DNA from: Rufibacter roseolus
GTDB taxonomy: Bacteria; Bacteroidota; Bacteroidia; Cytophagales; Hymenobacteraceae
Reading direction: 5' to 3'
DNA: 64,000 nt
NCBI RefSeq assembly: GCF_017916365.1
Contig: NZ_JAFMSU010000001.1
Coordinates: forward strand, 434,001-498,000
Positions within the stretch are counted from its first letter, which is position 1. The number at the start of each line of letters is the position of its first letter. Of this stretch, positions 1 to 64,000 are shown piece after piece. A program made the translations under genes and the position numbers. Below the pieces are notes generated by a model. It had not been told where the DNA came from, ran no database searches, and saw nothing but the letters and a program-made list of their open reading frames with translations.

Positions 1-1
1 A

Positions 2-2704
2 TTCGCCCTGAAGAAAACCACTCTCTCTGATTTCTTCTTCAAGACCTACGACCCCGCCAAAGGCGACAAGCTCCTGCAGGAGAGCATAGACCATTACATC
101 CAGAGCCGCATGGCGCGCATTCTGGAGCTCTTGCAGGACAAGATGGTGTTTGTGATGGGCAAGGACGGCGAGCCCACCTGGAAGCGCCTGAACATGGCCT
201 CTGAGAAAGCCACCGTGCTGTTCCACTTCCGCCGCAACGACGACAACACCCACTATTTCCCCACCATCAAGTACAAAGGCGAGCGCCTGGAGTTTCAGTA
301 CAAAGACGCGGTGCTGGTGTGCAAAGAGCCCGCCTGGCTTTTGCTCAACGATGTGCTTTACAGCTTTGAGAAACAGGTAGACGGCAAAAAGCTGCAGCCT
401 TTCCTCAACAAGAAGTTCATTGTGGTGCCGCGCAACGTGGAGGAAAGCTATTACCGTAAATTTGTGGCCCCGCTGGTAGAACAGTTTGACGTCTACGCCA
501 AGGGCTTCGATATAAAGTCTGAACGCTACGTGCCGCAGCCGCAGCTCCTGTTCTCTGAACTGGCGGTGGCCGAGCCTTCCCCGGCCTTGTTCGCCACTAC
601 CGGCGAAGACGAGGAAGAAGAGGAAATCAAGAACCCTTCTGAGGGCGACAAGATCGTTTTTCAGCTCAGTTTCAAATACGGCACTTACACCGTAGGCACC
701 CAGGAAGCGCGCAACATCAGCGTGAGCGTAGAGAAAACCCCAGACTCCTATGTGTTCCACCGCCTGCACCGTGACCTGGACCGGGAGAACGCCTTCCTGC
801 GCGAGCTTTCCAGCCGCGGGCTGGAGGTACGGAACGGCAAAGCGGTCATGGACAAGCCCCAGGCCTTCGGGTGGCTGAACAACTACGCCAAAGACCTGGA
901 AGAGCTGGGCTTTACGTTAAAGCAGAGCCAGTCTGAGAAGAATTACTTCATAGGCGAGACCAGCGTGAACGTGGGTATCAACGAGACCAATGACTGGTTC
1001 GATATCTACGGCACGGTGCGGTTCGGGCCGTACGAGATTCCGTTCATCAAGCTCCGGAACCACATTCTTACCAAGCGCCGCGAGTACAAGCTGCCCAATG
1101 GCCAGATCGCCATCATCCCCGAGGAATGGTTTACCCAGTACCTGGAGCTGTTTGCCTTCTCTGAGGGCGACGAGGAACTGAAACTGCGTAAGCACCACCT
1201 TTCCCTGGTGAGCGATTTGCAGAACGGCAACCTGGCCCACGTGACCATGAGCCGCAAACTGGAGAAACTCCGCGAGTTTGAAGCCGTGGAAGATAAGCCG
1301 CTGCCCGCCGGCTTCAAAGGTGAGCTGCGCCCGTACCAGAAAGCCGGCTACAACTGGCTGCATTTTGTACAGGATTACCATTTTGGGGGATGTCTGGCAG
1401 ATGACATGGGTCTGGGGAAAACCGTGCAGACGCTGGCTATGCTGCAGCACCGCAAGGAAAACGGCGCCCAGACGGCGTCTCTGCTGGTGATGCCTACCTC
1501 TTTGGTCTACAACTGGCTCGCCGAGGCTCAGAAGTTCACGCCCCAACTGCGCATTCTCACTTACACCGGCACCTACCGGAACAAAAGCGTGGCGCAGTTC
1601 AAACACTATGACCTTATTCTCACGTCTTACGGCATTGTGCGCCTGGACCACGAGATTCTGAAGAAATACATGTTTGACTACATCATCCTGGATGAGAGCC
1701 AAGCCATCAAAAACCCCAATTCTAACACGTCTATCAGCATTAGGGAGCTCAAGTCCAAACACCGCCTAATCCTGACGGGTACGCCCGTGGAGAACAGCAC
1801 CTTGGATCTGTGGAGCCAGATGTCGTTCATCAACCCCGGCTTGCTGGGTACCCAGAACTTCTTCAAGAAAGAATTCCTTCGGCCTATAGAGAAGCTGAAG
1901 GACGAGCACAAAACCCGGCGCCTGCATGCACTCATCAAGCCGTTTATCCTGCGCCGGCACAAAAGCCAGGTAGCCAAGGAACTGCCCGAGAAGATTGAGC
2001 ACATCGCATACTGCAAGATGACCGAGGAGCAGGAGCACGCCTATGAGGAGACCAAGTCTTTTTACCGAAACAAGATCCTGAAGAACATTGAGGAGCAGGG
2101 CACGGCCAAGTCCCAGTTCATGCTCTTGCAGGGCCTCATGAAACTGCGCCAGATCGCGAATCACCCCCGCATGGCTGATCCGGAATCTGATGCGGAGTCT
2201 GGCAAACTGGGCGAGGTGCTGCGCCTGACCAAAACCGTGGTCAACGAAGGACACAAGGTTCTTATCTTCAGCCAGTTCGTGAAGCACCTGGATATTGTCC
2301 GCGCAGCACTGGACGAGCGCAAGATCAAATACGCCTACCTGGACGGCTCTACCAAAGACCGCCAGGCCCAGGTAGCCAATTTCCAGAACGACCCTAAACT
2401 GCCGGTCTTCCTTATCTCCCTCAAAGCCGGGGGCGTGGGTATCAACCTCACCGCCGCCGACTACGTGTTCATCCTGGACCCCTGGTGGAACCCCGCCGTG
2501 GAAGCCCAGGCCGTGGACCGCGCCCACCGCATCGGGCAGCAGAATACCGTCTTCACCTACAAGTTCATCACCAAGAACAGCGTGGAAGAGAAGATCCTGG
2601 CCCTACAGGACAAAAAACTCCAGATGGTCTCAGACCTCATCTCCACCGACGAAGCCGTTATTAAACGCCTCACCAAAGAGGATATTGAGAGTTTGCTGAG
2701 CTAA
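2..2704 (+). CDS. SNF2-family DEAD/DEAH helicase, 5' end outside window
   Basis: This is an ATP-dependent DNA translocase of the SNF2/Rad54 superfamily, probably acting in chromosome remodelling or repair; its specific target is unknown. The reading frame is open to the left edge, so the ATG at 110 is internal and the N-terminal part is missing. Counted from that Met, Walker A (DDMGLGKT) is near residue 430, the motif II box DESQ near 527, motif III LTGTPVEN near 554, and motif VI (DRAHRIGQ) near 803. Both RecA-like lobes are therefore complete. The stop at 2702-2704 is followed 2 bp later by a 36-bp dyad. Family assignment is secure; cellular role is inference. Confidence 0.95.
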   Translation, partial: FALKKTTLSDFFFKTYDPAKGDKLLQESIDHYIQSRMARILELLQDKMVFVMGKDGEPTWKRLNMASEKATVLFHFRRNDDNTHYFPTIKYKGERLEFQYKDAVLVCKEPAWLLLNDVLYSFEKQVDGKKLQPFLNKKFIVVPRNVEESYYRKFVAPLVEQFDVYAKGFDIKSERYVPQPQLLFSELAVAEPSPALFATTGEDEEEEEIKNPSEGDKIVFQLSFKYGTYTVGTQEARNISVSVEKTPDSYVFHRLHRDLDRENAFLRELSSRGLEVRNGKAVMDKPQAFGWLNNYAKDLEELGFTLKQSQSEKNYFIGETSVNVGINETNDWFDIYGTVRFGPYEIPFIKLRNHILTKRREYKLPNGQIAIIPEEWFTQYLELFAFSEGDEELKLRKHHLSLVSDLQNGNLAHVTMSRKLEKLREFEAVEDKPLPAGFKGELRPYQKAGYNWLHFVQDYHFGGCLADDMGLGKTVQTLAMLQHRKENGAQTASLLVMPTSLVYNWLAEAQKFTPQLRILTYTGTYRNKSVAQFKHYDLILTSYGIVRLDHEILKKYMFDYIILDESQAIKNPNSNTSISIRELKSKHRLILTGTPVENSTLDLWSQMSFINPGLLGTQNFFKKEFLRPIEKLKDEHKTRRLHALIKPFILRRHKSQVAKELPEKIEHIAYCKMTEEQEHAYEETKSFYRNKILKNIEEQGTAKSQFMLLQGLMKLRQIANHPRMADPESDAESGKLGEVLRLTKTVVNEGHKVLIFSQFVKHLDIVRAALDERKIKYAYLDGSTKDRQAQVANFQNDPKLPVFLISLKAGGVGINLTAADYVFILDPWWNPAVEAQAVDRAHRIGQQNTVFTYKFITKNSVEEKILALQDKKLQMVSDLISTDEAVIKRLTKEDIESLLS

Positions 2705-2706
2705 GC

Positions 2707-2742
2707 GTTAAGGGGCTGTTTTGTACAAATAAAGCCACAAAT
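2707..2742. repeat. 36-bp dyad copy 1
   Basis: Member of the dispersed dyad family, starting 2 bp after the SNF2 helicase stop codon. It keeps the central GGGCTGTTTTG half and an AAAGCC-type right arm; the outer arms are diverged. Confidence 0.6.
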
Positions 2743-2902
2743 AGAAGCGCTTATTTCAATAATTTGCACGATAGTATGTACTTTACCTCAGGTCTGGCTA
2801 TTGTAAATAGGGTGTTTTTAATCTAAGTATAGCGCCAATTCAGGCTTACATTTTCATAATATTTGGCAACCAGCAACCAATAGAATCAAAGAGTAGATAT
2901 AA

Positions 2903-3319
2903 ATGAAGAGTATTGTTGCCAGAAGGGCTCAAAAGGCAATTGCCTTAATTTTGGCTTTCTTTATAATACTTTATTTCTTTCAGAATCCTTTTAAGTCAAC
3001 TGCAGTTCCAGGTTGGCATGACAAAATGTTCTTTCCATACAGACTAATATTTATCTTGACGCTGGCATTTGACTTTCTTTTACTCTACAGACTATCTGTT
3101 AGGAGAATGTTCACTAACCTGTTTTTCATTTTCACCTTGATTGCTGGAATAGCCATAGCCTTGGAAGATTCTGCTATTCAATATTTAACTGTGCTAGGTG
3201 ATATATCAAAGCTTACTGAGAGACTGATAAAGTTAGACTTTGTCTTATGGGCTTTACTTATTCTATCACAATCTCCTCTCATCTGGAGCGCTACCGCAGG
3301 AAGTAGAAATAAAGACTAA
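2903..3319 (+). CDS. hypothetical small membrane protein
   Basis: Unrecognised 138-residue protein. It has a basic N-terminus and about four hydrophobic segments (roughly residues 11-27, 46-62, 70-88 and 110-128), so it is probably an integral inner-membrane protein. The gene is lower in GC than its neighbours and sits alone between the helicase and a DUF2255 gene. No catalytic motif is visible. The ATG at 2903 follows an A-rich stretch without a Shine-Dalgarno sequence, which is normal in this phylum. Confidence 0.7.
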   Translation: MKSIVARRAQKAIALILAFFIILYFFQNPFKSTAVPGWHDKMFFPYRLIFILTLAFDFLLLYRLSVRRMFTNLFFIFTLIAGIAIALEDSAIQYLTVLGDISKLTERLIKLDFVLWALLILSQSPLIWSATAGSRNKD

Positions 3320-3417
3320 AGTGAAAAGCCCTTTAGCCAACAGGATATAATTACTTTATTCATGCAAGGTACGCCTTAAAGGCAAAGCCCTTAGACAGCA
3401 AAATCATCATAAACACA

Positions 3418-3810
3418 ATGCATCATACCGTGGCTAATTATCCTTTCCCTCAGGAATTCATAGACTATTTGGCCTCTCATACACTAGCAGGGGTGAAGGG
3501 CGGAAAAGACGGACATAGATTCTTAGACATCTGGATGGTAGAGGTAAACGGAAGGGTGTTTGCCAGAAGTTGGTCAAAAAGTAACAGAAGCTGGTTTACT
3601 GCCTTTAAAGAGGAAGGGATTGGCCAATTGAAGTTCGGAGACAAGATTATTCCGGTGGCTGGTAAGCCTTTGGCGGATAGCCAAACAAATTCCCTCATAG
3701 ATCAGGCTTACAAAGAAAAGTACACGCAAGCGCATAATCTGGTTTATGTAAACGGAATCACCCAACCAGAATACCATGAGTATACCATGGAGTTCTTTTA
3801 TGACGCGTAA
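3418..3810 (+). CDS. DUF2255 family protein
   Basis: 130-residue soluble protein resembling DUF2255. The family-like features are the IWMVEVNGRVFARS segment (about residues 37-50), a following RSWFTAF stretch and the C-terminal DQAYKEKY helix. The family has no established biochemical role, so none is proposed. The gene stands alone; the next gene downstream is the interrupted acyltransferase. Start ATG at 3418. Confidence 0.7.
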   Translation: MHHTVANYPFPQEFIDYLASHTLAGVKGGKDGHRFLDIWMVEVNGRVFARSWSKSNRSWFTAFKEEGIGQLKFGDKIIPVAGKPLADSQTNSLIDQAYKEKYTQAHNLVYVNGITQPEYHEYTMEFFYDA

Positions 3811-3971
3811 GAAAACCTCCTGCTCACTACAATCTTCTTTTTAAGTAAAAAATTTAAAATTTTCATATTTAAGTACCAAAATAATAACGTACTATACGAA
3901 AGGAGAAAAATATTTACCTATTTCGTGTAGCCGCTCTGCTTTGGGTAGGCTGTCCACCTATCTAGACAAGT

Positions 3972-5114
3972 ATGTTAGCAGAAACAACCGCAGGCAAGCC
4001 AAGGCAACGGATAGAAACGGAAAAGCACCTCAAGGAGAATTTTGACTACTTTGATTTACTGAAAACCATTGCCATCTATTTTGTGGTGGTCTACCACTGC
4101 AGCACCACTGAGATAGACTTCCTGCACCATGCCAGCTTTTCCACGTACGCGTATTACTTCCTTAATTCTGTTCTAAGCACCTGCGTCCCTATTTTCTTCT
4201 TTATAAATGGGGCTCTGCTCCTAAACAAACCTACCCTAAACCTTAGAAGGCACACGTTTAAGATCATCCGTATGGTATTGCTGGTCACGCTTTGGGCGCT
4301 TATTACTTTAGCAGCTTTGATGGTGATCAGGGGAGAAACTTTGCCGGTGAAGGAAATCCTGAAAAGCGTGTGGCAGATAAAGGAAGGCTGGACCACCCAT
4401 CTGTGGTTCTTACCGGCGTTGGTGGTGATCTATATCTTTTTGCCCCTGTTGTTTACCACCTACAAGCACAGCCCCAAAAGCATATACTTCTTCCTGGCTT
4501 TTGTCATGCTGCTCACGTTTGGCAATACGCTTATAGGTATGTTATTGACGTTAGCCAGTTTCTTCTCCCAAAGATTCCTGAACAGAGGTTTTGACGTGAA
4601 CTACTTCGGTGAGTTCAATCCCTTCAGGGGAATCCACGGCTATACCATGGGTTACTTTATCCTGGGCGGACTGCTGTTTGCCAAGCGAGAGATTCTTCAC
4701 CGGAAGAAATACCGCACACTGGCCTGACTTATTCTCCCCCTCTCTATGTTCATGCTGTTCTCTTATGGCGTGATGGCCTCTGTGAGGCAGAACAGCATCC
4801 TTGACCTGGTTTGGTCTGGCTATGACACTGTATTTACCTTGATCAACGTGGTAGCCATTTTCGTCCTAGTGCTGCCATACAAGCATCAAGGGGCCTTGGG
4901 GAAAGTGGTTACGCTTGTGGGCAAGAACTCATTGGGCATTTACTTCATCCACATCATCATCGGTTCGCTTCTGGAGCCCTATTACAAACCCATGGCTTTC
5001 TCAGCTACCCTAGGCATGAATGTGGGGTACACGATGGTCATTCTGTTCAGCTCTTTATTGGCGGTGTGGGCTCTGAGGAAAATACCCGTGGTAAGATCTC
5101 TGTTCATTGTATAA
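3972..5114 (+). pseudogene. acyltransferase 3 family gene interrupted by in-frame TGA
   Basis: A membrane O-acyltransferase of the Acyltransf_3 type (OafA/WecH-like), which would transfer acyl groups to surface glycans. The first 251 codons run from 3972 and carry the family start FDLLKTIAIYFVVVYHC, with the expected N-terminal His, and several membrane segments. A TGA at 4725-4727 stops translation. The same frame then continues open to 5114 and encodes the remaining membrane helices, including the typical KNSLGIYFIH segment. Total length, about 380 codons, is normal for the family. One base change (a Trp codon TGG to TGA would suffice) explains the break. A sequencing error or stop readthrough are the alternatives. 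Confidence 0.8.
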
Positions 5115-5174
5115 GCGGTAAGTGCGGGCCTGGACAAGTCCAGCTATTTTGTAGAGGCCAACCCTAAAAAAAAC

Positions 5175-5210
5175 AGAAAGGAGCACCACCGCTAAGTAGT
5201 GCTCCTTTCT
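5175..5210. terminator. convergent rho-independent terminator
   Basis: Stem AGAAAGGAGCACCAC pairs with GTAGTGCTCCTTTCT (one wobble or mismatch) over a 6-nt loop, with A-rich sequence on one side and T-rich on the other. It lies between the acyltransferase (plus) and the DUF2939-like gene (minus) and can serve both. Confidence 0.85.
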
Positions 5211-5221
5211 TTATGGAAACT

Positions 5222-5257
5222 GTTTTATACCTGTTTTCAGGAAAACGGCCGTAAAGC
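5222..5257. repeat. 36-bp dyad copy 2
   Basis: Near-consensus copy with arms GTTTTATACCTGTTTTC and GAAAACGGCCGTAAAGC. It abuts the stop codon of the minus-strand gene that ends at 5258. Confidence 0.75.
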
Positions 5258-5887
5258 TTATTCTACTGTAACCTGGTCTTTGTTTTTCTTCCCGATGGAG
5301 ATTAACTGGGGCAGCACCTCCCCGAAGTTATTCACCCCAACCACCTGCCAGTAATCCTCTTTCTGGAGCATGCGCAATTCCAGCACCAGAGACTCATTGC
5401 TGTTCTGGGGTCTTACTTTGAGGCCTACCAACGCGATGGAATCCTGCCGGTCTATGTGGTCCACGCCTTCAAACTCCAGTTTGGGCAGCATCTTCTCGTT
5501 CACCAGGCGGCCCACCGGCAGCAGCTTAACCACATCGGCTACTTCGGGCACCTTCTGCCCAGATACCGTCTCCACGCTTTGGATGAGTTGGTTGCGCACG
5601 GCAGAGGTCAGTTGCTTTTTCGCTTTTAGTCCTTTCCTGAGCAAGTTGGCGGCTCCTTGCAGCTCTTCTGGTAATAAATCAACAACCATGTTCTGGCTCT
5701 GCTCCACAATACTGCTGGAAGTGCGCTTAAAGTCTACGTACTTCTGCAGCTTTTCCATGTCTTTGGCTTCCAGCGCTGCCCTTATCTCCACAATAGAGGC
5801 CTCAGGACCGGTTTTTGCCCGGTTATAGAACCAATACCCGCCAGCGCAGAGCGCCACCACTACCAAGAGAAGTAAAATCTTTTTCAT
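5258..5887 (-). CDS. membrane-anchored hypothetical protein, DUF2939-like
   Basis: 209-residue protein with one N-terminal hydrophobic segment (about residues 3-21) that acts as an uncleaved anchor or signal peptide; no lipobox Cys is in place. The rest is periplasmic or extracytoplasmic. The segment IRAALEAKDMEKLQKYVDF (about 36-54) resembles the start of DUF2939 proteins, where such a helix precedes a basic region. No enzyme motif is seen. It ends at the shared terminator with the acyltransferase. The DUF2939 link rests on that short stretch only. Confidence 0.7.
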   Translation of the reverse strand: MKKILLLLVVVALCAGGYWFYNRAKTGPEASIVEIRAALEAKDMEKLQKYVDFKRTSSSIVEQSQNMVVDLLPEELQGAANLLRKGLKAKKQLTSAVRNQLIQSVETVSGQKVPEVADVVKLLPVGRLVNEKMLPKLEFEGVDHIDRQDSIALVGLKVRPQNSNESLVLELRMLQKEDYWQVVGVNNFGEVLPQLISIGKKNKDQVTVE

Positions 5888-6030
5888 GTAAAAATGTATA
5901 ATTAAATCTTGATCAATAAATACAAAAGGCAGCCTTTTACCGGCGAAGAAGGCTAGTAATATTACTAAAAAGATTTAACATACCATTATATATAGAACCC
6001 GCCCGGCATACCTCTTTTTACTTCATAGAG

Positions 6031-6066
6031 GCTTTAGCCCTACTTTCAAGAAAACAGCCCTAAAAC
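6031..6066. repeat. 36-bp dyad copy 3
   Basis: Right arm GAAAACAGCCCTAAAAC matches the consensus exactly. It touches the terminator hairpin at 6069, so read on the minus strand its T-rich arm directly follows the stem. Confidence 0.75.
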
Positions 6067-6068
6067 AG

Positions 6069-6104
6069 CATCGCCCCCTGATAACCATGTATCAGGGGGC
6101 GATG
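6069..6104 (-). terminator. terminator of the 6141-6794 gene
   Basis: Perfect 15-bp stem CATCGCCCCCTGATA with a 6-nt loop. On the minus strand the following tract CTGTTTTAGGGCTGTTTTC is supplied by the adjacent 36-bp dyad. Confidence 0.85.
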
Positions 6105-6140
6105 TCAGCCTAAAACTTAGATGCGGCTTAAGCCTTCAGA

Positions 6141-6794
6141 TTAGCTTTTGGTATAAGGGAACTTCTTAGAGGCTTTGCGCATGATGGTAGTGATGATGGA
6201 GTTGGTATCGCTCCCGAAGCTGCGCGACAGGCTTTTCTCATATTTCCAGAGCAGATCGCCGGAGGCGCCGTCATAGATGTTGATGGCGGTTTTACCGGAG
6301 TTGGTAGCACCGGAGAAACCTACGGCCAAGGTCATAGCCAGGGCTGCGCCGTCAGACATCGGCTTGTCGGTGCTGAAAGTACCGGTGATGATGCCGTCTA
6401 CGCCCAGTACTTTAGACAACTCAGCAGGGGTGAAGCTCTTGATATTTTCCGGGGTGATGTTGTTTTTGAGCAGGATAGCGTTGGTAGTGGCTGCATCCTG
6501 GAAACCGATGGTGTAGTCATCCTTGCTGCTCACTTTCAGGAAATAAGTCTGCAGGGCGCTCTGTACGGCCAGGCCTTCTTTCACTTCCATCTCCTTGATC
6601 TGCTCTGGCGTCATGCTTTTCATCTGGTTAGGACGCAAGCCAATTTTGGTGTCAAAGGGCAGGATGGCGATCATTTTGTGCGATTTGGCAATGCTGGCGA
6701 ACGCCGGGTTGGTGTAGATTTCCTTTGTCTGGGCAGAGGCACCCAAGCTTACCAGCAAGGCTACCAGGATGAAAAATAATGAAGTTGATCTCAT
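6141..6794 (-). CDS. secreted hypothetical protein, paralogue of next gene
   Basis: 217-residue protein with a cleavable signal peptide ending near GASA-Q (about residue 21). The mature part begins with the block FASIAKSHKMIAILPFD, and a strand-rich core includes LGVDGIITGTF and IYDGASGDLLWKYEKSLSR. The ILPFD and VDGIITGTF pattern is reminiscent of CsgG/LpoB-like periplasmic folds, but the match is too weak to name a family. It is about half identical to the upstream gene at 6913-7587, in the same order and orientation, so the two are a tandem duplication. It has its own terminator. Confidence 0.8.
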   Translation of the reverse strand: MRSTSLFFILVALLVSLGASAQTKEIYTNPAFASIAKSHKMIAILPFDTKIGLRPNQMKSMTPEQIKEMEVKEGLAVQSALQTYFLKVSSKDDYTIGFQDAATTNAILLKNNITPENIKSFTPAELSKVLGVDGIITGTFSTDKPMSDGAALAMTLAVGFSGATNSGKTAINIYDGASGDLLWKYEKSLSRSFGSDTNSIITTIMRKASKKFPYTKS

Positions 6795-6912
6795 GATAAT
6801 TGGTTTTTTTAGAATGAAGGGTTAATACTGGTTTTCAGGTGAACTTACAAATTTTAATTAATTATTTACTATATAGTAAACAGCTTATTTAGCAAAAACT
6901 TTGCCCTGCAGA

Positions 6913-7587
6913 CTACTTCATTTTGGCGTAAGGAATTTGCCGGGTGGCTTTGCGGGTAATGGCTTTGATGATGTTGTGGGTATCGCTGCCAATACCTCTG
7001 GACAAAGCCTTGTCATAGCTCCACAGCAGATCTCCTGAGGCTCCGTCATAGATCCGCATCATGGTGTTGCCGGAGTTGGTAGGCCCGGCACCGCCCACGT
7101 AAGGCGTATAAAGGAAAGTGTAGATCGCGACGGCCGCTGCCACCGCCGTGGAAACCGGCTTCTCGGTGGTGAGGGAGCCTACCAGCACTGCATCCACGCC
7201 CAACATCTGGGCCAGTTCGGCGGGTAGGTAGTTAGGGATTTCCTCCGGCTGGATGTCGTGCTCTTTCAGGATGGCATTGGTCACGTTCACGTCCTGCACG
7301 GCTATCTTCTCTCCGTCTTTGTTCACCTTATTGAGAAAATGGATCTGAAACGCGCTCTGCACCGCCCTGCCATGCTGCAACTCCAGCGCGTACAGCTGCT
7401 CAGGGGTCAGTTTGCGCATTTGGTTCGGCCGCAGGCCCACCTGCACATCAAAAGGAAGGATAGCAATGGTTTTATGGTGTTTGGCCGCCGCAGCAAAAGC
7501 AGGGCTGGTGTACATGTTCCTGGATTGGTTACAACTGCCCAGTCCTACCACTATCATCGTCATGATCACCAGAAGCGCAATTCTCAT
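6913..7587 (-). CDS. lipoprotein, tandem paralogue of previous gene
   Basis: 224-residue homologue of the gene at 6141-6794. It shares the blocks KHHKTIAILPFD, GLRPNQM, AELAQMLGVDAVLVGSL and RIYDGASGDLLWSYDKALSR. Its N-terminus differs: VVGLGSCNQS is a lipobox with Cys near residue 19, so this copy is predicted to be membrane-anchored while its sister is soluble and secreted. It also has an extra hydrophobic alanine/valine-rich segment (about 145-165). The 118-bp gap between the two genes is AT-rich. Function unknown. Confidence 0.8.
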   Translation of the reverse strand: MRIALLVIMTMIVVGLGSCNQSRNMYTSPAFAAAAKHHKTIAILPFDVQVGLRPNQMRKLTPEQLYALELQHGRAVQSAFQIHFLNKVNKDGEKIAVQDVNVTNAILKEHDIQPEEIPNYLPAELAQMLGVDAVLVGSLTTEKPVSTAVAAAVAIYTFLYTPYVGGAGPTNSGNTMMRIYDGASGDLLWSYDKALSRGIGSDTHNIIKAITRKATRQIPYAKMK

Positions 7588-7698
7588 TTTCTTTTTACAG
7601 GTTGATGCTTACTTTAACAAACGCTTTCCTCCATTGCGGGCCTTTTACCGGAACATTGCCGCAGGGAACAGGTTAAGTAACTGTACCAATTTGCCGGC

Positions 7699-8151
7699 AT
7701 GAAACTCCATCTCCAGTTCAAGGTAGCCCAGCACCACCGGGCTATTCTAGAAGGTTTTACAGTAGACCTGTTCAGGGCCCTTTCACCCCCATTCCCCCAG
7801 CTAAAAATTTTACGTTTCGATGGAAGTTTCCCCGGCGACAGGGTGGAAATAGAGCTGAAGGCAGGCCCCATCAGGCGCCGCTGGACCAGCCTCATCACCG
7901 AGCGGGAGGAAAATGAGCGGGAAAGCTGGTTTGTGGACGAGGGCCAGGAACTGCCGGCACCTTTGACCTTTTGGCGGCACCGCCACCTTATCACCCAAGA
8001 AAAAGGGCACAGCATCATTCATGAGCAGATTGAGTTCCGCACCGGTTCCCGCCCCCTGGATCTGCTGCTTTACCCCGTCATGTATGCGCAGTTCTCCTTG
8101 AGAGGACCGGTGTACCGCCGGTTCTTCGGGAAGGTAGGTAGGAGGGTTTAG
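7699..8151 (+). CDS. SRPBCC-like protein next to carotenoid desaturase
   Basis: 150-residue protein resembling SRPBCC (START/Bet v1-like) ligand-binding proteins of Bacteroidota. Early strands (LHLQFKVAQHHRAILEGF) are followed by a P-rich turn (SPPFPQLKILRFDG) and the strand pair TSLITEREENERESWFVDEG. These proteins bind hydrophobic ligands. Its position 119 bp before a carotenoid desaturase suggests a role in pigment handling, but that is inference. The stop codon (8149-8151) lies inside a 36-bp dyad, so the last residues are encoded by repeat sequence. Confidence 0.75.
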   Translation: MKLHLQFKVAQHHRAILEGFTVDLFRALSPPFPQLKILRFDGSFPGDRVEIELKAGPIRRRWTSLITEREENERESWFVDEGQELPAPLTFWRHRHLITQEKGHSIIHEQIEFRTGSRPLDLLLYPVMYAQFSLRGPVYRRFFGKVGRRV

Positions 8152-8181
8152 AGGCTGTTTTCGGGAAATTGGGCCTGAAAC
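8146..8181. repeat. 36-bp dyad copy 4, overlaps a stop codon
   Basis: Starts GTTTAG, and that TAG is the stop codon of the SRPBCC-like gene. The inner arm GGCTGTTTTC is intact; the right half is diverged. Confidence 0.75.
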
Positions 8182-8270
8182 GTAATGGCCTGGAAAGAGA
8201 TTCTTCCAACCTTTTGCCCGGGGAACAGGTTATGGTCTGGAAAAAGCGCGAAACTGCGTAGATTGGCGAT

Positions 8271-9758
8271 ATGGCAAAAGCAGTAGTAATTGGTTCGGGC
8301 ATTGGGGGCATTGCGGCGGCTATCAGGCTGGCGGTGAAAGGGTACGCCGTGACGGTCCTGGAAACCAACGCCTCCTTCGGCGGGAAAATGACGCAGTTCA
8401 CCCTGCCGGGCGGCTACCGGTTTGATGCCGGCCCGTCGCTGTTCACGCTGCCGCACCTGGTAGACGACCTCTTCACGCTGGCGGGCCGAAACCCCCAAGA
8501 CTACTTCCAATACCAGCGCCTGCCCATTGTCACCCAATACTTCTGGCCCGACGGAACGCGCCTCACCGCCCACGCCGCGGCAGATGATTTCGCCCGCGAA
8601 GTAGAGACCAAACTGAGCATTCCGCAAAAGAAGCTGCACCGGCACCTGGAGAAAGTGGCCCGCCTCTACCACGCCACCGCCAATACGTTCCTGCATAAAT
8701 CATTGCACAAACTAGACACCTACCTTAGCCCCGATGTGCTGAAGACGCTGCCGGCCCTGCCCGAGCTGGGTCTCACCACCACCATGCACGCGGCCAACGC
8801 CCGCGCCTTCTCAGACCCGCGCCTGGTGCAGCTTTTGGACCGATACGCCACCTACAACGGCTCAGACCCTTACCAGGCCCCCGGCACCCTCAACCTTATT
8901 CCGCACCTGGAATTTAACATAGGCGCGTTTTACCCGCAGGGCGGCATCTACGCCATCGCGGAGAGTCTGGTGAAGCTGGGGGAGGAGTTAGGCGTGCAAT
9001 TCAGGTACAATGAGCCGGTTACGGAGATCATTACTCAGGGAGGAAAGGCCACGGGCGTGCGCACGGCGCAGGGTACGTATGAAGCAGAGGTGGTGGTCAG
9101 CAACATGGACGTAGTGCCTACTTACCGCAAGCTGCTGCCCCAGCAACCCGCTCCGGAACGAACCCTTCGGCAACCGCGCAGCAGCTCGGCGCTTATCTAT
9201 TACTGGGGTATCTCGCGCACCTTCCCCGAGCTGGACCTGCACAACATCTTCTTCAGCCAGGATTACCAGCAGGAATTTGCGCACATCTTCCAGAAAGGCA
9301 CCATTGCCGAGGACCCTACGGTGTACGTGAACATCACCTCCAAATACACGCCAGAAGATGCACCTGCCGGGCACGAGAACTGGTTTGTGATGGTGAACGT
9401 ACCGCACAACGCCGGGCAAGACTGGGAAGAACTCATCCAGAAAACGCGGCAGCAGGTGGTCAGGAAAGTAAGCCAAGCCTTGGGCGTGGGCCTGGAAGCG
9501 CTCATTACAGTGGAGAAGGTCTGGGACCCCCGCGGCATTGAGGCAGATACGTCTTCTTTTGCGGGTGCCCTGTACGGCAGTTCTTCTAATAACATGATGG
9601 CGGCTTTCCTGCGGCATCCTAACTTCACCAATAAACTCAAAGGCCTATACTTTGTAGGCGGCAGCGTACACCCAGGCGGCGGCATTCCGCTGTGCCTGCT
9701 CTCAGCTAAAATAGCGGCAGACCTGGTGCCGGTGGTAAGATCAGAGGTGCAGGCCTGA
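8271..9758 (+). CDS. crtD: FAD-dependent carotenoid desaturase, CrtD-like (phytoene desaturase family)
   Basis: 495-residue flavoprotein of the CrtI/CrtN/CrtD family, which introduces double bonds into carotenoids. The dinucleotide-binding motif VIGSGIGGIAAA is at residues 6-17, followed by FGGKMTQF and DAGPSLFTLPHLVDDLF. The C-terminal family signature YFVGGSVHPGGGIPLCLLS is near 460-480. The DYFQYQRL and YYWGISRTFPELDLHNIFFSQDY segments fit the CrtD branch (1-hydroxycarotenoid 3,4-desaturase of flexixanthin/myxol-type pathways) better than phytoene desaturase. Phytoene synthase and other crt genes are not in the window, so the exact step is inferred. Confidence 0.85.
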   Translation: MAKAVVIGSGIGGIAAAIRLAVKGYAVTVLETNASFGGKMTQFTLPGGYRFDAGPSLFTLPHLVDDLFTLAGRNPQDYFQYQRLPIVTQYFWPDGTRLTAHAAADDFAREVETKLSIPQKKLHRHLEKVARLYHATANTFLHKSLHKLDTYLSPDVLKTLPALPELGLTTTMHAANARAFSDPRLVQLLDRYATYNGSDPYQAPGTLNLIPHLEFNIGAFYPQGGIYAIAESLVKLGEELGVQFRYNEPVTEIITQGGKATGVRTAQGTYEAEVVVSNMDVVPTYRKLLPQQPAPERTLRQPRSSSALIYYWGISRTFPELDLHNIFFSQDYQQEFAHIFQKGTIAEDPTVYVNITSKYTPEDAPAGHENWFVMVNVPHNAGQDWEELIQKTRQQVVRKVSQALGVGLEALITVEKVWDPRGIEADTSSFAGALYGSSSNNMMAAFLRHPNFTNKLKGLYFVGGSVHPGGGIPLCLLSAKIAADLVPVVRSEVQA

Positions 9759-9771
9759 GGCAAGCTTTTTC

Positions 9772-9806
9772 GTTTTAAGCTCCTTTTCTGAAAACAGGCT
9801 GAAATC
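9772..9806. repeat. 36-bp dyad copy 5
   Basis: 13 bp after the desaturase stop codon; arms GTTTTAAGCTCCTTTTC and GAAAACAGGCTGAAATC. Confidence 0.7.
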
Positions 9807-9922
9807 TGGTTTCCGCCCTGTAGAAGATTACCCTGGCTACGGGTGGTTTTTCTGGGGCAATTGTTGTTCTTTGCAGACACTGAACTTCAAGTCTTCCATC
9901 CTAACCCGTTTCCAGAAACTGC

Positions 9923-11404
9923 TTGAGAACGCCTTTTGCTTCATCGGTCCGGCAGGCGCTACCCGTGGTGCTTCCCTTTGCGGGGCTCATGGTGTGGCTC
10001 ACGTGGTATGTGCGGGATAACGGCTTTTTCTGGGACAGTATTCTGCTGGCTTCTAAATACGGGCAGTGGTACTACCAGACCCGGTTCACCACCTTGTATG
10101 TGCCGGAACAGCTGGCGGGCTATCCGCCGCTCTTCGGGATGTATCTGGCGGCCGGCTGGCATCTTTTTGGGAAATCCGTGGCGGTAAGCCATTTTTTGAT
10201 GCTCCCTTTCCTGATGGGTATTGTCTGGCAGGTGTATCTGCTGACCCGGCGTTTTCTGCCTTCTTCCTGGGTTCTCCTGGGCATGCTCCTCATCTTTCTG
10301 GACCCAACGGTACTGGCCCAAAGCGCACAAGTGGCCCCGGATATAGTGCTGCTGTTTCTCTACCTGGTCTGCCTCAACGCTATTCTGCAACATCGGCCGG
10401 TGCTTCTTGCGGTGGCGCTGGGGTTCATGGCCATCCATACGCCCAGGAGCCAGATCATGCTGGTGGCGGTGTTTTTCACGCACTTGTTTCTGCTTTGGCA
10501 GGAATACGGGAAACCATCTGTACCAGCGCTGGGCAAACTGCTTCTGCCGTACGTACCTGCGGGTCTGCTGCTTCTTCTCTGGCTGTGGCTGCATTACCGG
10601 CACTTCGGGTGGGTGGGGTACGCGCCTTCCTCAGACTGGAGCGCCTATGCGGGCATTGTCAGTGCCCAGGAATTTGCCCGCAACCTGTTCCTGATCAACT
10701 GGCGACTCATTGACTTCGGGCGGGTGGGGCTGTGGCTCACGGGACTTATTTTGCTCTGGCGGATAAGAAATGAGTTTTCCCAACCCACGAAGGAACTGCT
10801 CATCCTGTTGCTGGTCCCGCTCTTGACATTGATAGCGGTGCTGGTCTGGTTCACCAACCCAATCGGGCATAGGTACTGGTTGGTGGTGTATGTCTTGCTA
10901 GGGTTGCTGGCCGTGCACCTGCTGGACCAGGTCCTGACGCGGCGGGTAGGGCTCACCGTGTACCTGATTCTGGCCGCGAGTTTAGTCAGCGGGCACTTCT
11001 GGGTCTACCCTGAACGGGTGGCCAAAGGTTGGGATGCCACGTTGGCCCACTTGCCCTACTTTGAATTGCGCCGCCAGATGATGGCCTATCTAGACCGCCA
11101 ACAGATCCCGTGGCAGGAGGTGGGCAGCGATTTCCCCAACTTGGCCGCCCCCGCTGACACTGATCTCACCCGAGACTTCCGGCGGTTCCCCGCCAAGGAC
11201 CTCACCCGCCAGACCTACATCTTCTACTCCAATGTGTTCAACGGCTTCAATGACTATGAACTCGCCGAATTAAGGCACCATTGGGTCGTGATCCATGAGG
11301 TAAAGAAAGGCCAGGTATACATGCGCCTGTACCGGAAAAAGAAAGCCCTTTACCATCATCAGCAACGAGCATTTTCTCTGTTGAAATATCCTTCCGGTTT
11401 ATAG
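9923..11404 (+). CDS. polytopic membrane glycosyltransferase-like protein (GT39/ArnT type)
   Basis: 493-residue protein with about ten hydrophobic helices, a soluble C-terminal tail and an early acidic FFWDS segment (about residues 35-39). This architecture matches GT-C glycosyltransferases of the GT39/PMT type, which use polyprenyl-linked sugars at the periplasmic face. The open frame begins at a TTG (9923) just after an in-frame stop; an ATG near 9988 is an alternative and would trim the first helix. It follows crtD, so a role in modifying carotenoids or envelope glycans is possible but unproven. Its stop codon (11402-11404) lies within a 36-bp dyad. Confidence 0.75.
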   Translation: MRTPFASSVRQALPVVLPFAGLMVWLTWYVRDNGFFWDSILLASKYGQWYYQTRFTTLYVPEQLAGYPPLFGMYLAAGWHLFGKSVAVSHFLMLPFLMGIVWQVYLLTRRFLPSSWVLLGMLLIFLDPTVLAQSAQVAPDIVLLFLYLVCLNAILQHRPVLLAVALGFMAIHTPRSQIMLVAVFFTHLFLLWQEYGKPSVPALGKLLLPYVPAGLLLLLWLWLHYRHFGWVGYAPSSDWSAYAGIVSAQEFARNLFLINWRLIDFGRVGLWLTGLILLWRIRNEFSQPTKELLILLLVPLLTLIAVLVWFTNPIGHRYWLVVYVLLGLLAVHLLDQVLTRRVGLTVYLILAASLVSGHFWVYPERVAKGWDATLAHLPYFELRRQMMAYLDRQQIPWQEVGSDFPNLAAPADTDLTRDFRRFPAKDLTRQTYIFYSNVFNGFNDYELAELRHHWVVIHEVKKGQVYMRLYRKKKALYHHQQRAFSLLKYPSGL

Positions 11405-11432
11405 GCTGTTTTTGCAAAACAGGGCTATAAAT
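11397..11432. repeat. 36-bp dyad copy 6, overlaps a stop codon
   Basis: Arms GTTTATAGGCTGTTTTT and AAAACAGGGCTATAAAT. The outer TTTATAG/CTATAAA pairing is compensated relative to the consensus. Contains the TAG stop of the membrane glycosyltransferase-like gene. Confidence 0.75.
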
Positions 11433-11571
11433 GGATGTTGATAATACGCCCTTTTTCTTCCTTTCCTGAGGTCTGGAATAATTCAATCACCACTGATAAT
11501 CAGCAACATGTAAGTATTTGTGAATAATCTAGAGAGGCTTAAATTAACCTTTTATCCACTTCCATTAGAGC

Positions 11572-11601
11572 TTTGTTCTCATCTAAAATTTGCTATATTT
11601 G
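11572..11601 (+). promoter_or_regulatory. Bacteroidota-type promoter of first tetR gene
   Basis: TTTG at 11572-11575 and TATATTTG (TAnnTTTG box) at 11594-11601, separated by 18 bp. The predicted start of transcription lies about 25 bp before the ATG at 11634. Confidence 0.65.
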
Positions 11602-11633
11602 TTTACCCCTAGCCCTGTAAACGGCCCCCGAAA

Positions 11634-12242
11634 ATGACCAAGGACGAGCTCTTACGCACGGCCATGCGCTCCTTCTCTGCCAACGGTGTCAAAGACTTAA
11701 CAGAGCGGCAGCTCATGCAGAATTTCGGTTTATCTGTGGAGGATTTCAACGAGTCTTTCACCGATAAGGAGGACTTCCTGCGCCAAGCCGTGGAGCTTTA
11801 CCTATCTGAGCAGAAAGAGATCCAGGACAAGCTTCTGCTGGAGGCGGACCATTCCATAGGCAAGATCATGCAGGTCATCAAACAGCACGTAAGACAGCTG
11901 CAGCAGATCAACCCCAACTATTTCATTCAGCTGCAATACCTGTATCCCCGCATCTGGACCCTGTATCTGCGCCACGCCCAGATGCATTCTTACTACCTTT
12001 TCTATGACTTGCTGAACAAGGGCATTCAGCAACAGATTTTCCGGCCCGATCTCAACATTGAAGTAGTTACCAAGGTACTGCTGGAGCAGATCAATATCCT
12101 GTTGAACCAAGCTCTTTTCCCGCCCCACCGCTACAACCTGTCTGAGGTTTTCAGGGGCATTTTCCTGTATTACCTCAAGGGCATTTCCACGGAGAAAGGC
12201 AACAAAGAACTGGAGAACTTTTTCTCTAGTTTTACTCTTTAA
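11634..12242 (+). CDS. TetR/AcrR family transcriptional regulator, copy 1
   Basis: 202-residue regulator with an N-terminal helix-turn-helix (about residues 4-50: LLRTAMRSFSANGVKDLTERQLMQNFGLS) and an all-helical ligand/dimer domain. It is homologous over its length to the next gene (12378-12986) and has the same length. The shared C-terminal blocks include LNIEVVTKVLLEQINILLNQ and IFLYYLKGISTEKG. The recognition helix is atypical: no clear GxxxxTLYxHF pattern is present. The target is unknown; no transporter or enzyme gene is adjacent on the same strand. Confidence 0.85.
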   Translation: MTKDELLRTAMRSFSANGVKDLTERQLMQNFGLSVEDFNESFTDKEDFLRQAVELYLSEQKEIQDKLLLEADHSIGKIMQVIKQHVRQLQQINPNYFIQLQYLYPRIWTLYLRHAQMHSYYLFYDLLNKGIQQQIFRPDLNIEVVTKVLLEQINILLNQALFPPHRYNLSEVFRGIFLYYLKGISTEKGNKELENFFSSFTL

Positions 12243-12306
12243 CCTATCACCGGGCTTTTTACCCTTTTCCGCGGGAAGTACCTATTTCCGCTAGAAAAGA
12301 AAACAA

Positions 12307-12314
12307 TATCTTTG
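12307..12314 (+). promoter_or_regulatory. putative -7 box of second tetR gene
   Basis: TATCTTTG fits the TAnnTTTG consensus about 64 bp before the ATG at 12378. No clear -33 TTTG is present, so this is weaker than the promoter of the first copy. Confidence 0.4.
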
Positions 12315-12377
12315 TGGCTCGTAAGACATTGAATTGCGCGCCATTATCTGGTTTTAACCCGATTTTTCAGATTATAG

Positions 12378-12986
12378 ATGACATTTAAGCAAACCGTTTT
12401 ACAGGAAGTGCTCAATCTTTTCAGACAGGAGGGCGTGGCCCACCTGAATGAGCAGGAAATCCTGAACCGTGTTGATATCTCCTCGGCCACTTTCCGAGAG
12501 TTTTTCAAGGGAATGGAAGACTTGGTCACCCAAGTGGTGAATTATGATCTGGAAGCCCGTAAACAAGACCATGAACGTATCTTTGCTGGGGAACCCAGTC
12601 CGCTCCGTCGGCTGCTTCTGGTAGTGAAACTGGGCCTGGACACACTGCGTTCGTCACAGCCCACTGTGCTCATGGAAATCCAGGAAAACTACCCAGCTGC
12701 CTGGAATCTTTATTGGAACCACTCTAATGACTATTCCACGCACCTGCTGTATGAGCTGCTTAACGAGGGCGTGTTGCAAAAGGAATTCCGCCAGGACCTC
12801 AACATCCAGCTGGTCACCAAGATCATGCTGGAGCAGTTAGGCCTTATTGTAAACCCATTGACGTTCCCGCCAGACAGGTTTGACATCTCTGAGGTTTTCC
12901 GGAGTGTATTCCTGTACTACATACGCGGCATCTGCACCGAGGAAGCCATGAAAACCGCCGAGGATTTCTTCTCAAAGCTACGGTAA
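12378..12986 (+). CDS. TetR/AcrR family transcriptional regulator, copy 2
   Basis: 202-residue paralogue of the gene at 11634-12242. The helix-turn-helix region is about residues 4-48 (VLNLFRQEGVAHLNEQEILNRVDISSATFREFF), and the C-terminus repeats LNIQLVTKIMLEQLGLIVNP and VFLYYIRGICTEEA. The HTH differs more between copies than the C-terminal domain, so the two may read different operators while sensing similar signals; that is inference. It ends in a strong bidirectional terminator shared with the DUF6952 gene. Confidence 0.85.
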   Translation: MTFKQTVLQEVLNLFRQEGVAHLNEQEILNRVDISSATFREFFKGMEDLVTQVVNYDLEARKQDHERIFAGEPSPLRRLLLVVKLGLDTLRSSQPTVLMEIQENYPAAWNLYWNHSNDYSTHLLYELLNEGVLQKEFRQDLNIQLVTKIMLEQLGLIVNPLTFPPDRFDISEVFRSVFLYYIRGICTEEAMKTAEDFFSKLR

Positions 12987-13008
12987 ACCGTTTCATACCT
13001 CTTTTAAC

Positions 13009-13044
13009 AAAAAAGCCTGCTAAACATCTTTAGCAGGCTTTTTT
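13009..13044. terminator. bidirectional terminator
   Basis: Perfect 16-bp stem AAAAAAGCCTGCTAAA / TTTAGCAGGCTTTTTT with a 4-nt loop, between convergent tetR copy 2 and the DUF6952 gene. Confidence 0.95.
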
Positions 13045-13067
13045 GGTTTCAAGGCAATGTCTCTGTC

Positions 13068-13310
13068 TTAGCTGATGGAGATACGTACCTTTTGGGTGAA
13101 CTCGCGCAGGGCGGTCTTGAAATCAGAGTTATGGTCGGCCATGTGGTTCAGGATCCAGATGGCGCCAAACACGTGGGTCAGTTTCTCGCCTTCATCGGCA
13201 CCTTCAATCTCAAAGGCGGGCGTTTCTTCGTTGATGAGTTGCTCCTCGGCTTCGCGCAGGCTGTCAATGGTCTGCGTTTCCACCAGTTTCTTAATGGCTG
13301 GTATCTTCAT
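13068..13310 (-). CDS. DUF6952 family small protein
   Basis: 80-residue acidic protein beginning MKIPAIKKLVETQTIDSLREAEE, followed by FEIEGADEGEKLTHVFGAIWI and the basic end FKTALREFTQKVRISIS. This fits the Bacteroidota family DUF6952, which I know to occur beside a thioredoxin-like gene. Here it lies 8 bp downstream of the thioredoxin gene on the same strand, so the two are co-transcribed. No function is established; the pairing suggests a redox-linked partner. Confidence 0.8.
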   Translation of the reverse strand: MKIPAIKKLVETQTIDSLREAEEQLINEETPAFEIEGADEGEKLTHVFGAIWILNHMADHNSDFKTALREFTQKVRISIS

Positions 13311-13318
13311 GGGGGAAA

Positions 13319-13636
13319 TTAGGCTAGTTTACGAACCATCTCGGTTACAAAATCTTCTTTGCTGGTCGCAGCGCCTTCTACCAGTTCGCCGTTTTTGAAC
13401 ACCGCGAAGAAAGGGAGGTTGGTTACGCCGGCCAGTTTGCGGGCCTCGGGGCTGGTCTCCGCGTTCACATCCACAAAAGCCACGTTCGCGAACTCCTCGT
13501 TGCCAGACATGCGCTTGAACTTAGGGGAAAACAGACGGCAGTTGCCGCACCAATCGGCGAAATACTTCACCACCACGCGCTCGTTATTCTTGAGCACATC
13601 CTGGAAATCTGTATCGGTAGCTTGGATAATAGCCAT
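13319..13636 (-). CDS. thioredoxin family protein with WCGNC active site
   Basis: 105-residue single-domain thioredoxin without signal peptide, so cytoplasmic. The active site is W29-C30-G31-N32-C33. The Pro normally between the cysteines is replaced by Asn, which is expected to change redox potential. The cis-Pro loop TNLPFF (about 73-78) is present. It would reduce disulfides or act as an oxidant buffer. First gene of a two-gene unit with DUF6952. Confidence 0.9.
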   Translation of the reverse strand: MAIIQATDTDFQDVLKNNERVVVKYFADWCGNCRLFSPKFKRMSGNEEFANVAFVDVNAETSPEARKLAGVTNLPFFAVFKNGELVEGAATSKEDFVTEMVRKLA

Positions 13637-13677
13637 AGGTTTAAATATGTAGGTACATTAAAATTTCAAATCTTACG

Positions 13678-13685
13678 CAAATTTA
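13678..13685 (-). promoter_or_regulatory. putative -7 box of thioredoxin gene
   Basis: On the minus strand TAAATTTG fits TAnnTTTG, about 42 bp before the thioredoxin ATG. No convincing -33 box. Confidence 0.4.
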
Positions 13686-13687
13686 AC

Positions 13688-13723
13688 GCTTTTGGCCTCT
13701 TTTTCAGAAATAAAGCCCAAAAT
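13688..13723. repeat. 36-bp dyad copy 7
   Basis: In the divergent gap between the thioredoxin gene and the MG2 protein gene, next to the predicted thioredoxin promoter rather than at a gene end. Arms GCTTTTGGCCTCTTTTT and AAATAAAGCCCAAAAT. Confidence 0.65.
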
Positions 13724-13835
13724 ACGCCCGCCACTTTTATTATGTAAAAGACCGAAGTAAATTACGTTGTCTCTGCAAAGCGCCGGCTGCGGACAAATCT
13801 TGGTGCTTTTTCAGGGCCTTAATCATTCTTGCCGT

Positions 13836-16550
13836 ATGTCATTTCGCCGTTTTCCCAAAAGCTTTTTCTTTCTCTTGCTAGCCATGGTGGGCCTTTTGGC
13901 TGCCTTTTCGCCGCCGGCCTGGCAGCAGAATGAGGTCATCAATAGGGTAGTAGCCAAACTCACCACGCTGCACAACAAATACCCGCAGGAGAAAGTGTAC
14001 CTGCACCTGGACAAACCGTACTATGCCGCCGGCGACGACATCTGGTTCAAGGCTTACCTGGTCAACGCGCATGACCACGTGCCCAGCGACATGAGCAAGG
14101 TACTGTACGTAGAGCTCATCACCCCAGACAACACGTTCTACAAGACCAGCGTGGTGCGGCTGGACAAAGGCAAAGGCCACGGCGATTTCTCCCTGCCCGA
14201 TGACATGCCCGAGGGCACTTACCGGCTGCGGGCCTACACCAGCTGGATGCAGAACTTTGACGAGGCCTATTTCTTCCACCAGAACATCACCGTCTGGAGC
14301 CCCCGCAAGAACGACGTAGTCACTACCACCGCTTTCACCTTCAAGCCCCAACCCACCGGCGACTCTGTTCTGGTGAACCTGCGCCTGCAGAACTACGCGG
14401 CAAAGCCTTTGGCGCAAACTACCTTTTCCTACTCCACCAACTTTGATAAAGGCACCAACAAAAAAGTCACTACCTCCGCTGAGGGTAAATCTTTCCTGCG
14501 GTTGTTCTTGCCCCATAATGAGACCTCAAGCCCCAAGCTCTTTCTGACCATAGAACAGCAGGCCGGCAACCTCAACCGCACCATTGCCATTCCTACGCCC
14601 AAAGATCAACTGGATGTGCAGTTCTTCCCCGAAGGCGGCCATCTGGTAGCCGGTCTCTGGAATATGGTAGGCTTCAAAGCGGTAGATGCCAACGGCCTGG
14701 GCAAAGAGGTGCAAGGCGCTATTTACAACCAGCAGGGCCAGAAAGTAGTTGATTTCAAAAGCCTCAAGTTTGGGATGGGTCGCCTGGGCTTCATCCCCGA
14801 GGCGAACCAACAGTACACGGCCCGTATCACGGCCCCCAAAGGCACAGCGAAGGAATACCCATTACCAGTGCCGCAGAAAAAGGGCTTTGTGTTCTCGGTG
14901 GATGGCAAATCGGGGCCTAACATCAGGGTCAAATTCTACAGCCTGGGCTTTAAGCAGGACAGCGTAGGCAAACCCAAATCCCTGCACCTGGTGGCCCAGG
15001 TACGCGGCGAGGTACTGTACGCAGCCTCCAGCCCGGTAGCCCAGGAGGTCTTCCAGATGGAAGTGCCCAAAAATAAGTTTCCCTCCGGACTGGTGCAGTT
15101 CACAGTCTTCTCTGAGACCGGTGAGCCCCTAGCCGAGCGGCTGGTATTTGTGAACCACGCTCCGCAGGTACAGATGACCATCACGCCAGACAAGCCCGCC
15201 TACAAACCCCGCGAGAAAGTGACGCTGCAAGTGCAGGCAAAAGACGAGAACGGCGCGCCCGTGGCCGGAAACTTCTCCCTGGCCATCACCGACCAGAAAA
15301 CCGTCACCCCATCCCCGTACGCGGCTAACCTGGTGTCTTACCTGCTCCTCAGCTCAGACCTGAAAGGGCACGTGGAAGAGCCCTCGTATTACTTCAGTTC
15401 GGCTGCGCCCGAAGTGGTACTTGCCCTGGATAACCTCTTGCTCACCCAAGGCTGGCGCCGGTTTGTCTGGAAAGAGATCCTGCAAGACAAGTTCCCGCAG
15501 CTGCAGTACCGCGCCGAACGGGATTTGTACGTGAGCGGCACGGTGACCAAGATCACTGGTCAGCCGGATACCTACTCAGACATTATGCTCATGAACGGCA
15601 ACAACCCCATGGCCACCATCAAACTCCAGACCGATGACCAGGGCAAGTTCCAGTTCAGCCTGGCAAGCTTCCCGGACACTTCCACCATTACGGTGCAGTC
15701 GGCCAAGGGCGTAGCCAGCGCCTTTGTGGAGTTGGATAACAACCTGCCGCAGATACAGGCCTTCCCACAGGTGCCGTATGAGCCTATTCCGGCCCCATAT
15801 TCCAATGAAGTTTGGGCTTACCTGCAGCGCAACCGCGAGCAGCTGAAACTAGACCAGTTCTCCGGCAAAAGCGGCATCTTGCTCCAGCAGGTGAACGTGC
15901 GCGGCAAGAAACAACAGGAGGAGTTCAAACCCGCTGCCGGAAGCCTGCATACCACCGCCGACCGCGTGTTGAGGGGATCTGAGCTTCCGCGCGGCATAGA
16001 CATCATCCAAGGTTTGCAGGGCCGGGTAGCCGGTTTGCAGGTGACCAACGGCATGGTGAGCATGCGGGGTGGGGGACAGCCCCTGTTCCTGATAGACGGC
16101 ACCCAGACGGATGCCTCCTTTATCCAATCTTTGAACCCCAACCAGGTAGAAGCGATAGAGATCCTGAAACCGGGTGCTTCCTCGGCCATGTACGGCTCCC
16201 GCGGCGGAAACGGAGTTATTGCCATCACCACCAAGAGAGGAGCCGATAAAAGCGACAAACCCGGCACATCGGGGAAAATGCCGGGCATGGCTACTTACCA
16301 GGGACTGTACTTTCAGAAAGCGCGTGAATTCTACCTGCCTCGCTATGACAAGCCGGATACCAGCAACGTGGTCATGCCAGACCTGCGCACCACGCTTGTC
16401 TGGAGCCCCAACATCCAGACAGACGCCACCGGCAAAGCGGAAATCACTTTCTTCACCGCTGACCAGAGAACCACCTACCGGGCTGTCCTAGAGGGAATGA
16501 CTCCTACCGGTAAGCTGGGGCATCTAGTCACCACATTTCAAGTGAAGTAA
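13836..16550 (+). CDS. large exported protein with MG2-like and TonB-plug-like domains
   Basis: Exported protein of about 904 residues. The open frame starts earlier (TTG at 13767), but ATG 13836 gives a proper signal peptide (RRFPKSFFFLLLAMVGLLAAF). The N-terminal part, KVYLHLDKPYYAAGDDIWFKAYL, is typical of the macroglobulin-like (MG2) domains of Bacteroidota. A second such strand block starts TPDKPAYKPREKVTLQVQA. Near the C-terminus is a TonB-receptor plug-like segment (RGGGQPLFLIDGTQTD, VEAIEILKPGASSAMYGSRG, GVIAITTKRG), but no beta-barrel follows. It is probably periplasmic or outer-membrane associated; the role in uptake is unproven. Confidence 0.85.
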   Translation: MSFRRFPKSFFFLLLAMVGLLAAFSPPAWQQNEVINRVVAKLTTLHNKYPQEKVYLHLDKPYYAAGDDIWFKAYLVNAHDHVPSDMSKVLYVELITPDNTFYKTSVVRLDKGKGHGDFSLPDDMPEGTYRLRAYTSWMQNFDEAYFFHQNITVWSPRKNDVVTTTAFTFKPQPTGDSVLVNLRLQNYAAKPLAQTTFSYSTNFDKGTNKKVTTSAEGKSFLRLFLPHNETSSPKLFLTIEQQAGNLNRTIAIPTPKDQLDVQFFPEGGHLVAGLWNMVGFKAVDANGLGKEVQGAIYNQQGQKVVDFKSLKFGMGRLGFIPEANQQYTARITAPKGTAKEYPLPVPQKKGFVFSVDGKSGPNIRVKFYSLGFKQDSVGKPKSLHLVAQVRGEVLYAASSPVAQEVFQMEVPKNKFPSGLVQFTVFSETGEPLAERLVFVNHAPQVQMTITPDKPAYKPREKVTLQVQAKDENGAPVAGNFSLAITDQKTVTPSPYAANLVSYLLLSSDLKGHVEEPSYYFSSAAPEVVLALDNLLLTQGWRRFVWKEILQDKFPQLQYRAERDLYVSGTVTKITGQPDTYSDIMLMNGNNPMATIKLQTDDQGKFQFSLASFPDTSTITVQSAKGVASAFVELDNNLPQIQAFPQVPYEPIPAPYSNEVWAYLQRNREQLKLDQFSGKSGILLQQVNVRGKKQQEEFKPAAGSLHTTADRVLRGSELPRGIDIIQGLQGRVAGLQVTNGMVSMRGGGQPLFLIDGTQTDASFIQSLNPNQVEAIEILKPGASSAMYGSRGGNGVIAITTKRGADKSDKPGTSGKMPGMATYQGLYFQKAREFYLPRYDKPDTSNVVMPDLRTTLVWSPNIQTDATGKAEITFFTADQRTTYRAVLEGMTPTGKLGHLVTTFQVK

Positions 16551-16551
16551 G

Positions 16552-16587
16552 GCTTTTGGCTTATTTTTGAGAAACCGAGGCCAAAAC
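16552..16587. repeat. 36-bp dyad copy 8
   Basis: Begins 1 bp after the TAA of the MG2/plug gene. The outer pairing is GCTTTTGG with CCAAAAC instead of the consensus TTTTAGG/CCTAAAA, a compensated change. Confidence 0.75.
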
Positions 16588-16603
16588 AGGTTACCTATCG
16601 TTC

Positions 16604-17305
16604 TTATTCAGATTTGGCAGTATCAGGCTTGCTCCCGAAGAATCCGCCGCGACCACGTCTAGAGGGCTTGGTCTTCAACGTGATCTGCTCAATGATTTTC
16701 TGACGAGGGAATGAGATAACCCATATGCCTCTTACCTGTCCTTCCTCAAAGCCGTTGGGCTGACCCTGCGCCGAGAACACGCGCAACTGGTCCAGGGTGG
16801 AGGAGGTATAGTCCAAGAGGCTGGGCTCATCGCAACTGGCGCAGTTCCTTCTTTTAATCTCAATAGGCCGCTGGTACTGGAAATGGCCCTCGCGCACCTG
16901 CAGTTCCACGTGGGGCACCGGTTTACCGGCCTGGGAAAGAAGCTGGTTTTGGGTCAGGAACTGTTTGGCCTCGTTCTCAGAACTGAACTTCTGCCGGATT
17001 AGGGTGGCGTTGTAGCGTTGCAGAATGCTGTTCACCGTGGGCAGTTTGTCTGGCTGGGCTACAAACAGCGCCTGCTCCTTGGGCTGGCTCTCGGCGAGCT
17101 GCAGAAAGGCACCTTCTACCAACCTGATGACCGTATCGCCGGCTAGAAGCGCCTGCTTCTCCATGTCTTCCTGCGTGATCCGCTTCACCTTGTGGCGCTC
17201 GGCCTCCACCGCCATTTCCTTGCCCCGCTCCAGTTTCTCCGGCTCACAGGCCAACGTGAAAAAGCTAAACGCAAGCAGGACTAAGTATGAATTCTGTTTT
17301 ATCAT
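16604..17305 (-). CDS. lipoprotein, DUF3365 (Tll0287-like) relative lacking the heme His
   Basis: About 233 residues. The start chosen is the ATG at 17305, which gives MIKQNSYLVLLAFSFFTLAC, a clean lipoprotein signal with the Cys at residue 20; an upstream Met at 17350 would bury the signal. The middle region, YNATLIRQKF then FQYQRPIEIKRRNCASCDEP, resembles DUF3365/Tll0287 sensor domains, where a CxxCH motif binds heme. Here the motif reads CASCD, so the proximal His is missing. Heme binding is therefore doubtful. No neighbour suggests a role. Confidence 0.7.
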   Translation of the reverse strand: MIKQNSYLVLLAFSFFTLACEPEKLERGKEMAVEAERHKVKRITQEDMEKQALLAGDTVIRLVEGAFLQLAESQPKEQALFVAQPDKLPTVNSILQRYNATLIRQKFSSENEAKQFLTQNQLLSQAGKPVPHVELQVREGHFQYQRPIEIKRRNCASCDEPSLLDYTSSTLDQLRVFSAQGQPNGFEEGQVRGIWVISFPRQKIIEQITLKTKPSRRGRGGFFGSKPDTAKSE

Positions 17306-17429
17306 GGGTATCAATGCAAACCAACGCCATAGGCGCCTTACAAATGGCAAAGATGGGGCTTGGATGGCTTATACACAACGTACGGTTTCCCGCTTGGGGG
17401 AGTTAGATAAAAGCTTTTGGTTGTGGTGG

Positions 17430-17465
17430 GCTTTTGCCGTGTTTTCATGAAAACAGCCTCAAAAC
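17430..17465. repeat. 36-bp dyad copy 9
   Basis: Upstream of the DUF3365-like gene; right arm GAAAACAGCCTCAAAAC. With the copy at 17724 it brackets the palindromes at 17510-17593. Confidence 0.75.
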
Positions 17466-17509
17466 AAATCTATGCTGGTAATTCCCTGGGTCCATTGTTG
17501 ATTGTATTG

Positions 17510-17593
17510 TAGAGACAAGGTATGCCTTGTCTCTAACGGTTCTACCGCAAAGAACGGCAGCTACTGGCAAGGGCACCCACAAGAGGTGCCCCT
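17510..17593. repeat. two REP-like palindromes in a 519-bp gene-free stretch
   Basis: TAGAGACAAGG, then 3-4 nt, then CCTTGTCTCTA (17510-17535), and AGGGCACC, a 7-8 nt loop, then GGTGCCCCT (about 17570-17593). Both types look like dispersed intergenic palindromes of Bacteroidota genomes. The rest of 17306-17824 holds two 36-bp dyads, a CCCTTCTTGGAGGGG segment near 17691-17707 and a terminator; no gene is seen. Confidence 0.7.
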
Positions 17594-17723
17594 ACATTTC
17601 TTACAGTTCTCTCGCAATCTCGTCCACCGTTGTTGTTATTATCACCAACAACCAGAACTGAGGCTCACCTGCATCCTGACGCATTGCGGAATTCCCTTCT
17701 TGGAGGGGTAGGGGTGGGTTCAA

Positions 17724-17759
17724 ACTTCTCAGACATTTCCTCCAAAACAGCCCTGAAAC
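17724..17759. repeat. 36-bp dyad copy 10 (left arm diverged)
   Basis: Right half CCAAAACAGCCCTGAAAC is clear; the left half is degraded. Lies 65 bp past the stop of the minus-strand M16 protease gene. Confidence 0.55.
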
Positions 17760-17771
17760 AAAAACTAAAAG

Positions 17772-17801
17772 AAAAGCCCGCTGCGTGGGCAACGGGCTTT
17801 T
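17772..17801 (-). terminator. terminator of M16 protease gene
   Basis: AAAAGCCCG pairs with CGGGCTTTT around a 12-nt loop; the A tract on the plus strand becomes the terminal T tract on the minus strand. Confidence 0.8.
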
Positions 17802-17824
17802 GGTATAAGCAGGAAGAACCTTGC

Positions 17825-20698
17825 TTATTTGTTTTGCAATACTACCGGCTCTCCCAATCCCAAGTCTTTGAGACCAGCTAATTGGGTTTTGGCGTCGCCT
17901 ACTACTACGTAGACCATTTTGTTGGGGTCAATGTAGTTGTTGATAAGGCTCTTGGCTTGGGTGTAGCTCAGGTTCTGGATAGCGGATTCGTTCTGTTTGA
18001 GGTAATCCAAGGGCAGGTTGTAGGTGCTGATGTTTTCCAGCAAACTGACCAGGCTGCCCAGGGTTTCGTAGCTCAGCGCAGTCTCTTTGACCAAAGCGCC
18101 TTTAGTGGTAGCCAGGTCCTGCTCGGTGTAGGTAGTACCGTAGGTTTTCAGGATCTCGTCCAAGGTCTGCAGGGATTCCTTCGTGACGTTCGTACGTACG
18201 CTGGAAGAGGCGGCAAATATGCCCGGCGCGGTTGGACGGCGCGAGAAGCCCGATCCGGCTCCGTAGGTATAGCCTTTCTGCAGACGCAGCACGTTGAACA
18301 GGGTAGAGGCCGATCCGGCACCCAGTTTGTGGTTGATGGCCTGCAAGGCGGCATAGTCTGGGGAGCCCACCGGCACGGCCAGGTAACCCGCGTAAATCAC
18401 TGATTGCTTCGCGTCTGGCTGGTCTATGAAGTACAGACGGGCAGCTGGTTTATTAGTAGCTGTTATTGGCGTAGGCAAAGCCACATTCTTAGCGGCCCAT
18501 TTCTGCTCTAAGCCCGCAAGTGCTTTGGCTACCTCGGCCTGTTTTACGTTACCGGCCACCTGGAAACTAGCGATGCTCGGCGAGAAGTTCTTCTGATAGT
18601 AATCCTTCAGGTCTTGCAGCGTGATGCCCTGTACCGTTTCCATGGTCCCGATGGTGGGGTAGGCAAAGCGGCTGTTCTCACCGTACAAAACTTTATTGAA
18701 GGCCAGTGAGGCGATGCTGCCCGGGTTGGCCTGGTTCTGCTTGATCTGGTTCAATTTCGCCTGTTTGGCTTTGGCAAACTCGGCCTCGTCCCAACGCGGC
18801 TCCAGTAGAATCTCCTCCACCAGCTTCATCACCTGCGGGAAATTGCGGGAAAGCGTGTTGCCTGAGATGTTGATGTCCTCAGAGGAGGAATTCACGTTAA
18901 TGAAGGCGCCCAGCTGCCCGATGGCTTCCTCTAGTTGCTGCGGCGTCTTGTTTTTGGTGCCTTCCATTAGCATGGCGTCCACCAGCGAGGCAGTGCCTAT
19001 CTTCTTAGGATCATCCAGTTGCATACCGCCTTTAATCTGGATGCTGAACTGCACCAGCGGCAATTCGTTCTGCTCAATACCGTACACTTTCATGCCGTTC
19101 TTGAGCTGCGAAGTCCAGATGGTAGGGGCTTTGAAGCTGAAGTTCTTGCTCAACTCCGGCATTTTGCTGCGGTCAATTTTAGAGGGCGTTTTCGCGAAGG
19201 TAGTCGGTTCCTTGCCGGTATTGGCTCCTTCGGCGCCAGCCACCACTTTCTCTTCAACAACCTCGGCCTTCACAGCACCTTTCAGCGCCAGCTCTTCTTG
19301 GCCTTTGGGTACGAAGCTGGTGGCCACGAACGGTTTGCCTTTGATGTACTTACGGTACACGTTCATGATGTCCTGCGCAGTTACGGCCTGCGTCATGGCG
19401 ATGTCTTTCTTCGCGAAGCTAGGGTCACCGGCAAACTCGTTGTACTGGGCCAACTGGAAGGCCTTGTTCAGCAGGCTGGAGATGCCGTTGTACAAGGCAG
19501 TTTCCTGGCGGATTTTCAGGCGCTCTAGTTCTTTCTCGTTCACGCCCTCTTTCTCAAACTTGTCAAAAGCGGCGAACACGGCGGCCTGCACATCGTCCAG
19601 ATCCTTCTTATCGAAAGCGCGCACCCGCACCCTGAAGGTACCGGCAATCTCGGCGGATGACTGGCCTGCGGAGGCACCCGGGGCTAGTTTCTTCTCTTCC
19701 ACAATGATGCGCTCAAACGGCGAGTTCTTGCCATCAGACAAGAGGCTGCCCAGCATGTTTAAGGCGTAAGAGTCTTTGTGGTACTGCTCTACCGTGGGGT
19801 ATACCATGGTAAGCTCCGGCAGATTGGCGAAGTTATCCACGTGGAAAAGCGACTTGGTGGCTGTCAGCTTCACGGGCATAGGAGCCAATGGTTTCACAGC
19901 GGCATGCGGCTTCAGTTCGCCAAAGTACTTCTCTACCAACTTCTTGGCATCGGCGGTTTCAAAGTCTCCGGTGAGTACCAGCGTGGCGTTGTTCACACCG
20001 TACCATTGTTCATAAAATTCCTTTACATCGCCTAACGTAGCGTTCTGGAGGTCTTCCAGTGACCCAATTACCTCCCAATTATACGGGTGGCTTGCCGGAT
20101 ACAGGTTCTTCAGGATCACGTAGTTGGTGTGCCCGTAAGGCTGGTTATCCACACGCTGGCGCTTCTCGTTTTTCACCACCTGCTTCTCGTTCTCCAGGCC
20201 CCACTCGCTCACGGTATTGATGAAAAAGCCCATCCGGTCAGACTCCATCCAGAGGATTCTCTCCAGGGCGTCTTTAGGAACCACCTCGTAATACACAGTG
20301 CCATCGGTGAAGGTACCTCCGTTGAATGTGCCGCCTATCTGGTTCACGTTCTTGATGAAATTGCCCTTGCCCACGTTCTCTGAGTTCTGGAACAGCATGT
20401 GCTCAAAGAAGTGCGCGAACCCCGTGCGGCCTGGCTTCTCACGGTTAGAGCCCACGTGGTACATGATGGCCACCGCCACCTTTGGGTCTGATTTGTCCTG
20501 GTGCAACACCACTTCCAGCCCGTTGGTCAACTTGTACTTCTCAGACTTCAGATCGAATTGCGGGGTAGCGGCGGAAGATTTGGCCACGGTTTTGGCGGCA
20601 GGTTTCTTGGAGGCCTGCGCCCATACGCTTTGGGCAGGGCTCAAGGCCATACTGCCCATCAACACAGAAAGGCAAGCTACTTTTAATCTTCTGTTCAT
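17825..20698 (-). CDS. M16 family zinc metalloprotease (tandem insulinase domains)
   Basis: 957-residue exported protease with a signal peptide (about 1-27, ending VWAQ). Domain 1 carries the inverted zinc motif HFFEH at residues 96-100, and the downstream Glu ligand lies in ENEKQVVKNE (about 169-178). Domain 2 (from about residue 510) lacks HxxEH, as usual for the non-catalytic half of a fused M16A/B pair. These enzymes form a clam-shell that degrades peptides in the periplasm. The gene is alone, with its own terminator. Confidence 0.93.
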   Translation of the reverse strand: MNRRLKVACLSVLMGSMALSPAQSVWAQASKKPAAKTVAKSSAATPQFDLKSEKYKLTNGLEVVLHQDKSDPKVAVAIMYHVGSNREKPGRTGFAHFFEHMLFQNSENVGKGNFIKNVNQIGGTFNGGTFTDGTVYYEVVPKDALERILWMESDRMGFFINTVSEWGLENEKQVVKNEKRQRVDNQPYGHTNYVILKNLYPASHPYNWEVIGSLEDLQNATLGDVKEFYEQWYGVNNATLVLTGDFETADAKKLVEKYFGELKPHAAVKPLAPMPVKLTATKSLFHVDNFANLPELTMVYPTVEQYHKDSYALNMLGSLLSDGKNSPFERIIVEEKKLAPGASAGQSSAEIAGTFRVRVRAFDKKDLDDVQAAVFAAFDKFEKEGVNEKELERLKIRQETALYNGISSLLNKAFQLAQYNEFAGDPSFAKKDIAMTQAVTAQDIMNVYRKYIKGKPFVATSFVPKGQEELALKGAVKAEVVEEKVVAGAEGANTGKEPTTFAKTPSKIDRSKMPELSKNFSFKAPTIWTSQLKNGMKVYGIEQNELPLVQFSIQIKGGMQLDDPKKIGTASLVDAMLMEGTKNKTPQQLEEAIGQLGAFINVNSSSEDINISGNTLSRNFPQVMKLVEEILLEPRWDEAEFAKAKQAKLNQIKQNQANPGSIASLAFNKVLYGENSRFAYPTIGTMETVQGITLQDLKDYYQKNFSPSIASFQVAGNVKQAEVAKALAGLEQKWAAKNVALPTPITATNKPAARLYFIDQPDAKQSVIYAGYLAVPVGSPDYAALQAINHKLGAGSASTLFNVLRLQKGYTYGAGSGFSRRPTAPGIFAASSSVRTNVTKESLQTLDEILKTYGTTYTEQDLATTKGALVKETALSYETLGSLVSLLENISTYNLPLDYLKQNESAIQNLSYTQAKSLINNYIDPNKMVYVVVGDAKTQLAGLKDLGLGEPVVLQNK

Positions 20699-20819
20699 GG
20701 TAAGGGAAAAGGGTTTGTTCTCTTGTTTAGATAAGACCTACAGCGGCCGGTGTATTAGTAGGGAAAGATAGGTATTTATTACAGCCAACACCTTCCTTTT
20801 CATTTCAGGTTTCCTTTCT

Positions 20820-20855
20820 GTTTTAGGCCTGTTTTCCAGGAAACACCGTTAAAGC
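20820..20855. repeat. 36-bp dyad copy 11
   Basis: Near-consensus left arm GTTTTAGGCCTGTTTTC in the divergent 402-bp gap 20699-21100. Apart from this copy and the next, that gap shows only AT-rich sequence (about 20925-20950) and no gene. Confidence 0.75.
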
Positions 20856-20975
20856 ATTTGAATGAACCCAACGGAGAGAAGTTAGGGAGAAAGAGGAATC
20901 CTTCGGCTTATACGTGCTCCGGTAATATTATTATTTATCTATATTTAATGCTTCTTACCTCTGAACCCATCTGCC

Positions 20976-21011
20976 GTTTTAATCCTCGTTCTATAAAAAG
21001 AGGCTATAAAT
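20976..21011. repeat. 36-bp dyad copy 12 (degenerate centre)
   Basis: Outer arms GTTTTAATCC and GAGGCTATAAAT are kept, and the length is exact; the centre is AT-rich and diverged. Confidence 0.5.
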
Positions 21012-21100
21012 GAGTTTTTTCAGGGGAATAGTTGTTGAGGCATAGTAAAAGAAAAGTCATGACTGGCCGCTGCTGGTGCCCGTCTTCATCCTACACCTAC

Positions 21101-21265
21101 ATGAAAAACAGAAGGCTTATCTTATTTCTCTTTATCCTTGGTACACTGCTCGCCTGGACCGCCCTTTGTCTTACCTATTTCACTACCGGCCGCATTGAAT
21201 GGTTAAGGCTGCTCACTTTCCTGGTATCTGGTATTCTGGCGTACGTGGTTTATAGACGCAAATGA
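21101..21265 (+). CDS. small two-helix membrane protein
   Basis: 54 residues starting MKNRRLILFLFILGTLLAW. Two hydrophobic helices (about 5-26 and 35-50) are joined by a short TGRIEW loop, with a basic tail YRRK. An in-frame TTG at 21032 would extend it, but ATG 21101 gives a standard membrane start. The stop overlaps the next ATG (ATGA at 21262-21265), so translation is probably coupled to the dipeptidase. Function unknown. Confidence 0.65.
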   Translation: MKNRRLILFLFILGTLLAWTALCLTYFTTGRIEWLRLLTFLVSGILAYVVYRRK

Positions 21266-21978
21266 AAAAACTGCACCTCATTTTACTCTTCTGGTTTGTC
21301 GCCATTTCCACTTGGGCGCAGGCACCAGCTACCCTTTCCATTCCTAAAAACAAGTATGGCCTGCCCGTGGTGACTTCCACGGGTTTGTACCAGAAACTAG
21401 TAGCACAGAACCCAGACCACGAACTGGTAGAACTGCAGTCTTACATACCAGGGTTGGTGCTGGACATCAAGTACGCCACGGCAGATAATCTGGTGAAGGA
21501 GCCGGTCTATACCATTGCCACTGCCTACGCACGCAAACCCGTAGCCGATGCCCTGAAAAAGATACAGGCGGAACTGAAACCGCTTGGATTGGGCCTGAAG
21601 ATCTATGATGGCTACCGCCCTTACCACGTCACAGAGCTTTTCTTTGAAAAAGTAAAGAAGAAAGACTATGTGGCTAATCCCAAAGACGGCTCCCGCCATA
21701 ACCGCGGCTGTGCTATGGACCTTACCCTTATCACCCTCAAAGACGGAAAGGAACTACAGATGCCCACGCCGTATGATGCCACAGTAAAACAGTCCCACCC
21801 GGATTATCCACATGTCTCTGCGCAGGTGAAGAGGAACCGGGCTTTGCTTATCAACACCATGCAGCGCCACGGTTTCACCGTTTTCCAAAATGAATGGTGG
21901 CATTTTGACTTCAATGACTGGGCTAAGTACCCGCTAATGGACATCAGGTTTGAGGAACTTAAAAAGATGAAGCAGTAA
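21262..21978 (+). CDS. D-alanyl-D-alanine dipeptidase, VanX/DdpX-type (M15D)
   Basis: 238-residue exported zinc dipeptidase with a signal peptide ending near TWAQ (residue 20). It carries the full M15D set: DGYRP (Arg119), SRHNRGCAMD giving His146 and Asp153 as ligands, and EWWH giving Glu211 (base) and His214 (ligand). The expected reaction is hydrolysis of D-Ala-D-Ala to D-Ala, here in the periplasm and probably for peptidoglycan recycling. There is no vanHA cluster, so a resistance role is not supported. Confidence 0.9.
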   Translation: MKKLHLILLFWFVAISTWAQAPATLSIPKNKYGLPVVTSTGLYQKLVAQNPDHELVELQSYIPGLVLDIKYATADNLVKEPVYTIATAYARKPVADALKKIQAELKPLGLGLKIYDGYRPYHVTELFFEKVKKKDYVANPKDGSRHNRGCAMDLTLITLKDGKELQMPTPYDATVKQSHPDYPHVSAQVKRNRALLINTMQRHGFTVFQNEWWHFDFNDWAKYPLMDIRFEELKKMKQ

Positions 21979-21995
21979 CCCTTAAGAAAGCTGCT

Positions 21996-22031
21996 GTTCC
22001 AAGGCCTTTTTCCTGAAAACAGACCAGAAAC
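21996..22031. repeat. 36-bp dyad copy 13
   Basis: 17 bp after the dipeptidase stop; arms GTTCCAAGGCCTTTTTC and GAAAACAGACCAGAAAC. Its end overlaps the terminator at 22028. Confidence 0.7.
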
Positions 22032-22060
22032 GGGAGGCGTGATCGTCACCCGTTTTTTAT
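22028..22060 (+). terminator. weak terminator of dipeptidase operon
   Basis: AAACGGG pairs with CCCGTTT over a 14-nt loop, followed by a T run. Confidence 0.55.
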
Positions 22061-22071
22061 GAATAATTCCG

Positions 22072-22079
22072 TAGTTTTG
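22072..22079 (+). promoter_or_regulatory. putative -7 box of fumC
   Basis: TAGTTTTG matches TAnnTTTG about 35 bp before the fumC ATG. Confidence 0.5.
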
Positions 22080-22113
22080 AGCTATCTAAAGTATTAACCA
22101 TTTTCTAACAGAC

Positions 22114-23511
22114 ATGAGCGTACGCATAGAGAAAGACACCATGGGCCCGGTTGAGGTGCCCGCCGATAAATACTGGGGAGCCCAGACCCAACGATCCAAA
22201 GAAAACTTCACCATCGGGGGCCAGTTAATGCCTACTGAGGTGATTGACGCTTTCGCTATCTTAAAGAAAGCAGCCGCGTACACCAACGCCGAATTAGGCG
22301 TACTTCCCCAGGACAAAGCCGAGATCATCGGCCGCGTGTGCGATGAGATTCTGGCTGGTCAGTTAGCCGATCAGTTTCCATTGGTGGTATGGCAGACCGG
22401 TTCCGGTACCCAAAGCAACATGAACGTAAACGAGGTGGTAGCCAACCGTGCGCACGTACTGTTGGGAGGCGACCTGATGGACGAGAAAAAGAAAATCCAC
22501 CCGAACGACGACGTAAACAAATCGCAGTCTTCCAACGATACCTTTCCAACCGCCATGCACATTGCGGGTTACAAGGTAGTAGCCGAGCATACGCTGCCAA
22601 TGGTGCAGAAACTGCGCGACACGCTGCACGCCAAGTCACAGGAGTACATGAACGTGGTGAAGATCGGCCGGACGCACTTGATGGATGCCACGCCGCTGAC
22701 CCTGGGCCAGGAACTGTCTGGTTACGTGTCTCAGCTGGACCACGGCATGCGCGCCCTTAAAAATACCTTAGATCACCTGAGCGAACTTGCTTTGGGTGGT
22801 TCTGCCGTAGGAACAGGCTTGAACACGCCGCAAGGCTACGCCGAGCTGGTGGCCCAGAAAATCGCTGAGTTCTCTGGTTTGCCTTTGAGAACCGCCGAGA
22901 ATAAGTTTGAGTCATTGGCCGCGCATGACGCCATTGTAGAGACTTCTGGTGCCCTGAAGCAACTGGCCGTAAGTCTGATGAAGATTGCCAATGATATCCG
23001 TCTGTTGGCTTCAGGTCCGCGTTCCGGTATCGGGGAAATCATCATCCCAGAGAACGAGCCGGGTTCTTCTATTATGCCAGGCAAAGTGAACCCAACCCAG
23101 GCCGAGGCCATGACCATGGTGTGCGCCCAGGTAATCGGGAACGACGTGGCCATCTCGGTAGGAGGGATGAACGGTCATTTCGAGTTGAATGTGTTCAAGC
23201 CGGTGATGATCTACAACCTGCTCATGAGCGCCCGCCTGCTAGCCGATGCCTGCGACTCTTTTGACAAGCACTGCGCCGTGGGTATTGAGCCTAACTACGA
23301 GGTAATCAAGCGCCAACTGGAGAACTCGCTCATGCTGGTAACTGCCCTTAACCCGCACGTAGGTTATGACAACGCGGCCAAAATCGCGAAGAAAGCCCAC
23401 AAAGAAGGCACTACTCTGCGCCAGGCAGCCCTTGACTTAGGCTTGCTCACCGATGAGCAGTTCACCGACTGGGTACGTCCGGAGGACATGATTGGAAGCT
23501 TGAAAAAGTAA
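22114..23511 (+). CDS. fumC: fumarate hydratase class II
   Basis: 465-residue class II fumarase of the fumarase/aspartase superfamily. It reversibly hydrates fumarate to L-malate in the TCA cycle and is iron-independent and cytosolic. The signature [11 protein letters not shown] is near residues 316-327. Other family blocks are [10 protein letters not shown] (about 20-29), [15 protein letters not shown] (about 95-109) and [16 protein letters not shown] (about 186-201). Length is typical. Single-gene unit with its own promoter-like box and terminator. Confidence 0.97.
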
Positions 23512-23514
23512 TCT

Positions 23515-23550
23515 GTTTACTGCCTTTTTTGGCGAAAACACCCTTAAAAG
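23515..23550. repeat. 36-bp dyad copy 14
   Basis: 3 bp after the fumC stop. Its last bases (AAAAG) form the start of the fumC terminator stem. Confidence 0.7.
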
Positions 23551-23591
23551 AGAAAGGCCCTTCCGCAGTAGCAGAAGGGCCTTTCTCTTTT
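23546..23591 (+). terminator. fumC terminator
   Basis: Perfect 18-bp stem AAAAGAGAAAGGCCCTTC / GAAGGGCCTTTCTCTTTT with a 10-nt loop. Confidence 0.95.
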
Positions 23592-23609
23592 ATTTAAGTA
23601 AGGTCAAAA

Positions 23610-23643
23610 AAAGAAGGACCGCTCTTATGAACGGTCCTTCTTT
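23610..23643 (-). terminator. terminator of the susCD operon
   Basis: 12-bp stem AAAGAAGGACCG / CGGTCCTTCTTT, loop 10 nt, just past the stop of the lipoprotein gene at 23652. Confidence 0.9.
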
Positions 23644-23651
23644 AGTATTCA

Positions 23652-24905
23652 TTATGGTTGCAGGTACTTGTACTCTAACGTAGCGGTGGTCTGGTTATCG
23701 GCGCCGGCTCTGTTGATGCCGGTTACCTTGAAGATCACGTAGTTGTTCGTATCCACCAATTTAGCGATGTACACGTCACCCACTACCAGGTCAGCAATGG
23801 AAGTCACTACCTGGCTTGGCGTGGCCGCAGAAGCCGTGTAATACGCCTGGCGTACGCTGTTCACAGTAGCGCTGTTGTACACGGCAGCCGTGGTTTTCAC
23901 AAAAGCGGTCTTGTTCTCGGCTTTCACCGCAAACTTGTTGCTTCCTACGCTGGTCACTGTGATATCCTTGTTCGTGGTGGCAGTCTCGGTTCCTACATTA
24001 GCTCTTCCCACAAAGTTGAAGGAAGTGGCAGCAGCATCACCGTTGATCCCGATGGTAGCGGTAGCAGTTCCCGTGAAAGGAGTGGCCGCCACAATGCTCA
24101 CCGGTGCCGAAGAAACAGAAGCAGCGTTCTTAGGAGAAACCGCTTTCGCCTCGAAACGGAAAACCACATCCTGACCAACGGCGTTGGCCGGAACCTTCAC
24201 ATCCACGTTTCTAGTAAGCGCGGCGCCAGATTTGGTCAACCCGATTCTGTCAATTCTAGTCTCTGGGTTGGTGCCCACGGTAGCGTACACGTTCAAGCTG
24301 TCCAGGTCCTTGAACAGGATGGCAGAAGCAGAAGTAGTAGCAGTAGCGGAAGTTACGCCACCCTCGTTCAGCACCAATTCGTAACGGATCACATCATTGG
24401 CAGTGTTGGCTCCGGCCGTCACGGCAGAACGGTGCGCTACGCTTTTGATCTTGATGGTAGGCGTAGCCTCGGCTATTCTGAAAGATGCGCTTCTGGTTTT
24501 AGAGGCATTGTTGAACCCAATGGCTTTGGCATCTAACCGCACGGTGGCTTTGTTAGCTAAGCCTGCAGGTACCACGTACTCCACCACCAGGGTATCGGCT
24601 CTCTTGATCTTTGAGAAAGCGCCCTGGGCCGGAAGTGTTCTCACCACGGAGGAGTCCTGGTTATCAAACTTCTGCAGGAGCACAATTTCCTTTACATCAG
24701 ATTTGTTGTACACCAACTCCAGTTTCACGGTCTCACCGGCCGCGTACTTGGCAGCTACCGGCAGTGTACCGGTAGCTTGGAAAATCTGGAAAGAGTCTTC
24801 AGTGATTTTGTAGGGTGGCTCGTAATCTTCTTCACACGATGTCAAAGACAAACATGTGAAAGCTATAGCAGGCAGGGCCAGGTATTTATTAAAAATGCTT
24901 TTCAT
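23652..24905 (-). CDS. lipoprotein encoded downstream of susC/susD
   Basis: 417-residue surface lipoprotein candidate. The signal ends LTSCEEDYEPPYK with the lipobox Cys near residue 24; the acidic residues after it are typical of surface-exported Bacteroidota lipoproteins. The body is rich in Ser, Thr, Ala and Val, with repeated strand patterns suggesting tandem Ig-like domains. It follows susD by 34 bp on the same strand. Such third genes often encode SusE/F-like glycan-binding proteins, but no family match is recognised here and the ligand is unknown. Confidence 0.8.
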   Translation of the reverse strand: MKSIFNKYLALPAIAFTCLSLTSCEEDYEPPYKITEDSFQIFQATGTLPVAAKYAAGETVKLELVYNKSDVKEIVLLQKFDNQDSSVVRTLPAQGAFSKIKRADTLVVEYVVPAGLANKATVRLDAKAIGFNNASKTRSASFRIAEATPTIKIKSVAHRSAVTAGANTANDVIRYELVLNEGGVTSATATTSASAILFKDLDSLNVYATVGTNPETRIDRIGLTKSGAALTRNVDVKVPANAVGQDVVFRFEAKAVSPKNAASVSSAPVSIVAATPFTGTATATIGINGDAAATSFNFVGRANVGTETATTNKDITVTSVGSNKFAVKAENKTAFVKTTAAVYNSATVNSVRQAYYTASAATPSQVVTSIADLVVGDVYIAKLVDTNNYVIFKVTGINRAGADNQTTATLEYKYLQP

Positions 24906-24939
24906 ATCTTCTTTAGATTAAGTCCTTTACTTCTACCTA

Positions 24940-26409
24940 CTATTGCTGATCCCACCAAACTGGGATGGTCACATAATCCTGGGCACCCCAGCCCATTCTG
25001 GCTACTTCAGTTGGGTTAAACTGCGTCTCAGTTTGGGCAGGAGGGAGGCGACGAACTACTTTACCGTTCAGCAGGGCGTTCACGCCGGTTGGCATCTGGA
25101 AACCTGGGTAGATGGTAGGATCGAAATCAAATCTGCGCATGTCTGACCAGGACTCTGGGTTCAGGAACATGGCAATGTACTTCTGCTCCATGATGTTCTT
25201 CAGGGTCAGGGTAGTCTCGCTCTGGGCTACGGCCGCGCTGGCCATGTACGTAGCTTGGGCAGCCGCAGCTACTCCCAGCTTGGTCATGTGCGCAGTTATA
25301 CCGGCTTTGTAAGCGGTAAAGGCACGGGTTTTGTCACCCTTCCGGAAAGCAGCTTCTGCCTCAATGAAACGCATCTCAGCATTGGTCACCATCGGGAAAG
25401 GGCTGTTGTCTGTAGAGTAGTAACCGCCATAGATATCTGTGGCAGCAAGGGCTGGCGAAGAACCAGCGCCTGGTACGGCTCCGTTGCTCAGGGTTGGGGA
25501 GATGATAGGGAAACGAGGATCATCAGCCGCGGTGGCATCACCCAGCAAGGTGGTTCCGTTCAGCAGGTTCACGAACATTTTGCCAAAGGTATAGCTGGCA
25601 AAGTTTGCTCTGGTAGGCCCGAAGATGCTGGTAGTGGCAGACTCCACGCTGGTAGGTTGTCTGTAGCCCAGCATGGCGTCATCGGCGTTGGATTTGATTC
25701 CTTTGTCAATGGCGGCCAGAACGGCATCTGGATTGTAATTGGCTTTCTTGGTCAAGTGGTTCAGCTGACGAGCCTTAATAGAGTTCACCAGTTTGATCCA
25801 TTTGCTTACATCACCCTGGTACAGGATATCGCCGCTTACCGGGTTAGCGGTATAGAACGGGCGCTTGTTCTCCGTGGCAGGCTTAGAGAACTCCACCTCA
25901 GCCTCATCCAACAAGGTAAGGATGGTAGAATAGATCTGCTCCTGCGGATCATACTTAGGCGCAATGTTGGTGTATCCTTGCCACGCCTCGGTGTAAGGAA
26001 CATCGCCCAGCATATCGGTCAGGTGGGCCATGATGATCGCTTTCATGGCTTTGCCAGCTCCTACATAATAAGGAGAACCCTCAGCCGCCGCTGACTCCAT
26101 CATGGGGCCAATGTTGCTACCCACCAGGTAATAGGTGTTGTTGAAGGTAGAGGTAGAGTTACTTGGCGTGAAGAAGTACTGGTCAGTGGTGATGTTGGCC
26201 GTTCTACCGGCAATGTTCTGCGTGATCTGCCCCACTCTCAGCTCAGACAGAAGCTGCACCTGCAGACCGTTGCCAATGATGCTTGGCAGCAGGTAATTAG
26301 GCGTAGTGGAAACCGGGTTGTTTGGATCTTCATTGACATCCAAAAAATTGTCGCAGGAGGTAAGCCCTAAGCCTACCACTGCGCAAAAACCTATGATAAA
26401 TTTTTTCAT
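24940..26409 (-). CDS. SusD/RagB-like outer-membrane lipoprotein (SusD-like_2)
   Basis: 489-residue nutrient-binding lipoprotein with the lipobox GLTSCDNFLDVNEDPNNP (Cys near residue 19). The NEDPNNP start and the helical TPR-like N-terminal half, with the middle block MKAIIMAHLTDMLGDVPYTEA, fit the SusD-like_2 group. These proteins sit as lids over a SusC channel at the cell surface. The gene is 18 bp downstream of susC. Specific substrate (glycan or peptide) cannot be read from sequence. Confidence 0.93.
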   Translation of the reverse strand: MKKFIIGFCAVVGLGLTSCDNFLDVNEDPNNPVSTTPNYLLPSIIGNGLQVQLLSELRVGQITQNIAGRTANITTDQYFFTPSNSTSTFNNTYYLVGSNIGPMMESAAAEGSPYYVGAGKAMKAIIMAHLTDMLGDVPYTEAWQGYTNIAPKYDPQEQIYSTILTLLDEAEVEFSKPATENKRPFYTANPVSGDILYQGDVSKWIKLVNSIKARQLNHLTKKANYNPDAVLAAIDKGIKSNADDAMLGYRQPTSVESATTSIFGPTRANFASYTFGKMFVNLLNGTTLLGDATAADDPRFPIISPTLSNGAVPGAGSSPALAATDIYGGYYSTDNSPFPMVTNAEMRFIEAEAAFRKGDKTRAFTAYKAGITAHMTKLGVAAAAQATYMASAAVAQSETTLTLKNIMEQKYIAMFLNPESWSDMRRFDFDPTIYPGFQMPTGVNALLNGKVVRRLPPAQTETQFNPTEVARMGWGAQDYVTIPVWWDQQ

Positions 26410-26427
26410 GATTTGAGTCTCAATAAA

Positions 26428-29400
26428 CTAGAAGGATAATTTCACGCCGAAGTCAACACCTTTGGTACCTGGCACGCTTCCGTAGTCGAAGCCACCGGAA
26501 CCACCACCACGAACACCCGCTCCGGCAGAAGCTGTTTCTGGGTCAGATCCTGAATATTTGGTCAAAAGGACGAGGTTACGGCCCGTCACGTTCAGTTCCA
26601 CGTTTTTGAAAGGAATGCGTCCGAAAGCTGATTTAGGCAATTTGTAGGCCAGGGTCACGTAACGCAGACGGATCCAGGAAGCGTCTTCAATGAAGTCATC
26701 ACCTACCACAGACATGATGTTACGGTAGTAGCTCTCTGTCAATTCTACTTCTCTGGTGTTAGGCACGTAGGTTACTTTTCCATCGGCACCGGTCACGGCT
26801 ACCACACCTGGGAACACAGCTTTTTTATAACGGTCCAACGTACGGGTGCTCAAACCGCTGTTTACCAGGGTAGCCTCGTTACCGTTCACCACCACGCCGC
26901 CTTTGCGGATATCAGTCAGGAAAGAAAGCGACAGGTTGTTGTAGTTGAAGGTGTTGGTGATTTGCAGGGTATAGTCTGGGGCGCGGTCACCGGCATACGT
27001 GAATTTCTGGTCCACAAAGGTTGGGTAACCAGCGGCGCTGATGATCATCTGGCCGTCTGGAGCACGCTCATACTGCATGGCGCTCAGGCCGCTCAAAGAA
27101 CCACCTTGGAACACACCACCTCTAGCGAAGCCTACAATCCAGGCATCTGATTGGTAAATCTCAGTTAATGGATAAGGGATGCTTACTACTTTGCTTCTGT
27201 TGCGGGCGAAGTTGGCTACTACATCCCAGGCAAAGCCACCTTTCTGGATAGCCGTTCCTGACAAGATTGCCTCAACCCCTTTGTTCTCTACGGTTCCGCC
27301 GTTCACGTACTGCAGAATGAAACCAGAAGCCTGGCTCAGACGCGGCGCGATGATCTGGTCAACGGTTCTGTCATTATAATAAGTAACGTTGAAACGCAGG
27401 TTGTTTTTAGAGAAGTTGAAGTCCAGGCCAGTCTCAAAGGAGTTCTTGGTCTCTGGCTTCAGCTCTGGGTTACCACCGAAGAAGTTGTTCCGGAAACCAC
27501 CGCCCAGGAAGGTGTTGTTGGTCAACGGAGAAGTAACGCGGTAAGGAGGAGAATCTTTACCTACCTGCGCGTAAGAGATGTTGAATTTACCAAACTTCAG
27601 GAAAGAGCCTGAGCTAAGCGGCAGGTGCTCTGTGAACACGTAACCCAAGCTGGCAGAACCGTAGGCGAAAGAACGATTTTTCACCGGAAGGGTAGAAGAC
27701 CAGTCATTACGGCCCTGCAATTCCAGGAACAGGAAGTTGTCATAGTCAAAGCTTACCCGACCAAACGCCCCAATCAAACGACGCAGGGAGTTCCGCTGAA
27801 TCACGCTGCGGTTGGTGGTGTTGTTCAGGCCCACAAAGTCTGGATTCTGGAAAATCAGACCTAAGTAGTCAACGCCTTTGGTCTCGGTTTGCTCAACGGT
27901 GTTACCCAATACCAAGCCCACGCCAAATTTCTCAGTGATGTTCTTGTTGGCGGTTACCACAAAGTTAGAGGTGTACTGCTGGAACTGGTTCACAGAGATA
28001 GCCAGACCACCAGATTGGTTGTTAGGCAAAGAAGTACCTGGAGAACGCACACTCTGGGTACGCTCGGTGTACACATCGGTACCAACGCGGTAGTTGATCT
28101 TTAACCATTTAGTAGGATCCAAGGTGATGCCTACGTTACCAATGATACGGTCGGTACGATCGGTCTGCGGGTTTTTGTTAACCGTGAAGTAAGGGTTGTC
28201 AATGTCACCGGTTACGCTCTCTAACAGTCTACGGCGTGAACCGTCTGGGTTTTGCCAGTCAGACATGTTGTCGTTTAGCGGCCAGTTAAAGATACTTACC
28301 AGGAAACCACCGGTTCCGCCAAACAGACCCGGGCCTTGCAACGCTCTTTTACCGCTTGTCTGTAAGTAGTTGGCAGATCCGTCAAATGAAAGCTTGTCGT
28401 TGAATTTAGCTGTACCAGACACCCGCACCGAGTTCTTCTCATACTCGGTCTCAGGCACCACCCCACCCTGGTCTAAGTGGTTTGCGGAGATATAGAAACT
28501 GGTTTTCTCTGAGCCGCCCGAGATGCTCAGGTTGTGGTTCATCTTAAAGCCGGTCTGGAAGAAATCTTCCACGTTGTTGTAGACAGGTTGCCCTTCCTGG
28601 AACTTAGGTCCCCAAGATCTGCGGGTAGTAGCGTCAAACACCCCGTTGGTTCCCTGCTGGTACACCTGCTGCACTTCAGGCAGTCTGTTTACCTGGTCCA
28701 TTGAGAAAAGACCGTTGTAGGTGATAGAGGTCTGACCAGCCACGCCTTTTTTGGTAGTGATGATCACGGCACCGTTACCGGCACGCAGACCATATAACGC
28801 TGCCGCGGCAGGTCCTTTCAACACGGTGATAGAAGCAATGTCATCTGGGTTGATGTCACCGGCGCGGTTAGAGGCACCCACCGAGCGACCCAACATCCCG
28901 TTGAAACCGCTACCGGCACCGGGCGCAGTTGACTCCTGGAACGAGGAGTTGTCTACCGGAATACCGTCAATCACAAATAAAGGCTGGTTGTCACCGTCAA
29001 TAGAAGAACCCCCTCTGATAACGATGCTGGAGCCTTCGCCGGCACCCCCGCCGGAACTAGTGATGTTCACCCCGGCCACTTTCCCTTGCAGGGCGTTCAC
29101 CACGTTCTGCTGACGAGACTCTTCCAGGGCCGCACCGCTTACCTCTTGCACGGCATAGTTGATGCTCTTCCGCTCCTGGGCAATGTTGAAACCGGTTACT
29201 ACCACTTCCTCCAAAGCCTTGGAATCTGAAACCAGCACAATGTTGATGGTATTGTCTACGCCAATGGTGCGCTCCTGCGGAACCATACCAATGAAACTGA
29301 ACACTAACACGCTACCCGGCGCCGCCTGGATAGAGTATCTACCCTCGGCATCGGTGGAGACACCGTTGGAGGACCCTTTTACTACCACACTCACGCCGGG

Positions 29401-29520
29401 CATGGCGGAGTTGTCTTCAGAAGAGGTGACCCTTCCGGTAATGGTTCTGCTTTGGGCAAAACCCGCCTGCGCAATGCAGATGCACAGGGCAAATAGAATT
29501 AGCCGTAACATTATTCTCAT
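26428..29520 (-). CDS. SusC/RagA family TonB-linked outer-membrane protein
   Basis: 1030-residue TonB-dependent transporter. A signal peptide (about 1-22, ending GFAQ) is followed by a carboxypeptidase-regulatory-like domain (ITGRVTSSEDNSAMPGVSVVVKG, to about 105). Then comes the plug (IVIRGGSSIDGDNQPLFVIDG, about 170-190) and a 22-strand barrel with a C-terminal aromatic end. It imports large nutrients together with the SusD partner encoded next. Start may be Met1 or Met4. No glycoside hydrolase, peptidase or regulator gene flanks the operon. Confidence 0.95.
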   Translation of the reverse strand: MRIMLRLILFALCICIAQAGFAQSRTITGRVTSSEDNSAMPGVSVVVKGSSNGVSTDAEGRYSIQAAPGSVLVFSFIGMVPQERTIGVDNTINIVLVSDSKALEEVVVTGFNIAQERKSINYAVQEVSGAALEESRQQNVVNALQGKVAGVNITSSGGGAGEGSSIVIRGGSSIDGDNQPLFVIDGIPVDNSSFQESTAPGAGSGFNGMLGRSVGASNRAGDINPDDIASITVLKGPAAAALYGLRAGNGAVIITTKKGVAGQTSITYNGLFSMDQVNRLPEVQQVYQQGTNGVFDATTRRSWGPKFQEGQPVYNNVEDFFQTGFKMNHNLSISGGSEKTSFYISANHLDQGGVVPETEYEKNSVRVSGTAKFNDKLSFDGSANYLQTSGKRALQGPGLFGGTGGFLVSIFNWPLNDNMSDWQNPDGSRRRLLESVTGDIDNPYFTVNKNPQTDRTDRIIGNVGITLDPTKWLKINYRVGTDVYTERTQSVRSPGTSLPNNQSGGLAISVNQFQQYTSNFVVTANKNITEKFGVGLVLGNTVEQTETKGVDYLGLIFQNPDFVGLNNTTNRSVIQRNSLRRLIGAFGRVSFDYDNFLFLELQGRNDWSSTLPVKNRSFAYGSASLGYVFTEHLPLSSGSFLKFGKFNISYAQVGKDSPPYRVTSPLTNNTFLGGGFRNNFFGGNPELKPETKNSFETGLDFNFSKNNLRFNVTYYNDRTVDQIIAPRLSQASGFILQYVNGGTVENKGVEAILSGTAIQKGGFAWDVVANFARNRSKVVSIPYPLTEIYQSDAWIVGFARGGVFQGGSLSGLSAMQYERAPDGQMIISAAGYPTFVDQKFTYAGDRAPDYTLQITNTFNYNNLSLSFLTDIRKGGVVVNGNEATLVNSGLSTRTLDRYKKAVFPGVVAVTGADGKVTYVPNTREVELTESYYRNIMSVVGDDFIEDASWIRLRYVTLAYKLPKSAFGRIPFKNVELNVTGRNLVLLTKYSGSDPETASAGAGVRGGGSGGFDYGSVPGTKGVDFGVKLSF

Positions 29521-30120
29521 AAATAAGGATTTAGGGGTGTACTGATTGTTGTTGTTGATCTGCGGAATTCTGAGAAAGTGAATAAATCAATGTATGGAGA
29601 TAGATGGTAAGTAGGTAAACCTTGGCATAAACCACTGATTGGCAAGGCAGGCGCAAAATTATAGATTTGCTAAAAACTTACTCTTCTTTAAGCCGCAATT
29701 TATTTTTTTCATCAAAAATTGCTTTGTTTAGGATGAAGTTTTCAGAAAAGGCCCTTAAAACGATAATTTAACCAGTTTACCTAAGTATAGGGTAGAGTCT
29801 ATATGAAATTTGATTGGAAAATTATAAAAAACCTGGCAAAGCATCACTAGCAATTGTAAGTATTTTTAATTTAAAGCCGGCACGTGTTAATTTTTGTTTT
29901 TGATTAATGAAGACTTTCTTAAATAATTTACTAACACAAATGAAAGGACCCAGCTAAATACTTAAATTAGTGCCTTTCCACCTATCTTGGTCTCAGGCCG
30001 CAGATTTCCCTGCATTTCTGGCGTAAAACTGGTAAAATCTGCTATCTTGTCTTTTACAAAGTTCTGTGAACCTGCGCCTTAGCTAATCATCTTATTTTCC
30101 CACCTCTGATATCATCTTCT
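29521..30120. other. 600-bp divergent intergenic region upstream of susC
   Basis: AT-rich, no gene seen. A minus-strand box TAATTTTG (29654-29661) could be the susC -7 element, leaving a leader of about 130 nt. A forward box TAGATTTG overlaps it. A dyad copy lies at 29726. GCAGATTT (30000-30007) is inverted as AAATCTGC (30035-30042) before the 30121 gene. Confidence 0.5.
29726..29761. repeat. 36-bp dyad copy 15
   Basis: In the divergent region, far from any stop codon; right arm GAAAAGGCCCTTAAAAC. Confidence 0.65.
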
Positions 30121-31296
30121 ATGAATACAATCTCTACTTCAACATCGGCGCCAGCGGAAATGATCTCGCAAGAGGCCTTGACGAAACCCGATAAAACAAG
30201 GCTCAGGTCTCTGGATGTTTTCAGGGGAATCACGGTGCTGAGCATGATTCTGGTAAATAACCCGGGCAATTGGGGCAAGATCTACGCTCCGCTCAAGCAC
30301 GCAGAATGGCACGGATGCACCCCCACCGATCTGGTGTTTCCGTTTTTCCTTTTTATAGTGGGTGTGTCTATTGCCTATGCCTTGTCCGGCGCCAAACAGC
30401 GTCCTGAGCAGCATACGGCTACCATCTTCCGGATTATAAGGCGCGGACTTACCCTGTTTGCCCTGGGTCTGTTTCTGGCCCTCTTTCCCAAATTTGACTT
30501 CGAAACGGTCCGGATACCAGGGGTATTGGCGCGCATTGGGGTGGTTTTCATCATCGCGGCCATTATCTTCCTTAAAACTGAGCGCCGTACCCAGATTCTG
30601 ATTGCCGCTTTTCTGTTGATAGGGTATTGGGCCCTGATGATGTTTGCCCCGGTGCCCGGCATAGGGGAGGCCAACCTGCAACCTAGCACTAATCTGGCCG
30701 CCTGGCTGGACAACAAACTGCTACCCGGCCACCTCTGGAAATCAACCAAGGTCTGGGACCCGGAAGGCATTCTAAGTACATTCCCGGCGGTGGCTACTGC
30801 GCTATCAGGGGTGTTGGTAGGGCAGTGGCTCAGGAAGAAAGACGATCCCGGAAACAAAATAGCCTGGCTTATGGTGTGGGGTGTGATCTGTACCTGCCTG
30901 GGGCTCATCTGGGACCTACACTTTCCTATCAATAAAAGTATCTGGACCAGTTCCTTTGTGCTGTACACCTCGGGGTTAGCTATGCTGGGCTTAGGGCTGT
31001 GCTACTGGCTTATTGACGTGAAAGGCTATAGAAGATTCACCACGCCTTTTCTGGTGTATGGCGTGAACGCCATCACTGTTTTCTTTCTCTCCGGACTTCT
31101 GCCCAGAATCCTGTCCATGATCAAGATAGACACGCCGGCCGGTGAGGTAGACAGCAAGACATTCCTCTACGAGTCTTTCTACACGCCGTACCTGAGCCCC
31201 ATCAATGCCTCATTGGCCTGGGCCATCACCTGGATTCTCTTCTTCATGGTGTTGCTCTATGCCATGTACCGGAAGAACATCATCATCAAAGTATGA
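30121..31296 (+). CDS. NagX/HGSNAT-like transmembrane acyltransferase (DUF5009 type)
   Basis: 391-residue polytopic protein with about ten membrane helices after a soluble N-terminus. RLRSLDVFRGITVLSMILVNNPGNWG (about 26-52) and HAEWHGCTPTDLVFPFFLFIVGVSIAYAL (about 60-88) match the heparan-alpha-glucosaminide N-acetyltransferase/NagX family, including the His of AEWHG. These move acetyl groups across the membrane to amino sugars, or act in GlcNAc use. The gene stands alone between the susCD unit and dgkA. Confidence 0.88.
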   Translation: MNTISTSTSAPAEMISQEALTKPDKTRLRSLDVFRGITVLSMILVNNPGNWGKIYAPLKHAEWHGCTPTDLVFPFFLFIVGVSIAYALSGAKQRPEQHTATIFRIIRRGLTLFALGLFLALFPKFDFETVRIPGVLARIGVVFIIAAIIFLKTERRTQILIAAFLLIGYWALMMFAPVPGIGEANLQPSTNLAAWLDNKLLPGHLWKSTKVWDPEGILSTFPAVATALSGVLVGQWLRKKDDPGNKIAWLMVWGVICTCLGLIWDLHFPINKSIWTSSFVLYTSGLAMLGLGLCYWLIDVKGYRRFTTPFLVYGVNAITVFFLSGLLPRILSMIKIDTPAGEVDSKTFLYESFYTPYLSPINASLAWAITWILFFMVLLYAMYRKNIIIKV

Positions 31297-31328
31297 TCAA
31301 TTCCTTAGTCAATTGGCAAGCCTACACT

Positions 31329-31364
31329 TTTTTGCGGCCATTTTTGTGTAAATGGCCTTAAAAC
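31329..31364. repeat. 36-bp dyad copy 16
   Basis: 32 bp after the stop of the NagX-like gene; right arm GTAAATGGCCTTAAAAC. Confidence 0.65.
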
Positions 31365-31443
31365 GCAGTTAGATGTTCATTCACTTCAGGTGATGGAGAA
31401 TAGAAATTGCACCTGCCCGGCTTGCCTTGCGTAAGTACCCAAG

Positions 31444-31836
31444 ATGGAACCACAACAACCCACCTTTTTTAGAAGACGCCTGAACAGTTTCGGGTATGCT
31501 TTGAAGGGAATCACGGCGGCTTTCCGGTCTGAGATCAACCTGCGGTGGCACGTGCTGTCTGCCGGGGCGGCGGTGACGGCCGGGTTTTACTTTGGACTGA
31601 CTACCGTAGAATGGGTTATTGTCATCTTCTGCATCGGGCTGGTCTGGATGGCCGAGCTCTTTAACACGGCCTTGGAGGTGGTGGTGAACCTGGTATCGCC
31701 GGAACGGCATCCGCTGGCGGGCAAAGCCAAAGACATTGCGGCGGGAGCCGTGCTTATTGCTTCTATTACCGCTGCGCTGGCGGGGCTTTTGGTATTCTTG
31801 CCTTACGTGTGGGCCCTGTTGCAAAAGTATACGTAA
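31444..31836 (+). CDS. dgkA: diacylglycerol/undecaprenol kinase family protein
   Basis: 130-residue membrane kinase of the DgkA family, which phosphorylates diacylglycerol or, in many bacteria, undecaprenol for envelope lipid recycling. It has three membrane helices. Catalytic and metal residues are in place: Glu30 in SEINLRWH and the ELFNTALE motif at 71-78 (Glu71, Glu78). Which lipid is used cannot be told from the sequence. A leader of about 147 bp separates it from the gene before. Confidence 0.9.
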   Translation: MEPQQPTFFRRRLNSFGYALKGITAAFRSEINLRWHVLSAGAAVTAGFYFGLTTVEWVIVIFCIGLVWMAELFNTALEVVVNLVSPERHPLAGKAKDIAAGAVLIASITAALAGLLVFLPYVWALLQKYT

Positions 31837-31862
31837 ACATTCTTTCTAACCGTCACGTTTAC

Positions 31863-31870
31863 TACTTTTG
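31863..31870 (+). promoter_or_regulatory. putative -7 box of DinB-family gene
   Basis: TACTTTTG fits TAnnTTTG, 50 bp before the ATG at 31921. Confidence 0.45.
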
Positions 31871-31920
31871 CCCAAACCGGAGCGGCAGAAAGCCTCCCTG
31901 TACCCCTAATTACCTGCCCC

Positions 31921-32406
31921 ATGACTACTAACGACGTACTTAGAAACCTCACCGAATACAACATCTGGGCGAACTGGCGCGTGCTCAAAAGCTTTGACCG
32001 CATTGAGGGAGACCTCCCTGATTACGCGCAACTCATGTTCAGCCACGTCCTGAACGCCCAGGCCATCTGGATTGCCCGGATCACCGGCACCAAGAGCCCG
32101 GTTACCGTGCTGCAGCGCCATAGCCTGGCTGAGCTGCACCAACTGCATGAGCAGACCTCGGCGAAACTGGCGGAGCTGTATGACCAAGCCGATGACGCTG
32201 AGCTGAACCGCACCATTGAATACACCAACACCCAAGGCAAAGCATACTCCACCAAAGTGCAGGACATCCTTACCCACGCCATCAACCACGCAACCTACCA
32301 CCGCGGTCAGGTTGCCCGTGAGCTGCGTTTGGCCGGGCATGAGCCCATCAACTCAGACTACGTAACCTACGTGCGCATTCGCTACGGCCAGGACCTGGAG
32401 ATTTGA
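31921..32406 (+). CDS. DinB family protein
   Basis: 161-residue four-helix-bundle protein of the DinB/YfiT superfamily. The three-His metal site is visible: His42 (FSHVLNAQ), His123 and His127 (THAINHATYHRGQ). Members are metal-dependent, often thiol-linked hydrolases or transferases; the substrate of this one is unknown. The gene ends directly at a 36-bp-dyad-like repeat and a strong terminator. Confidence 0.9.
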   Translation: MTTNDVLRNLTEYNIWANWRVLKSFDRIEGDLPDYAQLMFSHVLNAQAIWIARITGTKSPVTVLQRHSLAELHQLHEQTSAKLAELYDQADDAELNRTIEYTNTQGKAYSTKVQDILTHAINHATYHRGQVARELRLAGHEPINSDYVTYVRIRYGQDLEI

Positions 32407-32451
32407 TCCAATCCTGTTTTCAGGTTAATTTCTTAAAATGACCCTTTAAAC
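32407..32451. repeat. 36-bp dyad copy 17 (expanded to about 45 bp)
   Basis: Directly after the DinB stop. CCTGTTTTCAGG and ACCCTTTAAAC are recognisable, separated by about 8 extra bases; the only clearly lengthened copy. Confidence 0.5.
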
Positions 32452-32464
32452 AGATCATGATACA

Positions 32465-32506
32465 AAAATGAAGAGGGGAGCCTATGATGGGCTCCCCTCT
32501 TCATTT
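32465..32506. terminator. bidirectional terminator
   Basis: Perfect 18-bp stem AAAATGAAGAGGGGAGCC / GGCTCCCCTCTTCATTTT with a 6-nt loop, between convergent DinB and DUF4382 genes. Confidence 0.95.
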
Positions 32507-32520
32507 TGCTGCTTTTCTTT

Positions 32521-33312
32521 CTAGTTAAGGTCTACCGCCGGAACATCGGTGATGCTGTTATTGGTGACCGTGATGTTGGTGAGTTCTTTGTTCTGGTAAG
32601 GGGCGGTGGTGCTGAACTGCAATTTGTAGGTTCCCGCCGGGATGCCCTTGATCAGGTAGCGGCCTGCGTCATCGGCGAAACCCCCTATGGTGTCATTGGC
32701 GGCGGAGATCACCAGAATGCCGGGCTTGGCGGCGGCTGGGGTCACGGTGCCTCTGATACCACCCGCGATGGCTTGCGCATACGTGCGGATAACCGGCTTC
32801 AGGTTGTATTGGCCGCTGTTCCCACGTGGAACAATTGACTTGGCCGCATCAAAGTCTAACAGTAATCTATAGGTTACATCGGCCACCAGGTCTGCGTTGA
32901 TCTGCAGTTTCAGACCCGAGGTCTGGCCGCTGGGGGTGGTAAGCGGGCGGATAGTGGTCTCACCTTTCAGTTTGAGGGAGTTGTTGTTTCCCAGCACTAA
33001 CCTGATTTGGGAAATACGTCCAGCAGGCAGGTTGGCGCTGGCGAGCAGTGTATCGCGGCCGTTGGCGAAGTCCAGAAGGTTGTATACGCCAGGATGAATG
33101 GTCTCCAGGGTTTCCCAACCAGCCTCATCATCGTTGGCTTCGCGGTGGATCTGCACGGAGCGGATATCCACGTTTACTTCTTCATAACCTCCAGGAGCAT
33201 CGGTTAGGCGTACCTCCATGCGGGAAGAACCGGCCGGGTCATTTTCATCTGAACAAGCGGCAAACCCTACAGCTGCCGTCCACAGCATTCCAAATAGCAA
33301 TCGTTTTTTCAT
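32521..33312 (-). CDS. DUF4382 domain lipoprotein
   Basis: 263-residue lipoprotein. ATG 33312 gives MKKRLLFGMLWTAAVGFAAC with the lipobox Cys at residue 20; the longer frame from 33360 would bury the signal. The sequence MEVRLTDAPGGYEEVNVDIRSVQIH after the signal is the hallmark of DUF4382. A C-terminal carboxypeptidase-regulatory-like fold follows (about 185-263: GGIRGTVTPAAAKPG, AGRYLIKGIPAGTYKLQF). Both parts are beta-sandwiches, consistent with an envelope adhesion or scaffolding role; no function is established. Confidence 0.85.
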   Translation of the reverse strand: MKKRLLFGMLWTAAVGFAACSDENDPAGSSRMEVRLTDAPGGYEEVNVDIRSVQIHREANDDEAGWETLETIHPGVYNLLDFANGRDTLLASANLPAGRISQIRLVLGNNNSLKLKGETTIRPLTTPSGQTSGLKLQINADLVADVTYRLLLDFDAAKSIVPRGNSGQYNLKPVIRTYAQAIAGGIRGTVTPAAAKPGILVISAANDTIGGFADDAGRYLIKGIPAGTYKLQFSTTAPYQNKELTNITVTNNSITDVPAVDLN

Positions 33313-33399
33313 AATAAAAAGGTGAGTAGGAACAAGACCACCCATTTTGGCGGCCGCCACCTTATACGCAAGACTGGCGGAGAGTTGCTACACAATAAT

Positions 33400-33446
33400 A
33401 GAGCCGTTTTTAGCCTATTCTAAGAAAAACGGCTAAAAACGGCTCT
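33400..33446 (-). terminator. terminator built from 36-bp dyad copy 18
   Basis: Perfect 16-bp stem AGAGCCGTTTTTAGCC / GGCTAAAAACGGCTCT around a 15-nt loop, 17 bp past the AsmA-like stop. The dyad occupies 33406-33440, with both arms mutated in a paired way. Confidence 0.85.
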
Positions 33447-33462
33447 ATTTATATGGTTATTC

Positions 33463-36400
33463 TTACTGTTTCTTGGTGGTATCTGCTGGTGTTGAAGTAG
33501 TTGGCTTTCTTGGAGCTAAAAGTTTGTTCAGCCTTGACTTGGCCTCGGCTTTGAGCTTTTGCTCCGCTTCCTGGCGCTTCTGCTCCAGTTCCTGCCGGGC
33601 CTTAAGTTCCATTTCCTGCTGCTTTCTAGCCAATTCAACTTTGAGGCTGTCTTTGTTCGTGGGCACGTTCACGTTGTATTTCTCTTTCACGCCTTCCAGT
33701 TTGCTGGTGACCACCTGCTTCACCAGCGAAGAGGCCTCGGCTTTGAGGCTGCTGCCTTTCAGGGCCACGGCCGGGTCATTGTAGTTTCCGGTCACGCCCA
33801 GTTGCAGCGTTACCCGCTCCAGGCCATTGAGGTTCTGTACCCCCGTGAGGCTGGTGATCTTGCCGGCCAAAGCGTTGCCTACCTTACCGGAAGGAACATC
33901 CATAGCCACCACGTAGTCTACCTTTCCGCTCACGTTGTTGGTGCCGCCCACGGTCATCTTGATATCGCCCACTGCAAAATCAAACGGCTTCACCACTAGG
34001 TTACCGCCCACGATCTCAGCCGCGAAACCCCGGTTCTTTAGGGTGAAGTTCTGCACTTCCTTCAGGTTGGTCAGCTGGCTGATTTTGGCTAGCGCTTGCA
34101 CGTTGGCAACCACGGCTTCTACCACTTCAATCATGCCTTTTCCTGTAAGAGAACTCATCACCGGCATCATGTCACTGCCTAGTTCTCCACTGAAATTAAA
34201 CTTAGAAGAAAACTCGCCCTTCAACAGTTTGGCAATGGGCGCAAGGCGCTGAATGGTATTAAATGAGTTAAAGGACTCTTGAAAATCAAGGTTCTTGATG
34301 TCCAGCCCGAAGGAGAATTTAGGGTGGATAAGGTCTCTGGAGTCATAGGAACCGGTAGTGGAAAACTGCCCGCCCAACGTGTTGAAAGAAACATCTTCCA
34401 GCCTGGCAATCTGGTCTTTAAGACTCACTTTACCCTTCACATTCTGCAGCTTGAGGTTATCATAGATAACGGTTCCGGCCTGGGTTGTCAACACCATATC
34501 CAGGTTGGCTGGTACCTGTACCACGCCTTGCGCTTGCTGGGTTGAGGCGGGCACCGTTTGGCCGGTATGCTCATCTACCATCCATTCGTTCACATTGAAA
34601 CTGTTGGACCGCAGGGAGAAATTGCCGCGCAAAGGCTGGTTCTCTGAAAACAGGTAGCCCATGTAGTTAGAGACGGTGCCGTCCATCTGCACATCGCTCT
34701 TGCCCAGGAAACCATCAAGCCCTTGGAGCGCCACCTTCTCATTGTTGAAAGTAGCCTTGGCCGAGTTGATGCGCATGCCCTGGGGCAGATCAATGCTCTT
34801 GTAATTCAGTTTGGCAATCTGCACGGTGCCGCTGGCTTGTACATTTCCATAACGGCCGGCGTCTACATCGGTCATCTTGCCTTTGGCCAGGATATTTCCG
34901 TTTAGACGTCCGCTGAGGGTGGTGCCTTCAATAGGAATGATCTTGGTGAGTTTGGTCAGATCCAGCACGCCTCTGATGTCGGCATCGAACTGCGGTTGGG
35001 CCAGGTTCTTAATGGACACGCGTCCTTCCAGCGGTTCTTTGTCAAGCAGCATCTTGAAGCGGGAAACCTGAATATCCGTATCGGCGGCGTTGCCGGTGCG
35101 GTTCACTACGGTGGAGGTAACGTTCACCTGCTCCAGTGGGGCCGGGAACTCAGAAGACTTCACGTAACCGTTGGTGAGGTTGAGCGCGGCGGTAACCACC
35201 GGCATGTGGTTCTCAAAGTACACGCCCTTAGCATTGGCATCTATATCCAGCAAGCCGCGCAGGGTAGTACCTTCTAATGGGAATACTTTGGTCACTTCGG
35301 CTAAGTCTAATTTGGCCTTCAGGTTACCATCTATCTTCATCGGCTCCAGGCCATCAATGACTACGCGGCCATCTACCGGGTTCTTGCCTAGGTCCAGATG
35401 CAGTTTGCGCACATCTACCAAGGTGTGGTCTATGTTACCGTCGGCGTTCTTCACGCTCATGTCAATGTTGATGTTCTTGGCGGCCTGCGGAAGGTCTGGG
35501 TACTGGAAGGTTCCGTTGTTCACTTTAAGATCTACCCCGAAACCCGGCATAGAAGTCTCGTTGAAAATCCCTTTCACGTAACCGTTGAACGCTACCTTGC
35601 CATCGGTCTTCACGTCCTTGAACTTATCAGTGAACACGCCGGGCACCAGGGAGAAGATGTTTTTAAAATCGGTCTCCAGGGCCTTAAAAGTTAAATCCAG
35701 GTTGATGTCATCGGTAGGCATGGCAATGGAGCCGGCCATACCCAGGGCAAAATCATTGATCCGGAAGTTATTGTCTTTAAAGGTGTACTTCATGTTGGCC
35801 AGGTCCATGGCCATGGTCACATCGGCGTCCAGTTTCTTGTTCTCAATGTAGTTCACGCCGCCGTAGGTCATGGTGAAGCGCTCTGCTTGCGTCTTGGTCT
35901 CCATATCGAAGACGTCTTTGGCCAGGTCACCGCTGCCGGTGTGCTGCACATTGTAGGCGTTTACCCCAAACGGAATGCTCAGGTCCTGGTACACAATCTG
36001 GCCGTTGTTGATTTTCCATTCCTCAATACCCATCTTGAAATCTGTGGTGTCTTGGGCCTCTGGGGTGGCGGCGGTGTCTGGGATGAAGATGTCCCAGTTG
36101 GCTTTCCCGCTTTTGAGCACCAGCAGCTTGAGGCGCGGCTCATCCATCTGCACCGAGTTGATCTCAATCTGGTCGCCTGAGATGACGCTCATCAGGTCCA
36201 GGCCCAGGTTGAAATCAGGCAGGTAGGCGAGGGTGTCGCGCTGGAAAGAATCTTTGCCCACAATAGTGAGTTCTTTCACGCTTAGGCCCAGGTCTGGGAA
36301 TGTGCGAAACAGTGACAGACTTACGTTATTTGTTTCGTATAAGACGCGGGCGTTAATACTTTTGGCAATCTCCTTATCCAGGCGCTCTTTAATCTTATCT

Positions 36401-36480
36401 TTGAAGAAGATAGGGATGAGAGCAGCTGCGGCCAGCAATACCACAATAAATACTGCCAGACCTATAAATACTTTCCTCAT
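33463..36480 (-). CDS. AsmA-like family protein
   Basis: 1005-residue envelope protein with one N-terminal transmembrane helix (about 5-27) and a very long periplasmic part. The AsmA-type start (KERLDKEIAKSINARVLYETNNVSLSLFRTFPDLGLSVKELTIVG) and the repeated block EGTTLRGLLDIDANAKG / EGTTLSGRLNGNILAKG fit the AsmA/TamB-like bridging proteins implicated in lipid transfer to the outer membrane. The C-terminus is a Lys/Glu/Gln-rich coiled coil (about 930-990). The divergent neighbour is PorP/SprF-like. Confidence 0.88.
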   Translation of the reverse strand: MRKVFIGLAVFIVVLLAAAALIPIFFKDKIKERLDKEIAKSINARVLYETNNVSLSLFRTFPDLGLSVKELTIVGKDSFQRDTLAYLPDFNLGLDLMSVISGDQIEINSVQMDEPRLKLLVLKSGKANWDIFIPDTAATPEAQDTTDFKMGIEEWKINNGQIVYQDLSIPFGVNAYNVQHTGSGDLAKDVFDMETKTQAERFTMTYGGVNYIENKKLDADVTMAMDLANMKYTFKDNNFRINDFALGMAGSIAMPTDDINLDLTFKALETDFKNIFSLVPGVFTDKFKDVKTDGKVAFNGYVKGIFNETSMPGFGVDLKVNNGTFQYPDLPQAAKNINIDMSVKNADGNIDHTLVDVRKLHLDLGKNPVDGRVVIDGLEPMKIDGNLKAKLDLAEVTKVFPLEGTTLRGLLDIDANAKGVYFENHMPVVTAALNLTNGYVKSSEFPAPLEQVNVTSTVVNRTGNAADTDIQVSRFKMLLDKEPLEGRVSIKNLAQPQFDADIRGVLDLTKLTKIIPIEGTTLSGRLNGNILAKGKMTDVDAGRYGNVQASGTVQIAKLNYKSIDLPQGMRINSAKATFNNEKVALQGLDGFLGKSDVQMDGTVSNYMGYLFSENQPLRGNFSLRSNSFNVNEWMVDEHTGQTVPASTQQAQGVVQVPANLDMVLTTQAGTVIYDNLKLQNVKGKVSLKDQIARLEDVSFNTLGGQFSTTGSYDSRDLIHPKFSFGLDIKNLDFQESFNSFNTIQRLAPIAKLLKGEFSSKFNFSGELGSDMMPVMSSLTGKGMIEVVEAVVANVQALAKISQLTNLKEVQNFTLKNRGFAAEIVGGNLVVKPFDFAVGDIKMTVGGTNNVSGKVDYVVAMDVPSGKVGNALAGKITSLTGVQNLNGLERVTLQLGVTGNYNDPAVALKGSSLKAEASSLVKQVVTSKLEGVKEKYNVNVPTNKDSLKVELARKQQEMELKARQELEQKRQEAEQKLKAEAKSRLNKLLAPRKPTTSTPADTTKKQ

Positions 36481-36525
36481 GTTAGTAATGATGTGTTTTC
36501 AGCTTGTAAGTTTAGGTATTTTCAG

Positions 36526-37602
36526 ATGAATATACGCTTACATGGGTTCCTGCAATTTGTGTGCCGCGGGTGTATGCGGTGGCAAGGTGGATCGGCAAGA
36601 TTAGCGGTACTGGTTTCTTCTTTGCTCTTTTTGTCTCATGGAGCCTTGGCGCAGGAAAGCACCAGCACCCTGCCGTATGCCCACCGTTTATTTCTTAACC
36701 CGGCTTTCACGGGATTATTGTCTGACTACAGCATTACGGCAGGCCACCGGTCACAATGGACAGGGGTCAATGGCGGCTACAGCACCCAATGGGCCAGCGG
36801 AGAATACCGTTTTTCCCAGAACAAAAATGCGGTAGGTGCCACTTTCATGGCAGACAAGGCCCCGGCAGGCGGGTACCAGAAAATACAGGCCGGCCTGCTG
36901 TACGCGTACCATACTAAATTAAAGGAAAAGTTGGATTTAAGTGCCGGCATGCAGGTGGGCTATGGTTCTCAGAAGCCGTCTGCCAACGGACTCATCTTTG
37001 AAGACCAGCTAAACTCCAATGGCACGGTCACCAACCCCACCGCCGAGACCTTTGGATTGGACAGAACCTCTTACCTCACTTTATCTGGCGGGCTGCTGCT
37101 GTTCACGCCGCAGTTCTGGTTGGGCGTCTCGGGGCACCATTTGAATAATCCCAAAGTAGGGGAGATGTCGGCCAGTACCGCGGCTCCGGTTCTGCAATTT
37201 CAGACGGGTTACAAGTTCTACGTGAGGAGCTATTTCAACCGTGATCGGTTTGAGGAAATCAGCTTTATTCCCACAGTTTCCTACACGCACCAGCGCAGCT
37301 TTAACCGCTTAGACGCAACTATTTATGCCAATATCACACCTGTTACGTTAGGGTTGGGAACCACCTTGTTGCCAGGCGCAAAAAATACTTCAATTGCAAG
37401 CACTATTCAGGGGATAGTTGGCGTTACACATAAAGGATTTAAAATAGGATATGCGTACCGGCATCCGCTTGCGGCCAGCCCGGTAGCCATAGGCCCTACG
37501 CACGAGCTCGTTCTTTCCTTTGAGAAAGTGGATTACTTGAAGATTTTTAAAAGGTCTGGGTCAGACAAGAAATACAATCGGATTTCTTGCCCGGCATTCT
37601 AA
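36526..37602 (+). CDS. PorP/SprF family type IX secretion-associated membrane protein
   Basis: Outer-membrane protein of the PorP/SprF family. The start of the mature part, YAHRLFLNPAFTGLLSDYSITAGHRSQW, is diagnostic. The remainder is a predicted barrel ending near the C-terminus. Such proteins assist type IX secretion and attachment of secreted filaments or adhesins. The start is uncertain: 36493, 36526 and 36574 are all in frame; 36574 gives the shortest clean signal peptide (to GALA-Q), and 36493 would leave only 12 bp from the divergent AsmA-like gene. It lies 73 bp before gldJ on the same strand. Confidence 0.85.
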   Translation: MNIRLHGFLQFVCRGCMRWQGGSARLAVLVSSLLFLSHGALAQESTSTLPYAHRLFLNPAFTGLLSDYSITAGHRSQWTGVNGGYSTQWASGEYRFSQNKNAVGATFMADKAPAGGYQKIQAGLLYAYHTKLKEKLDLSAGMQVGYGSQKPSANGLIFEDQLNSNGTVTNPTAETFGLDRTSYLTLSGGLLLFTPQFWLGVSGHHLNNPKVGEMSASTAAPVLQFQTGYKFYVRSYFNRDRFEEISFIPTVSYTHQRSFNRLDATIYANITPVTLGLGTTLLPGAKNTSIASTIQGIVGVTHKGFKIGYAYRHPLAASPVAIGPTHELVLSFEKVDYLKIFKRSGSDKKYNRISCPAF

Positions 37603-37675
37603 TTTTCTATATTATTGCGTGTTAAAAGCCACATTTGATCTAAAGAATACAATCTTACCGGTATTTACCAATTTT

Positions 37676-38863
37676 ATGAAAGTTTCTAAACACTTAATGT
37701 ACGTGTTGGCGGCGGGAGCAATCGTTTTCTCCTCCTGCTCTAAAAACAACCGTCCCACTAGCCAGGATCCCGGCAAAAACAGTACTGCCACTGGGATTGC
37801 CTATGATGATGAAGAAGGTGGTTTTGCTGTAGCCGACTATAGCGACGTACCTGAAGGACCCGGTTTGGTATTTATTGAAGGCGGTAGAACCACCCTTGGT
37901 TCTTCTGAGGAAGATGTGGCCATGACCCGCGACAACATTGAGCGTACCGTAACCGTGGCGTCTTTCTACATGGATGAAGCAGAGGTAGCCAACATTCACT
38001 GGCTGGAGTACCTGCACTACATCAGAAAAGACTCTTCTGAAGAAATCTACGCCAAGGCCTTGCCAGATACCACCGTTTGGGAGCGTGAATTGTCTTTCAA
38101 CGACCCTTACGTAAACTATTACCTGCGTTACCCAGGTTTCCGCTACTACCCGGTAGTAGGGGTGAGCTGGTTGCAAGCCCAGGATTACTGTACCTGGAGA
38201 ACCGCCATGGTAAACAAAAACCTGGCTGCTGACTATGATGGCGAATTAGCTGAAGGAACTACACCTCCAATTGAGTCTGGCGCCATTCTGCCCAACTACC
38301 GTCTCCCAACAGAAGCTGAGTGGGAATATGCTGCCCAGGCTTTGATTGGAACCCAGCTGAGCGAAGAAGAAAACCAAACCAACAAGCGTATCTATCCTTG
38401 GGATGGACACCAGGTGCGTAACCCGTACGGCAAAGGCCAAGGTCAGTTCCTGGCTAACTTCAAACGTGGCCGTGGTGACTACGCCGGTATTGCTGGCTCA
38501 TTGAACGATGGTGCCATGATCACTGAGTACGTGTACGCTTACCCGCCAAACGACTTCGGTCTGTACAACATGGCTGGTAACGTGAACGAGTGGGTACAAG
38601 ACGTGTACCGTCCGCTTTCCTTCCAGGATGTGGAAGACCTGAACCCAGTGCGTCGTAACGGTGTGCAGGATGATTCTTCAATGTATGATGTAGCCGGCTT
38701 CCAGTCTCTGATCACCAACACCGTGCGCGTGTACAAAGGTGGTTCCTGGAAAGACGTGGCTTACTGGTTGTCTCCAGGAACCCGTCGTTACATGGAGCAG
38801 GATTCAGCTACCTCTACCATTGGTTTCCGTTGCGCCATGATCAACACTGGCTCAAACAAATAA
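37676..38863 (+). CDS. gldJ: gliding motility lipoprotein GldJ (SUMF1/FGE-like)
   Basis: 395-residue lipoprotein from ATG 37676 (lipobox Cys in IVFSSCSKN); a GTG at 37619 is an unlikely alternative. The formylglycine-enzyme-like domain shows the GldJ pattern: FIEGGRTTLGSSEEDV, TVTVASFYMDEAEVANIHWLEYL, LPDTTVWERELSFNDPYV, YPVVGVSWLQAQDYCTWR, YRLPTEAEWEYAA, DFGLYNMAGNVNEWVQDV and IGFRCAM. GldJ stabilises the type IX secretion/gliding machinery; catalytic activity is not expected. It is shorter than the flavobacterial protein. The codon pattern suggests high expression. Confidence 0.85.
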   Translation: MKVSKHLMYVLAAGAIVFSSCSKNNRPTSQDPGKNSTATGIAYDDEEGGFAVADYSDVPEGPGLVFIEGGRTTLGSSEEDVAMTRDNIERTVTVASFYMDEAEVANIHWLEYLHYIRKDSSEEIYAKALPDTTVWERELSFNDPYVNYYLRYPGFRYYPVVGVSWLQAQDYCTWRTAMVNKNLAADYDGELAEGTTPPIESGAILPNYRLPTEAEWEYAAQALIGTQLSEEENQTNKRIYPWDGHQVRNPYGKGQGQFLANFKRGRGDYAGIAGSLNDGAMITEYVYAYPPNDFGLYNMAGNVNEWVQDVYRPLSFQDVEDLNPVRRNGVQDDSSMYDVAGFQSLITNTVRVYKGGSWKDVAYWLSPGTRRYMEQDSATSTIGFRCAMINTGSNK

Positions 38864-38875
38864 GAAATCAACTCT

Positions 38876-38926
38876 TAGTCATAAACAAGAAAGGCCGGTA
38901 TATCCGGCCTTTCTTGTTTATGACTA
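38876..38926. terminator. long bidirectional terminator
   Basis: Up to 23 paired bases around a 5-nt loop; the inner stem ACAAGAAAGGCCGG / CCGGCCTTTCTTGT is perfect. It serves gldJ and the convergent comF gene. Confidence 0.93.
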
Positions 38927-38941
38927 TTTTCTTTTACGCCT

Positions 38942-39655
38942 TTATAAGGTGTAGGCAATAGACGCCACGCTTACGGCAGTGGCCCCCTGCTTGAGCAGCA
39001 CCTGAGCACAGGCTTCTATGGTGGCACCCGTGGTGATGACATCATCTACTAATAAGACGTGTTTCCCCTGTATGGCTTCCGGCCTATGTATGGCATATAA
39101 CTGCTGCATGGCTTCCCATCTGGCTTGCCGGTTTTTGGTGGTCTGGGTAGCACTAAGTCGGTTTTTCCGGAGGGCGTCAGTTGCCAACGGCAGCTCCAGG
39201 TGATCCGCAATGGCTTTCGCAAAACCCAGGACTTGGTTATAGCCGCGCTGCCGCTCCTTGCTCTGGTGCATGGGTACGGGTACCACTACTTCCACAGCCC
39301 TGAATTCCTCCTGGGTTTTAAGCTGAGCCCCGAACCACCTTCCCAATAACTCACCCACTTCTTCCTGGCCTTTGTATTTCAACTGGTGAAGCAACCGCTG
39401 CACGCGTCCTTTCTCTTGGAAGACAAGGTAAGCCGCCGCCAGTTGAATGGGAACCCGTCCCCAGAAAACCTGGTGCAAAGGGTTGTCAGTAGGGGAGAGG
39501 TGAAAGTTGGTGTACGGAAGTTTGATGCGGCAGTGGCTGCAGATGATTTCCTCACCCATGGCTAAATCCCCGCCGCAGGCCCGGCAATCCTCGGGGAAAA
39601 GCAGCGCCAGGAAATCGTGATAGAGCGTACGGAGGCCCAACTGCGGTGGCAACAT
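38942..39655 (-). CDS. comF: ComF family phosphoribosyltransferase-like protein
   Basis: 237-residue ComF homologue. An N-terminal zinc ribbon is formed by Cys24, Cys27, Cys39 and Cys42 (CRACGG, CSHC). A type I phosphoribosyltransferase fold follows, with the PRPP loop VLLVDDVITTGATIEA at about 200-215. ComF proteins act in natural transformation or DNA handling; the exact reaction is unsettled. Other competence genes are not in the window. The frame starts 68 bp from the divergent AhpD-like gene. Confidence 0.92.
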   Translation of the reverse strand: MLPPQLGLRTLYHDFLALLFPEDCRACGGDLAMGEEIICSHCRIKLPYTNFHLSPTDNPLHQVFWGRVPIQLAAAYLVFQEKGRVQRLLHQLKYKGQEEVGELLGRWFGAQLKTQEEFRAVEVVVPVPMHQSKERQRGYNQVLGFAKAIADHLELPLATDALRKNRLSATQTTKNRQARWEAMQQLYAIHRPEAIQGKHVLLVDDVITTGATIEACAQVLLKQGATAVSVASIAYTL

Positions 39656-39723
39656 AGACTACTTGCGGATTTTGGTGTAACTTTACATAGCGGCGCAGAA
39701 TGCCGCCTTTAATGACGCATAAA

Positions 39724-40080
39724 ATGAGCTTAGTAACAGAATTCAACGATTACCGCACCCGCATGAACGAGAAGATCATGGAGGCGGACAATAAAGTGAT
39801 CAAGCGCTTTTTCAACTTAGATACGAATGCCTACGCAGAAGGTGCGTTGAATGTAAAGACCAAAGAGATGCTGGGCTTGGCCTGCTCCATGGTACTGCGT
39901 TGCGACGACTGCATCAAGTACCACCTGGGCAAATGCTTTGAGTGCGGCCTCTCTGACGAGGAAGTGTACGAGGTCTTCGCCATCGCCAACTTAATTGGTG
40001 GATCCATCGTGATCCCGCACTTTAGAAGAGCCGTGGAGTACTGGGAAGAACTGAAAACCGAAAGGCAAACCCAAGCCTAG
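39724..40080 (+). CDS. AhpD-like carboxymuconolactone decarboxylase family protein
   Basis: 118-residue all-helical protein of the AhpD/CMD fold. The redox motif Cys60-x-x-Cys63-x3-His67 (RCDDCIKYHLGKC) is the AhpD active-site pattern, pointing to peroxidase-linked or disulfide chemistry rather than decarboxylation. In-frame Met codons also occur at 39700 and 39712. A TAACTTTA promoter-like box at 39678-39685 would leave almost no leader for those, which favours 39724. Single gene followed by a dyad. Confidence 0.85.
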   Translation: MSLVTEFNDYRTRMNEKIMEADNKVIKRFFNLDTNAYAEGALNVKTKEMLGLACSMVLRCDDCIKYHLGKCFECGLSDEEVYEVFAIANLIGGSIVIPHFRRAVEYWEELKTERQTQA

Positions 40081-40090
40081 AACGATTTCT

Positions 40091-40126
40091 GTTTACGTCC
40101 TGTTTTCGGGAAAACAGCCCTAAAAC
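40091..40126. repeat. 36-bp dyad copy 19
   Basis: 10 bp after the AhpD-like stop; arms GTTTACGTCCTGTTTTC and GAAAACAGCCCTAAAAC (right arm at consensus). Confidence 0.8.
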
Positions 40127-40208
40127 CGTTGTTTGTACTTGTGGATTACTGTCTTTTTCTTCTTCCATTCACAGAGAAAATAAGAAGACATAATCTACTT
40201 AAAACAGC

Positions 40209-40244
40209 GTTTTAGGGCTGTTTTCATCAAATCAGGCTCTAAAA
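40209..40244. repeat. 36-bp dyad copy 20
   Basis: Second copy in the 237-bp gap, with left arm GTTTTAGGGCTGTTTTC. Lies upstream of the 40318 gene. Confidence 0.75.
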
Positions 40245-40317
40245 AAGTTTAGAAAAATGGTGGAAAGCGAAGAGAAATCCACTCCGGTGCTATGCCACTT
40301 ATGCACACAGAAATTCT

Positions 40318-40662
40318 ATGGAGAACGAAGAAGATTTTGATGTTAGGTGGGCCGCGTTACGCCAGGACATCAAGAAACAGTTTGGGAAAAAGCCTGACCT
40401 GAATGCCATCTTATTTTTGATTGGCGTGCAGGAACTAGGCCAGGGGATACGGGAGTTCACCAAGGAAGAAAAGCAGGATCTGATGCACATTGCCACCTGC
40501 AAACTCCTTAGTCTGTCTGGCTACTATGAGTTGGAGGGCCTAGACCAGGAGGGGTGGCCGCACTGGAAATCGGTGAAGCCGCTGCCGGCCTGTAACCTGA
40601 AAGAGCAGGAGCGCATGCTCAAGTGGCACGCCCTGGAGTACTTTGACGAAATGAATTCATGA
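40318..40662 (+). CDS. conserved hypothetical protein upstream of exonuclease III
   Basis: 114-residue soluble, acidic, helical protein (MENEEDFDVRWAALRQDIKK...). Notable segments are NAILFLIGVQELGQG and KEEKQDLMHIATCKLLS. No family function is recognised. Its stop overlaps the ATG of the exonuclease III gene (ATGA at 40659-40662), so the two are co-transcribed and probably translationally coupled, which suggests a linked role. Confidence 0.8.
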   Translation: MENEEDFDVRWAALRQDIKKQFGKKPDLNAILFLIGVQELGQGIREFTKEEKQDLMHIATCKLLSLSGYYELEGLDQEGWPHWKSVKPLPACNLKEQERMLKWHALEYFDEMNS

Positions 40663-41432
40663 AGATTATCAGCTACAACGTAAACGGCATTAGGTCTGCC
40701 ATATCCAAAGGCTTCCTGGATTGGGTGAAAGCCGCCAACCCAGACGTGCTTTGCCTGCAGGAAATCAAAGCCGACGAAACCAAGTTTGACAAAGCTTGCT
40801 TTGAGGAAATAGGGTATCATGTTTACCTGCATCCAGCCATTAAAAAAGGCTATAGCGGTGTGGCTATCCTTTCCAAAAAGGAGCCTAAAAACGTGTGCAT
40901 CGGCTGCGGCATTGAGCAGTACGACCATGAGGGCAGAGTTATCCGGGCAGATTATGACGGCTACTCGGTGTTGAACGTGTACATGCCTTCGGGCTCCAGC
41001 GGCGAGCACCGCCAAGCCTTCAAGATGGAATGGCTCCGCGATTTTCAACAATACATTCAGGGTTTAAAGGACACGGTGCCTGGTTTGGTAATCTGCGGCG
41101 ACTACAACATCTGCCACCAGGCCATTGATATCCACAACCCTAAATCAAACGCCAACTCATCCGGCTTCCTGCCCGAGGAACGGAACTGGTTCTCCAGTTT
41201 CTTGAAGGATGGTTACATTGATTCGTTCCGGCACTTCAACCAGGAGCCGCACCAATACACCTGGTGGAGTTATCGGGCCAATGTCCGGGCCAAGAACCTG
41301 GGCTGGCGTATAGATTACCTCTTGGTTTCTGAGCACTTGAAGCCTTTGATGAAGCGGGCCGCTATTTTACCTGAGGCTAAACACTCAGACCATTGCCCTA
41401 TACTTTTGGAAATGCACCCCGTGGAAAACTAG
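40659..41432 (+). CDS. xth: exodeoxyribonuclease III
   Basis: 257-residue AP endonuclease/3'-5' exonuclease of the exonuclease-endonuclease-phosphatase fold, acting in base excision repair. Residues seen: LCLQEIKADE (metal-binding Glu near 34), VICGDYNICH (Asp and Asn near 147-149), DSFRHF, the YTWWSYR loop, WRIDYLLVS and the final AKHSDHCPI with the catalytic His. Overlaps the upstream hypothetical gene by 4 bp and ends in a terminator made from a 36-bp dyad. Confidence 0.95.
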   Translation: MKIISYNVNGIRSAISKGFLDWVKAANPDVLCLQEIKADETKFDKACFEEIGYHVYLHPAIKKGYSGVAILSKKEPKNVCIGCGIEQYDHEGRVIRADYDGYSVLNVYMPSGSSGEHRQAFKMEWLRDFQQYIQGLKDTVPGLVICGDYNICHQAIDIHNPKSNANSSGFLPEERNWFSSFLKDGYIDSFRHFNQEPHQYTWWSYRANVRAKNLGWRIDYLLVSEHLKPLMKRAAILPEAKHSDHCPILLEMHPVEN

Positions 41433-41453
41433 GCTTTATCCTCCTACCTTGAG

Positions 41454-41507
41454 AATGCGTTTCTGGCCTGTTTCTAGGAAAACAGGCCAGAAACGCATTT
41501 TTATTTT
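41454..41507 (+). terminator. xth terminator built from 36-bp dyad copy 21
   Basis: Perfect 17-bp stem AATGCGTTTCTGGCCTG / CAGGCCAGAAACGCATT, loop 12 nt, then TTTTTATTTT. The dyad is 41459-41494; its outer pairs TTTCTGG/CCAGAAA differ from consensus but stay complementary. Confidence 0.9.
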
Positions 41508-41599
41508 ACTTCTTCTGTGGACAGCGCCATTCCTTATATTGTAGAGTAGGGCAATCCATTCCTCACCTATCCACAGGAACCATTTTCCTGCGCCATCGC

Positions 41600-41635
41600 G
41601 TTTTTCACCTGATTTGAGGAACATAGCCCAAAAAC
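41600..41635. repeat. 36-bp dyad copy 22
   Basis: GTTTTTCACCTGATTTG and GAACATAGCCCAAAAAC. The gap 41433-41790 otherwise holds the xth terminator and AT-rich sequence before the DUF4175 gene; no gene is seen. Confidence 0.65.
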
Positions 41636-41790
41636 CCTGCGGAATGCTCTCAAATCAGAGAATTAACAATAAATTAGTAAGCAAAAGAGTTAATACTCTG
41701 CTGATTAAATACGTATGACAATAAAAGGAAACGGCTGGTACTCATTTCTCCCGTACCGTTGTTTCGGGCTACTCTAATCTTATCTCATTT

Positions 41791-44700
41791 ATGCGGGCTG
41801 CCGGTTCTTTGGATACAGTTTTACAGCAGCTTCAGGCGTTTAAACGCAAATTCTACCTGAACCTGCTTTTTAAAGGTGCTTTACTCTCATTGGGGTTGGT
41901 GCTTTCTTCTTATCTGCTCATCACCGTTCTGGAGTATTTCTTTTATTTCCAGCCGGAGGTACGGGCCTTTCTGCTGTTCTCATTTCTGGCCATCAGTGCC
42001 TTTGCCGTAATCAGATGGCTTTGGGCACCCATTATGGGATTGACCAACCTAAAGAAACTCCTCACCGATGAGCAGGCCGCCCAACAGGTTTCCCATTATT
42101 TCCCAGAGATACAGGACCACCTGCTCAATTTGCTGCAACTGAAAAACGTAGCCATGGGCAATGACCTGGTGGCTGCCAGTGTGGAGCAGCGCTCAGAAGA
42201 ATTGGTAGGGTACCGTTTTCCGGAACGGATCAAGTTCACCCAGAACCGCTCTTACTTTAAATACCTGCTGCTGCCGCTTACTTTGGTGGTGATCCTGGCT
42301 TTCATTTATCCGGCTCTGTTTGTGCAGGGAACGGAACGTATTATCCATTTCAAGCGGCATTATGCCCCTAAAGCTCCTTTCCAGTTTGAAATCCAGAATT
42401 CCTCCTTGCAGGCATTCAAAGGCGAGGACTTTCAGTTGAAGGTGAACATTGAGGGTAATCGGGTACCCGAGGAAGTGTTTCTGGTGATTGACGGCCGCCA
42501 GATGCCGCTCAAGAAGTTGAAAGACCAGACTTACGTTTATGATTTTGAGCAAGTGCAGGAGTCAGTGGATTTCCAGTTGACCGGCGCCGGCTTCTATTCA
42601 GATGAAAACCGCTTAACCGTGGTGGCCAGACCCATGCTTCGGCAGTTGAAGGCCCAGTTACGTTACCCTGCCTATACCAAACGGCCTGCCGAAATCCTGG
42701 ACAACACAGGAGACCTGACCATCCCGGAGGGAACGCAAGTGACCTGGCGCCTGGCCGCGGACAACGCCGATTCGCTCTGGCTACAGTTTGATGCGCCGGT
42801 CCAGAAAGTAAAAGCGCAAACCGAAGACGAAGAATACGTGGTGCGGAAGACGTTCATGCAAAGCCACCGCTACAGCATGCACCTCAAGAACCGCTACTCA
42901 GAGAACAAAGAGCAGATCTCGCACCAGATCACCGTTATCCCAGACCGCAACCCTGAGATTACCCTGGAACAGTTCCGTGACTCGGTGCTGTACTCTTATT
43001 TAGTAGTAGGTGGGACCATCTCAGATGATTACGGCTTCAGCAATCTTTCCCTGCACTACAGGGTGCTCAGAGGAAACAAAGCTGCCACTGGCTACAGAGC
43101 GGTTTCTATTCCGTTCAGTGGTTCTCTGGCCACACAGTCGTATTTCCGACAAATGAACCTGAAGCCGCTGAACCTGCAGCCGGGCGACAAACTAGAGTAC
43201 TTCGTGCAAGTAACCGACAACGACCAGGTTCCCCAACCAAAAAGCGCCCGCACTTCCACGTTCATCTTCAAGTACCCAGACCCGTCTGAGGTGCAGAAAT
43301 CAATTGAGGAGTCTTCGCAGCAGGTGCAGTCCCAGATGAAGTCTTCGCTTACCAAGGCCGAGGAGTTGAAGAAATCCCTGGAGCAGAACGAAGAGAAGAC
43401 CAAGCTGAAGAAAGAACTCTCTTACCAGGATAAAAAAGCCCTGCAAGAACTCGCCGATAAGAAGAAGGCTCTACAGGAAGAACTGGCCCAACTGCAGAAG
43501 ATGAACGAGCAGTTGAACCAGCAACAGGAGCGTTTCTCGCCCCAAAACGAAAAATTAGCCGAGAAACGTGATCAACTCAAGAAGATGATGGACCAACTGC
43601 TGGATGAGGAAACCAAAAAGCTTTATGAGCAACTGGAGAAACTGCTGGAGCAAAAGCAGCCTCGACCAGAACAGATACAGCCGCTTCTGGACAAACTCAA
43701 CAACAAAGAAGAGAACCTGCAGAAAGAGTTGGACCGCCTGCTGGAGATGTTCAAGCAGCTGCAGGTAGAGCAGAAGCTAGACAATGCCCAACAGAAACTG
43801 GATGACTTGGCCAAGAAGCAGGAGGATCTAGCGAACAAAACCGGCGAGCAGAACAATAAGCCAGACCAAGCCTTGCAGCAGGAACAAAAGCAACTGCAAG
43901 AAGAATTCAAGCAGATGCAGAAAGACCTCAAAGAGGCCGAGAAGATGAACGAGCAACTGGAGAATCCTGAGGACATCCCTGACACCGATAAGATGGAGGA
44001 GCAGATTGAGCAGGAGCAGGAGAATGCCCAGGAGTCCATGCAAAAAGGCCAGAACAAGAAAGCGAGTCAGTCGCAGAAATCGGCGGCACAGAAGATGAAG
44101 CAGATGTCGCAGCAGATGCAGAGCCAAGAAATGGAAGGCGATATGCAACAAGCCCAGCAGAACCTGGACCATCTGCGGGACATCCTGGAGAACCTGGTAA
44201 CACTGTCCTTTGACCAGGAGAAATTGATGAAGGACTTCCGGAACGTGCAGCAGAGCGACCCGAGGTTCATCGGGCTGGCACAGCAGCAGATCAAACTCTC
44301 AGATGATGCCAAGATCATTGAAGACTCTTTGCTCTCCCTTGCCAAACGCGTGCCGCAGATACAGTCCTTCGTGACCCGCGAGGTGGGTGCCATGGAAGGG
44401 GAGATGCAGAACAGTTCTGAGGCTATCAAGGACCGGAATCTGCCTAAGACGGGTCAGCACCAGCAACTGGCCATGACCTCCATGAACAACCTGGCCCTGA
44501 TGTTGAGTGACGTGCAGCAGCAGATGCAACAGGCCATGATGGCTATGCAGCAAGCTGGCCCTGGCAAGAAGAAAGGCAAAGGCAAGAACGGAAAGAACCA
44601 ACCGGGCGCTTTAGGGCAAATGCAGCAGCAGTTGAATGAGCAGATCCAGCAGCTTCAGAAGAGCGGCCAAAGTGGTCAGCAATTGTCGGAGCAACTGGCC

Positions 44701-45111
44701 CGCCTAGCGGCACAGCAGGAAATGCTCCGGAATGCCATGAAGGAACTGGCGCCTTCGCCTACTCAGCCGGGGGGCAAAGAAGGAGGGGAGAAACTCAGTA
44801 ATTTGAGCAAGCTCATGGAACAAACCGAAACTGATCTCGTTAATAAACGTCTTACAGAGCAGACCATGATGCGGCAGAAGGAGATTTTGACTCGTTTGCT
44901 GCAAGCTGAGAAAGCCGCCAATGAACGTGATCTGGATGAGAAACGAGAGGCAAACACCGCCAAGGAATTGCCCGCCCGTATCCCGCCATCGCTTCAGAAA
45001 TACCAGGAACGGCAGAAACAGCAGACAGAATCGCTCCGTCAGAACCTACCTGCTTTAACACCTTATTATAAAAAGCAAGTAGATGCTTATTTTAAGCGAT
45101 TAGGTTATTAG
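41791..45111 (+). CDS. DUF4175 family large membrane coiled-coil protein
   Basis: 1106-residue protein of the Bacteroidota DUF4175 family. Two or three N-terminal membrane helices (about 28-90 and 150-170) are followed by an extracytoplasmic beta region (about 200-480). A very long Gln/Lys/Glu-rich coiled coil (about 490-830) comes next, then a Gln/Met-rich stretch (about 900-1010). No enzyme motif is seen; the design suggests an envelope-spanning structural or mechanosensing role, which is inference. It heads a plus-strand run with the RsbW-like gene, ybeY and mnmG. Confidence 0.88.
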   Translation: MRAAGSLDTVLQQLQAFKRKFYLNLLFKGALLSLGLVLSSYLLITVLEYFFYFQPEVRAFLLFSFLAISAFAVIRWLWAPIMGLTNLKKLLTDEQAAQQVSHYFPEIQDHLLNLLQLKNVAMGNDLVAASVEQRSEELVGYRFPERIKFTQNRSYFKYLLLPLTLVVILAFIYPALFVQGTERIIHFKRHYAPKAPFQFEIQNSSLQAFKGEDFQLKVNIEGNRVPEEVFLVIDGRQMPLKKLKDQTYVYDFEQVQESVDFQLTGAGFYSDENRLTVVARPMLRQLKAQLRYPAYTKRPAEILDNTGDLTIPEGTQVTWRLAADNADSLWLQFDAPVQKVKAQTEDEEYVVRKTFMQSHRYSMHLKNRYSENKEQISHQITVIPDRNPEITLEQFRDSVLYSYLVVGGTISDDYGFSNLSLHYRVLRGNKAATGYRAVSIPFSGSLATQSYFRQMNLKPLNLQPGDKLEYFVQVTDNDQVPQPKSARTSTFIFKYPDPSEVQKSIEESSQQVQSQMKSSLTKAEELKKSLEQNEEKTKLKKELSYQDKKALQELADKKKALQEELAQLQKMNEQLNQQQERFSPQNEKLAEKRDQLKKMMDQLLDEETKKLYEQLEKLLEQKQPRPEQIQPLLDKLNNKEENLQKELDRLLEMFKQLQVEQKLDNAQQKLDDLAKKQEDLANKTGEQNNKPDQALQQEQKQLQEEFKQMQKDLKEAEKMNEQLENPEDIPDTDKMEEQIEQEQENAQESMQKGQNKKASQSQKSAAQKMKQMSQQMQSQEMEGDMQQAQQNLDHLRDILENLVTLSFDQEKLMKDFRNVQQSDPRFIGLAQQQIKLSDDAKIIEDSLLSLAKRVPQIQSFVTREVGAMEGEMQNSSEAIKDRNLPKTGQHQQLAMTSMNNLALMLSDVQQQMQQAMMAMQQAGPGKKKGKGKNGKNQPGALGQMQQQLNEQIQQLQKSGQSGQQLSEQLARLAAQQEMLRNAMKELAPSPTQPGGKEGGEKLSNLSKLMEQTETDLVNKRLTEQTMMRQKEILTRLLQAEKAANERDLDEKREANTAKELPARIPPSLQKYQERQKQQTESLRQNLPALTPYYKKQVDAYFKRLGY

Positions 45112-45144
45112 ATTTGCAGACATTTCAGATATAGTAAACATATT

Positions 45145-45564
45145 ATGAATCAAGTTAAAATTCAGATTCCTTCTATCATTGAGAATATCCGTATCGTGGA
45201 GAGCTTCATTGACAACTCACGGGAGAAATTTCAGATTGAAGATGACATCTATGGTAATATCATGGTTGCCGTGACGGAATCTGTGAACAACGCCATCAGA
45301 CACGGCAACAAGTTTGATAAAGATAAGAACGTCTATCTTTCTCTTTTTGTAGAGCCCAACCAACTTCGCTTTGAAGTACAGGACGAAGGAAACGGATTTG
45401 ACCCAGAGACCTTATCTGACCCAACTGCCCCAGAGAACCTGGAGAACCCCGGCGGAAGAGGTATCTTCTTAATGCGTAACCTCTGCGACGATGTCTCTTT
45501 CAGTAATGACGGACGTACGGTTTCTTTAACTTTCAATATTGAGAATGCAGGAACTACCCATTGA
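45145..45564 (+). CDS. RsbW/SpoIIAB-like ATP-binding protein (HATPase_c_2)
   Basis: 139-residue GHKL ATPase of the anti-sigma-factor kinase type. The N box VTESVNNAIRHGN (about 46-58) and the glycine-rich G boxes EVQDEGNGFDP (about 77-87) and NPGGRGIFLMRNLCDDV are complete. It would bind or phosphorylate a regulatory partner; no sigma factor or STAS antagonist is adjacent. It lies 33 bp after the DUF4175 gene, and its end overlaps ybeY by 20 bp. Confidence 0.9.
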   Translation: MNQVKIQIPSIIENIRIVESFIDNSREKFQIEDDIYGNIMVAVTESVNNAIRHGNKFDKDKNVYLSLFVEPNQLRFEVQDEGNGFDPETLSDPTAPENLENPGGRGIFLMRNLCDDVSFSNDGRTVSLTFNIENAGTTH

Positions 45565-45976
45565 GTTCTTTACCGAGGAGGTAGAATTTGAGGTTAAAAA
45601 CGAAGAGAAAGTCAAAACGTGGCTTTTGGAAATAATTTCGAAATATGACTTCGAATTAGAATCTTTGAACTACATTTTTTGTTCCGATGAATATCTTCAT
45701 CAGATGAATGTAGAATACTTAGAGCATGATACGCTCACTGATGTCATCACCTTTGATAATTCCGACTTTGAGGGAGTTATTGAAGGTGATGTTTTCATTA
45801 GTATAGACCGCATTGTGGACAATGCCGCTACTTTCAACATTTCCCCAGAAGAAGAGCTTCACCGGGTAATGGCGCATGGCTTACTCCACTTGCTCGGTTT
45901 TGATGATAAAACGCCAGAAAAGAAGGCTTTAATGCGAGCCAAAGAAAATGAGTGTTTAGATCTGCTGAAGTTGTAA
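45545..45976 (+). CDS. ybeY: endoribonuclease YbeY (rRNA maturation factor)
   Basis: 143-residue UPF0054 protein that takes part in 16S rRNA 3'-end maturation and ribosome quality control. The zinc motif reads His111-x3-His115-x5-Asp121 (HGLLHLLGFDD); the third ligand is Asp rather than His, as I recall for other Bacteroidota members. ATG 45545 is preferred over the TTG at 45539. It overlaps the RsbW-like gene in another frame, indicating coupled translation. Confidence 0.93.
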   Translation: MQELPIEFFTEEVEFEVKNEEKVKTWLLEIISKYDFELESLNYIFCSDEYLHQMNVEYLEHDTLTDVITFDNSDFEGVIEGDVFISIDRIVDNAATFNISPEEELHRVMAHGLLHLLGFDDKTPEKKALMRAKENECLDLLKL

Positions 45977-46012
45977 ACACCTCTTTCTAGAGTTTTCCTC
46001 ACTTATCAACAA

Positions 46013-46028
46013 TGTTTCACGTGAAACA
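46013..46028. other. parS centromere site (perfect 16-bp palindrome)
   Basis: TGTTTCACGTGAAACA equals the consensus bacterial parS bound by ParB/Spo0J. It lies in the 69-bp ybeY-mnmG gap. DnaA-box-like 9-mers flank it: TTATCAACA (46003-46011) and TAATCCACA (46035-46043), each one base off TTATCCACA. In most bacteria parS sites cluster near oriC. Confidence 0.9.
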
Positions 46029-46045
46029 TCACACTAATCCACACT

Positions 46046-47908
46046 ATGTTCACAAGTTATGATGTAATAGTAGTTGGGGCGGGACATGCCGGGTGCGAAG
46101 CTGCACATGCGGCCGCCACCATGGGGTCGAAGGTATTGCTCGTAACCATGAACATGAACACTATTGCGCAAATGTCCTGCAACCCGGCTATGGGGGGCGT
46201 GGCCAAAGGCCAGATTGTAAGAGAAGTTGACGCCCTGGGTGGCATGAGCGGAATCATTACGGACAAGACCATGATCCAATTTCGGATGCTGAACATGTCC
46301 AAGGGTCCCGCCATGTGGAGCCCGCGGGCTCAGAGCGACCGCATGCGCTTTGCTGAGGAGTGGAGAATGGCCCTGGAGCAAACGCCTAATATTGATTTCT
46401 GGCAGGAGATGGTTTCTGAGATCCTGGTGGAAGACTGCCAGGCGGTAGGAGTGAAGACCAGCCTGGGCATTGAGATCAGAGCCAAAGCCGTAGTCTTAAC
46501 CAACGGAACCTTCCTGAATGGCATCATCCATATTGGCGAGAAAAAATTGGGCGGCGGCAGAGCCGCCGAAAAATCCGCAAAAGGCATCACCGAGCAATTG
46601 GTGCAGTTGGGCTTTGAAGCCGGCCGCATGAAAACCGGAACGCCTCCGCGCGTAGACGGCCGTAGCCTGAACTATGACGTGATGGAAGAGCAGAAGGGCG
46701 ATGAGAATCCGTCTAAGTTCTCCTACACCGATACCCCGGCGCTCACCAATCAGCGGAGCTGCTACATCACGTACACTAACTCCAAAGTACACGAGATCCT
46801 GAAAACCGGGTTTGAGAAATCGCCCATGTTCCAGGGACGCATCCAAGGCTTGGGTCCGAGGTACTGCCCATCCATTGAAGATAAGATCAACCGATTCGCG
46901 GAACGTGACCGTCACCAGATCTTCGTGGAACCGGAAGGATGGAGCACCGTGGAAGTTTACGTGAACGGTTTCTCCAGCTCATTGCCCGAGGATGTGCAGT
47001 TCAAAGCCCTCCGCGAAATCCCCGGATTTGAGAACGCGAAGATGTTCAGACCGGGTTACGCTATTGAATATGACTTCTTCCCGCCTACCCAATTGAACCT
47101 CACGCTGGAAACGAAGTTGGTGGATAACCTCTACTTCGCAGGGCAGATTAACGGTACCACCGGATACGAGGAAGCGGCCTGCCAGGGCCTTATGGCGGGA
47201 ATTAACGCCCATAATAAGGTGCATAACTCAGAACCGTTCGTCTTGAAAAGATCAGAGGCGTACATAGGTGTTTTGATCGACGATCTAGTAAACAAGGGTA
47301 CAAACGAACCATATCGTATGTTCACCTCGCGCGCCGAACACCGCATCTTGTTGCGCCAGGACAACGCAGATCTTCGCCTCACCGAGAAAGGCTACCAACT
47401 GGGTCTTGCCTCAGAAGAGCGTCTGCAGAAAGTGAACCGCAAGAGACAAGAGACGCAGGAAGTACTCACGTATCTGCAGCAAAAAGGAATTGAGCCGGAA
47501 GAAGTAAACGCCATGCTGCTTTCCCTTGACTCCGCACCTATCAGCGAGCGAGCCAAAGCCGGCAATTTGTTGAAACGCCCAAATGTAGAATTGGAGCACC
47601 TGGTGGAATCATCAGAGAGCCTGAAACTGTACCTGAGCAAATATTTACCAGACAGCCTGGAGCAGGCGGTTATTCTTTTGAAATATGCGAGCTATATTGA
47701 GAAAGAAAACCAGATGGCCTCAAAAATGGAGGAACTGGAAAACTACCGCATCAAAGACCGACTGGACTACAAAGCCATCACGGCGCTTTCCAACGAAGCC
47801 CGCGAGAAGCTCTTGAAAGTACAGCCAGAAACCTTAGGACAAGCATCCCGCATCAGTGGCGTATCTCCCGCAGATATCTCCATCCTGATGGTATACTTAG
47901 GAAAATAG
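46046..47908 (+). CDS. mnmG: tRNA uridine-5-carboxymethylaminomethyl modification enzyme MnmG (GidA)
   Basis: 620-residue FAD protein that, with MnmE, installs the cmnm5 group on wobble uridine 34 of several tRNAs. The nucleotide-binding motif GAGHAGCEAA is at 11-20. GidA blocks SCNPAMGGVAKGQIVREVDALGG, GRMKTGTPPRVD, CPSIEDKINRF and GQINGTTGYEEAACQGL, plus the helical C-terminal MnmE/tRNA-binding domain, are all present. It starts 18 bp after parS. In many bacteria gidA borders the replication origin. mnmE is not in the window. Confidence 0.97.
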   Translation: MFTSYDVIVVGAGHAGCEAAHAAATMGSKVLLVTMNMNTIAQMSCNPAMGGVAKGQIVREVDALGGMSGIITDKTMIQFRMLNMSKGPAMWSPRAQSDRMRFAEEWRMALEQTPNIDFWQEMVSEILVEDCQAVGVKTSLGIEIRAKAVVLTNGTFLNGIIHIGEKKLGGGRAAEKSAKGITEQLVQLGFEAGRMKTGTPPRVDGRSLNYDVMEEQKGDENPSKFSYTDTPALTNQRSCYITYTNSKVHEILKTGFEKSPMFQGRIQGLGPRYCPSIEDKINRFAERDRHQIFVEPEGWSTVEVYVNGFSSSLPEDVQFKALREIPGFENAKMFRPGYAIEYDFFPPTQLNLTLETKLVDNLYFAGQINGTTGYEEAACQGLMAGINAHNKVHNSEPFVLKRSEAYIGVLIDDLVNKGTNEPYRMFTSRAEHRILLRQDNADLRLTEKGYQLGLASEERLQKVNRKRQETQEVLTYLQQKGIEPEEVNAMLLSLDSAPISERAKAGNLLKRPNVELEHLVESSESLKLYLSKYLPDSLEQAVILLKYASYIEKENQMASKMEELENYRIKDRLDYKAITALSNEAREKLLKVQPETLGQASRISGVSPADISILMVYLGK

Positions 47909-47909
47909 A

Positions 47910-48797
47910 ATGAGCTACGAACGGCTAGACCATTGCCCCATTTGTTCAAAAACAGAGTTTAAGAATTTTCTAGTAGTACAAGACAAAAGCGTAAGCCAGG
48001 AGAGTTTTGTGATTGTGCAGTGCAAAAACTGCCAGCTCAAGTTCACGAACCCGCGTCCGCCCGAGGAGAGCATAGCCCCGTACTATGCCTCGGAGGCTTA
48101 CATCTCCCATTCAGATACTAGCAAAGGCCTGCTTAATAAAACCTACCGCCTGGTTCGTTCCATGGCGGTAAAGAACAAGGTGGAGCTGGTAAACAAACTG
48201 GGAAACAAGGGCCGCATCTTAGACTACGGTTGTGGAGTGGGTTATTTCCTGCAGGGTTGCCAAAAACAAGGCTGGCAAGTAGAAGGAGTAGAGCCCAACG
48301 AGGCAGCCCGGAAGCAGACGGAGGAGAAAATTGGCAAGCCGCTGTTTCAAGGCAGTTTAGAAGAAATTGGCCAGGAAACGTTTGAGGTAGTCACCATGTG
48401 GCACGTATTGGAGCACATCCACCAGTTGAACGAAACGCTCAAAGCTCTGGTGAACGCCACCAAAAAAGGAGGCCATGTAGTGATTGCCGTACCTAACGCA
48501 GATTCCTACGATGCCAAGAAGTATGGCGCCAATTGGGCTGCGTACGATGTTCCGCGCCATCTGTACCACTTCAACAAAGCCAGCATGCAGCGGCTTTTGA
48601 AAAAACACCGGTTGCAGCTCAAAGAAGTGTTACCTATGAAGTGGGACGCCTACTACGTGAGCATCCTCAGTGAGAAGTACAAGAACGGGCAGACCAAGAT
48701 GCTGGATTCCTTTTACACAGGGTTCAGGTCTAACCTCCACGGTGCCCAGAATGACAATTCTTACTCCAGCCAAATCTTCATCGCGCAGAAAAATTAA
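47910..48797 (+). CDS. class I SAM-dependent methyltransferase with N-terminal zinc ribbon
   Basis: 295-residue methyltransferase. An N-terminal Cys4 zinc ribbon (Cys9, Cys12, Cys38, Cys41: CPIC, CKNC) is followed by FTNPRPPEESI. The SAM-binding motif ILDYGCGVGYFL is at about 109-120 and the post-motif WHVLEHIH at about 167-174. This arrangement resembles sugar or small-molecule methyltransferases; the substrate is unknown. It begins 2 bp after the mnmG stop, so it is in the same operon. Confidence 0.88.
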   Translation: MSYERLDHCPICSKTEFKNFLVVQDKSVSQESFVIVQCKNCQLKFTNPRPPEESIAPYYASEAYISHSDTSKGLLNKTYRLVRSMAVKNKVELVNKLGNKGRILDYGCGVGYFLQGCQKQGWQVEGVEPNEAARKQTEEKIGKPLFQGSLEEIGQETFEVVTMWHVLEHIHQLNETLKALVNATKKGGHVVIAVPNADSYDAKKYGANWAAYDVPRHLYHFNKASMQRLLKKHRLQLKEVLPMKWDAYYVSILSEKYKNGQTKMLDSFYTGFRSNLHGAQNDNSYSSQIFIAQKN

Positions 48798-48814
48798 ACA
48801 GATACACTAAGCGT

Positions 48815-48849
48815 AATGACCTTGCAGTTCACACTGTAAGGTCATTTCC
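48815..48849 (+). terminator. terminator after methyltransferase gene
   Basis: 14-bp stem with one G-U pair, AATGACCTTGCAGT / ACTGTAAGGTCATT, loop 4 nt, followed by TTCC. Lies only 16 bp before the next ATG, so it may act as an attenuator for that gene. Confidence 0.65.
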
Positions 48850-48864
48850 ATTTTAAAGCCAAAA

Positions 48865-50454
48865 ATGAAAAATCAGCTTAAAAACGCACTCACGGGCCTA
48901 GCCCTGTTTCTAAGTGGGTGCGCCAGCATCAGCAGCCCCGAGGGGGGAGCCAAAGATGTCACGCCTCCAAAACTTGTGAGCAGCTATCCCAGCAACGGGC
49001 AAACCAACGTAAAACCCGAGAAGATCACGTTGACCTTTGACGAGAACATCCAGACGGTAGACCTCACGCGGCAACTCATTATCGCACCGTTCACAGACAA
49101 TACTTATAAGAGTAGGGTGAAAGACGGCACAGTGGAACTCACCTTTTCCAAGCCCTGGGACGAGAACACCACCTATAGCCTCAACTTCAGAAACAGCCTG
49201 GCAGATCTCACGGAGAAAAACCCGGCCCGCAACGTGGTCGTCACTTTCAGTACTGGTCCTTTATTAGACTCGGGGAGGGTAAGCGGCAAGGCCAACCTGC
49301 TGTTCAGCAACACGCCACCTAAAGAAGTGAACGTGCTCTTATACCCAGTAACGGATACTTCCCAAGTAACCAAAGGCCGCCCGCTGTACGTGACCAATAC
49401 AGACTCCAGCGGAAACTTCAACTTCAGGAACATCAAAGAAGGAGACTACTTCATCTACGGCTTAACTGAAAGCAACAACAACCTGCGGTACGACAATGAA
49501 AATGAATTCATCGCCTACACCACAGACACCATCAAAGTACGGCCCTCAGTTGAGGGCGTTCAGCTGCGCCTGCATACCCAGGATGTGACCCGGCCCAACG
49601 TAGTGGCCAGGAGAAGCTTCCTGAACATGTATGAGGTGGAGTACAATGAGGGAATAGCCCAAGCCAGAGTTACCGCTGCTGACAAAGATCCCAACATGAG
49701 ATACCTCATAGCCAACAACGGGAAAACCCTGCGCCTGTTCCCAGCCAAACCAGATGAAAAACAGTGGCTCGTGGAAGTGCAGGATAGCGCCAGCAACTCC
49801 CGCCTGGATACTGTGGCCGTGCGCCTCAGCGGGAAAGCGGCCCCTCGCCGCAACAACAGCTTTGCGGTATTGAACGGGTCACCCGTGAAACCCGGCGAGC
49901 AGATCAGGGTGCAGTTTGAGGTACCCACCAAAGTGGTGAATCCGGTGGGGGCCTTCTCCTTCGTGCTGGATTCTGTGACCACCGTCTCCACCAAAGACAC
50001 CTCAGAGTTCCGGTTCAACCCCGAGACCACCCAGATAACTTTCCGGTTGCCGCTCGCAGCCAAACGCGAGATCGAAGTGAACATGGATACGACCAAGGTC
50101 TTGCCTTACATCGGGGAACCTTATGGCAAAATGCCGCAGAACCTGGAAGTAAGCGATAAGGTGGATGCCGGTAGCCTGAAAGTACTCCTGAAAACTACCC
50201 AGAAGAACTTCATTGTGCAGCTCCTGTCCCAGAATGCCGTGGTGGAGGAAGTGAAGAACCAAAAGACTATTCTCTGGGACGATCTCAAGCCGGGGTCATA
50301 TCAGATCAGGATCCTGGTAGACCTGAACGGCAACGGAAAATGGGACAACGGCCTCTTGAAGGAGCGCCGATTGCCCGAGCCGGTAGTCTTACCCAAGGAC
50401 ATTTGGGAGCTCAGGGCCAACTGGGAAATTGAATCCCAGGTCATAGAGTTCTAG
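48865..50454 (+). CDS. Ig-like (Big_5) domain lipoprotein
   Basis: 529-residue lipoprotein: signal LTGLALFLSGCASI with the lipobox Cys near residue 20. SPEGGAKDVTPPKLVSSYPSNGQTNVKPEKITLTFDENIQ is the start of a bacterial Ig-like Big_5 domain (about 27-125). A carboxypeptidase-regulatory-like part follows (about 130-230), and the end (KPGSYQIRILVDLNGNGKWDNG) is also beta-rich. It is likely an envelope-anchored beta-sandwich protein of unknown role, widely kept next to mnmG in relatives as I recall. The last plus-strand gene before the putative origin. Confidence 0.85.
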   Translation: MKNQLKNALTGLALFLSGCASISSPEGGAKDVTPPKLVSSYPSNGQTNVKPEKITLTFDENIQTVDLTRQLIIAPFTDNTYKSRVKDGTVELTFSKPWDENTTYSLNFRNSLADLTEKNPARNVVVTFSTGPLLDSGRVSGKANLLFSNTPPKEVNVLLYPVTDTSQVTKGRPLYVTNTDSSGNFNFRNIKEGDYFIYGLTESNNNLRYDNENEFIAYTTDTIKVRPSVEGVQLRLHTQDVTRPNVVARRSFLNMYEVEYNEGIAQARVTAADKDPNMRYLIANNGKTLRLFPAKPDEKQWLVEVQDSASNSRLDTVAVRLSGKAAPRRNNSFAVLNGSPVKPGEQIRVQFEVPTKVVNPVGAFSFVLDSVTTVSTKDTSEFRFNPETTQITFRLPLAAKREIEVNMDTTKVLPYIGEPYGKMPQNLEVSDKVDAGSLKVLLKTTQKNFIVQLLSQNAVVEEVKNQKTILWDDLKPGSYQIRILVDLNGNGKWDNGLLKERRLPEPVVLPKDIWELRANWEIESQVIEF

Positions 50455-51022
50455 CGTGGAAACGGGGTGGATAACTGTGGACAAGAATATGGATAAAACC
50501 GGCGCAAGTCTGATAAATCAAAAACCCAAAACCGAAGATTCTACGTTCAAACATGCAATTGTGGGTGGCCGTGCATAAAAACAGAATTTTCGAAAAGTTA
50601 TGCACGTGAGTATAAACGTTGGGCCTTTTCCCCGTCTTTTTGTGTGAAGAAGTGGAAAGTTCCCGTAAGTACCTGATAAAGACGATAAAAGAATCCACAG
50701 AGACTTGGGAATAAATGGGACTACTACGAGGATATTTCAGAAGTGCGGGGAAAACGTGGGGACAAGAAATTTTATCCACTTCTGCACAGCCCTAATGACG
50801 AACAAGATTCTTTTTTAAAAAAATCATTTTATAATAGATATCAGGTTGACTCCGTGGAAAAGTGGGAAAAGCCGAAAAATCAGGAATGAGAAGGGGGAGC
50901 TGGGGCGCGGCGCGGTTTTGCCGCAGATGGCCCGAACAGGGGCCAAATGTGGAAGACCCGCTATTTTTGAGTAGTTTTAGGAAAATAAACCCGGAAACGG
51001 AACCATATAACCAATTGAAACT
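50455..51022. other. putative chromosomal replication origin (oriC) region
   Basis: 568-bp gene-free stretch with many 9-mers close to TTATCCACA. Three lie in tandem on the minus strand: 50466-50474 (TTATCCACC), 50476-50484 (TTGTCCACA) and 50488-50496 (TTATCCATA), spaced 10 and 12 bp, about one helix turn. Others are 50570-50578 (minus), 50598-50606 (TTATGCACG) and 50772-50780 (TTATCCACT); weaker ones are at 50691 and 50780. An AT-rich tract at 50809-50842 could be the unwinding element. A parS site lies 4.4 kb away. dnaA is not in the window. Inference from sequence motifs only. Confidence 0.6.
50963..50998. repeat. 36-bp dyad copy 23
   Basis: ATTTTTGAGTAGTTTTA and GAAAATAAACCCGGAAAC, 25 bp before the ATG at 51023, so it would be in the 5' leader of that gene. 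Confidence 0.5.
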
Positions 51023-51502
51023 ATGGAACAGGACAAAGAACAATTTGACAATGAGATAAAGCTGGGATACGGCATTGGCGATTTACACTTCGGGTTAAGC
51101 ATGGATGATGTGGAGGAGATCATGGGCGAGCCCGAGGAAGTAGAAGAGTCTGACGAGGAAGATGAGTTTGAGCACAAGGCCTGGAACTACTGGGACAGCG
51201 GCTTCTCGTTCTACTTTGACAAAGAAGACGACTACCGCCTGAGCTGCATAGAGACCGCCAACCCCAACGTAACATTGTTCGGGAAGAAGATCTTTGAAAT
51301 GAGCCAGCAGGAAGTAGAAGATCTCTTCAAGCAGAATGGCGTGCAGAACGTGGAAAAGGAGAAAATCGAGAACAACGTGACCTGCCTTTCTTACGAGCGC
51401 GAGATGATTGACCTGTACTTTGAAGAAGGTAAGCTACTAGCCGTAAACTTCGGGGTACACATGGACGATAACCTGGAAGTACTTTGGCCAAAAGAAGGCT
51501 AA
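51023..51502 (+). CDS. acidic conserved hypothetical protein
   Basis: 159-residue, strongly acidic protein (GEPEEVEESDEEDEFEHK near 37-54). It has two similar halves: GIGDLHFGLSMDDVEEIMGEP and LFGKKIFEMSQQEVEDLFKQNG, each followed by a strand block (FSFYFDKEDDYRLSCIE; MIDLYFEEGKLLAVNFG). This suggests a duplicated small alpha/beta repeat. No enzyme motif is seen and no function is known. It is the first gene to the right of the putative origin and ends in a perfect terminator. Confidence 0.78.
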   Translation: MEQDKEQFDNEIKLGYGIGDLHFGLSMDDVEEIMGEPEEVEESDEEDEFEHKAWNYWDSGFSFYFDKEDDYRLSCIETANPNVTLFGKKIFEMSQQEVEDLFKQNGVQNVEKEKIENNVTCLSYEREMIDLYFEEGKLLAVNFGVHMDDNLEVLWPKEG

Positions 51503-51535
51503 GGGCATCAACCAGTAACTGCTACATACTCTATT

Positions 51536-51572
51536 AAACAGAAAGAACCGCCTAAAGCGGTTCTTTCTGTTT
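51536..51572 (+). terminator. terminator of acidic hypothetical gene
   Basis: Perfect 16-bp stem AAACAGAAAGAACCGC / GCGGTTCTTTCTGTTT, loop 5 nt. Confidence 0.93.
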
Positions 51573-51594
51573 ATAGCCAATTTTAAACCCATGC

Positions 51595-51630
51595 GTTTTG
51601 CCACTGTTTTTCAAAAAACAAGCCCAAAAT
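51595..51630. repeat. 36-bp dyad copy 24
   Basis: GTTTTGCCACTGTTTTT and AAAAACAAGCCCAAAAT; just past the terminator. With the copy at 51952 it brackets the long palindrome at 51690. Confidence 0.65.
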
Positions 51631-51689
51631 GGCTGCGGTATACCAAGGCATGTGCCCGGTTATCACCAAATACGCAATCCTGAAGCGGC

Positions 51690-51735
51690 TCATTTTTCAG
51701 GTTCCACGAAAATACCCGTGGAACCTGAAAAATGA
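51690..51735. repeat. long perfect palindrome, 19-bp arms
   Basis: TCATTTTTCAGGTTCCACG, 8 nt (AAAATACC), then its exact inverse. It lies in the 601-bp gene-free stretch 51503-52103. There is no T tract after the stem, so a terminator role is not obvious. The rest of the stretch has two dyads, two terminators and no coding signal. Confidence 0.8.
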
Positions 51736-51951
51736 AGGCCTTATAGAAGCCATTTTTAAGACCGTACAGCCATCGGGCCAGGAATAACGAGCTCTCATGA
51801 GCCTGATCAAGCTGCAGCCTTTAGAAGGGCCTCTATTCACTAATTGCCTTATGGGTTTACGTTCCATCTGGAGGTTGGCTCAAGAAGTCCTGGAGGAACG
51901 CTAAAAGAAATGAAATAAGCCAAGACTCTAGACGCATTAAAATTGCCATTC

Positions 51952-51987
51952 CATTTGGGAGCTGTTTTACAGAAATCAGCCTTAAAC
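51952..51987. repeat. 36-bp dyad copy 25
   Basis: CATTTGGGAGCTGTTTTAC and GAAATCAGCCTTAAAC, 116 bp past the minus-strand phosphate transporter stop. Confidence 0.65.
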
Positions 51988-52045
51988 CAGCTTTAGGTTT
52001 AACGGAGAGCAGAGATCAAGTAGGCAGTTGAGGTCAAATCGGGGT

Positions 52046-52089
52046 AAAACAAAAGAGCCGCTACATCACTGCAGCGGCTCTTTTGTTTT
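52046..52089 (-). terminator. terminator of phosphate transporter gene
   Basis: Perfect 17-bp stem AAAACAAAAGAGCCGCT / AGCGGCTCTTTTGTTTT, loop 10 nt. Confidence 0.93.
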
Positions 52090-52103
52090 GAGGTAAAGGT
52101 GGT

Positions 52104-53510
52104 TTAGGCAAACATCCAGCGGAAGATCAGGAACAACGTTCCGGATAAGAACATGGAAACCGGCAGGGTCAGTACCCAGGCCAAGGCAATGTTCCGGATG
52201 GTGCCGGCATTCAGGTTCTTGATCCCGCGGTTGGCCACCATACTACCGGCAATACCGGAAGAAAGGATGTGGGTGGTACTCACCGGAAGTTTGAACACGA
52301 ACGTAGAGAAACCAATCACGCTGGCAGCCATGAACTCAGCCGAAGCGCCCTGGGCGTAGGTAAGGTGTTCCTTTCCTATTTTCTCGCCAATGGTTTTCAC
52401 AATGCGTTTCCAGCCAATCATAGTCCCGATACCCAGAGAAAGCGCGATCATCATGATTACCCAGTTAGGGGCGTAGTCTGTGTAAGAGCGTAGGCCGGTT
52501 ACCCCAGCTTTCAATTGGTCGCGGTCACGCTGACTTAGGGTAATATCCTGGCTTTCCATCAACTTATCAGATCCTTTGGTGATTAAAAGGATGTCACGGC
52601 GCAGCAGGAAACGGCTGTCTTTAGGTAAAGCTTCGGTAGATGGGTTAGCGGTAAGAAGGCTTCTCATTTCTCTGGTCTCAGCATTCAAAAGGCTTAACTG
52701 CTTGGCATCAGTGGCAGACAGAACGGTGCTGTCTACTTTGGTCAATACCTGCTCAACCTGGGTAACGGAACCCAACAAGCCCGCCGGATCTTTGTCGCGG
52801 TCCAAGGCATAGTAAGAAGGAACAATGGCAATCAAGATCAGCATCACCAGACCAACCCCTTTTTGGCCGTCATTTGATCCGTGGAAGAAAGATACCAGGG
52901 TACAGGTGATAATAAGAATGATACGGATCCACAATGGGGGAGCTTTGCGTTTGTGCGGCTCCTTGAAAATGGTCTTGTTTTTCACAAACCGCTTCAAAAG
53001 GAACATCAGGAAAACGGTCAACGTGAAACCCAGGAAAGGAGATACCAGAAGAGACATCCCGGTTTTGGTGGCCTCAGACCAGGCAAAGGTAGCCTCGGTG
53101 GTAGAGGGCAGCAGCGAATAGGCGATTCCTAGTCCCAGGATGGAGCCGATTAGCGTGTGGGAGCTGGAAGAGGGCAGACCGTAGTACCAAGTACCCACGT
53201 TCCAGATAATGGCGCTTATCAATAAAGCCCCAATCATGGCAATGCCGTGCCAGACATCCTGGTCAATGAGCGTCTCAATGGGCAACAGGTACACAATACC
53301 CATGGCTACCCCAATACCGCCGGCAAAAACGCCAATGAAATTCCAAAAGCCAGACCAGACAACCGCTGCCCAGGGGCGCAAGGTGTTGGTGTAGATAACG
53401 GTGGCCACAGCATTAGCCGTGTCATGGAAACCGTTCACAAATTCAAATGCACACGCGGCCAGTAAGCAGATTACCAGCAAGATCAAAAGATCCGTTTCTA
53501 GTCCAAACAT
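52104..53510 (-). CDS. PiT family inorganic phosphate transporter
   Basis: 468-residue polytopic protein of the PiT (PitA/PHO4) family, driving phosphate or metal-phosphate uptake by ion symport. The duplicated signatures are FVNGFHDTANAVATVIYT (about 24-41) and GFSTFVFKLPVSTTHILSSG (about 399-418). About ten helices flank a soluble loop (about 235-330) in the middle. Phosphate regulators such as phoU are not adjacent. Own promoter and terminator, so a single-gene unit. Confidence 0.93.
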   Translation of the reverse strand: MFGLETDLLILLVICLLAACAFEFVNGFHDTANAVATVIYTNTLRPWAAVVWSGFWNFIGVFAGGIGVAMGIVYLLPIETLIDQDVWHGIAMIGALLISAIIWNVGTWYYGLPSSSSHTLIGSILGLGIAYSLLPSTTEATFAWSEATKTGMSLLVSPFLGFTLTVFLMFLLKRFVKNKTIFKEPHKRKAPPLWIRIILIITCTLVSFFHGSNDGQKGVGLVMLILIAIVPSYYALDRDKDPAGLLGSVTQVEQVLTKVDSTVLSATDAKQLSLLNAETREMRSLLTANPSTEALPKDSRFLLRRDILLITKGSDKLMESQDITLSQRDRDQLKAGVTGLRSYTDYAPNWVIMMIALSLGIGTMIGWKRIVKTIGEKIGKEHLTYAQGASAEFMAASVIGFSTFVFKLPVSTTHILSSGIAGSMVANRGIKNLNAGTIRNIALAWVLTLPVSMFLSGTLFLIFRWMFA

Positions 53511-53538
53511 AATGTATTATAGGTGAGAAAAAAGCTGC

Positions 53539-53566
53539 CAAAATTAAGGGTTTAAATACCTTGCAA
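53539..53566 (-). promoter_or_regulatory. promoter of phosphate transporter gene
   Basis: Minus-strand -7 box TAATTTTG at 53539-53546 and TTG at 53564-53566 (17 bp spacer), about 29 bp before the ATG. Confidence 0.55.
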
Positions 53567-53715
53567 TGTTACCGAATTGTTAAGGAATGCTGCCCCCTTC
53601 AATTTTAGGCTCAGTAAAAGTACGAAGCATGCGTTAACTCCACTCATAATCAGGGGGCAAGACAGAACATTTACGCCCCGCAGGCGGTATCTCTCTAACC
53701 AAACCCATACGTTGT

Positions 53716-53749
53716 TTTGCCAAAAGTGCCAACGAAACCTCTATATTTG
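53716..53749 (+). promoter_or_regulatory. glyS promoter implying near-leaderless mRNA
   Basis: TTTG at 53716-53719 and TATATTTG (TAnnTTTG) at 53742-53749, only 5 bp before the ATG at 53755. Transcription would begin at or within a few bases of the start codon. Confidence 0.6.
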
Positions 53750-53754
53750 CGCCC

Positions 53755-55251
53755 ATGAGCACAACTGAGAAAACCACAGAGAACGCACAGTTAAAAGATA
53801 TCATCTCGCACGCTAAGGAATACGGCTTCGTGTTCCCGTCCAGCGAGATCTATGACGGACTTCAGGCCGTGTATGATTACGGTCAAAATGGGGTGGAGTT
53901 GAAAAACAACCTCAAAACGCTTTGGTGGAAATGCATGACGCAACTGCACCAGAACGTAGTGGGCATTGACGCTGCCATCTTCATGCACCCCAGCACCTGG
54001 AAAGCATCGGGCCACGTAGACTCTTTCAACGACCCCATGATTGATAACCTCGACTCCAAGAAGCGCTACCGCGCCGATGTTCTGATTGAGGAAAAAGCCG
54101 CCGAGTACGAGAAAGCCGGCGATGTGGAGAAAGCCCAATCTTTGCTGCAGGAAATGGGCCGTTTGTTGGGCGCCGAAGATTTGAAAGGCGTACAGCAATT
54201 GATTACCTCAGAAAACATAAAATGCCCAATCTCAGGCACTTCTAACTGGACCGAAGTACGCCAATTCAACCTCATGTTCTCCACACAGGTAGGATCAGTG
54301 GCCGAGGACTCCAGCACCATTTATCTACGCCCCGAAACCGCCCAGGGAATCTTCGTGAACTTCCTGAATGTGCAGAAATCAGGCCGTATGAAAGTACCTT
54401 TCGGAATTGCTCAGATTGGTAAGGCGTTCCGGAACGAGATTGTAGCCCGTCAGTTCATCTTCAGAATGCGCGAGTTTGAGCAGATGGAGATGCAGTTCTT
54501 CGTGCGCCCTGGCACAGAGATGGAATGGTACCAGCACTGGAGAACCATGCGCCGCAACTGGCACGAGGCCCTGGGTGTTCCCGCCGAGAAGCTCCGTTTC
54601 CACGACCACGAGAAGCTGGCCCACTACGCGAACGCCGCCGTGGACATTGAATTTGAATTCCCCTTCGGATTCAAGGAAGTAGAGGGCATTCACTCAAGAA
54701 CTGACTTTGACCTGACGCAGCACCAGAATCTGAGCCGCAAAAAGCAGCAGTACTTTGACAATGACTTGAACGAAGACGGCAAACCCTACGGAAATTACGT
54801 GCCTTACGTAGTGGAAACTTCCGTAGGCGCCGACCGCCTGTTCCTGATGACGCTCTGCAACGCCTTCACCGAGGAAGAAGTAACCGAAGGAGACGCTACC
54901 AAAACCCGTACCTTCCTGAAGTTCCACCCGGCCATTGCCCCGGTGAAAGCCGCCATCTTCCCGCTCGTGCGCAAAGACGGTTTGCCAGACAAAGCCATGC
55001 AGATCTTCGATGACCTGAAATTCGATTTCAATATCATCTACGAAGAGCGCGATGCCATCGGGAAACGCTACACTCGCCAGGACCTGATCGGAACGCCGTT
55101 CTGTATCGCCGTGGATTACGAGACCCTGGAGAACGACACCGTCACTGTGCGTGACCGTGACAGTCGCGAACAGAAGCGCATGCACATCTCAGAACTGCGC
55201 CAGTACATCGGTGATGCCGTCAGCTTCAAGCGCATCTTCGAGAAAATTTAA
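53755..55251 (+). CDS. glyS: glycyl-tRNA synthetase (single-chain, class II)
   Basis: 498-residue alpha2-type glycyl-tRNA synthetase, charging tRNA-Gly. Class II motif 2 is FRNEIVARQFIFRMREFEQMEMQFF (about 224-248) and motif 3 contains SVGADRLFLMTL (about 357-368). An anticodon-binding domain starts near 395 (PAIAPVKAAIFPL). The N-terminal HAKEYGFVFPSSEIYDG is typical. The gene is single and has a strong promoter that nearly touches the start codon. Confidence 0.97.
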   Translation: MSTTEKTTENAQLKDIISHAKEYGFVFPSSEIYDGLQAVYDYGQNGVELKNNLKTLWWKCMTQLHQNVVGIDAAIFMHPSTWKASGHVDSFNDPMIDNLDSKKRYRADVLIEEKAAEYEKAGDVEKAQSLLQEMGRLLGAEDLKGVQQLITSENIKCPISGTSNWTEVRQFNLMFSTQVGSVAEDSSTIYLRPETAQGIFVNFLNVQKSGRMKVPFGIAQIGKAFRNEIVARQFIFRMREFEQMEMQFFVRPGTEMEWYQHWRTMRRNWHEALGVPAEKLRFHDHEKLAHYANAAVDIEFEFPFGFKEVEGIHSRTDFDLTQHQNLSRKKQQYFDNDLNEDGKPYGNYVPYVVETSVGADRLFLMTLCNAFTEEEVTEGDATKTRTFLKFHPAIAPVKAAIFPLVRKDGLPDKAMQIFDDLKFDFNIIYEERDAIGKRYTRQDLIGTPFCIAVDYETLENDTVTVRDRDSREQKRMHISELRQYIGDAVSFKRIFEKI

Positions 55252-55256
55252 CCCGT

Positions 55257-55292
55257 GGAAATCTGCTGGTTTCCCAAAAACAGCTTCTAAAC
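55257..55292. repeat. 36-bp dyad copy 26
   Basis: 5 bp after the glyS stop; GGAAATCTGCTGGTTTCC and AAAAACAGCTTCTAAAC. Left outer arm diverged. Confidence 0.55.
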
Positions 55293-55300
55293 ACATTAAC

Positions 55301-55340
55301 ACGAAAAAGGCCTCTGCAGAAATGTAGAGGCCTATTTTGT
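55301..55340 (+). terminator. glyS terminator
   Basis: AGGCCTCTGCA / TGTAGAGGCCT (one G-U), tetraloop, flanked by AAAAA and TATTTTG. Confidence 0.88.
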
Positions 55341-55422
55341 GTGGGATAAACTAAGATTAAGCAAGCGCCTGAAGGTAGGTTTTCCACTTGGATGTATAAG
55401 CTCCTTATCAAAACAATTCTCA

Positions 55423-55864
55423 TGGTTCAAGTCTGTGACTTGGACCTACCATGGGCTGCAGTTTGCAACTGCAGTGAAGCGTTAGCTTCAAAAGACGTTC
55501 ACCTTATTAATAGAGTAAATTGCTGGGAGTAAACTGCTGGCGCGAGCTTGCAGCTCGTGTCCGCACGCATTCCTGAGATAAAATCTGCATACTCTATTTT
55601 GTCATCTTGGAAAGATCTTGTGAGCGAACTAGAAAAGCATTGAAGTAACGCTTCTGCCGTTTGCCCACAAGATCTTTCCAAGATGACAGAAGAGGGTAAA
55701 GGCTTTTATAGACCAGAGGCTAAACCTTTATAAAGAATGAAAGCGCTGTTAGCAATGCGTGCGGACACGAGCCGGAGGCTCGCGCCAGCGAACGTGCGAT
55801 ATTATTATTTAGCTGCAGTTACAAACTGCAGTTCATAGTAGGTCCAAGTCACAGACTTGAACCA
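55423..55864. repeat. nested array of four REP-like palindrome families
   Basis: Four short palindromes occur as mirrored pairs. A: 55423-55449 and its exact inverse 55838-55864 (core CAAGTCTGTGACTTG). B: 55455-55474 and 55812-55831 (CTGCAGTT...AACTGCAG). C: 55536-55575 and 55754-55789 (GCTGGCGCGAGC...GCTCGTGTCCGCAC). D: 55600-55622 and its exact inverse 55666-55688 (TGTCATCTTGGAAAGATC). The whole is a giant imperfect inverted repeat in the 715-bp gap 55252-55966, bracketed by 36-bp dyads. No gene is seen. Confidence 0.85.
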
Positions 55865-55898
55865 TATAAATTTTAGGTGTAGACCAGCTATAAACCAA

Positions 55899-55945
55899 AA
55901 AAGCGCATTGGGCCTGTATTCATTAAAACAGGCCCAATGCGCTTT
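55899..55945 (-). terminator. epimerase terminator built from 36-bp dyad copy 27
   Basis: Perfect 19-bp stem AAAAGCGCATTGGGCCTGT / ACAGGCCCAATGCGCTTTT, loop 9 nt, 21 bp past the epimerase stop. The 36-bp dyad unit is 55905-55940; outer pairs are GCATTGGG/CCCAATGC. Confidence 0.9.
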
Positions 55946-55966
55946 TCAATTTACAGAACAAATTTC

Positions 55967-57055
55967 TCAGGATAGGGTAGGAGCGAAGTCTACCCCATGA
56001 CCAGCCACTTCAGGATTCAACCGCAGTACTTCACCTGCTTGTTCAAAGCCGCCGCTGAACGGATGCTCCGCTATAAATAAAGGAGTGTCCAGATCTATGT
56101 ACCCGAACCCGCCGATGCCAGCGGCGAAATGGGCGGAGAAGGTCATGGCCAGAATACTCTCCACCATGCCGCCAATCATGAGACCTAATCCGTGGACCTG
56201 CGCCAGGGCTGCCATCTGCAGTGCTTCCAGCACGCCGCACTTCATCAATTTGATGTTGACAATCGTGGCGCTTTGGTCCTGTGCCAACCGTGAAACATCT
56301 TGTGCGCTGCGGGCAGACTCATCGGCAGCGATGGGGAAAGGACATGTGGTTGCCAACACCGCCAGGTCTTCCCAGGATTCACGTGGAAGTGGCTGTTCCA
56401 ATAAGATGATCGGGATTTTGGCTTCGGCGGCTCTGTTGACAAAGGCTTGGGCACGCTCCAAATCATAACCACAATTTCCGTCAACAATCAGTTTTGCCCC
56501 CGGTGCTGCGTTGTGGATTGCCTGAATTCGGCGGAGATCGTAATCCACATCGGTTCCTTCGGTCTTTACTTTTATAATAGAGAACCCGCGTTCCACGATG
56601 GACTTGGCCGAAGCCGCGGCGTGCGCCTCATCGCCGGCGGTGATGGTGAGGTCGGTGACCAACTGCGTCTGCACTCCTCCGAAGAAAACATACAGCGGCA
56701 TCTGGTAGTGTTTGCAAAGTGCGTCTAGGATCGCCATCTCCAACCCGCACCGGGCAGCGGGTGCATTATGGGCGAGTTTATCTAATTCCTTGGCCAAGGT
56801 GCGCCAGTTTTTGACGTCTTTCCCGATGAGGTGTTTCTCCAAATCCTGCAGTACCGCCAGGGTGCTTTCCTGTGTCTCGCCGCTCACCGCCGGGAACGGA
56901 GCCGCCTCGCCCAAACCAGTCGTTCCATCCGCCAGCTGCACCTGCACCACCACATTTTCCACTTGGTACTGGGTGCCCGTGGCTATGGCGAAAGGTTCTA
57001 TCAGAGGCAGATTCAACGGTTGATAACTCACCGAGACGATTTGGGTAGAATTCAT
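55967..57055 (-). CDS. dipeptide epimerase (L-Ala-D/L-Glu epimerase type, enolase superfamily)
   Basis: 362 residues from ATG 57055; a Met 12 codons upstream (57091) is less likely. Enolase-superfamily residues are complete: Lys162-x-Lys164 (IIKVKTEG), metal ligands Asp192 (VDGN), Glu220 (LLEQP) and Asp245 (AADES), and Lys269 (VNIKLMKCG). This is the muconate-lactonizing subgroup pattern of dipeptide epimerases, which interconvert L-Ala-D-Glu and L-Ala-L-Glu in murein-peptide recycling. It may complement the VanX-type dipeptidase at 21262. Exact dipeptide preference is inferred. Confidence 0.9.
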   Translation of the reverse strand: MNSTQIVSVSYQPLNLPLIEPFAIATGTQYQVENVVVQVQLADGTTGLGEAAPFPAVSGETQESTLAVLQDLEKHLIGKDVKNWRTLAKELDKLAHNAPAARCGLEMAILDALCKHYQMPLYVFFGGVQTQLVTDLTITAGDEAHAAASAKSIVERGFSIIKVKTEGTDVDYDLRRIQAIHNAAPGAKLIVDGNCGYDLERAQAFVNRAAEAKIPIILLEQPLPRESWEDLAVLATTCPFPIAADESARSAQDVSRLAQDQSATIVNIKLMKCGVLEALQMAALAQVHGLGLMIGGMVESILAMTFSAHFAAGIGGFGYIDLDTPLFIAEHPFSGGFEQAGEVLRLNPEVAGHGVDFAPTLS

Positions 57056-57181
57056 GCTTTTTTGTTTATAGGTGTGCCGGCAAAGAAACAAAGAAAGGAA
57101 ATGCCGCCGATAGAAAAACCGCGAATAAAATCTACCAAGGCCGAAAGCATGGAAGTTATCCTGTGAAAAAGTGGTTTTCCT

Positions 57182-57217
57182 GTTTCAAGGCTGTTTTGGG
57201 AAAAGGAGGCCTAAAAT
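57182..57217. repeat. 36-bp dyad copy 28
   Basis: GTTTCAAGGCTGTTTTG and GAAAAGGAGGCCTAAAAT, upstream of the epimerase. With the copy at 57430 it brackets a REP C pair. Confidence 0.7.
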
Positions 57218-57265
57218 GAGGAGTTGTCCACGGCAAGTTTTCTGTAACATCACCAAGCCCTTTTC

Positions 57266-57354
57266 GCTGGCGCGAGCCTCCGGCTCGTGTCCGCACGTAT
57301 TCCTGAATGGCTATTCCACAATGTGAAGGCACGAGCGGGACGCTCGCGCCAGCG
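57266..57354. repeat. second REP family C mirrored pair
   Basis: GCTGGCGCGAGCCTCCGGCT continues CGTGTCCGCAC (57266-57306), then a shorter inverted relative (CACGAGCGGGACGCTCGCG within 57328-57354). Same family as the C units at 55536 and 55754. The remainder of 57056-57654 holds two dyads and the ileS leader; no gene. Confidence 0.8.
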
Positions 57355-57429
57355 GAGGAGAAGCCATCGAGAAGCTTCAATGATCTGGTGCCGTTACTTC
57401 CTCTAATCAGAGTCAATAAGCAGCGAGTC

Positions 57430-57465
57430 GTTTCCCGCCTGTTTTCAAAAAAGTAGCCCCGAAGC
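57430..57465. repeat. 36-bp dyad copy 29
   Basis: GTTTCCCGCCTGTTTTC and AAAAAGTAGCCCCGAAGC, about 40 bp before the ileS promoter-like box. Confidence 0.65.
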
Positions 57466-57506
57466 GGAAAAAAGCGTTGGAATCCTAACAGAAGTTATTT
57501 ATTGTT

Positions 57507-57514
57507 TAACTTTG
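57507..57514 (+). promoter_or_regulatory. putative -7 box of ileS
   Basis: TAACTTTG fits TAnnTTTG. Transcription would begin near 57520, just before the first leader hairpin. The -33 element is unclear. Confidence 0.5.
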
Positions 57515-57525
57515 CTTAATTATGG

Positions 57526-57611
57526 CTTACGAGAGAGAGGCAATTTATTCTGTCTCGTAAAGCTTTAGCTAGTATCGGCTTGGGCAGGGTACCACCTGGC
57601 GGACCGATACT
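57526..57611 (+). ncRNA. structured 5' leader of ileS, possible cis-regulatory RNA
   Basis: Two hairpins with perfect 8-bp outer stems. TTACGAGA (57527-57534) pairs with TCTCGTAA (57553-57560). AGTATCGG (57571-57578) pairs with CCGATACT (57604-57611), with an inner CAGG/CCTG stem and a GTACCA loop. The leader ends 43 nt before the GTG start. No T tract follows, so control would be at translation or through antitermination. It does not match a known riboswitch that I can recognise. Confidence 0.45.
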
Positions 57612-57654
57612 TTGGGAATAGAGTAACAGCGACCACACCATACGTTCAAACAAG

Positions 57655-60600
57655 GTGAAGTACAACGAGTATAAGCAACTAGACTATGCGGGTCTGGCCG
57701 AAGAGGTGAGAGCCTACTGGAAAGAGAACCGCATCTTTGAAAAATCGGTGGAGACCCGCGAGGGTCAGCCCACCTTTGTTTTTTATGAGGGACCGCCCTC
57801 TGCCAACGGCGCGCCGGGTATTCACCACGTGATGGCCCGTGCCGTGAAAGACATTTTCTGCCGCTACAAAACCCTGCAGGGATTTCAGGTTGTCCGCAAA
57901 GGCGGCTGGGATACCCACGGCTTGCCCATTGAGCTGCAGGTGGAGAAAGAACTGGGTATCATCAAAGACGATATCGGGAAGACCATCTCGGTGGAGGAGT
58001 ACAATGCCCGTTGCCGCGAGACCGTGATGCGCTTCAAACATCAGTGGGATGACCTCACCGAGCGCATGGGCTACTGGGTAGACCTGGACGAACCGTACAT
58101 CACCTTTGACAACCAATACATAGAGTCAAACTGGGCCTTGCTCCGGAAACTCTATGACAAAGGCTACCTCTACAAAGGCTACACCATTCAGCCGTACTCG
58201 CCTTCAGACGGAACCGGGCTCAGCTCCCACGAGCTGAATCAGCCGGGCTGCTACAAAGAAGTGAAGGATACGTCCATCGTGGCGCAGTTCAAAGTCATCA
58301 GGAATTCTGCCTCAGAGTTCCTTTTCCATGGGTCAAATGATGGTGTCTACATCCTGGCCTGGACTACCACGCCCTGGACCTTGCCTTCTAACACCTCTTT
58401 GGCCGTTGGCGACAAGATTACCTATGTGCAGATAAATACCTTCAACCCGTACACCCACCAGCCTGTGAGTGTGGTGCTGGCGAAGGCATTGGTAGGGAAG
58501 TATTTTTCAGACAAGAACAAAGACCTGCAGCTCGCTGACTACAAACCCGGCGACAAAGCCATTCCGTTTGAGATTGTGCAGGAGTTTACCGGTAAGCAAT
58601 TGGTGGGGATCCGGTACGAGCAACTGATGCCCTATCTGCAGCCGTTCTACGATGCAGATAAAGCGTTCCAGGTAGTGGCCGGAGATTTCGTGACCACCGA
58701 AGACGGTACCGGCGTGGTGCACACGTCCCCAACCTTCGGGGCCGATGACTTTAGGATAGCCAAACAACATGGCATCCCAGCCTTGACCATCAAAGACGAA
58801 TTAGGCAATGAGCTTCCTACCGTTGACCGGAGAGGGAAGTTCATAGACGAGATTGGCGTAAGGCTGCAGGAAGGCGTTCAGAAGTATAACATCAAAACCC
58901 ATAAACCGCTTGGGCCCGATGACTTCTACGTGAAGAACTACACGAATGAAGATGAGAGCCACCCGGATTACAAAACCACCGATGTCATCATCTCCATCAT
59001 CCTGAAAGAAGAGAACAAAGCTTTCAAGGTAGAGAAGTATGAGCACACGTACCCGCACTCTTGGCGCACCGATAAACCGATTCTGTATTATCCGTTGGAT
59101 GCCTGGTTCATCAAGACCACCGCGGTGAAGCAGCGGTTGATTGACCTGAACAAGACCATCAACTGGAAACCGGAGTCCACCGGCTCAGGCCGTTTCGGGA
59201 ACTGGTTGGAGAACCTGGTAGATTGGAACCTGTCGCGCTCGCGCTACTGGGGAACCCCGCTGCCCATTTGGCGCACCGAGGAAGGCGATGAGGAAATCTG
59301 CATCGGCTCTGTAGCCGAGCTGGACCGCGAGATCGAGCGCAGCATTGACGCCGGTTTCATGCAAGAGAACCCGCTGCGCCAAGCCAAGAAAGCCGAAGGC
59401 AAAGCAACCGGTACGCCTGCACAGCACCAGACCAACACCCTGCTGGAATTTGCCGGCGAGTTCGCGCTGAGCCCCACCGGCACCGAGGAGCCTCGTGCTG
59501 AACTGGGCATCACCGATTTCAATTACGAAGGATTTGACCTGCACCGTCCTTACGTAGACAACATTATCCTGGTAAGCCCGAGCGGCAAACCCATGAAGCG
59601 CGAGACCGACCTCATTGACGTGTGGTTTGACTCCGGCGCCATGCCGTACGCCCAGTGGCACTACCCATTTGAGAACCAGGAGACGTTCAAAGCCAACTTC
59701 CCCGCTGACTTCATCGCCGAGGGCGTGGACCAGACCCGTGGTTGGTTCTTCACCCTGCACGCGCTGGCCGTGATGCTGGAAGACAGCGTGGCGTTCAAGA
59801 ACGTGATCGCGAACGGCCTGGTGCTGGACAAGAACGGAAATAAGATGAGCAAGCGCCTCGGCAACGCCGTGGATCCGTTTGAGACCATCGGCCGCTTTGG
59901 CCCTGATGCCACCCGCTGGTACATGATTGTGAACGCGCCACCTTGGGATAACCTCAAGTTCAACCTGGACGGGGTCACCGAGGTACAGCGTCGTTTCTTC
60001 GGGACGCTGCAGAACACGTACTCGTTCTTCGCGCTATACGCCAATCTGGACGGTTTCACGTTTGAAGGAACAGAAATCCCGGTAGCGCAACGCACCGAGA
60101 GCGACCGTTGGATTATCTCCCGCCTGAACACGCTGGTGAAAGAAGTAGCCGGCTACTTTGACGACTACGACCCAACCAAAGCCGCCCGTGCGATTCAGGA
60201 CTTCGTGGCCGACGAGCTGAGCAACTGGTACGTGCGCCTGAACCGCAAACGTTTCTGGAAAGGTGAACTGAACCAGGACAAACAAGCGGCTTATCAAACG
60301 CTGTACACCTGTCTGGAGACCGTGGCCAAGCTGGCTTCGCCGATTGCGCCGTTCTACATGGACCGCCTGTTCCTGGACCTGAACCTTGTGAGCGGAAGAA
60401 GCAAAGCCGAGTCTATCCACTTGGAGTCATTCCCGGAAGTGCAGACGGACCTGATTGACGTAGACTTGGAGCAGCGCATGCAACTGGCGCAAAGCGTGTC
60501 TTCTTTGGTGCACTCGCTCCGTAAGAAGCACATGATTAAAGTGCGTCAGCCACTAGGCCGTATCTTAATTCCGATTCTGGATGAGAAAATGAAGACCCAA

Positions 60601-61215
60601 CTGCAAGCCGTGGAAGATTTGATTCTCTCTGAGGTGAACGTGAAGAGCCTGGAGTACCTGGAAGACACCACTGGCATTTTAGTGAAGAAGATTAAGCCTA
60701 ACTTCAAGCGTCTGGGCCAGGTATTCGGGCCGAAGCTGAAGTTGGTGGCTGCCCAGATTCAGCAGATGAGCCAGGAAGACATCGCCAAAATGGAGCGCGA
60801 AGGTTTCTTCGAGATTCCAGTGGAGGATGACACGACTGTGCTGAGCCGCGAAGACGTGGAAATCATGTCTGAGGACATCCCGGGTTGGCTGGTAGCTTCA
60901 GAGGGAGCACTGACCGTAGCCCTGGACATTACCGTGACTGAGGAACTCCGCTTGGAAGGGATGGCCCGCGAATTGGTAAACCGTCTGCAAAACTTGCGCA
61001 AAGACACCGGTCTGGATGTTCAGGATAAAATTAGAGTGTTCCTGCAGGATGGCAATGAAGAAGTGGCTGCCGCCGTTCAAGCTTTTGGAGGCTACATCTC
61101 CGAGGAGGTACAAGCGGTGGAACTAACCTTGGTGCCAAGCCTGGCAGATGCCGAGGCCGCCGTACTAGACATGGAAGGCTTCAGTTTGCCGGTGAGGTTG
61201 GAAGTAGCCAGATAA
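57655..61215 (+). CDS. ileS: isoleucyl-tRNA synthetase (eukaryote-like, long form)
   Basis: 1186-residue class I synthetase charging tRNA-Ile, with an editing domain against valine. It begins at a GTG. The HIGH-type motif is degenerate (GAPGIHHVM, about 53-60), as I recall for the Bacteroidota/eukaryote-like branch, and KMSKRLGN is near 730. Length and the EGPPSANG...IHHVMARAVKD start fit this branch, which in other bacteria is associated with low sensitivity to mupirocin; resistance here is not shown. The structured leader suggests regulated expression. Confidence 0.96.
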   Translation: MKYNEYKQLDYAGLAEEVRAYWKENRIFEKSVETREGQPTFVFYEGPPSANGAPGIHHVMARAVKDIFCRYKTLQGFQVVRKGGWDTHGLPIELQVEKELGIIKDDIGKTISVEEYNARCRETVMRFKHQWDDLTERMGYWVDLDEPYITFDNQYIESNWALLRKLYDKGYLYKGYTIQPYSPSDGTGLSSHELNQPGCYKEVKDTSIVAQFKVIRNSASEFLFHGSNDGVYILAWTTTPWTLPSNTSLAVGDKITYVQINTFNPYTHQPVSVVLAKALVGKYFSDKNKDLQLADYKPGDKAIPFEIVQEFTGKQLVGIRYEQLMPYLQPFYDADKAFQVVAGDFVTTEDGTGVVHTSPTFGADDFRIAKQHGIPALTIKDELGNELPTVDRRGKFIDEIGVRLQEGVQKYNIKTHKPLGPDDFYVKNYTNEDESHPDYKTTDVIISIILKEENKAFKVEKYEHTYPHSWRTDKPILYYPLDAWFIKTTAVKQRLIDLNKTINWKPESTGSGRFGNWLENLVDWNLSRSRYWGTPLPIWRTEEGDEEICIGSVAELDREIERSIDAGFMQENPLRQAKKAEGKATGTPAQHQTNTLLEFAGEFALSPTGTEEPRAELGITDFNYEGFDLHRPYVDNIILVSPSGKPMKRETDLIDVWFDSGAMPYAQWHYPFENQETFKANFPADFIAEGVDQTRGWFFTLHALAVMLEDSVAFKNVIANGLVLDKNGNKMSKRLGNAVDPFETIGRFGPDATRWYMIVNAPPWDNLKFNLDGVTEVQRRFFGTLQNTYSFFALYANLDGFTFEGTEIPVAQRTESDRWIISRLNTLVKEVAGYFDDYDPTKAARAIQDFVADELSNWYVRLNRKRFWKGELNQDKQAAYQTLYTCLETVAKLASPIAPFYMDRLFLDLNLVSGRSKAESIHLESFPEVQTDLIDVDLEQRMQLAQSVSSLVHSLRKKHMIKVRQPLGRILIPILDEKMKTQLQAVEDLILSEVNVKSLEYLEDTTGILVKKIKPNFKRLGQVFGPKLKLVAAQIQQMSQEDIAKMEREGFFEIPVEDDTTVLSREDVEIMSEDIPGWLVASEGALTVALDITVTEELRLEGMARELVNRLQNLRKDTGLDVQDKIRVFLQDGNEEVAAAVQAFGGYISEEVQAVELTLVPSLADAEAAVLDMEGFSLPVRLEVAR

Positions 61216-61258
61216 GAGTACGCTTACCAGGAATTTAAAAGAAGATTGAACGCCGGCC

Positions 61259-61293
61259 GTTTTGAGCCTTTTTGAGAAAAACAGCCTTGAAAC
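61259..61293. repeat. 36-bp dyad copy 30 (35 bp)
   Basis: GTTTTGAGCCTTTTTG and GAAAAACAGCCTTGAAAC, between ileS and lspA. Confidence 0.7.
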
Positions 61294-61312
61294 AGTCGGT
61301 TAAACCTTAATC

Positions 61313-61930
61313 ATGAAGTACGCAAAATACTATCTGGTTGCCTTGCTGGTGATCGCGGTGGACCAGGCCGTAAAGATGCTGGTGCACCAAAAGATGCAAA
61401 TGGGCCTGCCGGGGCAGATTCCTGTCTTCGGGGACTGGTTCAAGCTGCATTACACCCTTAACCCAGGCATGGCGTTCGGGGTAGAATTGGGATCGGCTTA
61501 CGGCAAAATCATTTTGACGGTCTTCCGGATGGTGGCCATGGTAGCCATTGGGTACCTGGTGTATTACCTAGTTCAGAATCGTTACCACAAAGGACTGATC
61601 TTCTGCGTGGGGTTGATTTTGGGCGGGGCTATCGGGAACCTCATAGACAGCGTTTTTTATGGTGTGCTTTTGGATAATGCCCCTTACGGTGTGTCTACCC
61701 CATGGCTGCACGGCCAGGTGATTGACATGTTCTACATTGATATATGGGAAGGCATTGTGCCGAACTGGATTCCTATCATTGGGGGAACACCCATGTCGCT
61801 GTGGCCTATCTTCAACGTAGCCGATGCCGCTATTTTTGTGGGGGTTCTGATCATCATCTTCAACCAGAACCGTTTCTTAAACCATCCGCCGGTAAAGGAG
61901 AAACACGAAATCAATATAGTAGAGGCGTAA
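61313..61930 (+). CDS. lspA: lipoprotein signal peptidase (signal peptidase II)
   Basis: 205-residue inner-membrane aspartyl protease that cleaves prolipoproteins before the lipidated Cys. Four membrane helices. Catalytic Asp112 is in GGAIGNLIDSVFYG and Asp171 in FNVADAAIFVG; DQAVK at 17-21 and the YTLNPGMAFG block are also present. Longer than E. coli LspA because of an extra loop (about 113-165). It lies 97 bp after ileS in the classic ileS-lspA order. Confidence 0.96.
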   Translation: MKYAKYYLVALLVIAVDQAVKMLVHQKMQMGLPGQIPVFGDWFKLHYTLNPGMAFGVELGSAYGKIILTVFRMVAMVAIGYLVYYLVQNRYHKGLIFCVGLILGGAIGNLIDSVFYGVLLDNAPYGVSTPWLHGQVIDMFYIDIWEGIVPNWIPIIGGTPMSLWPIFNVADAAIFVGVLIIIFNQNRFLNHPPVKEKHEINIVEA

Positions 61931-61966
61931 AAAAGAGGGCTGTCCATTTGGGCAGCCCTCTTTTTT
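61929..61966. terminator. bidirectional terminator
   Basis: Perfect 14-bp stem AAAAAAGAGGGCTG / CAGCCCTCTTTTTT, between convergent lspA and the beta-barrel gene. Its first bases overlap the lspA stop. Confidence 0.93.
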
Positions 61967-61997
61967 ATGGGTGTTTTTCAGAAATCGGCTTAGAAAG
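61962..61997. repeat. 36-bp dyad copy 31, overlaps a stop codon
   Basis: Overlaps both the lspA terminator tail and the minus-strand stop codon at 61990-61992. GTGTTTTTCAGAAATCGGC is the recognisable core. Confidence 0.5.
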
Positions 61998-62604
61998 AAT
62001 AGCCCATGTTCAAGCCAACGGCGAAGATGGAAGTTCCTTTGTTATAGAAATATCCTGCCGCGCGCATCCCGAAGAACAGGCGGGTGTCGTCAAAGAAATC
62101 TGTCTCGAAAACGGCTTTCCCGCCAAAGTCTTTTTCCCGGATATGCACGAAAAATTCATCGGCGTTTCTTCCCGGCGTGGTAGTGGCTCCCTGGGGAATA
62201 TCTCCTTTTTTCAGATCCAACTCTGAGCGCCTCCGTACGGCAGGCCCCACCCCGAATTTAAAGGTGTACTTCTCCGTCTCATACAAGTCATAATAGAAAG
62301 AGGCGTCAAACATGACAAAGGCTTTCCGGGAGGTGAAAAGTTGGATGTTCTTATCGTAGCGGGAGGAACTGAGGTACTCCCCGGAGACGGTGAAATGGAA
62401 ATGGTCAGTGAGTTCACGGGTATATTGCTGGGTGAACAAGGCCCCGCTATTATCTCCTTCCAGGATATAGGCAAAATTCACCCCGGTTCTGAAGTGGTTT
62501 GGATAGCGGTATTGCGCCGAGGCACCTTGTACGGCAAACAGGAAGAAGAACCCAACTAAAACGCTTTTCAGCAGAAGGTTACTTAGGAAGTTAACGTGTT
62601 TCAT
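61990..62604 (-). CDS. hypothetical outer-membrane beta-barrel-like protein
   Basis: 204 residues from ATG 62604, with a signal peptide ending VQGASA-Q; the longer frame from 62643 would place 13 extra residues before it. Alternating hydrophobic strands (FRTGVNFAYIL, HFHFTVSGEYLSS, KAFVMFDASFYYDLYE, YTFKFGVGPAV, FFGMRAAGYFYNKG) and a C-terminal aromatic residue (GLNMGYSF) indicate a small outer-membrane barrel. No family name or ligand is recognised. Confidence 0.78.
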   Translation of the reverse strand: MKHVNFLSNLLLKSVLVGFFFLFAVQGASAQYRYPNHFRTGVNFAYILEGDNSGALFTQQYTRELTDHFHFTVSGEYLSSSRYDKNIQLFTSRKAFVMFDASFYYDLYETEKYTFKFGVGPAVRRRSELDLKKGDIPQGATTTPGRNADEFFVHIREKDFGGKAVFETDFFDDTRLFFGMRAAGYFYNKGTSIFAVGLNMGYSF

Positions 62605-62712
62605 AAAAACGGGTCTTAATTCAAAGGAAAAGGGGATGGGCATGCGGTATTGTCAATACTCAGGTTTAATTATTTAAGTTGTGCCGCTAAATAAATTTTC
62701 TGCTATATAGAG

Positions 62713-62748
62713 GCTTTGAAGGCGTTTTTGAAGGAATCTAGCCAAAAT
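62713..62748. repeat. 36-bp dyad copy 32
   Basis: GCTTTGAAGGCGTTTTTG and GGAATCTAGCCAAAAT, in the divergent gap between the barrel gene and the ABC transporter gene. Confidence 0.55.
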
Positions 62749-62782
62749 CCTGCCATAATTCCGCCTCAATCATTAGCTTGTA

Positions 62783-62811
62783 TTCAGGTATGACCGATGA
62801 ACTTACCTGAA
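62783..62811 (+). promoter_or_regulatory. operator-like inverted repeat upstream of ABC transporter gene
   Basis: TTCAGGTA, 13 bp, TACCTGAA, ending 46 bp before the ATG at 62858. Could be a regulator site or a leader hairpin; no regulator is known. Confidence 0.35.
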
Positions 62812-62857
62812 GGGATTCCCTTAAACTGATTCTGCCTTTCCCCATTACCCATTTTAC

Positions 62858-64000
62858 ATGTCCTTAGCCACCTTCTTGTTACAGGTAGACCAATTGAACA
62901 TCGCTTTCAAGGCAGGGCAGGAAGCAGTGGCGGCCGTAAACGGGATTTCCTTTGAGGTCAGGAAAGGAGAGGCGGTAGCCATTGTGGGGGAGTCCGGCTC
63001 GGGTAAAACGGTAACCGCCTTATCACTCATGCAGCTCTTGCCCCGGGACGGGGTGCTTACCTCGGGATCTGCTACGTTCCAGTCCCCGGGTTTAGGTCAG
63101 ATAGACTTATTGAAACTCTCAGAAAAGCAGCTCCCTAAGTTAAGAGGCAAGGAGATTTCCATCATTTTTCAGGACCCAGCGTCTTCTCTGAACCCCGTGA
63201 TCTCCTGTGGAAAACAGGTAGCAGAGGCTTTGCTCATCCACTTGCCCATTTCCAAGAAAGAGGCTTATTCCCGCACATTGGCGCTTTTTGAGTTGGTGAA
63301 GCTACCTGAGCCTGAAAAGATTTTCAAGCGTTTTCCACACGAGCTTTCTGGGGGGCAGAAGCAGCGCATCATGATTGCCATGGCCATGGCCTGCGAGCCT
63401 TCTCTCCTCATTGCGGATGAACCTACCACTGCGTTGGATGTCACCGTGCAGGCCGGCATTCTGCAGTTGCTCAATGAACTTCGGCTGAGGAAAGAGATGG
63501 CTTTGCTGTTTATTTCCCATGACTTAGGAGTGGTGGCCGAGATCGCTGACCGGATATTGGTCATGTACCAGGGCCGCGTAGTGGAGGAGGGTGCTGTGAC
63601 GGAGATTTTCAGCAACCCAAGGCATCCGTACACCAAAGCCTTGCTCGCCTGCAGGCCCACCTTGCAAACCCAGGGAAACGTTATGCCCACCCTTTCGGAC
63701 TTCGTTTCCGGAGAGCTTCAAAGCTATTTTCAGGAAAACGGCTCCCAAACAGAAAGACCTCAGAAAGCAGTGGAAAAAGCGGAGAAAATAAAGGCAAACC
63801 AAGACTCATCAAGGGCTGAAGAGCTAGCAGGAAAACCCATCCTGCAAGTACAGGATATCCACGTGGAATTCACCCGAAGCAGATTGTTCTTTTGGCAGCA
63901 AAAAGAGGTTGTGAAAGCCGTAAACGGCGTTTCCTTTGAAGTTTTCCCGGGCCAGACTCTGGGCATCGTAGGCGAATCTGGTTGTGGGAAAACCACTCTG
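62858..64000 (+). CDS. peptide/nickel-type ABC transporter, fused tandem ATPases (3' end outside window)
   Basis: 381 codons are visible, open to the right edge. ATPase 1 (DppD-like): Walker A GESGSGKT (about 46-53), Q-loop FQDPASSLNP, signature LSGGQKQR, Walker B LLIADEPT, H-loop SHD, and the oligopeptide-transporter end HPYTKALLACRP. After a charged linker (about 278-325), ATPase 2 begins (VVKAVNGVSFEV, GESGCGKTTL at the edge), as in DppD-DppF fusions. It energises uptake of oligopeptides or similar. The linker contains a copy of the 36-bp dyad in frame. Confidence 0.93.
   Translation, partial: MSLATFLLQVDQLNIAFKAGQEAVAAVNGISFEVRKGEAVAIVGESGSGKTVTALSLMQLLPRDGVLTSGSATFQSPGLGQIDLLKLSEKQLPKLRGKEISIIFQDPASSLNPVISCGKQVAEALLIHLPISKKEAYSRTLALFELVKLPEPEKIFKRFPHELSGGQKQRIMIAMAMACEPSLLIADEPTTALDVTVQAGILQLLNELRLRKEMALLFISHDLGVVAEIADRILVMYQGRVVEEGAVTEIFSNPRHPYTKALLACRPTLQTQGNVMPTLSDFVSGELQSYFQENGSQTERPQKAVEKAEKIKANQDSSRAEELAGKPILQVQDIHVEFTRSRLFFWQQKEVVKAVNGVSFEVFPGQTLGIVGESGCGKTTL
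63715..63750. repeat. 36-bp dyad copy 33, inside a coding sequence
   Basis: GCTTCAAAGCTATTTTC, AG, GAAAACGGCTCCCAAAC; 36 bp. It encodes LQSYFQENGSQT in the linker of the fused ABC ATPase, the only copy found within a gene body. Confidence 0.65.

Follow-up and report, generated by a model that had tools for sequence, protein, structure and literature searches.

The stretch of DNA analysed, a window of 64,000 nucleotides, covers positions 434001-498000 of contig C1 in the 5.5 Mb, seven-contig genome of a Rufibacter (Hymenobacteraceae, Cytophagales). Towards its right end, a gap of 568 bp separates a gene for an Ig-like protein from a small ORF; no gene is evident in it, as the initial annotation had stated, and the two reading frames at 48865-50454 and 51023-51502 form its borders. 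To the left of the gap, upstream of the Ig-like gene, lie a DUF4175 gene, an ATPase-domain gene, ybeY, a parS site, mnmG and a methyltransferase gene. The Ig-like protein is 92% identical to its counterpart in Rufibacter hautae; its identity to the proteins of Sabulibacter ruber and six further Rufibacter is 74-80%. The ORF on the right had no match in a Pfam search, and an Rfam search of 40000-58000 returned none at the gathering score. Directly 5' of this ORF, a block TTTTTGAGTAGTTTTA...AAAA at 50960-51022 is largely conserved in 15 Rufibacter genomes and is probably its promoter. The main elements of the locus are as follows.

46013-46028, no strand: parS, perfect palindrome TGTTTCACGTGAAACA, the sole perfect copy in the genome
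46046-47908, plus strand: mnmG (gidA), neighbour gene (PF01134, E 9.1e-166)
48865-50454, plus strand: gene for an Ig-like protein (Pfam domain Big_5), flanking the gap on the left and used as synteny anchor
50455-51022, no strand: intergenic gap, predicted oriC, 568 bp, richer in DnaA boxes than any other window of the 1.09 Mb sampled
51023-51502: ORF of 159 aa to the right of the gap, from the ORF list

A DnaA box was defined as TTATNCACA with up to one mismatch. By this definition the gap holds ten boxes, spread over 320 bp. Dinucleotide shuffling of the gap yielded a mean of 0.50 boxes and a maximum of 5, and none of the 2000 shuffles reached ten. The next best window of 568 bp holds five boxes among 21,262 windows (1,093,329 bases), a sample of about a fifth of the genome. 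A comparison of box density, which had been proposed as a check, singles out the gap both in these 1.09 Mb and in 7/7 Rufibacter loci across about 100 kb on each side. The tandem boxes first recognised at 50466, 50476 and 50488 are all present, on the minus strand and with the spacing of 10 and 12 bp, as are the one-mismatch boxes at 50570, 50598 and 50772; four further one-mismatch boxes, at 50607, 50643, 50706 and 50780, extend that list. None of the ten is a perfect TTATNCACA, in agreement with the early remark that no 9-mer matches the consensus exactly. The boxes to the left of position 50772 are arranged as follows, with their retention among 15 Rufibacter genomes.

50466-50496, minus strand: outer array of three DnaA boxes, TTATCCACC (50466), TTGTCCACA (50476) and TTATCCATA (50488), spaced 10 and 12 bp
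50570-50578, minus strand: DnaA box TTATGCACG, kept in some of the 15 genomes
50598-50606, plus strand: DnaA box TTATGCACG, 12/15 genomes
50607-50615, minus strand: weak DnaA box TTATACTCA, 12/15 genomes
50643-50651, minus strand: DnaA box TTCTTCACA, inside a conserved TGTGAAGAAGTGGAAA block, 13/15 genomes
50706-50714, minus strand: weak box TTATTCCCA, with a box at or near the same offset in 6/15 genomes

All three one-mismatch boxes of the outer array are kept in nine of the 15 genomes, the source genome counted, and the box at 50706 may be a chance occurrence.

New here is a putative core of 98 bp, 50772-50869, in which boxes, a spacer, triplets, an AT-rich tract and an inverted box pair follow one another.

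50772-50788, plus strand: left tandem pair TTATCCAC/TTCTGCACA, 8 bp from start to start, the 9-mers overlapping by one base
50789-50800, plus strand: 3-nt spacer GCC, then CTA ATG ACG; the other strand reads 3'-GAT TAC TGC-5' and is DnaA-trio-like
50809-50842, no strand: AT-rich tract, predicted DNA unwinding element, 30/34 A/T
50853-50869, minus strand: inverted pair facing the AT tract, TTTTCCACG (50853-50861) and TTTCCCACT (50861-50869), 8 bp apart

The first core box, TTATCCACT at 50772, has one mismatch and is found in 14/15 Rufibacter genomes; the second 9-mer, TTCTGCACA, has two mismatches to the consensus, and a one-mismatch box at 50780, the second of the pair, occurs in 13/15. The first two triplets of 3'-GAT TAC TGC-5' fit the pattern NAN and the third does not. 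The 34-bp AT-rich run noted earlier at 50809-50842 is real (its A/T positions were counted by eye), and AT content over 45 nt amounts to 76-98% across the 31 distinct cores with enough sequence for the measurement. The 9-mers of the inverted pair carry two and three mismatches and are weak taken alone. A hairpin across the core was unsupported (z 0.32). Allowing at most one mismatch, the core pattern occurs a single time in the source genome.

The first 560 bases of the gap contain 6-10 boxes in all 15 Rufibacter genomes (source counted; G001, whose contig ends, is excluded), mostly at fixed offsets, and the alignment of the gap reveals conserved blocks at the boxes and the AT tract. In 7/7 Rufibacter genomes, examined for some 100 kb or more to either side, the gap is the densest box window, and in 8/8 named Rufibacter and Sabulibacter loci the box maximum falls at the gap. 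Over the same 560 bases, 14 genomes of other genera range from 0 boxes (G025) and 2 (G017 and G022, both with further boxes beyond this stretch) up to 19. In G017, the gap is not the top box window of its 200 kb, and among eight Pontibacter loci the box top is found elsewhere in L102 and L106 and is tied in L100 and L101.

The left half of the core recurs in Pontibacter, in other Hymenobacteraceae genera and in Algoriphagus. A 27-nt core matrix gave at least 24 bits to 47 of 59 scored sequences, 32 of them distinct, a count that is partly circular, as the 14 core strings behind the matrix come from sequences that it later scored, and that includes five loci chosen by pattern and several named loci duplicating other genomes. 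The 12 sequences below 24 bits come from four genomes of the same order (G025, G026, G028, G034) and from eight more distant loci (L109-L115, L117). Over 295 genomes of the class, the core pattern found nine matches, 5/11 in the order and 4/284 outside it; the reversed pattern, used as control, found 0/11 and likewise 4/284, so the pattern is uninformative outside the order. In the 32 distinct cores, the pattern NTN (3'-NAN-5' on the opposite strand) is matched by the first, second and third triplets behind the 3-nt spacer in 29, 23 and 18 cases, and three consecutive trios are present in 15. Ten more distant loci were compared: L116 and L118 do not extend far enough for a box cluster to be judged, and the eight informative ones (L109-L115, L117), which belong to Flavobacteria, Bacteroidales and one unplaced MAG, have neither a box cluster nor a perfect parS beside the Ig-like gene. 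The origin neighbourhood therefore differs in these lineages, or the gene has moved. In the unplaced Bacteroidota MAG, L112, a parS with one mismatch lies at -3.7 kb.

A perfect parS 4.4 kb to the left with mnmG in between had been reported from the start; this is borne out, and the methyltransferase and Ig-like genes also lie between. No copy with one mismatch was found in the whole genome. A perfect parS occurs at -4.42 to -4.44 kb from the gap in 7/7 Rufibacter genomes and at -4.44 to -4.48 kb in 16/16 named Rufibacter, Sabulibacter and Pontibacter loci; with one mismatch it is found at -4.47 kb in G017, of another genus, and at -4.34 kb in Algoriphagus, where the top box window is at the gap. 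The site (region 45814-46043) is flanked by the box-like words TTATCAACA (46003) and TAATCCACA (46035), and TTGTCCACA or TTATCCACA is present about 190 bp before it. These three words, the first of which is inside the ybeY ORF, are kept in 7/7 Rufibacter genomes and not in G017.

GC skew places the origin in this part of the chromosome at a coarser scale. On contig C1, skew is negative in 10/10 sampled stretches to the left of the window (two of which overlap by 6 kb) and positive in 28/30 to the right; within the window itself, it runs from -0.032 to +0.028. In the direction of the Ig-like gene, skew is negative over the 100 kb preceding the gap and positive over the 100 kb following it in 8/8 genomes, namely the source genome, six other Rufibacter and G017. 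In the Rufibacter genome G006, assembled as one contig of 4.82 Mb, the opposite switch falls somewhere in the interval 1.62-2.00 Mb; the position halfway round from the gap is 1.946 Mb. A change-point fit to raw skew in four genomes has its optimum at -7 kb, 4.5 log units better than the gap; once ORF strand is included, the optimum moves to -14.5 kb and is 7.6 log units better than the gap. The raw-skew optima of individual genomes, in contig direction, lie between -6 and +92 kb. Third-codon-position skew in eight genomes is best fitted at -48 kb, with the gap 31 log units worse and single optima from -53 to +83 kb. Mean raw skew per 10 kb is last negative at -20 to -10 kb (-0.002) and is already +0.001 at -50 to -40 kb. 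These likelihoods are overconfident, because congeners share genes, ancestry and local gene-level bias. The leftward lean of the skew break, by about 7-50 kb in the fits, is real, and skew by itself locates the origin here to no better than tens of kb. The initial annotation had expected the skew minimum at the gap: the sign change stands at the scale of tens of kb, and the fine-scale fits, which vary with genome and method, do not single out the gap and lean left.

A box cluster beyond chance in an intergenic region, an AT-rich unwinding element beside the boxes and a nearby parS are three marks of an oriC, and the gap combines all of them, with parS 4.4 kb away. We conclude that 50455-51022 is very probably the chromosomal oriC of this Rufibacter, and the origin reading of the initial annotation is well supported. 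The dnaA gene, 1.52 Mb from the gap on the same contig, was rejected as the origin: the surrounding 20 kb contain six boxes without a cluster, and skew is positive in the stretches around it (L066-L068).

The strongest competing explanation starts from the skew. The origin could be at another site within 50 kb to the left of the gap, such as 40.1-41.1 kb, and the gap would then be a conserved DnaA titration or regulatory cluster, functionally like datA or DARS. The change-point optima at -7 to -48 kb favour this arrangement, as does a set of boxes located roughly between -10.6 and -8.6 kb and kept in part in 7/7 Rufibacter genomes, with 3-5 boxes each, often TAATCCACA, TTATNCACA and ATATCCACA. 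Its counterpart in the window is listed here together with a second group of clusters further left.

40140-41136: sparse box set near the raw-skew optimum, TAATCCACA (40140), TTATGCACA (40299), TGATGCACA (40481) and ATATCCACA (41128)
19833-21856: box clusters that lie within ORFs and include a perfect TTATCCACA at both 20145 and 21804

Judged by its boxes, the set at 40140-41136 could be a satellite DnaA site or a rival origin. The -10 kb set is sparse, with five boxes in 2.1 kb versus ten in 320 bp of the gap, and the recurring core was not seen there, in a search less close than that at the gap. The gap has an AT tract and a core that recurs in other genera. An origin to the left is therefore improbable, and we place it at the gap because of its far denser array, AT tract, recurring core and parS.

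The clusters at 19.8-21.9 kb (4-5 boxes) were rejected as an origin, being inside ORFs and not generally conserved. Both are kept in G004. In G009, the second has seven boxes and the first is matched only in part; in G006, the first corresponds to five boxes dispersed across 3 kb and the second to none; and G013 has none and two, respectively. An orthologue search in G014 and G007 was without match. A cluster at 11.4 kb was also rejected, with three boxes.

That the boxes are DnaA-controlled promoter elements of the 159-aa ORF is highly unlikely: DnaA does regulate genes in other bacteria, and the conserved TTTTTGAGTAGTTTTA-like block just upstream makes a promoter likely there, but ten boxes extend over 320 bp, the skew and parS evidence speaks for an origin, the core is kept at differing distances from the next ORF in other genera, and a consensus promoter scan found 3 sites versus 1.5 expected.

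As an oriC, the gap is ordinary; what makes it interesting is a conserved core that may be two-sided. A minus-strand box with at most two mismatches follows the AT tract in 30 of 31 usable distinct cores (of the 32, L101 was dropped since its stretch ends too early), and the plus-strand control gave 3/31. In 500 shuffles, the mean was 13.4 and the maximum 21. Because the cores are related, the test was repeated at the level of ten genera, grouped partly by matching sequences, with a combined p of 9e-5 for the median member and 5e-4 for the worst member of each, and 0.95 for the plus-strand control. Hand-picked members gave p 9e-8, and the median- and worst-member values are relied on instead. 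Within Rufibacter taken by itself, the mirror box does not reach significance, single genomes giving p 0.065 to 0.121, and the right-hand side has a different, weaker spacing; in G057, of another order, the mirror box is absent.

Read by eye, the right side in several genera also consists of a box, three nucleotides and NTN-like triplets, for instance TTATCCACA GGG TTA ATA in G225, CACA GCG CTA ATA in G016 and CACA GCC TTT TTA in Algoriphagus. In G225 (L202, with the core on the minus strand), the inverted side is a perfect TTATCCACA followed by GGG TTA ATA ACT, and it is a better box than many on the left sides.

A sequence of events can be outlined for the predicted origin. DnaA would bind the weak box array at 50466-50651 and the tandem pair at 50772-50788; by analogy with BUS work, a DnaA filament would extend from this pair through the GCC spacer onto CTA-ATG of the separated strand and would open the AT-rich tract at 50809-50842. 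The replicative helicase would then enter, probably with DciA, whose gene is present in the source genome. The weaker inverted pair at 50853-50869 would face the tract from the opposite side, and ParB at parS, 4.4 kb off, would mark the same region for segregation. A search for the IstB/DnaC family found no dedicated helicase loader, its matches being DnaA itself and two longer ORFs. We tentatively suggest, as a possibility that we rate well below even, that the core is a two-sided unwinding module, in which boxes and trio-like triplets point inward from both ends of the tract and one DnaA filament per strand places one helicase each. With DciA present and no dedicated loader in that search, the DNA itself would in that case encode the loading of two helicases in opposite directions. 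If true, this would open one simple answer to dual helicase loading to a direct test. Apart from that, the origin is placed for the genus, in which a start set at dnaA would miss it by 1.5 Mb, and the core can be searched for in other Cytophagales.

The general layout has a familiar counterpart in E. coli, whose oriC is a DnaA box array next to an AT-rich element, near gidA (mnmG). To our knowledge, E. coli oriC has no inward-facing boxes on both sides of the melting element. The helicase loader is DnaC in E. coli, whereas DciA was found in the Rufibacter genome. The left and right DnaA subcomplexes of E. coli are described as both contributing to helicase loading (PMC13220808), and PMC10201434 calls dual helicase loading at bacterial origins still unclear. 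Overlapping DnaA boxes are already known from a figure legend on E. coli DARS2, together with Fis sites; a B. subtilis paper states that overlapping box matches are discarded in its annotation, and another concerns overlap with LexA sites. In the open literature searched, no paper was found to describe a two-sided core or a Rufibacter oriC. The literature consulted also included PMC10225481, PMC10721633, PMC10380432, PMC4447404 and PMC6015884.

Closer relatives offer a similar placement. Ori-Finder predicted an oriC beside mnmG in the Flavobacteriaceae Mariniflexile litorale (PMC11278836) and Algorimicrobium (PMC12843772); as in Rufibacter, the predicted origin is near mnmG, and agreement with GC skew is reported in the relevant passages of both papers. 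For M. litorale, the text says that dnaA does not fit the skew, and a figure legend swaps oriC and ter relative to that text (PMC11278836). The passages concerned give the gene neighbour only (PMC11278836, PMC12843772), whereas here the exact gap, the core and the parS spacing are provided. In the flavobacterial loci that we compared, the Rufibacter-type core is absent downstream of the Ig-like gene.

The left half of the core is best compared with the BUS motif (defined in PMC8287927), described for Bacillus subtilis and others (PMC6669920, PMC8287927). Both combine tandem DnaA boxes, a short spacer, trinucleotides starting from 3'-GAT-5' and an AT-rich tract, as the motif is presented in these papers. 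A BUS comprises a box with at most two mismatches no more than 16 bp from the trios and a second box with at most four, followed by at least three consecutive 3'-NAN-5' trios. The Rufibacter boxes have one (TTATCCACT) and two (TTCTGCACA) mismatches, with spacers of 11 nt and 3 nt, and the source sequence has two trios (GAT, TAC). The better box and the first trio are 11 nt apart, inside the reported BUS peak of 10-13 bp (PMC8287927). The core boxes overlap by one base, whereas the published BUS search, as outlined there, allowed at most 3 bp between tandem boxes (PMC8287927). With only two clean trios, the source core is BUS-like rather than a strict member of the class, and its left side may work like a BUS. 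It differs from a BUS in these two trios and in the second, inverted pair that closes the far end of the tract.
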